Shown here: piece after piece, positions 1 to 35,644 of the stretch
Layout of the letters: every line of letters starts with the position of its first letter
Numbering within the stretch: position 1 is the stretch's first letter
NCBI GenBank assembly: GCA_903846015.1
Contig: CAIMZS010000179.1
Location: 1 to 35,644, forward strand
Direction: 5' to 3'
Length of the DNA: 35,644 nt
DNA from: an uncultured Anaerolineae bacterium
GTDB lineage: Bacteria > Chloroflexota > Anaerolineae > Anaerolineales > Villigracilaceae
Notes under the pieces: generated by a model
Databases searched by the model: none
What the model was told of the DNA's origin: nothing
The model's input: only the letters and a program-made list of their open reading frames with translations
Program-made: the position numbers and the translations under genes

Positions 1-138
1 CGTTTTCTCTAAAAGAGGTGCAATGTTCTGTAAAAGTGCTAAAATCTCTGGCATGGGCTTCTCGGGTAGGTTGGGTTGTCGAAGACTTCAACTTTACTCG
101 AAAAGCCCTATTTCTTTTAACTAATTTTGGCGAAGGTA

Positions 139-167
139 TTGTCAATTCGGAAGTAATTGAATATTAT
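139..167 (+). promoter_or_regulatory. Predicted sigma-70-type promoter upstream of rhaM
   Basis: A TTGTCA box (139-144) is followed after exactly 17 bases by TATTAT (162-167), a good match to the housekeeping consensus. Transcription would begin near 174, giving a leader of about 50 bases that contains a copy of the locus-wide GC-rich repeat before the rhaM ribosome site. The deoR promoter at 11398 has the same spacing and the same -10 box. Upstream bases 1-138 show no convincing gene. Confidence 0.55.
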
Positions 168-179
168 CCCGGCCACAAT

Positions 180-203
180 ATGTTTCCCGGTTCTTCGCGG
201 GCA
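180..203 (+). repeat. Dispersed GC-rich repeat, copy A
   Basis: A 24-bp copy of the repeat whose core reads CCCGGTTCTKCACGGG, with three mismatches to the copy at 16874. It lies in the rhaM leader immediately before the ribosome binding site. Similar copies are at 6781, 8055, 11217 (half), 16874 and 27050. The CCCG and CGGG arms could pair weakly in RNA. Confidence 0.6.
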
Positions 204-222
204 AGGAAAAGGAGAAGCCTTC

Positions 223-546
223 ATGAAAAGATATGGACAGGTTATCGGGGTAAAACCCGAAACATTCGAAAAATACACCAGCTACCACGCCGCAGTCTGG
301 CCTGAAATTCTGCAAATGATCTACGAATGCAATATTCAAAATTACTCCATCTATCACAAAGATGGACTGCTGTTCGCTTATTTTGAATATATTGGCGCTG
401 ATTATGATGCCGACATGAAAAAAATGGGCGCTGACCCCAAAACCCAGGAGTGGTGGGATATTATGATGCCCATGCAGGAACCTCTGAAGACTCGCGCTGA
501 AGGCGAATGGTGGTCCACGATGGATGAAGTATTTCACACCAACTGA
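223..546 (+). CDS. rhaM: L-rhamnose mutarotase, copy 1
   Basis: This 107-residue protein fits the RhaM family in length and motifs. RhaM interconverts the alpha and beta anomers of L-rhamnose in the cytoplasm, feeding the anomer used by rhamnose isomerase. Visible marks are the YxxxHxxVWPE stretch near residues 19-27, a central YFEY strand, a WW-containing segment near residues 76-77 and the terminal EVFH. The ATG at 223 is chosen because AAGGAGAAG lies just upstream; an in-frame start at 157 would translate the repeat at 180-203. A second copy lies at 13413. Assignment is firm; the reason for two copies is unknown. Confidence 0.9.
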   Translation: MKRYGQVIGVKPETFEKYTSYHAAVWPEILQMIYECNIQNYSIYHKDGLLFAYFEYIGADYDADMKKMGADPKTQEWWDIMMPMQEPLKTRAEGEWWSTMDEVFHTN

Positions 547-602
547 CGGGTGACAAATTCGATGGATAGTACCGAGAACCGTCTCCATAAATTACAACGC
601 TT

Positions 603-728
603 GAATTCGGCCATCCGGCCCCAGGAGCCACTTTGTCGGTTCTCATGTTCATCCCAGCAGCCATCTTTATTGCCCTGGTTCAACGCTAATTACTGGAAGG
701 CCTGACCGCTGGCGCAACCAAGGGATAA
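603..728 (+). pseudogene. Decayed C-terminus of a CUT1 (MalG-like) ABC permease
   Basis: In the frame starting at 603 the DNA encodes a hydrophobic segment, TLSVLMFIPAAIFIALVQR, then a TAA at 687, then LLEGLTAGATKG and a final TAA at 726. This closely resembles the ending of MalG-type sugar permeases, where QRYFVxGLTAGAVKG is the usual terminal motif. The in-frame TAA stands exactly where the conserved Tyr codon is expected. An upstream in-frame stop at 588 leaves no room for the rest of the gene, so this is a 5'-truncated relic. The remaining gap to 809 holds no other recognisable gene. Confidence 0.65.
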
Positions 729-809
729 ACCTGCCCTTGCAAATACCAGTACCTGCTTCATTCAATTACCATCTTTCATTTTCTACATCAACCAACCAAG
801 GAGACACCA

Positions 810-1442
810 ATGGAACAAATCATGTCAGTGTATCAGGCAGTTCTTGAAGGCGACGCAGATGCTGCCAGGCAAAGTGTATCTGTAGCATTACAGGCCGGTC
901 TGCCTGCCAATACCATCATGCAGGATGGCCTGATTGCCGCAATGGGCGAGGTGGGGCGCCAGTTCGAAGCTGGAGATTTCTTTGTCCCAGAAATGCTGAT
1001 CGCTGCCCGCGCCATGCAGGCCGGGCTGGAATTGTTAAAACCGCTGCTGGCCCAGAGTGGTATTAAATCCACCGGCCGAGTTGCCATAGGAACCGTCAAG
1101 GGAGATTTACATGATATCGGCAAAAACCTGGTCGGCATGATGCTGGAAGGCGCTGGGTTTGAGGTGATCGATCTTGGTACAGATGTAGCCCCGGATAAAT
1201 TTATTGAAGCAGTCCGAACTCGCCAGCCGCAGTTGATCGCGATGTCAGCCTTGCTGACCACCACCATGTCGAATATGGGCACCACCATCCAGGCGCTGAA
1301 AGACGCCGGCCTTCGCGATCAGGTCAAGATCATGATCGGTGGCGCCCCCGTCACTCAGGAATATGCCGATAAAATCGGCGCGGATGGCTTCTCTCCGGAT
1401 GCCAGCGCCGCTGCCCGTCTGGCTAAATCACTGGTGGAGTAA
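810..1442 (+). CDS. Corrinoid (B12-binding) methyl-carrier protein
   Basis: This 210-residue protein has the two-part layout of small methyltransferase corrinoid proteins of the MtaC/MtbC/MttC type. A helical cap spans roughly residues 1-88, followed by a Rossmann-like B12 domain. The cobalt-ligand motif DLHDIG is at residues 99-104 (His101), SxL at 146-148 and the GG of the nucleotide-tail pocket at 177-178. Such proteins carry a methyl group on cobalt between a substrate methyltransferase and a second methyltransferase, often of URO-D type, one of which lies downstream at 1913. The substrate is not shown; methylated sugar is inferred only from context. AAGGAG precedes the ATG. No reductive activator (RamA-like) is in the window. 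Confidence 0.88.
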   Translation: MEQIMSVYQAVLEGDADAARQSVSVALQAGLPANTIMQDGLIAAMGEVGRQFEAGDFFVPEMLIAARAMQAGLELLKPLLAQSGIKSTGRVAIGTVKGDLHDIGKNLVGMMLEGAGFEVIDLGTDVAPDKFIEAVRTRQPQLIAMSALLTTTMSNMGTTIQALKDAGLRDQVKIMIGGAPVTQEYADKIGADGFSPDASAAARLAKSLVE

Positions 1443-1646
1443 GTCTCTTTTTACACTCCCGTTCTTCCCGCGCCCCGCACACTGGACGCTGGAAGAACGT
1501 ATAGTTTATGTTTAATACCATCCTGCCTTTGCGTTGGCGGAAAAGCTCTTCAGGCCTATCCGGGTTGGGAGATTTACATAGTGAATTGTATTCCATTTGG
1601 CAAAATGGCAATTCCTGGCTCAACCGCGGAATACCTGCTGGAGTAA

Positions 1647-1799
1647 TATTCCCTCGCTGCCCTGGGTATAGACGCAGTAAATGGGCTGCTACACACGGAT
1701 GGTTGTCATCTGAATGACCTCGGTCATATCCTGATTGGCAATAGTCTCTTCCAGGTAATCGCTATGCACTGCGAACAGGTTGCCTGGAAAACCTTTTAA
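1647..1799 (+). pseudogene. Possible decayed C-terminus of a GDSL/SGNH esterase
   Basis: Between the corrinoid gene (ends 1442) and the methyltransferase (1913) lie 470 bases without an intact gene. The frame ending in TAA at 1797 encodes about 50 residues including HTDGCHLNDLGHILIGNSLF. This matches the last block of GDSL/SGNH hydrolases, where a DxxHxN(D)xGH motif carries the catalytic Asp and His. An in-frame TAA at 1644 cuts off anything upstream, so at most this is a relic. The stretch 1443-1646 shows nothing I can assign; a 69-residue open frame at 1508 has no family resemblance. The call rests on one short motif. Confidence 0.4.
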
Positions 1800-1912
1800 A
1801 TCATACGAGAAAAGATTATCTCCATCCTTAACGGGTGGAACTGATACGGATGAAACCTTTCAACAATATTAGGCTGACGCGCTCAGCCGGTTTTCATGAA
1901 ATGAAGGATGCT

Positions 1913-3163
1913 ATGGAAAACCCCAAAATGACCTCGCGTGAACGTGTTTTAGCGGCAATTAATCACCAGGAAGCGGACGCCATCCCGGTGGATTTAGGTG
2001 CCACACCCAGTTCAGGGATTTCCGCCATCGCGTATTACAACCTAAAAAAACACATCGAAATGGACGGACCAACCCGAGTCTACGACATCATTCAACAGGT
2101 TGCCCAACCTGAAGATGCCATGCTTAATAAACTGGGGATTGATGCTATCGACATTGGGCGTTCCTTCAACGAACGCCCAGAAGACTGGTATGACTTCGTC
2201 CTGCCCCAGGGCATGACAGTGCAATTCCCGGTCTGGTTTCGCCCTCGGCAGTTGGCCGAAAGCGGTTGGGACGTGTTGGACAAGACCGGCACCCGCATTG
2301 CCTACATGCCATATGGCGCCACATTCTTCGACCAGACTTGCTTCCCATATCTGGATGGCTATCCATCTGATTTCAAAAACCTTCCAACCGCTATGAGCAA
2401 GGTGCATTGGTCCGGTCTGGTTCACAGCCCGTGGGATCACGCCTCTGAGGCTGATTTCTGGCAGCAGTTACGCCAGCGTGCCATTGCCTTGCGCCAATCA
2501 TCAGACCGCGCACTGGTGGTGGTAGCTGGCTGCAATTTGTTTGAATGGGGCACCTTCCTTCGCCGGATGGACAATTTTCTGATGGACCTGGCTTCCGACC
2601 AGGCTAACGTGGAACGCCTTCTCGATGCCTTGATGGAACAGCACCTTCAAACCCTGGAAAAGGTTTGTGAAGCAGTCGGCGACGTGGTGGATATTCTGCG
2701 TTTTGGCGATGATCTCGGCACCGACCAGGGCCCATTCATGGCGCCAAAGACTTATCAAAAACTGTTCAAACCACGCCACAGCCAGCTGACCCATTATGTG
2801 CACACCCACAGCCAGATGAAAACCTTCCTGCATTCTTGTGGTTCCATTTATAAGCTGCTGCCCGACCTGATCGAAGCCGGCTACGATGTGATCAACCCGG
2901 TACAGATCACATCAAAAAACATGGAACCCGAGAGACTGAAAAAGGAATTTGGGCGCGAGATTACTTTCTGGGGCGGCGGAGCCGATACTCGCCATATCAT
3001 CAATCAGGCCACGCCTGATCAGGTAAAAGACCATGTGCGCCGCAACATAGAAATCCTATCCCCGGGCGGGGGCTTTGTTTTCAACACAGTTCACAATATT
3101 TTGCCTGATGTCCCGCCCGAAAATGTTATGGCCATGTTCGAAGCAATCGATGAGTACCGGTGA
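1913..3163 (+). CDS. URO-D-family methyltransferase (MtaA/MtbA-like), copy 1
   Basis: A 416-residue protein of the uroporphyrinogen decarboxylase superfamily. It lacks the MRQAGR motif of true HemE and carries LHSCG at residues 306-310 (His307, Cys309), matching the zinc-ligand motif of MtaA/MtbA-type corrinoid methyltransferases. A FGDDLGTDQGPF stretch lies near residue 265. The third zinc cysteine expected near the C-terminus is not seen; the equivalent segment reads FNTVHNI. The preceding corrinoid gene and following fucI suggest methyl transfer linked to sugar breakdown, possibly removal of O-methyl groups; this is inference. The ATG at 1913 has AAGGA five bases upstream and aligns with the usual N-terminus; an upstream ATG at 1835 would add 26 unlikely residues. 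The second copy is at 12301. Confidence 0.75.
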   Translation: MENPKMTSRERVLAAINHQEADAIPVDLGATPSSGISAIAYYNLKKHIEMDGPTRVYDIIQQVAQPEDAMLNKLGIDAIDIGRSFNERPEDWYDFVLPQGMTVQFPVWFRPRQLAESGWDVLDKTGTRIAYMPYGATFFDQTCFPYLDGYPSDFKNLPTAMSKVHWSGLVHSPWDHASEADFWQQLRQRAIALRQSSDRALVVVAGCNLFEWGTFLRRMDNFLMDLASDQANVERLLDALMEQHLQTLEKVCEAVGDVVDILRFGDDLGTDQGPFMAPKTYQKLFKPRHSQLTHYVHTHSQMKTFLHSCGSIYKLLPDLIEAGYDVINPVQITSKNMEPERLKKEFGREITFWGGGADTRHIINQATPDQVKDHVRRNIEILSPGGGFVFNTVHNILPDVPPENVMAMFEAIDEYR

Positions 3164-3232
3164 TCGACTCGTGTCTGAACCGGGAATATCGCTGGTATTT
3201 CGCAAAATAAAAAATGCTTTATGGAGATTATT

Positions 3233-5008
3233 ATGACTAGTGTATATCCGAAAGTTGGTATCCGTCCCGCCATTGATGGCCGTCGTTTGGGAGTGCGCGA
3301 ATCGCTTGAGGCTCAAACCATGGGCATGGCCCAGCGCACCGCCGAATTCATCCATGCTAACCTGCGTTATCCAGATGGCACCCCTGTACAATCGGTCATC
3401 GCCGACACTTGCATTGGCGGATTGGCAGAATCGGCACGCTGCGCGGACAAATTTGTACGCGAAGGCGTTGGCCTTTCCCTTACAGTCACTCCCTGCTGGT
3501 GTTACGGTTCAGAAACGATGGACATGGAAGCGATGATGCCAAAAGCCGTTTGGGGATTTAACGGAACCGAACGTCCCGGCGCCGTCTATCTCGCCGCCGT
3601 TCTGGCTGGGCACACCCAAAAAGGCTTACCCGCCTTCAGCATTTACGGACAGGATGTTCAAGATTCGACCGATACAAGCATTCCACTGGATGTACAGGAA
3701 AAACTGCTTCGTTTTGTGCGCGCAGGCCTGGCAGCGGCCCAAATGCGCGGGAAAACGTACCTGTCCTTTGGCAATGTTTCCATGGGCATTGCTGGTTCAA
3801 TCGTCAATCATGATTTTTTTGAAAGCTATCTCGGCATGCGCATCATGACATCCGACATGAGCGAATTCTCTCGGCGAATCGATCGGGAAATTTACGATCC
3901 ACAAGAGTTTGAGAAAGCCATTCAATGGGTAAATGCAAATTGCAAGGAAGGCCTGGATTACAACCCGGCTGACCGCCAAAAAAATCGCGCCGATAAAGAC
4001 AAAGATTGGGCTTTCGTGACCAAGATGACCATGATTGCCCGGGATGTCATGGTCGGCAACTCCCGCCTGGCAGAGCTGGGCTTCGGAGAAGAAGCGCTGG
4101 GGAATAATGCCATCCTGGGTGGCTTCCAGGGCCAACGCCAATGGACAGACCACCTGCCAAACGGCGACTTTATGGAGGCCATGCTCAACTCATCGTTTGA
4201 TTGGAATGGAACCCGCGAACCATACACATTCGCAACCGAGAATGATAGTCTGAACGGCTCAGTCATGCTCTTTGGGCACCTGCTGACCAATACAGCCCAA
4301 ATCTTTGCAGATGTGCGCACATACTGGTCACCGGATGCCGTTAAACGGGTCACTGGCTACACTCCCACTGGCCTGGCCGAAAACGGCTTCATTCACCTGA
4401 TCAACTCGGGCGCTGCCACACTGGATGCCACCGGGCAAATGGAACGCGATGGAAAACCAGCCATGAAACCCTTCTGGGAGATCAGCGAACAGGAAGTGAA
4501 GAAATGCCTGGATGTTACTCAATGGCATCCTGGCATGGAAGAATATTTCCGCGGCGGTGGTTTTTCTTCCGGATTCCTGACTCGCGGCGGCATGCCCTTC
4601 ACAATGAGCCGACTCAACCTGGTAAAAGGTTTGGGACCGGTATTACAAATTGCAGAAGGTTGGACGGTAGATTTGCCCGGGGACGTGCATGAAACACTCA
4701 ACGAGCGAACCAATCCCACCTGGCCGACTCACTGGTTTGTTCCACGGCTTACAGGCAGCGGACCATTCCGGGACGTTTATTCTGTTATGGCAAATTGGGG
4801 CGCAAATCACGGCGCATTAAGCTACGGGCACATTGGCGCAGACCTGGTTGCTTTGGCATCCATCTTGCGCATCCCGGTCGCAATGCACAATTTACCCGAA
4901 GAAACCCTTTTCCGCCCGAGTGCCTGGGGCATGTTTGGCGCCATGGATCCACAAGGCGCAGATTTCCGCGCTTGCGCCAATTTCGGGCCTCTTTACGGTA
5001 AATTTTAA
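3233..5008 (+). CDS. fucI: L-fucose isomerase
   Basis: At 591 residues this equals the length of E. coli FucI and has the family's long conserved block GGFQGQRxWTDxxPNGD, then [23 protein letters not shown] and [16 protein letters not shown]. FucI converts L-fucose to L-fuculose with Mn2+ in the cytoplasm, and family members also act on D-arabinose. Start at ATG 3233 is set by GGAG at 3223-3226 and by the length. It follows the URO-D gene by 69 bases, a gap that contains a degenerate copy of the GTGTCTGAACCG repeat, and precedes fucU. Its aldolase partner fucA is 24 kb away at 29049. Identity is secure. Confidence 0.95.
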
Positions 5009-5024
5009 TCTCCTAACCATCATT

Positions 5025-5067
5025 CCCCAGGCATGCTACCCAAAAGATCCATGCCTGGGGATCTTTT
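5025..5067 (+). promoter_or_regulatory. Two mutually exclusive hairpins between fucI and fucU
   Basis: CCCCAGGCATG (5025-5035) pairs perfectly with CATGCCTGGGG (5050-5060), an 11-bp stem with a 14-base loop. AAAAGATCC (5042-5050) pairs perfectly with GGATCTTTT (5059-5067), a 9-bp stem with an 8-base loop. The stems share bases 5050 and 5059-5060 and interleave, so they compete or would need a pseudoknot. The second ends in a T run and could act as a terminator; the pair may set relative fucI/fucU output. No ligand-binding fold is recognised. Confidence 0.5.
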
Positions 5068-5098
5068 CAACTGAAAATTTCAATATCCAGGAGCGTCT

Positions 5099-5530
5099 AT
5101 GTTAAAAGGAATAAGCCCTGTCATTTCGCCTGAATTATTAAAGATTTTGATGGAAATGGGACATGGAGATGAAATTGTCATTGCAGATGGAAACTTCCCA
5201 TCCGCCAGCGTTGCTCAGCGTATCGTGCGAAGCGATGGCAACGACTGCCAGGAACTATTAGATGCCATCCTGAAGCTTTTCCCGCTTGATCAGTATACTC
5301 AGCAATCAGTAGCACTCATGGCGGTTGTTCCCGGGGATGCATACCAACCCGTCATTTGGAATGATTATCGAAATATTATCCAACAATACGAACCTCAATT
5401 TTCTGATTTTGAATATATCGAGAGATTCGCATTTTATGAGCGCGCACGCAAAGCCTTCGCAGTTGTCGCAAGCAGTGAAAAAGCGCTGTATGCAAACATT
5501 ATATTAAAAAAAGGGGTTATAAAAAATTGA
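5099..5530 (+). CDS. fucU: L-fucose mutarotase (RbsD/FucU family)
   Basis: A 143-residue protein of the RbsD/FucU family, similar in length to E. coli FucU. It opens with LKGISPVISPELLKILMEMGHGDEIV, in which the conserved catalytic-type His of MGHGD near residue 20 and the following IADGNFP are typical. FucU interconverts alpha- and beta-L-fucose and so feeds FucI. The ATG has CAGGAG upstream. The gene sits 90 bases behind fucI with the competing hairpins between them, and it ends 23 bases from the converging operon on the other strand. Confidence 0.92.
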   Translation: MLKGISPVISPELLKILMEMGHGDEIVIADGNFPSASVAQRIVRSDGNDCQELLDAILKLFPLDQYTQQSVALMAVVPGDAYQPVIWNDYRNIIQQYEPQFSDFEYIERFAFYERARKAFAVVASSEKALYANIILKKGVIKN

Positions 5531-5544
5531 AAGGTCTTGACCTT
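5531..5544 (-). terminator. Weak terminator of the leftward operon
   Basis: AAGGTC and GACCTT form a 6-bp inverted repeat around two bases between the converging fucU and leftward genes. Read leftward it is followed by TCAATTTTTT, the usual form of an intrinsic terminator, but the stem is short. It could serve both directions. Confidence 0.35.
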
Positions 5545-5553
5545 GGATTGACC

Positions 5554-6696
5554 TCACACTGATCCATCCCTGACCGTTATTCTGACAGCCCCCGGAACCG
5601 GTCTATCTGCCACCAGCACCAGGTAACCGCCCCCACCCGCACCGGAAAGCTTCCAACCCAGTGCGATATTGCGGTACTCGTCAATAAGCGCATCGACACG
5701 CTCATTTTTCATGTTCGGGAACATGGCAACTTGGGCTTCAAAGCCCTTGCGCAGGGTGCTCCCAAAAGCAACAACATCTTGCCGGTGAATGGCGTCCCAA
5801 CATCCCTCCGCCGCAACAGCCAGATTCCTGGCAAGATCACGATTGAAAATTGTATTGGCCAGCACGTCATAGTCCATGTAACGCGGCCCCAGCGAAACCA
5901 GATAGATTGATTTTTCGACAAAGCGCAGCAGCGATTCGTCCATGACGTGTTCTATTTTAGTTGGCCAATAATCCCCATTGTAATAAGCCTTAGCCAAACC
6001 TGGGAAAACCAGGCCAATGGCATCCTGCGAGCCAGAAACGACCTTCGTACCTGGCGGATTGTCGTAACAAAACAAGATTTTAGCCTGCTTTTCATAATTA
6101 CCCGGCGGAATCTTGGTGCCCCACATATCAATTGCAGCGCGACGAGTACTGGACGCCATGCCGCTGCGTTCGTTAAAGTCCAGCGTAGGCTCCAACGATA
6201 TCGTAATGACGGACCCGGGATAATGAGTGGAAACATAGGGTTGGTCCAGCCAGCCCCCAGCCAGATCGATCCGATACGGCATATAGTCGCGCTGCCGTAA
6301 TTGCGTCGTCGAGCGCGGTTCCAGCCCGGGGAAGGGTTTTCGTTCCAAGATCACATACTCCACCCCCAACCCCTGGCATAAGTCGCGTTTATCAGGGGTA
6401 TGCCCATCAGCATTGACCACAAAATAATCTGGTTCCAGCGTGCGAATTTCAGCTTCAAAATCCAGTATCCCGGATCCGCGCGATACGAAAGCTTCCTTGA
6501 CGGAAGCCACCGACTTGACCATAAAGGTGCGTTCATGCTCGCTGTTGACCGGCGTGCGCCCTTTCAAATCAAAAATAGTTTTATCAGAGCCAAGTGAGAC
6601 ATACAAATCACCATATTGAGAAGCTTCTCTAAAAAATTCCACATGTCCACTGTGCAGCATATCAAAACAACCACTCACCAAAACTTTTTTTGCCAT
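5554..6696 (-). CDS. Nucleotidyltransferase fused to a GHMP-kinase-like domain
   Basis: A 380-residue two-domain protein. Residues 3-125 are a cytidylyltransferase-like (TagD/HldE-C type) fold with GCFDMLHSGH (His15 and His18 form the HxGH motif), an ER motif at 55-56 and TPDKRDLC. From about 140 a GHMP-like domain follows: PYRIDLAGGWLDQP, a compact phosphate loop RSGMASSTR at 178-185, SGSQD at 221-225 and the C-terminal motif KLSGAGGGGYL at 349-359. The fusion could phosphorylate a sugar and attach a nucleotide, by analogy with HldE and fucokinase/GDP-fucose pyrophosphorylase; the substrate is unknown. ATG 6696 is preferred over a GTG at 6774 because GGAG lies 8 bases upstream and the fold begins at MAKKVLVSG. 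A stand-alone relative of the kinase half is at 8105. Confidence 0.75.
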   Translation of the reverse strand: MAKKVLVSGCFDMLHSGHVEFFREASQYGDLYVSLGSDKTIFDLKGRTPVNSEHERTFMVKSVASVKEAFVSRGSGILDFEAEIRTLEPDYFVVNADGHTPDKRDLCQGLGVEYVILERKPFPGLEPRSTTQLRQRDYMPYRIDLAGGWLDQPYVSTHYPGSVITISLEPTLDFNERSGMASSTRRAAIDMWGTKIPPGNYEKQAKILFCYDNPPGTKVVSGSQDAIGLVFPGLAKAYYNGDYWPTKIEHVMDESLLRFVEKSIYLVSLGPRYMDYDVLANTIFNRDLARNLAVAAEGCWDAIHRQDVVAFGSTLRKGFEAQVAMFPNMKNERVDALIDEYRNIALGWKLSGAGGGGYLVLVADRPVPGAVRITVRDGSV

Positions 6697-6780
6697 GGAA
6701 CAATCTCCGGTTTGCCCAAAAATGTCTTTCACTATTCCATTTTCTCTAACCTGAAATAACCCCGGTTCTTTCACAGGGTT

Positions 6781-6868
6781 ATGGTACCCGGTACTGCACA
6801 GCCACGAGACGGTTCAGACACCCGTTCTTGCTCTTGCTCTAATCTGCGGAAATCTGCGGTTGAGACAC
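6781..6868. repeat. Repeat mosaic, copy B, upstream of the fusion gene
   Basis: This gap between two leftward genes holds a degenerate CCCGGT...GCACAGCCA copy (6781-6804), the 16-mer CTTGCTCTAATCTGCG (6833-6848), a 10-bp tandem AATCTGCGG(A/T) (6841-6860) and AAATCTGCGGTTGAGACAC (6850-6868). The 16-mer recurs exactly at 11245-11260 and the last element recurs with one change at 11304-11322. A partial CCCGGTTCTTTCACAGGG unit precedes it at 6761. It contains no gene. Confidence 0.55.
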
Positions 6869-6928
6869 AGGACTGGTTGGCAAGACGTCCAAATTATAGC
6901 AAATATCTTCTCAACACGGTAATTCTGG

Positions 6929-8005
6929 TCAAATCCTGTGATTCAGACAGTCTAATTTTCTAAATTCTTTGGCAACCTGATCCTGCGTTAATTGTGAAAA
7001 ACCTTCCCGACTGGATGTAATAATATTCCCGGATAACTCGTAAAAAGCAAAACCACTTGTCCACCGGGCGTGACGGTAAGTACTCTGACGCTTGCGCTCA
7101 AAACAATATATTCGTCCCGGTAAGTAAATCAAATTAAAGGATGTCGTATTCTGTTCGTAAATTTTTGAGATCCAATCCCAACTGGCTTCCCAGGAGTTAA
7201 AAACGGTGCAAGGCAACGCATATTTTCGCGCGCCACCATTGTGCTTCCACTTCTGATCAGCGACTGGCAAACCACCTGGTTGAATAAAAGTTTGGAAATG
7301 AAGATGATTTACCGAAGCAAAGGTACCGACCGCGTTGTAGCCCATCCCAAAGCCAGGCAAACCTGCCGCCATCGCTTGAGCCACTTCCCAGGCCCAGGCA
7401 TGATATTCTCTTGTCAGATATTGGCGTTGTTTAAGCTCGGGCTCGGGGATCAAAAGCGCATGCAGTCGGGCAAATGGATACTTATTATACAAAAGGTAGG
7501 AAGTTTTCCCCGCCAACAAGCCAGACCAGAAACTCTCACGCTCGCACAGATCAAGATCATAGTGAAACCCATTTTCATTGAACGGCATATCGATCGATGC
7601 AACTGCCCTGGCAGCTGACCTTTGCGGCCTGAACGAACGGATATGATTGAACTGAACAACCCAGTCACCAAGCTGCTTGTGTTCGGTTACGCGAAGCTGC
7701 TCCAAACCCACCAGTGCAATTTTTAAAAAGACCAGCAAATCCTCGGCGAAGCGTTCATCCAGGATATGCCCATCAGCCAACAATCGAAAATATTTTTCCC
7801 TGATGCTAAAAAATGCCCTGCGCAAATCATTATCCAACTCCGAAAGAATATTTCGATCAAAATACGCATTGGCGCACACCAAAATAAAAGTACTCAAGCC
7901 TAAATCACTCGCGCCGCTGTTACGCTGCGCGCGCAGCATGGCTGTCATTTTGTCGCGATAGAGAGTCACAAATTGGGCTTCTGTTGTAAAAGGGTTTTCG
8001 CTCAT
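6929..8005 (-). CDS. GDP-hexose phosphorylase-like HIT/GalT-superfamily protein (VTC2-like)
   Basis: A 358-residue protein whose key segment GYNAVGTFASVNHLHFQTF (222-240, His234 and His236) matches the plant GDP-L-galactose phosphorylase (VTC2) segment GYNSLGAFATINHLHFQ, as I recall it. The HxHxQ motif supplies the nucleophilic His that is transiently guanylylated. LHALLIPEPELKQRQYL (181-197) parallels the VTC2 strand GHVLLIPRVLDCLPQRI. VTC2 and the animal GDPGP1 cleave a GDP-hexose with phosphate to hexose-1-phosphate plus GDP. The N-terminal ~110 helical residues differ from the plant enzyme. Its operon includes a GDP-mannose 3,5-epimerase, whose product GDP-L-galactose is the VTC2 substrate. 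Family membership is fairly strong; the exact substrate is inferred. AAGAAG precedes the ATG. Confidence 0.7.
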   Translation of the reverse strand: MSENPFTTEAQFVTLYRDKMTAMLRAQRNSGASDLGLSTFILVCANAYFDRNILSELDNDLRRAFFSIREKYFRLLADGHILDERFAEDLLVFLKIALVGLEQLRVTEHKQLGDWVVQFNHIRSFRPQRSAARAVASIDMPFNENGFHYDLDLCERESFWSGLLAGKTSYLLYNKYPFARLHALLIPEPELKQRQYLTREYHAWAWEVAQAMAAGLPGFGMGYNAVGTFASVNHLHFQTFIQPGGLPVADQKWKHNGGARKYALPCTVFNSWEASWDWISKIYEQNTTSFNLIYLPGRIYCFERKRQSTYRHARWTSGFAFYELSGNIITSSREGFSQLTQDQVAKEFRKLDCLNHRI

Positions 8006-8054
8006 AGATCTTCTTGCCTGTTCTTCAAATAATGATTCCGCGAGATGGATAGCA

Positions 8055-8097
8055 ATGGAACCCGGTTTTGCACGGGCATGGCAAGCTGCACCGGGTT
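8055..8097. repeat. Dispersed GC-rich repeat, copy C, with inverted arm
   Basis: The core CCCGGTTTTGCACGGG lies at 8061-8076 within a 24-bp copy (8055-8078). In addition AACCCGGT (8059-8066) is perfectly complementary to ACCGGGTT (8090-8097), giving an 8-bp stem in the 99-base gap between two leftward genes. It lies just upstream of the phosphorylase-like gene, in the opposite orientation to copies A, E and F relative to transcription. Confidence 0.55.
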
Positions 8098-8104
8098 AAA
8101 TTTT

Positions 8105-8893
8105 TCAAATCGGAAGACGCACATGCACTTTCAAAGCGCCTGGCACGGGTTCTGTAGAAATGACATACAAATAACCACCACCACAACCTGAATACATGGC
8201 GCCAAAATACCGCGCCTGGTAGTATTGCATCAAGCCTACCAGGTCAACCGTCAACGAGGGATGATACACCGTGCCAGGCAAAATCCTTTCCCAACACAAC
8301 ATACACTCATTAAAGGATTCTCCCAACCCGCGCGCATCCATTCCAACAATGGCTTTAAAACAATCCTTGCCCGATTGCCCCAGGCGGCGAATCCAATCAA
8401 GATCAAGATTTTTAATTTCCAATGGAGAATATCCCACCGGGCGTTGGTTGACCGGTAAAACCTGCAGAACAGTTTCCAGCCAGGCGGCCACATCTGGGTT
8501 GCAATTTGACTCTACGTGAACAGGAAAATAACCGCCATCCACATCAGCATCGTAATCCAGCCGATTGATGCCCGGATAAATAATTCCTGCCATATCCTGC
8601 GAACCAGACGGTTCAATTTTGCCGTGATTCTCCGCCCGGTACAACTCCTTTACCAAAGCAGCCGAGTCCCGTTCAGGGACTACACCATCCCATAAACGCA
8701 AGGCCACCTTGCGAGTGCTGGTGCCCATCCCACAGCGGTCCATCCAATAAAAATCCGGCTCCAACCCCACAACCACCATCGACCCTGGCGGAGTAAGATT
8801 AAGACGCGAAATAAACGGCTGATCCATCCAACCACCAGCCAGCGCTGCACGATAAGGAATACCACCAATCACATGGTGCAGATTATTATTCAT
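8105..8893 (-). CDS. Compact GHMP-kinase-like protein
   Basis: A 262-residue protein clearly related to the C-terminal half of the fusion at 5554. Shared marks are IPYRAALAGGWMDQP (12-26), the phosphate-loop-like CGMGTSTRK (54-62), PSGSQDMAG (96-103) and a glycine-rich GCGGGYL near the C-terminus. It lacks the nucleotidyltransferase domain. GHMP members with an AGGW start include fucokinase-like and heptose kinase-like sugar kinases, but here the distance between the first motif and the phosphate loop is unusually short, so catalysis is not assured. Role inferred: phosphorylation of a sugar in the L-galactose or L-fucose series. The ATG has only a weak GGGAT upstream; a tandem repeat lies just before it. 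Confidence 0.65.
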   Translation of the reverse strand: MNNNLHHVIGGIPYRAALAGGWMDQPFISRLNLTPPGSMVVVGLEPDFYWMDRCGMGTSTRKVALRLWDGVVPERDSAALVKELYRAENHGKIEPSGSQDMAGIIYPGINRLDYDADVDGGYFPVHVESNCNPDVAAWLETVLQVLPVNQRPVGYSPLEIKNLDLDWIRRLGQSGKDCFKAIVGMDARGLGESFNECMLCWERILPGTVYHPSLTVDLVGLMQYYQARYFGAMYSGCGGGYLYVISTEPVPGALKVHVRLPI

Positions 8894-8908
8894 AAAATAA
8901 TCCCGATG

Positions 8909-8953
8909 TAGTCCCAGCTCTTGTGGGGCGAAATAGTCCCAGCTCCTGCGGGG
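8909..8953. repeat. Two tandem 20-bp repeats
   Basis: TAGTCCCAGCTCTTGTGGGG (8909-8928) is repeated 25 bases later (8934-8953) with two C/T changes. CCCCAGCACTTGTGGGG at 28940-28956 is a relative. Each unit could form a short CCC/GGG stem. They lie between the epimerase gene and the GHMP gene, in the leader of the latter. Confidence 0.6.
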
Positions 8954-8967
8954 TGGTTTGATGTGCT

Positions 8968-10029
8968 TCAGCCTAATACTGGCGCCTCGGCAACTACACG
9001 CTTCCCGGCTTTGCGGGCATAATACTGGCTTTCAATCCAGCGATATGTTTTTTCCATACCATCGCGCAGGCTGGTGGAAGGTTCCCAATCCAGCACTTGT
9101 TTGATAAAAGTATTATCGCTATTCCGCCCTGCAACACCTTTGGGAGCATCCAGTTTGTAGCGGCGTTCCAGCTTTATGCCGGCAATCTCCTCTACCATGC
9201 TGACCAGTTGATTAATGGATACAAGTTCGCTTGAACCCAGGTTTAGAGCGGTGGCAATCAAATCTTCACAATGCGTGATCTGGTCAATACCAAAGGTACA
9301 GTCATCAATATACATAAAACTGCGCGTCTGAGTGCCGTCTCCCCAGATTTCGATCACACCTGAGCCGCTGTCAATAGCCTCGATCACCTTGCGACTGATG
9401 GCGGCCGGGGCCTTCTCGCGCCCACCGTACCAGGTGCCGTTGGGTCCATAAACATTGTGAAAACGAGCAATGGCAGTTTTCATACCACGTTCTGCCCAAT
9501 ATTCTTCACAGAACATCTCACTGATAAGTTTTTCCCAACCATATCCGCGTTCAGCCATGGCCGGGTATGCATCTCTCTCTTTCAAAGCCACCACGTCCGG
9601 AACCTGCTGGAGGGTTGTGTTATAGGCGCAGGCGGACGAAGAGAAGAAGTAACGCTGCGATCCTGCACGAAATGCCGCTTCGATCAAGTGCGTATTAATA
9701 AGAATGGAGCGCAGGCATTCCACTCTAAATCGTTCGATAAAACCCATCCCGCCCATATCTGCCGCCAGGTTATAAACCTCCACAGCGCCTTCAACAGCGC
9801 GTGCAGCATTTTCATTTTCGCTCAAATCCATGCACAACACTTCGGTACCAGGCACCCGCTGATACCACTGCGGCAAGGGTTTCTTATCGACAGCGCGAAT
9901 GTTGGTAAAGCCTTGCTCGTGAAAACGGCGCACCAATGAGCCGCCGATAAAACCACCTGCGCCAGCCACCAAAATCAAATCATCCTTCTTTAGTTCTGGG
10001 CTTGTAGATGCAATAACATTGGTTTTCAT
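8968..10029 (-). CDS. gme: GDP-mannose 3,5-epimerase (GME-like SDR)
   Basis: A 353-residue extended short-chain dehydrogenase/reductase. GAGGFIGG (23-30) binds NAD. Residues that follow plant GME closely are AADMGGMGF (89-97), SSACAY with the catalytic-type Cys134, the YxxxK pair Tyr163/Lys167, RFHNVYGPNGTWYGGREKAPAA with Lys206, GDGTQTRSF, and GRNSDN (301-306). Plant GME converts GDP-D-mannose to GDP-L-galactose (and GDP-L-gulose), the committed step of L-galactose and ascorbate synthesis. AAGGAG precedes the ATG. It is the first structural gene behind the lacI-type regulator (103-base gap) and upstream of the VTC2-like gene. The match of active-site and substrate-loop motifs makes this the best-supported call of the operon. 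Confidence 0.85.
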   Translation of the reverse strand: MKTNVIASTSPELKKDDLILVAGAGGFIGGSLVRRFHEQGFTNIRAVDKKPLPQWYQRVPGTEVLCMDLSENENAARAVEGAVEVYNLAADMGGMGFIERFRVECLRSILINTHLIEAAFRAGSQRYFFSSSACAYNTTLQQVPDVVALKERDAYPAMAERGYGWEKLISEMFCEEYWAERGMKTAIARFHNVYGPNGTWYGGREKAPAAISRKVIEAIDSGSGVIEIWGDGTQTRSFMYIDDCTFGIDQITHCEDLIATALNLGSSELVSINQLVSMVEEIAGIKLERRYKLDAPKGVAGRNSDNTFIKQVLDWEPSTSLRDGMEKTYRWIESQYYARKAGKRVVAEAPVLG

Positions 10030-10132
10030 TTTTTCTCCTTGACTGCTAAATAGTTGAAATCATTTTCTATTGTGCGAACAGGGTATTCTGTGAATGTAAT
10101 AGACCGAGGACCAGGTGGAATTTATTTCCTAA

Positions 10133-11149
10133 TCATGCTATTCTGGTAACCTGAACAGATTTCCGTTCGACGATTTCCACTGGCAAAACAACTTCCTGAT
10201 AAGCATCAGACGGGTCGGTTTCACCAGTCAACTTTTTTAAAAGCATGTTCGTTGCCAGAACACCCATCTGATAAGCAGGTTGAGCCACAACCGTCAAAAC
10301 GGGGTCAACCTGCAGGGAGGCGGGCAAATCATCAAATCCAACCACCGAGATATCATCGGGAACGCGAACATTGGCTACGCGCAAAGCTTGCAGCACAGCC
10401 AGGGCAATAAAATTATTGGCAGCAAAAATAGCCGTCGGCCTTGGCTTCATTTCCAATACCTGGCGTGCCATTTCCAACCCACTTTCCAGAGTGAAGGCAC
10501 CGTAAAAGACAATTTCGCGGTTCGTATTGAGCCCGGCTTCGCGAAGGGCCTTTCGGTAACCGCTCACGCGATCTGTGGCGGTGGTAACCTGCGGCGAACC
10601 TGTTAATAGCGCAATATTACGATGACCGCGCTCTAACAGCAAACGGGTTAGTTGGTAGGCCCCGGCCTCCGAATCACAACGCACGCAATCAGCCAACGAT
10701 TCTGTAAGCCGCCGATCCAGCACCACAAGTGGAACGCGCAGCTTGCGCGCCTGCCGTATATCCTTTAAGTCAGCGCGAGCCGGTACAAGCAAAATCCCAT
10801 CTACACGCTTCTGGAACAAGGCCTTCAGGTAGCTTTCCTGTTTCTCAGGAGATTCGTCCGTATTGCATAGGATCAGATGATAGCCTGCCGCGCTGGCAGC
10901 ATCCTCCGCCCCGCGCGCCACGGTTGTCCAGAAGGGATTTGTCACATCGGTCAATACCAGTGCCAACATGCCAGTCTGCTTCCAGCGCAGACTCTGTGAA
11001 AGCGAGTTGGGCACATAGCCCAACTGATTCACTGCACTCTCCACTTTTTGGCGTGTTTCATCACGGATATAACCAGTGTGATTGATCACTCTGGAAACAG
11101 TAATCGGGGCAACCCCCGCAAGTTTAGCAACTTCTCTAATCGTAGTCAT
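10133..11149 (-). CDS. LacI/GalR-family transcriptional regulator
   Basis: A 338-residue repressor with the standard layout. An N-terminal helix-turn-helix reads MTTIREVAKLAGVAPITVSR, with the hinge-helix region following near residues 45-60, and a periplasmic-binding-protein-like ligand domain completes it (LVLTDVTNPFW, VDGILLVPA, GFDD). The effector should be a sugar or sugar phosphate. The ATG at 11149 is the family start; an upstream in-frame start (11167) would add six residues. The perfect palindrome TGGTACCGGTACCA directly upstream (11153-11166) looks like its own operator. The gene heads the leftward epimerase operon, which it probably controls. Confidence 0.9.
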   Translation of the reverse strand: MTTIREVAKLAGVAPITVSRVINHTGYIRDETRQKVESAVNQLGYVPNSLSQSLRWKQTGMLALVLTDVTNPFWTTVARGAEDAASAAGYHLILCNTDESPEKQESYLKALFQKRVDGILLVPARADLKDIRQARKLRVPLVVLDRRLTESLADCVRCDSEAGAYQLTRLLLERGHRNIALLTGSPQVTTATDRVSGYRKALREAGLNTNREIVFYGAFTLESGLEMARQVLEMKPRPTAIFAANNFIALAVLQALRVANVRVPDDISVVGFDDLPASLQVDPVLTVVAQPAYQMGVLATNMLLKKLTGETDPSDAYQEVVLPVEIVERKSVQVTRIA

Positions 11150-11152
11150 ATG

Positions 11153-11174
11153 TGGTACCGGTACCATAATTATA
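11153..11174 (-). promoter_or_regulatory. LacI-type operator palindrome and -10 box
   Basis: TGGTACCGGTACCA (11153-11166) is a perfect 14-bp palindrome with the central CG typical of LacI/GalR operators. On the minus strand a TATAAT box (11174-11169) lies just ahead, so transcription would begin within or next to the palindrome, only about a dozen bases before the lacI start codon. Repressor binding there would block initiation. No good -35 box is seen and no Shine-Dalgarno sequence precedes this ATG. Confidence 0.55.
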
Positions 11175-11216
11175 GCACAATTTCAAAAATCCATACCAGA
11201 TATTTTGTCCGCTCCC

Positions 11217-11343
11217 ATGGCACCCGGTTCTAGCAACCCTTGCACTTGCTCTAATCTGCGTAATCGTCAAATTTACGATAGTCCCGGTTCCCACACGAGG
11301 CGTAAATCTGCGGTTCAGACACGCCCCGGTTCGGCACGGCCAT
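11217..11343. repeat. Repeat mosaic, copy D, in the lacI-deoR divergent region
   Basis: The 328-base gap between the two regulators has no gene beyond control sites. It holds a half-copy of the CCCGGTTC repeat (11217-11240), the 16-mer CTTGCTCTAATCTGCG (11245-11260, identical at 6833), a unit around GTCCCGGTTCCCACACGAG (11281-11299; the 24 bp at 11276-11299 recur with one change at 28878-28901), AAATCTGCGGTTCAGACAC (11304-11322; its exact reverse complement is at 13782-13800) and CCCCGGTTCGGCACGGCCAT (11324-11343). Confidence 0.6.
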
Positions 11344-11397
11344 CTTGATGGTCAGGCAAACTGTCATTTTACAATATTTTCAGTTCGGGATTGCCAC

Positions 11398-11426
11398 TTG
11401 ACAAATTTCAACAAGAATTGTATTAT
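11398..11426 (+). promoter_or_regulatory. Strong sigma-70 promoter for the deoR-rha operon
   Basis: TTGACA (11398-11403), a spacer of exactly 17 bases, then TATTAT (11421-11426). The -35 box is a perfect consensus match. It lies 52 bases before the TTG start of the DeoR-type gene, and the first AATTTCAACAA repeat fills most of the spacer, so a protein bound there would occlude polymerase. Confidence 0.7.
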
Positions 11427-11466
11427 ATTTTTATTAATTTCAACAAAATTCGACAAATTTCAACAA
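11404..11466 (+). promoter_or_regulatory. Three phased direct repeats, likely DeoR operator
   Basis: AATTTCAACAA occurs at 11404-11414, 11436-11446 and 11456-11466. Start-to-start distances are 32 and 20 bases, near three and two helical turns, so all three face the same side of the DNA. The first lies inside the promoter spacer. Direct-repeat operators are usual for DeoR-family repressors, so autoregulation is likely. I found no other full copy elsewhere in the window. Confidence 0.6.
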
Positions 11467-11477
11467 CGGAGAATGGC

Positions 11478-12245
11478 TTGACCACTTTCGAACGCCGCCA
11501 ATCATTGCTGGATCTTTTACAAAAACAGCCTGGTTTGCGCGTTCCAGAAATTGCACAGGCTTTACGGGTTTCAGAAGGAACTGTGCGCAACGATCTAAAT
11601 GCGCTCGAGACGGAAAAGCTGTTGACCCGCGTTCATGGTGGCGCAGTTTTACGTGAACCACCCCAAAATTTCAACGCAGCCTTTAATATTCGATACCAGC
11701 AGCACAATCTGGAAAAAGAAGCGATCGCAATGAAGGCAGCCAGTCTGGTTGCAACCGGCGATTCGCTTTTATTGGATTCCAGCAGCACGGCCTATTATTT
11801 TGCTCAAAAGCTGACTGATCTGCAACGCTTGCGGATTGTGACGAATGGTATCGATGTCGCCCGACTGCTTGCCCAAAACCCAACAAACACCGTGATCCTG
11901 ATCGGCGGCGTCATGAACCCGGACGGGTCATCCGTAACCGGCCTTTTGAGCGAGCAAATCATCGCAGAACTTCACATCCAAAAAGCTTTTGTGTCATGCA
12001 GCGGCTTCAGCGTGGACAGGGGAATGACCGAAGTTCGCTTTGAAGAAGCACAACTCAAGCGCAAAGCGCTTGAATCAGTAAGACAGATTTTTGCGCTGGT
12101 TGATTCAAGCAAAATGGGTCAGGAAGACCTGACTCCCTTCGCCCGGCCTCTTCAAATTACACACTTATTCAGCGATGTTGGTCTGAGTGATGAATGGAAA
12201 GCCCGTTTACAGTGGGCAAATATTCCTTTCACCGTTTGCGAATAG
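11478..12245 (+). CDS. DeoR-family transcriptional regulator
   Basis: A 255-residue repressor with the DeoR N-terminal helix-turn-helix (ERRQSLLDLLQKQPGLRVPEIAQALRVSEGTVRNDLNALE) ending in the family motif LTRVHGGAV, followed by a sugar-phosphate sensing domain (DSSSTAYYFAQ, VTNGIDVA, GGVMNPDGSSVTG, ALVDSSKMGQ). These proteins usually respond to a phosphorylated sugar intermediate; rhamnulose-1-phosphate or a related ketose phosphate is a reasonable guess. The start chosen is TTG 11478, with GGAG at 11469-11472; an ATG at 11391 would translate the promoter and operator. It is the first gene of the long rightward operon and probably represses it. Confidence 0.88.
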   Translation: MTTFERRQSLLDLLQKQPGLRVPEIAQALRVSEGTVRNDLNALETEKLLTRVHGGAVLREPPQNFNAAFNIRYQQHNLEKEAIAMKAASLVATGDSLLLDSSSTAYYFAQKLTDLQRLRIVTNGIDVARLLAQNPTNTVILIGGVMNPDGSSVTGLLSEQIIAELHIQKAFVSCSGFSVDRGMTEVRFEEAQLKRKALESVRQIFALVDSSKMGQEDLTPFARPLQITHLFSDVGLSDEWKARLQWANIPFTVCE

Positions 12246-12300
12246 GTTCAAAACCCATTTGTACTTATCCTGGGAATATTTTATATAAGGAGCAAAGCCT

Positions 12301-13398
12301 GTGAATTCAAAAGAGCGCGTTATTACAGCCTTGCGTCGCACCGGTCTGCCAGACCGGGTACCTGTACAATTCGACCTTTGCCGGCCATTGTTACAAGGAT
12401 TCAGCGAAAAATATGGCATTCCGATAAAGATGAGCCCGTCTTATTATGAAGATCTGACTTACCGTACATCTGCCAATGATCTACGCACCGCAATGGGCAG
12501 TGATTGCGTTATTGTGGGTGGCGGTCTCCCCACCGGCTACAGCCACCCCAACACATCCACCGGAAGCATCATCAATGAATTTGGGATGGAGATGCGCCAG
12601 GGTCTGTATTACATGGATGTAATCAAATGCCCCTTTGCAGAAATCCATTCGCCCACTGAAATCAGCGCATTCCAATTTCCCGACCCCTACGCACCTGGGC
12701 GTTTTGAAACTGCCATTCAGGATATCGAAACCTATAAAAAGGATTATTTCATCATTGGCGATGTTGAACTCACCATGTTCGAAATGGCCTGGCACATGGT
12801 TGGGTTGGAAAAATTTATGATGGACATGGCTTCACGTGAAGCCTATATCGAGCCACTGCTCGATAAAACCATGCAGTTCACCATCGGGATCGCCAAACAA
12901 CTGGCTGCCCTGGGCGTGGATGGTCTGTGGTTCGGCGATGATTTCGGGGCCCAGAATGGGATGATGATTTCGCCAAAAATGTGGCGCTCAATCTTCAAGC
13001 CCCGTTTTGCAGAGGTCTTTCAGGAAGTGCGCTCGGTCAATCCAAATGTGATGGTCATGTACCACTGCGATGGCGCCATCGCCCCAATCATTAACGATCT
13101 GATCGAGATTGGGCTGGATGTTTTCAACCCGGTACAGCCCAATGTCCCCGGGCATGAGCCGCAGGATCTCAAAACAAAGTTCGGCGATCGCCTGTCCTTC
13201 TGGGGCGCCATCGACCAGCAGCATGTTCTACCGCTCGGCTCCAGCGACGAAATCGAACAAGATGTCGCCGAAAAAATTCGCATCCTGGGGGCATCAGGCG
13301 GCTACATGTGCAGCCCTGCCCACATTCTGCAAGCTGATACACCTCTGGAAAATATTGAAACCTTCCTTGGCGCGGTTCGCAAATATGGAAAGTATTAA
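12301..13398 (+). CDS. URO-D-family methyltransferase-like protein, copy 2
   Basis: A 365-residue member of the uroporphyrinogen decarboxylase superfamily, distant from the copy at 1913 but sharing the SKERVxxAL start, the WFGDDFGAQNGMMISPKMWR block (210-229) and GLDVFNPVQPN. HemE's MRQAGR is absent. Metal-ligand candidates are His255 and Cys256 (MYHCDG) and Cys337 (GGYMCSPAH). Unlike copy 1 it has a C-terminal cysteine, but the His and first Cys are adjacent rather than separated by one residue. The start is GTG with AAGGAG upstream. It directly precedes rhaM copy 2 by 14 bases, tying it to rhamnose use. Methyl transfer or demethylation is inferred, not shown. Confidence 0.7.
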   Translation: MNSKERVITALRRTGLPDRVPVQFDLCRPLLQGFSEKYGIPIKMSPSYYEDLTYRTSANDLRTAMGSDCVIVGGGLPTGYSHPNTSTGSIINEFGMEMRQGLYYMDVIKCPFAEIHSPTEISAFQFPDPYAPGRFETAIQDIETYKKDYFIIGDVELTMFEMAWHMVGLEKFMMDMASREAYIEPLLDKTMQFTIGIAKQLAALGVDGLWFGDDFGAQNGMMISPKMWRSIFKPRFAEVFQEVRSVNPNVMVMYHCDGAIAPIINDLIEIGLDVFNPVQPNVPGHEPQDLKTKFGDRLSFWGAIDQQHVLPLGSSDEIEQDVAEKIRILGASGGYMCSPAHILQADTPLENIETFLGAVRKYGKY

Positions 13399-13412
13399 AT
13401 ATGGAGAATGCG

Positions 13413-13736
13413 ATGAAACGTGTAGGCTTTTTACTGAAAGTACGCCAGGACAAGCTGGAAGAATACAAGGCTCATCATGCCAATGTCTGGCCCGAAATGT
13501 TGGAAGCGCTCACCCGCACCGGCTGGCACAATTACTCATTATTCATGCGTGACGATGGGCTGATGTTCGGTTATTTTGAAACCCCCGAGAACTTCGACGC
13601 GGCGTTGGATGGGATGGCAAAGGAAGAGATTAACGCCCGCTGGCAAGAATTCATGGCGCCCTATTTTGAAAACCTGGGCGGCCAACACCCGGATGAGGGC
13701 ATGTTGCAAATTCAGGAAGTTTTTCATTTGGATTAA
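13413..13736 (+). CDS. rhaM: L-rhamnose mutarotase, copy 2
   Basis: A 107-residue RhaM with YxxxHxNVWPE near residues 18-27, NYSLFMRDDGLMFGYFE, RWQEFMAPYF and the terminal EVFH. It is the same length as copy 1 at 223 but clearly diverged, so this is not a recent duplication. The ATG at 13413 is taken because GGAG lies at the right distance; an in-frame ATG at 13401 has no ribosome site. It lies between the URO-D protein and rhamnulokinase, so it is the mutarotase of the main rhamnose operon. Confidence 0.92.
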   Translation: MKRVGFLLKVRQDKLEEYKAHHANVWPEMLEALTRTGWHNYSLFMRDDGLMFGYFETPENFDAALDGMAKEEINARWQEFMAPYFENLGGQHPDEGMLQIQEVFHLD

Positions 13737-13744
13737 GAACGGGC

Positions 13745-13762
13745 ACGGCGATATATCGCCGT
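13745..13762. promoter_or_regulatory. 18-bp perfect palindrome before rhaB
   Basis: ACGGCGATATATCGCCGT is its own reverse complement. As DNA it could be an operator; as RNA it forms a 7-bp stem with a TATA loop just after rhaM copy 2, which could stabilise or separate the upstream message. No T run follows, so it is not a classical terminator. Confidence 0.45.
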
Positions 13763-13781
13763 ACTTGAGCACAATCCCCTA

Positions 13782-13800
13782 GTGTCTGAACCGCAGATTT
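13782..13800. repeat. Inverted copy of a 19-bp intergenic repeat
   Basis: GTGTCTGAACCGCAGATTT is the exact reverse complement of 11304-11322. A degenerate relative beginning GTGTCTGAACCG lies at 3171 before fucI, and a one-change copy in the other orientation lies at 6850-6868. It sits in the rhaM-rhaB gap. Confidence 0.6.
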
Positions 13801-13845
13801 TCGCTGAGACGATACAATCCACTTGGGACAGAAAGGAGCTGGTGC

Positions 13846-15327
13846 ATGGCATATCAGTACCTGGCAATTGACTTAGGCGCAGAAAGCGGGCGCGTTATTT
13901 TAGGCACATTGGAAAACGGGCGTCTGCAGTTGGAAGAAGTGCACCGCTTTGCCAATAACCCGGTAACTACCCCGGACGGACTCCATTGGGATGTTCTACG
14001 CCTGTGGAGCGAGATTAAGGTCGGGATCACGCTGGCAATACGTAAACACTCTCAGAACATTGTTGGGATCGGAGTGGATACCTGGGGTGTTGACTTTGGC
14101 CTGCTGGACAAAAATGGCGGGCTGCTGGGCAACCCTTTCCACTACCGTGACAGCCGCAACGATGGAATGGTCGAAGAAGCTTTTCTAAGAATCTCGCGTG
14201 AACAAATTTTCGAAAATACCGGCATCCAGTTCATGCAAATCAACACGCTCTATCAACTGTTTTCAATGGTAAAAAACTCGGCAGAAACCCTTCAAGCCGC
14301 CGATAAACTTTTAATGATACCTGATCTTTTCAATTACTGGCTGACCGGGATCAAGGTCTCAGAATTCAGCATCGCAACCACCAGCCAGTGCTATGATCCT
14401 CGCCTGGGCGGATGGTCTCAACCAGTACTCAATGCCCTGGGTATCCCGGCGAATATTTTCGCCCCAATTGTACAGCCAGGCACGCTGCTCGGCCCGCTGC
14501 TGCCAGCTCTCGCCCACGAAATTGGAGCTTCATCCATTAGCGTGATTGCACCTGCCTGTCACGATACCGGATCAGCCGTGGCAGCAATCCCGTCAGCACA
14601 AGACTCTAAAGATTATGCCTGGATCAGTTCTGGCACCTGGTCTTTGATGGGAACAGATTCATCGGCTCCGGTGATCACCCCCGAAAGCCTGAAGTGTAAC
14701 CTTACCAACGAAGGTGGCGTGTTTGGCTCCATCCGCTTGCTCAAGAACATCACCGGGCTGTGGCTGGTTCAAGAATGCCGCCGCACCTGGGCATCCCAGG
14801 GAGATGAACTCTCTTATGGCGATTTGACTGACCTGGCCGCCCAAGCTTCGCCTTTGAGGTCACTGATCGACCCGGACGCTCCCGAGTTTTCCCATCCCGG
14901 CGATATGCCCGACCGCATCCGCGCCTTCTGTCGTAGAACAAGCCAACCTGTCCCTGAAACCAGAGGAGAAATAATCCGCTGCGCTTTGGAAAGTCTGGCA
15001 ATGAAGTATCGCAGTGTGCTGGAAATGTTGGAAAAAGTCACCGGGCGTTCCATGCAAGTTTTGCATATCGTTGGAGGCGGAACAAAAAACCGCCTTCTTA
15101 ACCAATTTGCCGCCAATGGAACCGGTCTGCGCGTCGTCACGGGACCGGTGGAAGCCACTGCCATTGGGAACATCCTGATGCAAGCCATTGCCCTCGGGCA
15201 TATCGACAGCCTGGAAAGCTCGCGCCAGGTGGTACGCCAGTCTTTCGAAGTGGAAACCTATCAGCCCCAAGAACGTGAGGCCTGGAATGAGGCCTACCAA
15301 CGTTACCAGACAGTTGTCAACCCTTGA
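13846..15327 (+). CDS. rhaB: Rhamnulokinase (FGGY family)
   Basis: A 493-residue FGGY sugar kinase, near E. coli RhaB in length. The N-terminal phosphate loop reads [12 protein letters not shown], followed by the RhaB-typical [50 protein letters not shown] and the C-terminal [19 protein letters not shown]. It phosphorylates L-rhamnulose at O1 using ATP to give the substrate of RhaD. AAAGGAG precedes the ATG; the transporter ATPase starts 16 bases later. No separate fuculokinase is in the window, so this enzyme may also serve L-fuculose; that is inference. Confidence 0.93.
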
Positions 15328-15343
15328 TTTGAAGGATTACAAG

Positions 15344-16927
15344 ATGGATATAAATCCAGTTTTGCAGATTAAACACATTTCCAAGCGTTTCGACACCACC
15401 CAGGCGCTCGATGACGTCTCGCTGAATCTATTTCCTGGCGAAATTCACGCTCTGTTGGGTGAAAATGGGGCTGGCAAATCGACTCTGATCAAGATTATGA
15501 CGGGGATCTACTCGCCTGATGAAGGCGAATTATCCTTGGATGGAAAACCGATCCATCTGGCAAATTCTGTGGAAGCGCAAGCCTACGGTATTGCTGCCAT
15601 TTACCAGGAACCGATGGTGTTCCCAGACCTGACAGTTGCCGAAAACATTTTTATCACTCATCGCAATCGTGGATGGGTGATGAACTGGAGCCAGCTGAAT
15701 CGCGATGCCGACGCAATCCTTGCCAAACTGGGTGTCAAACTGGATGTTCGCATGCAAGCGCGCGGGCTGACCCTGGCTGCCCAACAAACTGTCGAGATCG
15801 CCAAAGCCATCTCACTCAAAGTGCGCATCTTGATTATGGACGAACCCACCGCCTCACTCTCGGCCCATGAGGTGCGACAACTTTTCAAGCTGGTTTACTC
15901 ACTCCGCGACCAGGGTGTCTCAATTCTCTTCATCAGTCACCGAATGGAAGAAGTCTTTGAAATTGCCGACCGTGTAACCGTATTCCGTGATGGCAAGCAG
16001 ATTTCCACCCTGCCGCGCAGCCAGGTAACCCAAGAAAGCTGCATCCAGGATATGGTAGGGCGCAAGGTTGAAGAATTCTTTGTCAAGAACAGTGCTCCGC
16101 GCGGCGAATTGCTGCTTTCGGCGCACAATCTGGGCCGCGCTGGTGTCTTTACTGGCTTGAATTTTGAAGTTTACCGTGGTGAGGTGTTGGGGTTCGCCGG
16201 TTTGGTTGGGTCGGGCCGAACAGATGTGGGTCTGGCACTCTTTGGTGTTGAACCAGCCGACTCTGGAGAGATCAGGGTGAATGGTAAAGCTGAAAAGGTA
16301 CATTCGCCTGAACAGGCCTTGCACCTGGGCATCGCATACATGACCGAGGATCGTCGCCAAATTGGACTGACGATGACGATGTCAATTACCAGCAATATTT
16401 CACTTCCAATGCTGCGTCAATATTTAACGCCCTTTGGAATGGTAAAGCGCGCTGAAGAAACCGCAACCGCCAACCATTTCCGAGAGCGGCTTGCGATCCG
16501 CACCACGACGGTTGAGCAACAAGTCGGGCGTCTCTCGGGAGGCAACCAGCAAAAAGTGATGCTGAGCAAATGGCTGAATGCCCGCCCGCAGTTATTAATT
16601 CTGGATGAGCCAACCAGGGGTATTGATGTGGGCGCCAAGGCTGAAGTGCATCAACTCATCAATGAACTGGCAGCGCAAGGCTTGAGCATCATCCTGATTT
16701 CATCCGACATGCCCGAGGTGATTGCGATGAGTGATCGGATACTGGTCATGCGCGAGGGAAAACAAATGGGATTATTCACACGTGCGGAAGCCACGCAGGA
16801 AAAAATCCTGACTTCCGCCATGGGTGCCACCCCACCCTTTCCAGCTCAGAACCGGGATAATGAAGGCGAGGCAATGGTACCCGGTTCTTCACGGGCAAAG
16901 GAAAGCGAAATGGAGAAATCTGCATGA
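15344..16927 (+). CDS. rhaT: CUT2 sugar ABC transporter ATPase (rhamnose type)
   Basis: A 527-residue protein with two ATPase domains, as usual for ribose/rhamnose-class importers. The first has Walker [10 protein letters not shown] (39-47) and Walker [11 protein letters not shown] (161-170). The second has the degenerate Walker [10 protein letters not shown] (287-294), signature LSGGNQQ (397-403) and Walker [13 protein letters not shown]. It powers uptake through the two following permeases. ATG 15344 has GAAGGA upstream. The last part is odd: residues 511-519 (MVPGSSRAK) are encoded by copy E of the dispersed repeat, so the tail has probably been extended by repeat insertion. The stop overlaps the next start as ATGA. 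The symbol follows the rhizobial rhaSTPQ naming. Confidence 0.9.
16874..16897 (+). repeat. Dispersed GC-rich repeat, copy E, inside a coding end
   Basis: A 24-bp copy with core CCCGGTTCTTCACGGG, one mismatch from copy F at 27050. It is translated as part of the ATPase C-terminus and lies 26 bases before the permease start, placing it at the translation start of the next gene as in copies A and F. Confidence 0.65.
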
Positions 16928-17979
16928 ACTGGATTCGACGTACTTTCCGCCCTGAACAAGTTCGGGAACTAATCCTGGTACTGTTGATCGGATTAATTTT
17001 TGCTTTCTTCAGCACCCAGATTACAGGCTATTTCAGTCCGCGTATTTTTAACCGTATCACAGCCGACGTTGCAATCATTACTGTAGTCGCAGTCGGCGAG
17101 GTCTTGGTGCTGCTAACTCGGAACTATGATCTATCTGTGGGATCCATAGTCGGCGTGAGTGCGTATATAACTGGCACACTGCTGACCCGTAACCAAAGCA
17201 TGCCCCCACTCCAGGCAGTTGCCATTGCAGTAGCTCTTGGCGCGCTAATGGGATTAATCAACGGGGCACTGGTTTCTTACGGCAAAGTCCCATCCATTAT
17301 CGTCACATTTGGCACATTGGCAATTTATCGCTCTGTGTTGGTCGAGATATCCAATGCCAAAACGGTAGTAACAAGCCAGTTGCCGCAATGGCTGCTGGAT
17401 TTGCCAGGCGCCAATTTGATGACCGTCGGGGGGTTCGATCTTCGCCCAATGGTCTTAATGGCACTCATCATCGTGGTGCTCTTCCAACTGATCATCACCT
17501 ACCTGCCCTGGGGCAGACAGCTGCACGCCATCGGATCCAGCCCTGAAGCGGCGCGCATCGGTGGACTACCCGCACAGAAGATAGTGCTGGTGGCCTACAT
17601 CGTGTGCGGCGCGCTGGCGGGATTGGCCGGGTTCATGTATCTTGTACGCTTCGGCAATATCACTGTTGTGGCGGCACAAGGGATGGAAATGCAGGTAGTT
17701 GCGGCAGCAGTTGTTGGAGGCGTCAGTACCAACGGCGGCACAGGCACAATGATTGGAGCGCTATTGGGCGCTTTCATGATCAATCTTCTACAGCAAAGTT
17801 TGCTGCGCTGGTTACAAATCAGCGAATTTTGGATCGACGCCTTGCTAGGCGCACTCATTTTATTGGCAGTACTTGTTGATCATATCATCATGGACAAGCT
17901 GCGCACGATTTGGGCCCGCTCCGCCTTACAAGTCACCGATCCAGCATCCGAAATCAAGGAGAGCAGCCATGTTGCATAA
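16924..17979 (+). CDS. rhaP: CUT2 sugar ABC transporter permease 1
   Basis: A 351-residue inner-membrane protein of the RbsC/BPD_transp_2 family with about nine to ten hydrophobic segments, starting at [14 protein letters not shown] (16-29). The family stretch [11 protein letters not shown] and the coupling-helix region around [33 protein letters not shown] are evident. With permease 2 it forms the channel for the imported sugar, taken to be rhamnose or a relative from context. The ATG overlaps the stop of the ATPase (ATGA), so translation is probably coupled. Its own stop lies 11 bases inside permease 2. Confidence 0.9.
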
Positions 17980-18949
17980 GATCGAGCGCTTTCTAACCTG
18001 GGAATCCCTGCTGGTAGTACTCTTGGCGGTGATCGTTGTGATCAATGCCGTGCAGACTCCTTTCTATCTGCGTCCTGAAAACCAAATTAACCTTTTCCAA
18101 CTCTCAATTGAGAAAATCATCGTTGCATTGATCATGACCTTCATCATCATCAACGCAGAAATTGATCTATCAGTGGCTTCAATCATGGGACTGGCAGCCT
18201 GTACCACCGCTTACCTGTGGACCAACAAATACCCCATGGAACTTTGCATACTGGCAGGTCTTCTCTCTGGCGTAGCTGCAGGAATCTTCAACGGGTTCAT
18301 GGTTTCCAAAATTGGGCTGCCGTCCCTGGTGGTGACTCTGGCCGGACTGATTGGCTATCGCGGCCTGGCACGGGTATTGCTTGAAGACCAATCGGTCGGA
18401 CAATTTCCGGAGTGGTTTAACCGTTTGGGACAACAGCCCTTCATCGGTCCGTTTCCAATCGCGCTGATCATTTTCTTTATCTTGTTGATTATCGCCATCG
18501 TCATACTTCAGTACTCCGGATTTGGACGGCTGGTTTATGTGGTTGGAAACAATAAGGATGTCGCCCGCTTTTCTGGTGTCAATGTTGGGCGGGTAAAAAT
18601 GACTCTCTACATCGCATCTGGTTTCATTGCCGCTCTGGCTGGTCTATTATACACAGCAAGGTTGGGCGCAGTTCGGGGCGATACAGCCCTGGGATTTGAA
18701 CTGGATGTCATCACCATGGTTCTGCTGGGTGGCGTAAGTATCTTTGGAGGTTCGGGTTCTATATGGGGAGTGTTACTCTCCATTTTAATCATTCTCAATT
18801 TGCGCAACGGAATGGGGCTCGCCAATATCAGCGGAAATACTCAAACTGGCGTCATCGGTTTGCTGCTGATCATTTCCGTGCTTGGTCCCAATCTCGCCCG
18901 GGAGGCCAGGGCTGCCTGGAACCGGCGCACATACGTGCCCCGTGCGTGA
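17969..18949 (+). CDS. rhaQ: CUT2 sugar ABC transporter permease 2
   Basis: A 326-residue RbsC-type permease. Membrane segments begin at [42 protein letters not shown] and [34 protein letters not shown] are the counterparts of the family's substrate and coupling regions. ATG 17969 has AAGGAG upstream and overlaps the end of permease 1 by 11 bases, so the two are made together and likely form a heterodimer. After it, 218 bases separate it from the binding protein; they show no gene and no firm promoter. Confidence 0.9.
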
Positions 18950-19167
18950 ACTACCCCATGAAACGAAAGGAGGAAAATATCAAGCCACCGGGATCATGAT
19001 CATCCGAATTAACCCCATAAGAACCTGGGACTACTTCAAATGATACGCATGACTTGACCAAGAACCGGAGCCACAAATACACCATTTTTGTTTTCACTTG
19101 TTCGAAACGGGTATAGACCATATTCCCGTGCAGAGACTTTAACCATTAATCTAATTGGAGGAAGAAA

Positions 19168-21267
19168 ATGCTGAAGAAAGTTGTCAATACGCTTTTGATC
19201 GTTACCATGCTGCTCCTGTCTGCCTGCGGCAGTCCGGCAACCCCAGCCCCTGCAGCGGCTACCGCTGTGCCCGCCACTGCTGTCCCCGCCGCTGCGACCG
19301 CTGTCCCTGCTGTCTCCGCAACAGTAGTGAAGGCCGAAACAGGCAAATCCATCGACATGGTGCTACTACCCAAATTCCTGGGAATCTCCGTTTTTGATGA
19401 AGCCAATCAAGGCGCTCAGGAAGCACATGCAGAACTAAAGAACGCCGGTAAATTGGATTTCCTTGGACCTACGCCTGAAAACAGCGTAGCCGGACAGATC
19501 GAAATCGTCACCAACTCCACCACTCAGGGCGTCAAAGCCATGATGATCAGCAACAACGCTGGTGATCAACTCGTCCCATCCGTCAAAGCCGCCCGCGCAA
19601 AGGGTATGACCATTGTCACCTGGGACTCCCCAGTCCCGTCCGGCGATGGAGAGCAGCTCTTCGTTGCTCAGGTGGATTTCAACCAGATGGGTAAGACCAT
19701 GGCTGATATGGCTCTCGACATCATTGGGGCGGATGGAGGCAGTTTCGCAGTCCTCTCTGCTTCACCAGATGCCGCCAACCAGAACGCCTGGATCGCTGCC
19801 ATGAAAGAAGCCCTCAAGGATGCTAAGTATTCCAAGCTCAAGCTTTTGGATGTGGTTTACGGTAACGATCAATCTGAGACTTCCTACAAGCAGGCACTCG
19901 CGCTGGTAGACAAGTACCCGGATATGAAATTGATCATGTCACCCACCACAGTTGGTATCGTTGCTGCCTCCAAGGCCATGCAAGATGAAAAACTGTGCGA
20001 CAAGGTCAAGGTCTCCGGCCTGGGTCTGCCTTCTGAAATGGCGTCTTATACAAAGAACGGCTGCGCTCCCGAGTTCGCCCTGTGGAGCTTTGTCGACCTC
20101 GGCTACCTGACCTATTACGCCACCTATCTGTTAGCCGATGGCCAGTTACAGGGTGTTGCTGGCGAGACCTTCGAAGCCGGTCGTATGGGTACTTACACCA
20201 TCGAAAAAGATCCCACCCGCCCCAATGGTCTTCGTATTGTCATGGGCCCATTCACAGTCTACAATAAAGATAATGTCGGTGATGCAGCCCCAGCAGCTCC
20301 CGCAGCGGCAAAAGCCGTTCCCGGCCAGTCCGTCAAAATGGTACTGCTGCCCAAATTTCTGGGAATCTCCGTTTTTGATGAAGCCAATCAGGGCGCTCAG
20401 GAAGCACATGCGGAACTGAAGAACCCCGAAAAACTGCAATTCCTTGGACCTACGCCTGAAAACAGCGTAGCCGGACAGATCGAAATCGTCACCAACTCCA
20501 CCACCCAGGGCGTTCAGGCCATGATGATCAGCAACAACGCTGGTGATCAACTCGTTCCTGCAGCCAAAGCCGCCCGCTCAAAGGCGATGACCATTGTTAC
20601 CTGGGATTCTCCCATCCCGTCCGGTGATGGCGAACAGCTCTTCGTTGCCCAGGTAGATTTCAACCAGATGGGTAAGACCATGGCTGATATGGCACTCGAC
20701 ATCATTGGGGCGGATGGCGGTAGTTTCGCAGTCCTCTCTGCCTCACCAGATGCTGCCAATCAGAACGCCTGGATTGCTGCCATGAAGGAAGCCCTCAAGG
20801 ACGCCAAGTATTCCAAGCTCACACTTTTGGATGTTGTTTACGGTAACGACCAATCTGAAACTTCCTACAAGCAGGCACTCGCGCTGGTAGACAAGTACCC
20901 GGATATGAAACTGATCATGTCACCCACCACAGTTGGCATCGTTGCTGCCTCCAAGGCCATGCAAGATGAAAAACTGTGCGACAAAGTTAAGGTCTCCGGC
21001 CTGGGTCTGCCTTCCGAAATGGCTTCTTATACCAAGAACGGCTGCGCTCCCGAGTTCGCCCTGTGGAGCTTTGTCGACCTCGGATATCTGACCTATTACG
21101 CCACTTACATGATTGCCACTGGCACCATCAAGGGCGTTGAAGGTGAAACCTTCGAAGCCGGTCGTATGGGTACTTACACCATTGAAAAGGACCCCACCCG
21201 CGCGAATGGTCTGCGCATCGTCATGGGTCCATTCACCGTCTACAACAAAGACAACGTAGGCAACTAG
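19168..21267 (+). CDS. rhaS: Two-headed sugar-binding lipoprotein (tandem RhaS-like domains)
   Basis: A 699-residue lipoprotein, about twice the usual length. The signal peptide ends in a lipobox LLLSAC with Cys20, followed by an Ala/Pro/Thr tether. Two type I periplasmic-binding domains follow: residues 64-371 and 391-698, 308 residues each and about 94% identical by my alignment (18 differences), joined by an Ala/Pro-rich linker. At DNA level the units (19357-20280 and 20338-21261) are offset by exactly 981 bases. Half of the changes cluster in a few patches, notably [13 protein letters not shown] versus [13 protein letters not shown]. It delivers sugar to the CUT2 permeases. RhaS-like is inferred from the adjacent rhamnose genes. 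GGAGG precedes the ATG. Confidence 0.88.
19357..20280 (+). repeat. Binding-domain repeat unit 1
   Basis: First of two directly repeated 924-bp units, matched by 20338-21261 at an offset of 981 bases. Many differences are silent third-position changes, so the pair has diverged under protein-level constraint and is real rather than an assembly doubling. Confidence 0.9.
20338..21261 (+). repeat. Binding-domain repeat unit 2
   Basis: Second 924-bp unit, in frame with unit 1 through a 57-base Ala/Pro linker. It lacks its own signal peptide, confirming that the two are made as one polypeptide. Confidence 0.9.
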
Positions 21268-21284
21268 TAATTTCCCGTTTACAA

Positions 21285-21315
21285 AAGCTGCGGGTGGAAT
21301 GTCCACCCGCAGCTT
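21285..21315 (+). terminator. Strong hairpin after the binding-protein gene
   Basis: AAGCTGCGGGTGG pairs perfectly with CCACCCGCAGCTT: 13 bp around an AATGT loop. No T run follows, so it may be a 3'-end stabiliser or partial terminator that keeps binding-protein mRNA abundant compared with the next gene. The rest of the gap to 21505 holds no gene. Confidence 0.6.
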
Positions 21316-21505
21316 CTCACTAAAATGACAATCAATCCCGCTCCTCGAGCAGAAATAGAATCCAGCTTTACGGGTTATTTTAGGGAATGGTAATATCAAG
21401 AGCAAGGATAGTGATCCAGGGTAGCGCACGGCGACCTCAATTGTTAGATCTTAAAATTAAGCGCGATAACTTTATTGATGATCTACGGCCAGAAGGAGTT
21501 TTATA

Positions 21506-23827
21506 ATGAATAATGAAATGATCAACAAAATTCCGCTCAGCGATTATAGTTTGATAGGAAAGGATTCATCTCTGGCCATTGAAAAGGGCCTGGCAAATGC
21601 GAAGTGGTATGTTTCGCCTGTGCCACGGGAAAAGATGCGCGAACTCCTGGAACGAAAAGATGGCCCAGCCATACGAGATACACTCTTGTGGCTGGTATTG
21701 CTGTTTTTCTTTGGAGCTTGTGGGTTCATTCTGTGGGGAAGCTGGTGGGCAATTTTTCCTTTTGCCGTTTATGGCGTTTTGTATGCTTCGGTTTCAGACT
21801 CCAGATGGCATGAATCCAGCCACGGCACCGCCTTCAAAACGGATTGGATGAATAATGCCTTGTACGAACTGGCCTCCTTTATGGTGATCCGTGAATCAGT
21901 TCGCTGGCGCTGGAGTCACACTCGCCACCATAGCGACACGATCATAGTAGGACGAGACCCGGAGATCGCAGTTCCGCGGCCATTTAAGTTGGGCGTATTT
22001 ATTCTCAATTTTTTCAATGTTTTTGCTTTTCGAATGTACTGGAGCAATGTACTGCTGCACTGCACCGGCAAAGTAACCGCAGATGAGCGCACCTACATTC
22101 CCGAAACGGAATATCCCAAATTATTTATCCGGGCGCGCATCTATGTTTTGATTTACCTGGGAATTATTGGATTAAGCATTTATTCAGGCAGCATTCTGCC
22201 TCTTTTATATATAGGTCTTTCGAGTTTTTACGGAGGCTGGCTGATGCCAGTCTACGGCAATACACAGCATGCCGGGTTGGCTGAGAACGTGCTCGACCAT
22301 CGCCTGAACTGCCGAACAGTTTATATGCACGCAGTTAACCGCTACCTGTACTGGAATATGAATTACCATGTTGAACACCACATGTTCCCGTTGGTACCTT
22401 ACCATGCCTTGCCGAAACTGCATGAACTCATCAAGGCGGATGTCCCGCCCGCCTATAATGGTCTTCGGGCGGCCTACAGCGAGATAATCCCCGCTCTGAT
22501 GCGTCAGGCCAAGGACCCAACCTACTTTGTTAAGCGTCAACTCCCAGAAAGCGCGCTTGCCCTATCGCTATCGGATGTTTCCAGTAATGACAAAGCAGCC
22601 CTTGCCGCGGGTACATCCCAAGTGATTAAAACGGAATGTAAACATCTTGCAAATGGTTGGATTGAGATTTGCCCAAGCAGCCAGATTCGAAAAGAAGAGG
22701 TACTGCGTTTCGACCACAATCACCAAACCTTTGCCCTTTATTGCGACCAGAATGGGAGTTTTTACGCAACCGATGGCCTTTGCACCCATGGAAACGCACA
22801 TCTGGCCGATGGTATGATAAAGGGAACGATTATCGAATGTGCCAAGCACAACGGACGTTTTGATATACGCGATGGCTCGCCTCAACGCTTGCCCGTATGT
22901 GTAGGATTAAAAACTTATCAGGTGCGCGAAAGCGGCGGCATGCTTCAAGTCGATTTATCCACAGCTGGCGGATACGGTGTAACTCAGGCATCTGACACGT
23001 ACACATTCCGGGTGGTCAGCAACTTGAACGTTGCCACAACCATCAAAGAACTTGTGCTCGAACCCATAGACAGCGTTGGAGTGCCAGATTACCAGCCTGG
23101 TGATTACCTGCAGTTCAACATTCCGGATTATCCAGAACGCACATTGCAAGAAATTGAAATCGGGCCGCCTTACGAAACCACCTGGCGAACTCAAGGCATC
23201 TTCGACCTGAAAGCAGCCAACCCGGCCGCCTGCCGCCGTAATTATTCGATGGCCAACAACCCGCAAATTGAAAAAAACATGCGCTTCAATGTACGCCTGG
23301 CTGTGCCGCCCGCAGGTGTCCATTGCCTTCCTGGTGTTGGCTCGTCCTATGTTTTTAGCCTCAAACCAGGCGATAACGTTACCGCAACCGGGCCTTTCGG
23401 TGATTTTCATGTCAGGGAAACAGGCCGTGAAATGGTTTACCTGGGAGGAGGGGCCGGCATGGCTCCGCTGCGTTCGCATCTTTCGTGGCTATTTGAAACC
23501 CGCAAAACGAATGCTCTCGTGAGCTATTGGTATGGCGCGCGTTCACTTCAAGAAATTTTTTACCAGGAATACTTTGAAAACCTTGCGAAGTCATACAATA
23601 ATTTCAAATTCCATGTCGGACTCTCTGAGCCACAACCAGATGATCAGTGGAACGCATACACCGGTTTTATCCATGAAATTTTGAAGAGTAAATACCTTGA
23701 CTCGCATCCAAATCCAAAGAACATCGATTATTTCCTGTGTGGCCCCCCTGCCATGATCCAGGCCGCGACAGCCATGCTGAAAAACCTGAGAATTCCACCA
23801 GCGCAAGTTTTCTTTGATGAATTCTAG
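21506..23827 (+). CDS. Self-contained membrane oxygenase: desaturase-Rieske-reductase fusion (MocDEF-like)
   Basis: A 773-residue three-part protein. Residues 1-345 are a membrane di-iron fatty-acid-desaturase-type domain with HESSH (102-106), HTRHH (138-142) and HVEHH (288-292) plus several membrane segments near 58-95 and 165-245. Residues 375-487 are a Rieske ferredoxin with CTH (426-428) and CAKH (445-448). Residues 495-773 are an NqrF-like flavin reductase with RNYSMAN (578-584), GGGAGMAP (647-654) and CGPPAM (745-750). Together they can pass electrons from NAD(P)H to the di-iron site. The same parts occur as MocD, MocE and MocF, reported to remove the O-methyl of rhizopine. In a rhamnose operon an O-demethylase for methylated deoxysugars is a reasonable inference; lipid desaturation is the alternative. 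AGAAGGAG precedes the ATG. Confidence 0.8.
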   Translation: MNNEMINKIPLSDYSLIGKDSSLAIEKGLANAKWYVSPVPREKMRELLERKDGPAIRDTLLWLVLLFFFGACGFILWGSWWAIFPFAVYGVLYASVSDSRWHESSHGTAFKTDWMNNALYELASFMVIRESVRWRWSHTRHHSDTIIVGRDPEIAVPRPFKLGVFILNFFNVFAFRMYWSNVLLHCTGKVTADERTYIPETEYPKLFIRARIYVLIYLGIIGLSIYSGSILPLLYIGLSSFYGGWLMPVYGNTQHAGLAENVLDHRLNCRTVYMHAVNRYLYWNMNYHVEHHMFPLVPYHALPKLHELIKADVPPAYNGLRAAYSEIIPALMRQAKDPTYFVKRQLPESALALSLSDVSSNDKAALAAGTSQVIKTECKHLANGWIEICPSSQIRKEEVLRFDHNHQTFALYCDQNGSFYATDGLCTHGNAHLADGMIKGTIIECAKHNGRFDIRDGSPQRLPVCVGLKTYQVRESGGMLQVDLSTAGGYGVTQASDTYTFRVVSNLNVATTIKELVLEPIDSVGVPDYQPGDYLQFNIPDYPERTLQEIEIGPPYETTWRTQGIFDLKAANPAACRRNYSMANNPQIEKNMRFNVRLAVPPAGVHCLPGVGSSYVFSLKPGDNVTATGPFGDFHVRETGREMVYLGGGAGMAPLRSHLSWLFETRKTNALVSYWYGARSLQEIFYQEYFENLAKSYNNFKFHVGLSEPQPDDQWNAYTGFIHEILKSKYLDSHPNPKNIDYFLCGPPAMIQAATAMLKNLRIPPAQVFFDEF

Positions 23828-23887
23828 CAGCCAAGCGATCAAATTGCAGATCAAAATTTTTCCTAAATAAGTCTACGGAGCAGAGCT

Positions 23888-24712
23888 ATGAAATTATTAT
23901 TAGCGCGACATTTATGGGGCATTACCGAAACATGGGAGCAATCCTTTCCACGGATTCTCGCTGAAGGATACCAAGCCATCGAGACTCCTTTACCAGAGCC
24001 AGAAGATCAGGATCGTTTCCGCGCTTTATTGGATCAGTATGGATTTGAATATATTGCCATGGTTCTGACGAGCGGAGCGACAGTAACGGACCATGTTAAT
24101 TCATTTCGGTCGCAAATTGAGTCTAGCAGCAAGCTGCGCCCCATGATGATAAATAGCCATAGTGGGCGCGACTCATGGACAGAATCACAGAGTCGCGAAT
24201 ATTTTAAACAAATACTGGCAGTAGAGGCAACGCTGGATATCCCGGTTGCCCATGAAACCCATCGAGGTCGGATCTTATTCAACCCCTGGATCACGGAACG
24301 AATGCTGCTCGAATTTGAGCATTTGTATCTTTGCTGCGATCTCAGCCATTGGGTATGTGTGTGCGAACGCCTGTTAAATAACGAATCGGAGATTATCCGC
24401 CTTTGTGCTGAGCGATGTATTCATTTGCACACAAGAGTTGGGTATGAGCAAGGCCCGCAGGTACCGGACCCGCGCGCACCAGAATATAAAACGCACCTGG
24501 AAGCACACGAAAACTGGTGGAATATCATCTGGAATACTCAGGCAGCCCAGGGGCGAAAAATCAGCACAATGACGCCAGAATTTGGGCCTCCTGGTTATTT
24601 GCACACACTGCCTTACACCAATATGCCGGTGGCTGACCTGTGGGATATTTGCAATTGGCAGGCACAGCGCCAGTCTGAACGCTTTGCGAATCAATTTCCT
24701 GATATTACCTGA
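23888..24712 (+). CDS. Sugar phosphate isomerase/epimerase-like TIM-barrel protein
   Basis: A 274-residue AP-endonuclease-2/xylose-isomerase-like barrel, the family that includes IolE and MocC. Candidate metal ligands are Glu123 (AHETHRGR), Asp151 (CCDLSHW), His181 (HLHTRVGY) and Glu231 (MTPEFGPPGY), in the usual strand-end order. Members isomerise, epimerise or dehydrate sugars and cyclitols; the substrate here is unknown. It follows the oxygenase fusion by 60 bases and precedes rhaD, so it may process a product of that oxygenase or a non-standard sugar entering the rhamnose route. Fold call is good, function open. Confidence 0.7.
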   Translation: MKLLLARHLWGITETWEQSFPRILAEGYQAIETPLPEPEDQDRFRALLDQYGFEYIAMVLTSGATVTDHVNSFRSQIESSSKLRPMMINSHSGRDSWTESQSREYFKQILAVEATLDIPVAHETHRGRILFNPWITERMLLEFEHLYLCCDLSHWVCVCERLLNNESEIIRLCAERCIHLHTRVGYEQGPQVPDPRAPEYKTHLEAHENWWNIIWNTQAAQGRKISTMTPEFGPPGYLHTLPYTNMPVADLWDICNWQAQRQSERFANQFPDIT

Positions 24713-24783
24713 ACGAGCAGAATTGAACTCTATTCCTGCTTTCAAGAAATGAAGACCTCTTATAAAACAATAAAGGACAAACA

Positions 24784-25605
24784 ATGTTAGAAACCCCTTA
24801 CCCCGAACTTGACGATATGCTGAGAATGATGGGAGAAGCTGGTCGACACCTGGCAGATATCGAAGCTAGCGAAGGCGCAGCCGGAAATATATCGGTCTGC
24901 ATGCGCTGGCCTGTTGAACCACGCTCCCGTTTTCAAGTGATGACCGAGATAGAACTACCCCAGTCAGTACCTGAACTCGCCCACGCGACATTTCTTGTCA
25001 GCGGTTCTGGCCGTCGGCTACGCGAAATCATCGATGAGCCAACCGCCAATATCGCCTGTATCGTAGTAAATCCGGGCGGCATAACCGGCAAGCTGTTTAC
25101 ATCCTACCAGCGTCGCTTCGAGCATGTCACCAGTGAATTTAATTCACACCTGGCAGTTCACTATGATCAGATTTGCACAACCAATACAAACTTTCACGCG
25201 GTCATTCACGGTCAACCCATTCACCTGACATACCTCAGCCACATCCCACGTTACCAGGATGAGCAATTTCTCAACTCACACCTGTTACGCTGGCAACCAG
25301 AAACGATCATTAACTTGCCTGAAGGTATTGGGTTTATCCCATTCCAGGTACCAAGCTCAACCGAATTGATGGCCGGGAATATCGTATCACTGCGCCAACA
25401 CCGCATTGTTGTCTGGGCCAAGCATGGTGTCATGGCGCGTTCAGACATCTCCATAAAACGCGCTGCGGATCGGGTGGAATATGCCGAAACCGCGGCAAAA
25501 TACGAGTTTCTAAACTTAAGCGTCGGAGAAATCGGTACCGGTCTCAGCAGCGAAGAAATTCGCTCGATTTGTTCCACATTTAATATCAAGCAGAATATAT
25601 TCTAA
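24784..25605 (+). CDS. rhaD: Rhamnulose-1-phosphate aldolase
   Basis: A 273-residue class II aldolase, matching the length of E. coli RhaD (274). It cleaves L-rhamnulose-1-phosphate to DHAP and L-lactaldehyde with zinc. Features are EGAAGNIS near the phosphate site, VSGSGRR, the zinc region [15 protein letters not shown] with its two His three apart, and AKHGVMARS supplying a further His. RhaD-specific length and segments distinguish it from the shorter FucA at 29049. The ATG is preceded by AAAGGA. It is followed 58 bases later by rhaA. Confidence 0.92.
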
Positions 25606-25663
25606 ATTTGTTTTGGTTTTATGGGATTTTCCAGAGAGCCATAAAAACACAACGGGAGCCAAT

Positions 25664-26920
25664 ATGACAATCGAAACCCAGGTCCAAACTGCCTACTCTG
25701 TTGCCGCAGAACGCTACGCCGCACTCGGAGTGGATACTCAAACTGCTCTCTCTGCGCTTGAAAAAGTCGCCATTTCACTGCACTGTTGGCAAGGCGATGA
25801 TGTCGGCGGGTTTGAAAATCCGACCGGCGGGCTGAGCGGCGGCATTGCCGCCACCGGCAATTATCCAGGCAAGGCACGCACGGCAGATGAACTGCGGCGT
25901 GATCTCGATGTAGCCTACAGCCTGCTACCGGGCTCACACCGTCTTAACTTGCACGCCATTTACCTGGAATCTGACAAAAAAGTGGAGCGCAACGCCATCG
26001 AACCTCGTCACTTTGCAGCCTGGAAAGATTGGGCCAAAGCCGGTGGTCATGGGGTCGACTTTAACCCAACTTGCTTTTCGCACCCGCTGTCTGCCGATGG
26101 ATTCACCCTTTCGCACCGCGATCCAGCCATTCGCCAATTTTGGATTGAACACTGCATCGCCAGCCGTCGGATTGGTGATTATTTTGGAAGGGAACTGGGC
26201 ACTCCAGCAGTTACTAATATTTGGGTACCCGATGGATACAAAGATTCTCCGGCGGACCGCACCACACCCCGCTTGCTGCTGCTGCAGGCTCTTGATGAAA
26301 TCCTGGCGGAAAAATTACCTGACAACTTGGATGCAGTTGAACCTAAACTTTTTGGCATTGGCTCAGAAAGTTATGTCACTGGCTCGATGGAATTTTACAG
26401 CGCTTACGCTGTCAGCCGAAAAATCCTGCTCACACTTGATTCCGGCCATTTCCACCCCACTGAAACGATCGCGGATAAAATTTCTTCACTCTTGATCTAT
26501 CTCGACCAAATCCTGCTGCATGTAAGCCGCGGCGTTCGCTGGGACAGCGACCATGTCGTCACTTTTAATGATGACCTGCAGGCCATCGCCCAAGAAGTTG
26601 TGCACTGTAATGCCCTGGAACGCGTTCACATTGGGCTGGACTATTTCGATGCCAGCATCAACCGCATCGCAGCCTGGACGATTGGCACAAGAAATACCCA
26701 GCGCGCCCTGCTCCAGGCCCTGTTGGAACCGCACCAAATGCTGAATACATTCGAGGCGCAAGGCGATTTCTCCAGCCGCCTGGCCTTGCAAGAGGAATTA
26801 AAGGTGATGCCCGCCAATGCCGTCTGGGATTATTACTGTCTCAGCAAAAGCGTGCCGGTTGGCATGGCTTTCATGGATGTTATAAAAACGTATGAGAAGG
26901 CTGAATTAACCCAAAGATAA
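25664..26920 (+). CDS. rhaA: L-rhamnose isomerase
   Basis: A 418-residue enzyme, one residue short of E. coli RhaA, converting L-rhamnose to L-rhamnulose. Hallmarks include [77 protein letters not shown] and the metal-site stretch [22 protein letters not shown] 25664 is chosen from the GGGAG site and the family length; an upstream in-frame start at 25613 would add 17 residues. It is the classical E. coli-type isomerase, not the Pseudomonas-type RhaI. The gene ends before a probable terminator at 26929. Confidence 0.95.
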
Positions 26921-26928
26921 ATTGGTCC

Positions 26929-26957
26929 AACAATCCTAAACAGCATTCGGGATTGTT
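26929..26957 (+). terminator. Probable intrinsic terminator after rhaA
   Basis: AACAATCC pairs with GGATTGTT (8 bp, 13-base loop) and is followed by TTA after the T pair. A second small stem, TCCGCA/TGCGGA (26961-26983), follows. Readthrough into the oxidoreductase gene at 27085 may be partial. Confidence 0.5.
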
Positions 26958-27049
26958 TTATCCGCACTGGTGACAGATGCGGACACTCTAGAACCAGGCA
27001 CTACAAATCGATATTTCCCTCCCTTTGAGGACGGGCGACAATTGGTGTA

Positions 27050-27073
27050 ATGGTACCCGGTTCTGCACGGGCA
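27050..27073 (+). repeat. Dispersed GC-rich repeat, copy F
   Basis: A 24-bp copy with core CCCGGTTCTGCACGGG, one mismatch from copy E. The AGGAG ribosome site of the aldehyde oxidoreductase follows within five bases, the same placement as copies A and E. Confidence 0.65.
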
Positions 27074-27084
27074 CAGGAGTTAGT

Positions 27085-28863
27085 ATGAATGGATGGAACG
27101 GTAAGATTTTAGATATTGATCTGGCAACACAAACCCATAAATCATATCCTCTGGATATGGAAATGGCAAAACAATTCATTGGTGGGCGCGGCCTTGGCGC
27201 TCGACTGCTGTGGGACCTGGTTGGCCCCGAAGTGGAGCCGCTGGCACCCGAAAATGTGCTCATTTTTACCAATGGACCTTTAACCGCAACTGGTTACCAG
27301 ACCAGCAATCGTTTTTCGGTTACGACCAAAAGTCCACTGACCGGCACAGTGTTGGATGCCAATTCTGGCGGTTTTTGGGGCATGCAGTTTAAAAAGACCG
27401 GATACGATGTGCTCATCGTGCGAGGAAAGGCTGTCAGCCCCATTTGGATCGAAATCAAGAACAGTGAAGTGACTTTTCACGACGCCAGCGACTTGTGGGG
27501 TATGCGAGTCTATGCTGTGACGGAGAAATTGGGCCAGGATAATAACCGCCGCAATGTACTCTGCATTGGTCCGGCTGGCGAAAATCTGAGCCGGATCGCG
27601 GCAATTATGAATGACCGTGAGCGGGCTATGGCGCGTGGCGGTCCCGGTGCTGTAATGGGCTCAAAAAACTTGAAAGCCATCGTAGTTGAGGGTTCAGGGC
27701 GTCCAGAAATAGATGACAAGGAGCGTTTTAAGTTCCTTTTGTATGAAACCCGCAAACTCCTGGCGGCCAGCCCGCTCACCAGTCAGGCACTTCCAGAATT
27801 CGGCACAGTGGTGTTAATGAATATCATGAACAACATTGGCGCTCTGCCAACCCGCAACCACCAAGAAACCCAATTCGAGGGTGCCGAAGATATTTCTGGT
27901 GAGACCCTCACCGAGAAATATCTGGTCAAAAATGCATCCTGCTGGGCCTGTCCGATTGGCTGTACACGTATCAGCAAAACCGAGAAGGTTGAAGGCGAAG
28001 GGCCTGAATTTGAAACCACCTGGGCCTTCGGAGCACAATGTGGTATTAACGACCTGGCTGCCATCATCGAAGTCAACTCCCTTTGCAATGACCTGGGGCT
28101 GGATACAATCTCGGCAGGTTCAACCATTGCCTGCGCAATGGAAATGAGCGAAAAAGGTTATATCGACTCTGATTTACGCTTTGGGCGCGCCGACCTGCTG
28201 GCCGGCTGCGTTGAGGATATAGCCTACCGTCGAGATTTGGGCGCTGATATGGCCGAAGGTTCTCTGCGCATGGCGACGAAATTCGGGCATCCCGAACTGT
28301 CCATGACAGCCAAGGGAATGGAAATGCCCGCCTACGACCCACGCGGGCTGCAGGGGCAGGGCCTACTTTACGCTACATCCAATCGCGGCGGTTGTCACAT
28401 GCGTGGGAACATGATTGGGCTGGAAGTATTGGGGCTGCCAAAACTGATTGACCGCTTCGTGGTACAGGGCAAGAGCAGTTTTGTCATCTTGAATCAAAAT
28501 TCCAACGCCGCAATTGACTCGCTGGTGATCTGTAAGTTCACAAACATGGGCGTAGCTGATGAATACTTCGCCCGTGTTTTAGGCGCGGTGACCGGTATCC
28601 AATATGCCACTGGCGAATTGATCAAAACTGGTGAAAGAGTTTGGAATCTGGAAAGGCTCTACAACCTGCGAGAAGGCTTTACAAACAAGGAAGACACTTT
28701 GCCAGATCGTTTGCTCACCGAAGCCCCCCTGACTGGCCCATCTAAAGGCTGGGTCTCACACCTCGAGCCGATGCTAAAAGAATATTATCGCAGCCGTGGC
28801 TGGGACGAATATGGTGTGCCCACTCCCAATAAACTGGCTGCCCTGGGATTGGCAAATTTATAG
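27085..28863 (+). CDS. Aldehyde:ferredoxin oxidoreductase (tungsten/molybdenum pterin)
   Basis: A 592-residue AOR-family enzyme. The N-terminal domain has the family start GWNGKILDIDL, FIGGRGLGARLLWD, NGPLTATGYQTSNRFSVTTKSPLTG and ANSGGFWG. The [4Fe-4S] ligands are Cys286, Cys289, Cys293 (CWACPIGC) and probably Cys483 (VICKFTNMG), close to Cys288/291/295/494 of the Pyrococcus enzyme. AORs oxidise aldehydes to acids, reducing ferredoxin. Lying between rhaA and fucA, its natural substrate is probably L-lactaldehyde released by both aldolases, giving L-lactate for LutABC; this is inference. ATG 27085 follows CAGGAG by five bases. The cofactor is usually oxygen-sensitive, in tension with the oxygenase upstream. 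Confidence 0.88.
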   Translation: MNGWNGKILDIDLATQTHKSYPLDMEMAKQFIGGRGLGARLLWDLVGPEVEPLAPENVLIFTNGPLTATGYQTSNRFSVTTKSPLTGTVLDANSGGFWGMQFKKTGYDVLIVRGKAVSPIWIEIKNSEVTFHDASDLWGMRVYAVTEKLGQDNNRRNVLCIGPAGENLSRIAAIMNDRERAMARGGPGAVMGSKNLKAIVVEGSGRPEIDDKERFKFLLYETRKLLAASPLTSQALPEFGTVVLMNIMNNIGALPTRNHQETQFEGAEDISGETLTEKYLVKNASCWACPIGCTRISKTEKVEGEGPEFETTWAFGAQCGINDLAAIIEVNSLCNDLGLDTISAGSTIACAMEMSEKGYIDSDLRFGRADLLAGCVEDIAYRRDLGADMAEGSLRMATKFGHPELSMTAKGMEMPAYDPRGLQGQGLLYATSNRGGCHMRGNMIGLEVLGLPKLIDRFVVQGKSSFVILNQNSNAAIDSLVICKFTNMGVADEYFARVLGAVTGIQYATGELIKTGERVWNLERLYNLREGFTNKEDTLPDRLLTEAPLTGPSKGWVSHLEPMLKEYYRSRGWDEYGVPTPNKLAALGLANL

Positions 28864-28877
28864 GGTTACTCTCATCG

Positions 28878-28956
28878 CGATAGTCCCGGTTCCTACACGA
28901 GACAGGGAACGTGTTCCCCGCGATGTAGCTCGAGGTAAACCCCAGCACTTGTGGGG
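28878..28956. repeat. Repeat mosaic between the AOR gene and fucA
   Basis: GTCCCGGTTCCTACACGAG (28883-28901) and its flank match 11276-11299 in 23 of 24 positions. GGGAAC/GTTCCC (28905-28918) forms a small stem, and CCCCAGCACTTGTGGGG (28940-28956) resembles the tandem units at 8909. The 185-base gap holds no gene. Confidence 0.55.
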
Positions 28957-29048
28957 CCTATGCACAGGGACGGTCTATAACCATCCCAGTCACCCCGATG
29001 CCAATACACTATCCCTCATCGCTTAACGGACGGGAATGGAGAAATAAA

Positions 29049-29660
29049 ATGGTTGATCCACGAATTTACGAAATGTTTCGCGAAATTGGCCGCGATCTGT
29101 ACACCGCCAATATGATTTCATCCCACGGTGGAAATTTGAGTATTCGCCTGGGTGACCGGGTAATTATCAAACGCCGTGGCGCTATGCTGGGCAATCTCAA
29201 AGAGCACGATTTGATTGAAACCCGGCTGGATAAAAACGACAGTGGCGTAGCTCTGGCTTCCACGGAACTACTCGTCCACCGGACTGTCTATCTGACTACA
29301 CCTGCCCTTGCCATCTGTCACTGCCACCCACGCACGGCGATCGCCTTTTCCCTTTCCCGTGACGAGATTGTGCCGATTGACAACGAGGCATCCTATTTGC
29401 TAAAAAAGGTGCCGGTCATCGCGGAAGAGTTTGCCTCTGGTACGCCACAGATGGCCAACAAGGTAGCCAGCGCCTTGCAGAATTACAAAGTTATCATGCT
29501 GCGCGGACACGGTACCTTTGCCACCGGACAAACATTGGATGAGGCTTTTTTCTGGTCTTCCACTGTAGAAGAGGCTTGCCAGATTATGCTGTTTACAAAA
29601 CAAATAAATGAGCCGTTCATCGAATATCGAAAAATGAGCGAATCTTACAGCAAGTTCTAA
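29049..29660 (+). CDS. fucA: L-fuculose-1-phosphate aldolase-like class II aldolase
   Basis: A 203-residue zinc aldolase of the FucA/AraD family. It has SSHGGNLSIRLGD for phosphate binding, the acid residue in STELLVHRTVY, the zinc pair CHCHPRTA and a further His in LRGHGTFATG. The short length favours FucA over RhaD. It would split fuculose-1-phosphate to DHAP and L-lactaldehyde, completing the fucose path begun by fucI and fucU at the other end of the window. GGAG precedes the ATG by seven bases. Related aldolases act on other ketose phosphates, so the symbol rests partly on context. Confidence 0.85.
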   Translation: MVDPRIYEMFREIGRDLYTANMISSHGGNLSIRLGDRVIIKRRGAMLGNLKEHDLIETRLDKNDSGVALASTELLVHRTVYLTTPALAICHCHPRTAIAFSLSRDEIVPIDNEASYLLKKVPVIAEEFASGTPQMANKVASALQNYKVIMLRGHGTFATGQTLDEAFFWSSTVEEACQIMLFTKQINEPFIEYRKMSESYSKF

Positions 29661-29719
29661 TCGTGGTCTTTGACCTTCTTGAAAGAAAGAAAGTAGATAT
29701 TGGTTTGTGCAAGGAAAGC

Positions 29720-29744
29720 AGGACAGGTCTCTGTAACCTGTCCT
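29720..29744 (+). terminator. Hairpin between fucA and lutA
   Basis: AGGACAGGT pairs perfectly with ACCTGTCCT around a 7-base loop. No immediate T run follows, so it may act as a weak terminator or processing site. It divides the 215-base gap; I see no clear promoter for lutA in the remainder. Confidence 0.45.
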
Positions 29745-29875
29745 GGCAAGATTATTCAAGTTGCCTGCTTGCGCCTTAACAAGAAACAGCTATTGACTTT
29801 CAATCTATGCTAGGCAATCAAAAATCCAAAATCAGCCGCTAGTTCCGGTTTCTCCGAAGAGAGAATTGAGCCCAC

Positions 29876-30598
29876 ATGCCCAAAGCCCAACTTTTCATTA
29901 CCTGCTTAGGTGACCAGTTTTATACAACCACTCTTCAGAACATGACGCATGTACTGGAGCGCCTGGGGGTGGAATTGACTTTTCCATCTGGACAAACCTG
30001 TTGCGGGCAGCCTCTATTCAATAACGGATTTGAAGATAAAACGCGCGCCGTAGCCCTGAATTTCATGCATGCCTTTGAAAAAAGTGATGCCCCCATTGTG
30101 GGGCCATCCGGTTCATGCGTCAGCATGGTCAAGCATCACTACGCGCAATTGTTCCCGGTCGGGACGCCTGAACATGCTCTGGCAGTTAATATTGCAGCGC
30201 GAACATTTGAGTTTACCGAATACTTGGTCAACGTTTTAAAAATATCCGACGTTGGCGCAGTCTACCCTCACAAAGTTACATACCATGCCTCCTGCCATTA
30301 CCTTCGTGAGATGGGGCTGAAAACCGAAGCCAAAACCCTTTTAGGCGCAATCAAAGGATTGGAACTCATTCCACTCAATGAAGAGGATACCTGCTGCGGT
30401 TTTGGTGGCGCTTTTACAGTCACATTTCCCGAGGTCAGCCAGGCCATGATGAATAATAAAGTCAACCACATCATGGCTTCAGGCGCTGATACGGTTGTGA
30501 CGTGCGAGCCAGGCTGCCTGATGAATATCGCAGGTGGACTTCACAAGGCCGGCTCAAGTATCCGCGCCATGCACATCATTGACTTGCTGGCATCATAG
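29876..30598 (+). CDS. lutA: L-lactate oxidation complex subunit LutA
   Basis: A 240-residue protein with the paired cysteine-rich (CCG) domains of LutA/YkgE: TCCGQPL and SGSCVSM in the first half, ASCHY, DTCCGFGGAF and CEPGCLMN in the second. With LutB and LutC it oxidises L-lactate to pyruvate, probably passing electrons through Fe-S centres to the membrane quinone pool. Length matches the family. The start lacks a strong ribosome site (GAGAG about 15 bases upstream), but MPKAQLFITCLGD is the expected N-terminus. LutB follows after 31 bases. Confidence 0.9.
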   Translation: MPKAQLFITCLGDQFYTTTLQNMTHVLERLGVELTFPSGQTCCGQPLFNNGFEDKTRAVALNFMHAFEKSDAPIVGPSGSCVSMVKHHYAQLFPVGTPEHALAVNIAARTFEFTEYLVNVLKISDVGAVYPHKVTYHASCHYLREMGLKTEAKTLLGAIKGLELIPLNEEDTCCGFGGAFTVTFPEVSQAMMNNKVNHIMASGADTVVTCEPGCLMNIAGGLHKAGSSIRAMHIIDLLAS

Positions 30599-30629
30599 CA
30601 ATCCTGGATTCAGGAGAGAAGAGCATTAT

Positions 30630-32072
30630 ATGAGCAGCGACCCGCACTCTTACATTGGTTTTGAAGAATACAGCGATCATATTCCAGCCAGCATCCCGGC
30701 GGCAGTTCAGCAAGCCACCAGCCGTTTTGTTGGCGGGCGTACGGCCCGGGTGGCAGAACTACCTCAATGGGAGCAGCTGCGCCAAATCGGCTCAGATATT
30801 CGCCTGCACACCATCCAGCACATGGATGTTTACCTCACCCGCTTCGAAGAGAAAGTACAGGCAGCCGGCGGAATCGTTCATTGGGCTTCAACTGCCGAAG
30901 ATGCGCGCCAGATCGTGCTGCAGATCGCGAAAGACCACGATGTTAAGCTGGCAGTTAAATCCAAATCAATGGCGACGGAAGAAATAGATCTCAACCACGC
31001 CCTGGAAAACGCGGGCATCGAAGCGCTAGAAACCGACCTGGGTGAATACATCATCCAGCTAGCCGGAACTGGTCCATCTCATATCATTGTTCCGGCTGTC
31101 CATCTCAAAAAAGAGGAAATTGCCGCCCTCTTCAGTGAAAAACTCGGGATCAATGCGCCCCCCGACCCGATTGAATTAACACGTATCGCCCGCGAAACCC
31201 TTCGGGGGAAGTTTTTATCCGCTGAAATGGGTATTTCAGGCGCTAATTTTCTCATCGCGGAAACTGGCACCATTGTCATGGTCACAAATGAAGGTAACGG
31301 GCGAATGTGCACCACCATGCCTGATTTACATGTTGCGGTGGTCGGCATTGACAAGGTCATCCCAGACTGGGAATCGCTGACAATTTTCCTAAAGCTGCTG
31401 GCGCGCTCAGCCACAGGACAAAAGCTCTCCACATACACCCAGTTCATCACCGGGCCGCGTCACACCGATGGCGAATTTGGCCCCAAAGAATTTCATATTG
31501 TTTTGTTGGATAATGGCCGTTCAAACATTTTGAAAGATCCCATCGGGCGGGAAGTATTAAAGTGTATCCGCTGTGGGGCTTGCGCAAATGTTTGCCCCGT
31601 CTACAAAAATGTTGGCGGCTTCGCCTATGGTTGGTTCATCTCTGGCCCCATCGGGGCCATCTTCGCCCCGCAGATGCTCGGAACCCAGGCCGCGCGTGAG
31701 TTGCCCTATGCTTCCACGTTGTGCGGAGCCTGCGCCGAGGTTTGCCCGGTCAAAATTCCCATTCCAACCATCCTGCGCCATCTACGCCGCCGCGTTGCCC
31801 AGGGCGATGAATTTGCTGAACCAGTCATGCCGGTCGCTTTCAGCGCCATTGCCGGCCTTGCCGCGCTTGCTCTCGCCCAAAACTGGATGTATCGCTTTGG
31901 CACACGCCTGCTGCCATTTTTTATGCGCATTTTCAATCGAGATGGTTGGATCCCCAGCGCGCCATACCCACTCAGCCGCTGGACAAAAGCGCGCCCGTTA
32001 CCAGCCTTCACTGCCGGATTTAGAAAATGGTGGAAAATGCGCTCCGTAGCTGGAAAGGATTCGCACCAATGA
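30630..32072 (+). CDS. lutB: L-lactate oxidation complex iron-sulfur subunit LutB
   Basis: A 480-residue protein close to B. subtilis LutB (476). The N-terminal part is the LUD domain (KSKSMATEEIDLNHALE, ETGTIVMVTNEGN), and two ferredoxin-like clusters follow: Cys312/315/318/322 (CIRCGACANVC) and Cys365/368/372 (CGACAEVC). A hydrophobic tail stretch near residue 400 is present. ATG 30630 starts at the conserved N-terminus, with GGAG somewhat far (about 13 bases). The stop overlaps the LutC start as ATGA. Its location after two lactaldehyde-forming aldolases and an aldehyde oxidoreductase supports lactate as the intermediate. Confidence 0.92.
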   Translation: MSSDPHSYIGFEEYSDHIPASIPAAVQQATSRFVGGRTARVAELPQWEQLRQIGSDIRLHTIQHMDVYLTRFEEKVQAAGGIVHWASTAEDARQIVLQIAKDHDVKLAVKSKSMATEEIDLNHALENAGIEALETDLGEYIIQLAGTGPSHIIVPAVHLKKEEIAALFSEKLGINAPPDPIELTRIARETLRGKFLSAEMGISGANFLIAETGTIVMVTNEGNGRMCTTMPDLHVAVVGIDKVIPDWESLTIFLKLLARSATGQKLSTYTQFITGPRHTDGEFGPKEFHIVLLDNGRSNILKDPIGREVLKCIRCGACANVCPVYKNVGGFAYGWFISGPIGAIFAPQMLGTQAARELPYASTLCGACAEVCPVKIPIPTILRHLRRRVAQGDEFAEPVMPVAFSAIAGLAALALAQNWMYRFGTRLLPFFMRIFNRDGWIPSAPYPLSRWTKARPLPAFTAGFRKWWKMRSVAGKDSHQ

Positions 32073-32701
32073 CAAATCAAATCATCGAAAACATTCGACT
32101 CTCGTTGGGTCGCTCAGAACAAATGCCGCTCAATCCGCGCCCCGCCATCTTTGAGTCACGCCAACCGGAATCGCTGAATCACGAAACGGATGGCTTTCTC
32201 GATGAAGTTCGCAAACTTTCCGGCGTTGCCCAGAAAATTACAGCGGAAAGTGTGGCCAGCGCCCTGCGAGTCTTGGTGGCCGAAAGTGACATTCGGAAGG
32301 CAACCGTTTGGCATGAACCCTTTCTAGAACAACTTGGCATTGAAAAAACCCTCCGCGCCCTGGGCGTTGAGCTCGTTTCTCCCCATGCTGACAAACACGA
32401 AATGGCCTTATGCGATCTCGGCATTACCACAGCCGATTTTCTACTCCCAGAAACAGGCACTGTCGTGCTGCGCTCATCGGATCAAAAACCACGCGCCGTT
32501 TCGCTCCTGCCGCGAATTCACCTTGCGATAGTCCAACCGGAAATGCTGCGCGCAGATATGCATCAAGTTTTTGCTGAAGGCAAAGACAGTCACTATCTTG
32601 TCTTTATCACCGGCCCCAGCCGCACCGCCGACATTGAATTAACCGTGACGCTGGGTGTGCATGGACCTAAATATTTATTTGTCTGGATGTTGGAGGGTTA
32701 A
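32069..32701 (+). CDS. lutC: L-lactate oxidation complex subunit LutC (LUD domain)
   Basis: A 210-residue LUD-domain protein, somewhat shorter than B. subtilis LutC (about 240). It shows LGITTADFLLPETGTVVLRS, SLLPRIHLAIV and FITGPSRTADIELTVTLGVHGP, all standard for LutC/YkgG. It has no cysteine cluster of its own and acts as the third part of the lactate-oxidising complex. It begins inside the lutB stop codon, so translation is coupled, and ends five bases before the PfpI-like gene. Confidence 0.9.
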   Translation: MTNQIIENIRLSLGRSEQMPLNPRPAIFESRQPESLNHETDGFLDEVRKLSGVAQKITAESVASALRVLVAESDIRKATVWHEPFLEQLGIEKTLRALGVELVSPHADKHEMALCDLGITTADFLLPETGTVVLRSSDQKPRAVSLLPRIHLAIVQPEMLRADMHQVFAEGKDSHYLVFITGPSRTADIELTVTLGVHGPKYLFVWMLEG

Positions 32702-32706
32702 AAACC

Positions 32707-33231
32707 ATGCGGCTTATTGGAAAAACTATTGCAACCCTGGTAGCTGAGGGTGTCGAGGATTTAGAATATTACGTCCCTCTAATGCGCTTCCAAGAGGAAG
32801 GCGCTACTGTTTTAAGCGCCGGACTGGATCTGAAGCCTGTCAGGGGTAAAAATGGGCTCATAATCAGTCCAGATACGACCATCGCCTCGCTTGATCCCAA
32901 AAATTTGTTTGCAATTATCATTCCAGGGGGCTGGGCGCCTGATAAATTGCGCCGGTATCCAGTTGTTATCGATCTGGTACGCCAGATGGACCTGGCTGGA
33001 AAACCAATCGGCATCATTTGCCATGGCGGGTTGATTGCCATCTCGGCCGGCATTGTCAAGGGGCATCGCGCCACTGGCTCTCTCGGCATCAAAGACGATC
33101 TGATCAATGCTGGAGCAATCTGGTTCGACGAACCAGCCTTTCGCGATGGAAATCAAGTTTGGGGGCGAGTTGTTGCGGATATACCAGCTTTTTGCCGTGA
33201 GTTGGTAGCGGCATTAGTACAATATTCTTAA
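32707..33231 (+). CDS. PfpI/DJ-1 superfamily protein
   Basis: A 174-residue class I glutamine-amidotransferase-like protein of the PfpI/YhbO group. The nucleophile elbow is GIICHGG with Cys105 and His106; Glu14 in AEGVEDLEYYVP matches the conserved acidic partner, and IIPGGWAPDKLR is typical. Relatives have been reported as proteases, protein deglycases or glutathione-independent glyoxalases (methylglyoxal to lactate). Placement five bases behind lutC, with GGAGGG inside the lutC end as ribosome site, makes a role in handling methylglyoxal formed from DHAP attractive, but that is inference. Confidence 0.78.
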   Translation: MRLIGKTIATLVAEGVEDLEYYVPLMRFQEEGATVLSAGLDLKPVRGKNGLIISPDTTIASLDPKNLFAIIIPGGWAPDKLRRYPVVIDLVRQMDLAGKPIGIICHGGLIAISAGIVKGHRATGSLGIKDDLINAGAIWFDEPAFRDGNQVWGRVVADIPAFCRELVAALVQYS

Positions 33232-33244
33232 ACATGGCTAAAAA

Positions 33245-33277
33245 ACTGTAACGGAATAATCGGCGGTTTCGTTTTTT
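33245..33277 (+). terminator. Possible terminator after the lut operon
   Basis: An imperfect stem (AAACTG with CGGTTT, one G-U pair) is followed closely by seven T residues. Stem strength is low, but the T run and position after the last operon gene fit an intrinsic terminator. Confidence 0.35.
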
Positions 33278-33362
33278 TAATTTCGCTCTGAACGACTTTA
33301 TAAATATTTTTACCACCAGATACATTGACTACGCGTAAAAACATTATCAAGGAGATGATTCG

Positions 33363-33782
33363 ATGGCACACCGAAAAATAAGTTCTGCCTCAGCGGATTT
33401 TATCATTCCAGCACACGCCAACAATGACAAAGGCAAAGAGGTAAAGATCAAGCTTGCCAACACTGGAACATATGATGTCTATCAGAAAGATTTGCCTGCG
33501 AACCTGCCCAGCAGCTATAACTGGATCAACAGTTTTGGCCTGAAGAAACGGCCAAAGGATGCCAAAGATCCCAACAAAACCATCGATACATCAGATTCAG
33601 ATCCATACCCTGCTACTGTCGAATCCTACACCATCGAATTGGACGATTCGGCAGGCAAAGAACCAGTTTACTTTGATGGTACACGAGTGAAAAATTTTCC
33701 TGCAAAAAAAACAATCGCCAGTAACGGACGCGCACACGTAGTTCTTGCGCTGGGCGACCCTCCGATCGGCTGGCCCAAATAA
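33363..33782 (+). CDS. Small protein of unknown function
   Basis: A 139-residue protein I do not recognise. It has no signal peptide, membrane segment or cysteine. It is rich in Lys, Asp and Pro, with a likely beta-strand character (VKIKLANTGTYDVY, TVESYTIELDD, AHVVLALGDPP) and a central charged stretch GLKKRPKDAKDPNKTIDTSDSD. A strong AAGGAG precedes the ATG, which together with an intact frame supports a real gene. It lies 131 bases behind the PfpI gene and ends exactly where the convergent TPR gene ends (stops at 33782 and 33783). Confidence 0.65.
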   Translation: MAHRKISSASADFIIPAHANNDKGKEVKIKLANTGTYDVYQKDLPANLPSSYNWINSFGLKKRPKDAKDPNKTIDTSDSDPYPATVESYTIELDDSAGKEPVYFDGTRVKNFPAKKTIASNGRAHVVLALGDPPIGWPK

Positions 33783-35644
33783 TCATTGCTCAAGACTGTT
33801 GCCTAGTTCATTCCACGCAGCTTGGATTTCTTGATTATACGCAATGTTCTCCAGGAAAACTCTTTTGGCGGCCAGGTCTTTGATCCTGGCGGCACGAGCT
33901 AACAAGGCAGCATGAGCCATCCGGATGATTTCATCTGCGCGCGGGTGGCTGACGGCACGCAGCACAAAGTAACAATTGATATACACCCGCAGTGGCTCAT
34001 CACAGCCTTCCAGGTTACCTTCCGCATCGAGAGTATCCAGTATTTTCTGAGCGAATTCCTGGGCTTGGGAAAGATGACCAAGCGCTAACATTGCCCGCGC
34101 CAGCCCTGCCTGCGGTTCAGTTGCCAATGCGTGCTGGCGCAAATTCTGCCTGATCTCCAATGCAGCTTGATAGGAATCAATTGCGCCGCTGTATTCGCCA
34201 GTTGCAAAAAGATTATGGCCAAGATACGTCAACGCCCAGGCCTGACCAGAAGGGTCCTCGATCGATTTCGCCAGCGCCAATGCCTGCCGGGCATAAGTCA
34301 AAGCCTGATCCTTCTCGCCCCAGGCGCCTGCCTGTGAGCTTAGATTTATCAAACTGTACGTTTCGGTAAAGCGATCTCCTGTTTGGCGTGAAATACGCAA
34401 AGTCATCTCCGTGTATTTCCGACCTGTCTGATAGTCCCCCATGGCTGCAGCAATCCATCCAAGGTTGGTCAGCACAACCGACTCGCCCTTGTAATCACCA
34501 ACTTTCTGGGCCAGGATCAAAGCCTGGTGATAATACGACTGCGATTCATCCAAATCCCCATAATATCCAGCTAGCAATCCAAGATTGTTTAATATTCTCG
34601 CCTTTATTCCCAACGAATCAACCTGGTCAGCAATCTCCAGACTATCCTGGAAACATGTTTTTGCTTGTTCGAACCGTTTTTGTTTTAGATAGACCAGCCC
34701 CAGCATATTGAGAAACTTCGCCTCCGACCGCGCATCGCCTATTTTTCGAGCGAGACCCAGCCCGGCGGTATTTTGGCGAATCGCAGCCACAAGTTTCTCA
34801 TGGCGATAAAGCATAACTGCCCAAAGCATATAGACCTGGAGCATTATTTCAGGATTGCCGGAGGCCTTCGAGAGCGAAATCGTCTGCTTGATCTGCGAAA
34901 TCGCATCCCTGGTATCACCCGAATAAACATGAAAATCAATTTTCCTTAACCCAACCTCAGCCTGTTTGTCCTTTTCTGAAAGCCTTTCGGCTATCGCGCC
35001 TAATAACAACAGATCCTGCTGCTGAAGTTCTTTCTGACCTTGATACCGGTAGGCTTTCTCCCTTCCTAGTAAAAGTGAAAATCTTCCAGTCAAATCATTT
35101 TCAGCGGTTAGCGCCAGGGCGCGCGTGTAATAATCCACTGCCAGGTTGTTCTGGTACGATTCCCGCGAGGCATCTCCGGCCAGGCGCAGGTAATAACGGG
35201 CTTTTTCAAAAAGCCTGGCTTGCTCGGCATGGTAAGCCAACTCAGCATAGCGGTTCTTAAGCTGGGCTGCATAAACCCTTTCCAAAATATCCAGGGCAAC
35301 GGCATGCAAAGCTTCACGCCGAGCCTGCATTTGCATTGTATAAGCAGCATCGCGCAATAGGGCATGATAAAACAAGTATCGATTGGCGTTCAGCGCTGAC
35401 CAAATCGAAGCGTTTTCGGCCTCATGAATGGCCACCGTCACACTGGCCGAATTTAATGCCATCTCCGTAAGAATCTGGACTTCGAATTCTCTTCCCAATA
35501 TCGAAGCCGCCTGGACAATCTCCCTGACGTGCTGAGCCAATTGGTCCAGGCGGGCGATCAGGATAGCATCGATATCGGGCGGCAAAGTCAAACCATAACC
35601 GGAGGCACTTACTTCCCAGCCAGTTTCTGTATTAAACAGCAAAC
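33783..35644 (-). CDS. ATPase-TPR regulatory protein, C-terminal part (runs off window)
   Basis: The visible 619 residues are the C-terminal portion of a larger protein. The first ~110 (LPPDIDAILIARLDQLAQHVREIVQAASILGREFEVQIL) are typical of the region after the NTPase core in large STAND-type/AAA ATPases attached to adenylate cyclase, kinase or LuxR domains. Then come about ten tetratricopeptide repeats (for example ARILNNLGLLAGYYGDLDESQSYYHQAL and the next unit VVLTNLGWIAAAMGDYQTGRKYTEMTL). Such proteins sense signals through TPR and switch through nucleotide binding. The N-terminal effector domain lies outside the window, so the output is unknown. It is probably unrelated to the sugar operon, being convergent with it. 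Confidence 0.8.
   Translation of the reverse strand, partial: LLFNTETGWEVSASGYGLTLPPDIDAILIARLDQLAQHVREIVQAASILGREFEVQILTEMALNSASVTVAIHEAENASIWSALNANRYLFYHALLRDAAYTMQMQARREALHAVALDILERVYAAQLKNRYAELAYHAEQARLFEKARYYLRLAGDASRESYQNNLAVDYYTRALALTAENDLTGRFSLLLGREKAYRYQGQKELQQQDLLLLGAIAERLSEKDKQAEVGLRKIDFHVYSGDTRDAISQIKQTISLSKASGNPEIMLQVYMLWAVMLYRHEKLVAAIRQNTAGLGLARKIGDARSEAKFLNMLGLVYLKQKRFEQAKTCFQDSLEIADQVDSLGIKARILNNLGLLAGYYGDLDESQSYYHQALILAQKVGDYKGESVVLTNLGWIAAAMGDYQTGRKYTEMTLRISRQTGDRFTETYSLINLSSQAGAWGEKDQALTYARQALALAKSIEDPSGQAWALTYLGHNLFATGEYSGAIDSYQAALEIRQNLRQHALATEPQAGLARAMLALGHLSQAQEFAQKILDTLDAEGNLEGCDEPLRVYINCYFVLRAVSHPRADEIIRMAHAALLARAARIKDLAAKRVFLENIAYNQEIQAAWNELGNSLEQ

Follow-up and report, generated by a model that had tools for sequence, protein, structure and literature searches.

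A predicted single-chain sugar O-demethylase of MocD/MocE descent with an NqrF-type reductase, encoded among rhamnose genes of an Anaerolineae bacterium

The fusion gene and its surroundings

The whole stretch of DNA analysed, 35,644 nucleotides in length, is called the window (W), and L-numbers denote the other loci compared with it. An open reading frame at 21506–23827 on the plus strand begins with ATG and runs as a single frame of 773 amino acids with zero internal stops. The genes and domains are as follows.

810–1442, plus strand: B12-binding corrinoid protein, MtgC/MtbC-like (62% identical to the corrinoid proteins of the L002 and L135 fusion operons)
1835–3163, plus strand: URO-D/MtaA-like protein with an HSCG motif, candidate methyltransferase
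3221–5008, plus strand: FucI, L-fucose isomerase
11391–12245, plus strand: DeoR-family sugar regulator
12301–13398, plus strand: URO-D/MtaA-like protein, candidate corrinoid-type methyltransferase
13401–13736, plus strand: RhaM, L-rhamnose mutarotase
13846–15327, plus strand: rhamnulokinase-like FGGY kinase
15188–18949, plus strand: sugar ABC importer (ATPase 15188–16927; permeases 16924–17979 and 17873–18949)
19168–21267, plus strand: RhaS-like sugar-binding protein, two binding domains in one 699-aa chain
21506–23827, plus strand: fusion protein P0001, 773 aa, predicted self-sufficient membrane diiron O-demethylase (open reading frame, Pfam/NCBIfam, alignment)
21740–22459, plus strand: its oxygenase domain, FA_desaturase superfamily, MocD type, residues 79–318 (Pfam, BLAST, tree, residue comparison)
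22658–22954, plus strand: its Rieske [2Fe-2S] ferredoxin domain, MocE-like, residues 385–483 (Pfam, NCBIfam, BLAST)
23000–23824, plus strand: its NqrF-type FAD/NADH reductase domain, residues 499–773 (NCBIfam, fold comparison)
23888–24712, plus strand: metal-site TIM barrel, xylose isomerase-like (adjoins the fusion in about 30 of the 80 listed loci)
24784–25605, plus strand: RhaD-like rhamnulose-1-phosphate aldolase
25613–26920, plus strand: RhaA, L-rhamnose isomerase
27025–28863, plus strand: aldehyde ferredoxin oxidoreductase (AFOR)
28998–29660, plus strand: class II aldolase, FucA-like

Profile searches with the protein matched FA_desaturase (5e-32, residues 79–318), Rieske (2e-16, 385–471) and NAD_binding_1 (2e-15, 646–754) in Pfam, and nqrF (6e-90, 499–773) and MocE_fam_FeS (9e-33, 385–483) in NCBIfam. 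In an alignment of 54 full-length fusion homologues, the His boxes H102/H106, H138/H141/H142 and H288/H291/H292 were invariant together with H255 and H265. The Rieske ligands C426, H428, C445 and H448 and the reductase motifs G647, G649, G651 and C745-G-P747 were invariant as well. Therefore, the fusion is neither a chance product nor an assembly join. The first-pass annotation had read three His boxes, a complete Rieske site and an NqrF-like reductase in one chain, and this reading is borne out by the profiles and the invariant residues. The predicted structural model has middling confidence for the oxygenase domain and leaves the arrangement of the domains uncertain (pTM 0.52). The fold-comparison list for the model was filled by reductases, and searching solved structures with the sequence of the oxygenase third gave zero matches.

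Downstream of the fusion, the TIM barrel gene (starting about 60 bp away), RhaD, RhaA, AFOR and the class II aldolase follow on the same strand with short gaps. A duplicated sugar-binding protein had been noted upstream from the start, and the two-domain RhaS-like protein was indeed found there. Such double binding proteins, with two Peripla_BP_4 domains per chain, are unusual and occur in no fewer than three of the four fusion loci from Anaerolineae (W 19168–21267, L135 370–2346, L002 2578–4572). The AFOR could oxidise lactaldehyde or formaldehyde. Besides the AFOR, a LutB-like protein (30534–32072) is also encoded after the rhamnose genes of W, and the two may convert lactaldehyde to pyruvate. 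Next to FucI, cytidylyltransferase-like, fucokinase-like, HIT-like and GDP-fucose synthase-like genes occupy 5554–10029 of the minus strand, maybe as a fucose activation set.

Descent of the three parts

By BLAST, the oxygenase third shares 54.7% identity over 338 aa with the MocD of Rhizobium indicum, and the Rieske part 47.6% with the MocE of the same species. With the W oxygenase as query, split MocDs scored 414–443 bits versus at most 26 bits for Anaerolineae lipid-type desaturases. In the tree, which was drawn without AlkB and XylM, the fusions and the MocDs fell together and a long branch set the lipid-type proteins apart. The position of four remoter split oxygenases, which stood on very long branches, is unsure. 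Residue comparison showed that the three diiron His boxes are common to the fusion and MocD. Nine polar residues adjoining the His boxes (D98, R100, R129, R140, D144, D264, H265, R266 and N268) are fixed (at least 95%) across 91 rows of fusions and MocDs; the 19 lipid-type desaturases compared lack them. Fixed polar residues at these positions are what a polar substrate would predict. The Pfam name FA_desaturase and the membrane helices would suit a lipid desaturase or hydroxylase that lies in the operon by chance. However, the scores of at most 26 bits to lipid-type desaturases against more than 410 bits to MocD, together with the tree, rule this reading out for the oxygenase, which groups with the split MocDs and does not nest among lipid desaturases. 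The different polar residues and an operon context kept in several phyla also speak against it, so that it is largely refuted and hardly credible.

The best NCBIfam ferredoxin match of the Rieske domain is MocE. Its score against the MocE ferredoxin profile TIGR02377 was 112.3 bits, below the cut-off of 136.15, and the domain is thus MocE-like without being a formal member. The reductase has a different origin. The MocF tested is of the AndAa/HcaD type, i.e. a pyridine-nucleotide-disulfide-type ferredoxin reductase, and BLAST found no similarity between it and the fusion. A MocF-like reductase is ruled out on this ground. Since the fusion carries an NqrF FAD/NADH domain instead, it is not a plain joining of MocD, MocE and MocF into one chain. 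Judged by sequence, its reductase is an unrelated NqrF-type replacement for MocF. Of the MocD-MocE-MocF likeness claimed in the first-pass annotation, the MocD and MocE parts therefore hold and the MocF part does not.

Against the NqrF profile TIGR01941, the fusion scored 302 bits, over the cut-off of 295, matching from position 130 of 405 only. The reductase third matched the FAD domain of NqrF (7qty) with a Z score of 39.9 and 42% identity. It is homologous over the whole FAD/NADH part to NqrF, the NADH-oxidising subunit of Na+-NQR. On the other hand, the N-terminal membrane anchor and plant-type 2Fe-2S domain of NqrF are missing in the fusion, and the Rieske domain and the oxygenase stand in their place. 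Because the NqrF cut-off is exceeded, automatic annotation may wrongly label the family 'Na+-NQR subunit F'. A sugar-demethylating role for the family would put this misleading name right, as well as 'fatty acid desaturase', which the fusion also matches.

The Rhizobium indicum MocD comes from a locus (L096) with the order MocA-MocB / MocR / MocD-E-F, the same as that published for rhizopine catabolism loci (PMC10107442). Its MocB scored 39.8 bits against the rhizopine binding protein profile, whose cut-off is 420, and is ruled out as a certified rhizopine binding protein. L096 is therefore termed moc-like by its gene order, not as proven rhizopine-specific. In several loci, split rhizobial MocDs sit with the inositol genes iolG, iolE and iolC. 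In Pseudomonas syringae, a published survey places mocDEF beside a second xylose isomerase gene (PMC5132102). On a Rhizobium leguminosarum plasmid (L099, 5981–9053), a MocD gene without an adjacent MocE adjoins a 'sterol desaturase', a Gfo/Idh enzyme and a sugar isomerase.

Spread and gene neighbours of the fusion family

One genome-collection scan found the same fusion, nearly always at full length, in at least 80 genomes. Among the matches listed, 48 were from Verrucomicrobiota, 10 from Acidobacteriota and 10 from Bacteroidota; Chloroflexota, Kiritimatiellota, Planctomycetota and others were also represented. Homologues are also encoded by relatives that can be cultured, for example Sunxiuqinia and Wenyingzhuangia (L045 and L056). 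Within the 150 genomes nearest to that of W, the full fusion was present in W's own genome and three others only, and thus it is patchy in Anaerolineae. A literature search, with subscription papers mostly outside its scope, found no published description of the family. Overall, the fusion is a variant of the MocDE oxygenase with a different architecture and a wide distribution, and the contextual support for its predicted sugar O-demethylation is strong.

Linkage to sugar genes was assessed by comparing operon-like neighbours with genes more than 6 kb off in the same fusion loci, 133 proteins each. Near versus far counts were 14 and 2 for URO-D, 11 and 0 for the xylose-isomerase-like barrel, 9 and 0 for aldose 1-epimerase, and 5 and 1 for RhaT. 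Gfo/Idh/MocA (5) and RhaM (2) also occurred near, both being outside the 25 commonest far families. In sequence clusters, the TIM barrel lay within 1.5 kb of the fusion in 30 of the 80 listed loci, from at least five phyla (p=3e-14, with loci taken as independent though the genomes are related). The control and the clusters both support a linkage of the fusion's relatives to sugar genes. RhaA and RhaD stand alongside the fusion in W and L001 only (the L001 RhaA was found by tblastn), and FucI in L063 only. In L063, URO-D, RhaM, fusion, TIM barrel, fucosidase and FucI share one strand, and this FucI is 68% identical to that of W. RhaT or RhaM is found in about eight further fusion loci. Most loci hold mutarotases or transporters that do not name the sugar. 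The neighbours (mutarotases, RhaT and RhaM, with RhaD-RhaA in W and L001) point to free sugars. Directly 3' of the fusion, a protein of about 285 aa with no Pfam or NCBIfam match is encoded in about seven loci, among them L062 (4048–4905), L007, L012, L013, L047 and L055.

The W barrel is xylose-isomerase-like (AP_endonuc_2) with an intact metal site. Its family alignment keeps E123, D151, H181 and E231, which we take to be the usual metal-site pattern of such barrels. The barrel model (pLDDT 94.7) resembles AsbF, hydroxypyruvate-isomerase-like proteins, UlaE, the eliminase AtOGE and YcjR. The order of barrel, RhaD and RhaA had been read correctly before. The assignment of the barrel to the MocC/IolE family was not supported: Pfam, BLAST and profile search gave no specific membership, with zero BLAST matches to a rhizobial IolE, a weak partial match to an IolE structure in the profile search, and AsbF as the best match. 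BLAST also gave zero matches to the TIM barrel genes adjoining rhizobial MocD, and a shared function is therefore not claimed. The barrel probably acts on the same sugar as the fusion, as an isomerase, epimerase or eliminase, and most likely rearranges or cleaves it.

The same chemistry might serve another substrate, namely methylated cyclitols (pinitol, ononitol) or other methyl hexoses, the placement in a rhamnose operon being secondary. The iolG, iolE and iolC neighbours of rhizobial split MocDs make methylated cyclitols an equally established context, the neighbours in most fusion loci are general mutarotases and Gfo/Idh enzymes, not rhamnose genes, and the barrel has a fold like those of sugar epimerases, isomerases and an O-glycoside eliminase. 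However, BLAST in the fusion loci returned zero IolE or IolD homologues and one MocR-like match, and the operon partners in W, L001 and L063 are rhamnose- or fucose-specific. A substrate of this other kind is considered unlikely.

Corrinoid and URO-D genes beside the fusion

A corrinoid-dependent O-demethylase system consists of methyltransferase I, a corrinoid protein and methyltransferase II. URO-D/MtaA-like proteins lie within 1.5 kb of the fusion in 12 of the 80 listed loci (p=2e-3, loci again taken as independent though the genomes are related), and some of them have HSDG or HTDG instead of HSCG. Corrinoid proteins are present in three Anaerolineae fusion loci (W, L002 and L135), each with an adjoining methyltransferase-like gene (810–3163 in W). 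The L135 protein is 66% identical to that of L002 and 62% to that of W. In W, the fusion is 20 kb from the corrinoid gene and 8 kb from the nearer URO-D gene. In L002, four URO-D genes and the corrinoid protein gene are directly upstream of the fusion. The L135 operon, also from Anaerolineae, starts with a binding protein, ATPase, permease, corrinoid protein, URO-D and a weak aldose-epimerase-like protein, and continues with a URO-D-like protein, the fusion, a TIM barrel, a pterin-binding methyltransferase, DUF1638 and MTHFR. This linkage to cobalamin-type methyl-removal genes is new here; the first-pass annotation made no mention of corrinoid or URO-D genes.

The linkage to corrinoid, URO-D, pterin-binding and MTHFR genes strengthens the reading of the fusion as an O-demethylase. 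On the other side, proteins of the URO-D family serve other functions too, and the HSDG and HTDG variants likewise count against this reading. The linkage also bears on a sugar hydroxylase or dehydrogenase that would oxidise a ring C–H or an alcohol and keep the methyl group. The desaturase superfamily has hydroxylases of polar substrates (the fusion gives a weak GntB score), and Gfo/Idh and aldo-keto reductase neighbours exist. However, these methyl-transfer genes are sensible in the operon mainly with methyl removal, and the substrate linked to MocD, the nearest characterised relative, is a methyl ether (the rhizopine 3-O-methyl-scyllo-inosamine). An oxidation sparing the methyl group is thus quite improbable.

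Operon sharing suggests that the corrinoid genes act on the fusion's substrate. Methyl transfer to the corrinoid protein by URO-D proteins would then be a second, O2-free route to the same end. As in the corrinoid-dependent O-demethylases of anaerobes, corrinoid and URO-D/MtaA-like proteins accompany the fusion, and L135 adds the pterin-binding methyltransferase and MTHFR; in contrast, the fusion is predicted to use O2, and corrinoid genes occur in some fusion loci only. The host genome has a heme-copper oxidase, which makes O2 use plausible. Five matches to the RACo-type reductive activator were found in the genome, with zero within the window. Activators and oxidase together make both O2 and O2-free regimes plausible. 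A bolder reading, less likely than not, is that one methyl-sugar operon combines two unrelated routes, the O2-dependent diiron fusion and the corrinoid/folate chain, by which methylated (deoxy)sugars would be opened with and without O2, or two methyl positions by different chemistry. A literature search, in which subscription papers were mostly out of reach, found no published methyl-sugar demethylation by such fusion or corrinoid systems.

It is fairly likely that the fusion O-demethylates methylated sugars as a single chain, using NADH and O2. For the family as a whole, we predict with good confidence that the ether of a small polar sugar or polyol is O-demethylated. A deoxyhexose as the substrate of the W fusion is an evenly balanced prediction. 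The first-pass annotation had proposed an O-demethylase for methylated deoxysugars: descent and linkage support the sugar O-demethylase, and the deoxysugar part draws on few loci (W, L001, L063, and RhaT or RhaM in about eight). We infer the following course. The ABC importer would take a methylated 6-deoxyhexose, most likely O-methyl rhamnose or fucose, into the cytosol. NADH would reduce the FAD of the C-terminal NqrF-type domain, and the Rieske [2Fe-2S] cluster would relay electrons from there to the diiron centre in the N-terminal, membrane-embedded domain. This centre would hydroxylate the O-CH3 carbon, and the resulting hemiacetal would collapse into free sugar and formaldehyde. The sugar could then enter RhaM, RhaA or FucI, RhaK and RhaD.

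Methylated sugars are present in algal, plant and bacterial glycans. For instance, 2-O-methyl-rhamnose was reported in the EPS of wastewater 'Ca. Accumulibacter' (PMC11320575). If the proposal is right, methyl removal by the fusion would make such sugars usable as food, and an enzyme that is widespread, encoded by one gene and equipped with an electron chain would offer an easy handle on bacterial methyl-sugar recycling. As far as MocD-MocE-MocF (Bahar et al. 1998) is described in the papers citing it (PMC10107442, PMC5132102), the fusion resembles that system in its oxygenase (55%), ferredoxin (48%) and order, and the presumed oxygenation of a polyol methyl ether fits its predicted job. In contrast, the fusion is one chain instead of three, has an NqrF-type instead of an AndAa/HcaD-type reductase, and lies in a sugar context in other phyla, the split system being in an inositol context. 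In the literature searched, which was partial, removal of a sugar methyl ether was shown for one enzyme only, the P450 that demethylates 6-O-methyl-D-galactose in porphyran-degrading marine bacteria (PMC10033563). If our reading is right, both would perform oxidative O-demethylation to sugar and formaldehyde in a sugar-use locus; the P450 is a heme enzyme of a different superfamily with separate redox partners. After the split MocD-MocE operons of L096, L097, L100, L101 and L103, genes for PanB-like proteins and/or PurU are found, and these one-carbon-unit enzymes are candidates for the uptake of formaldehyde from demethylation.
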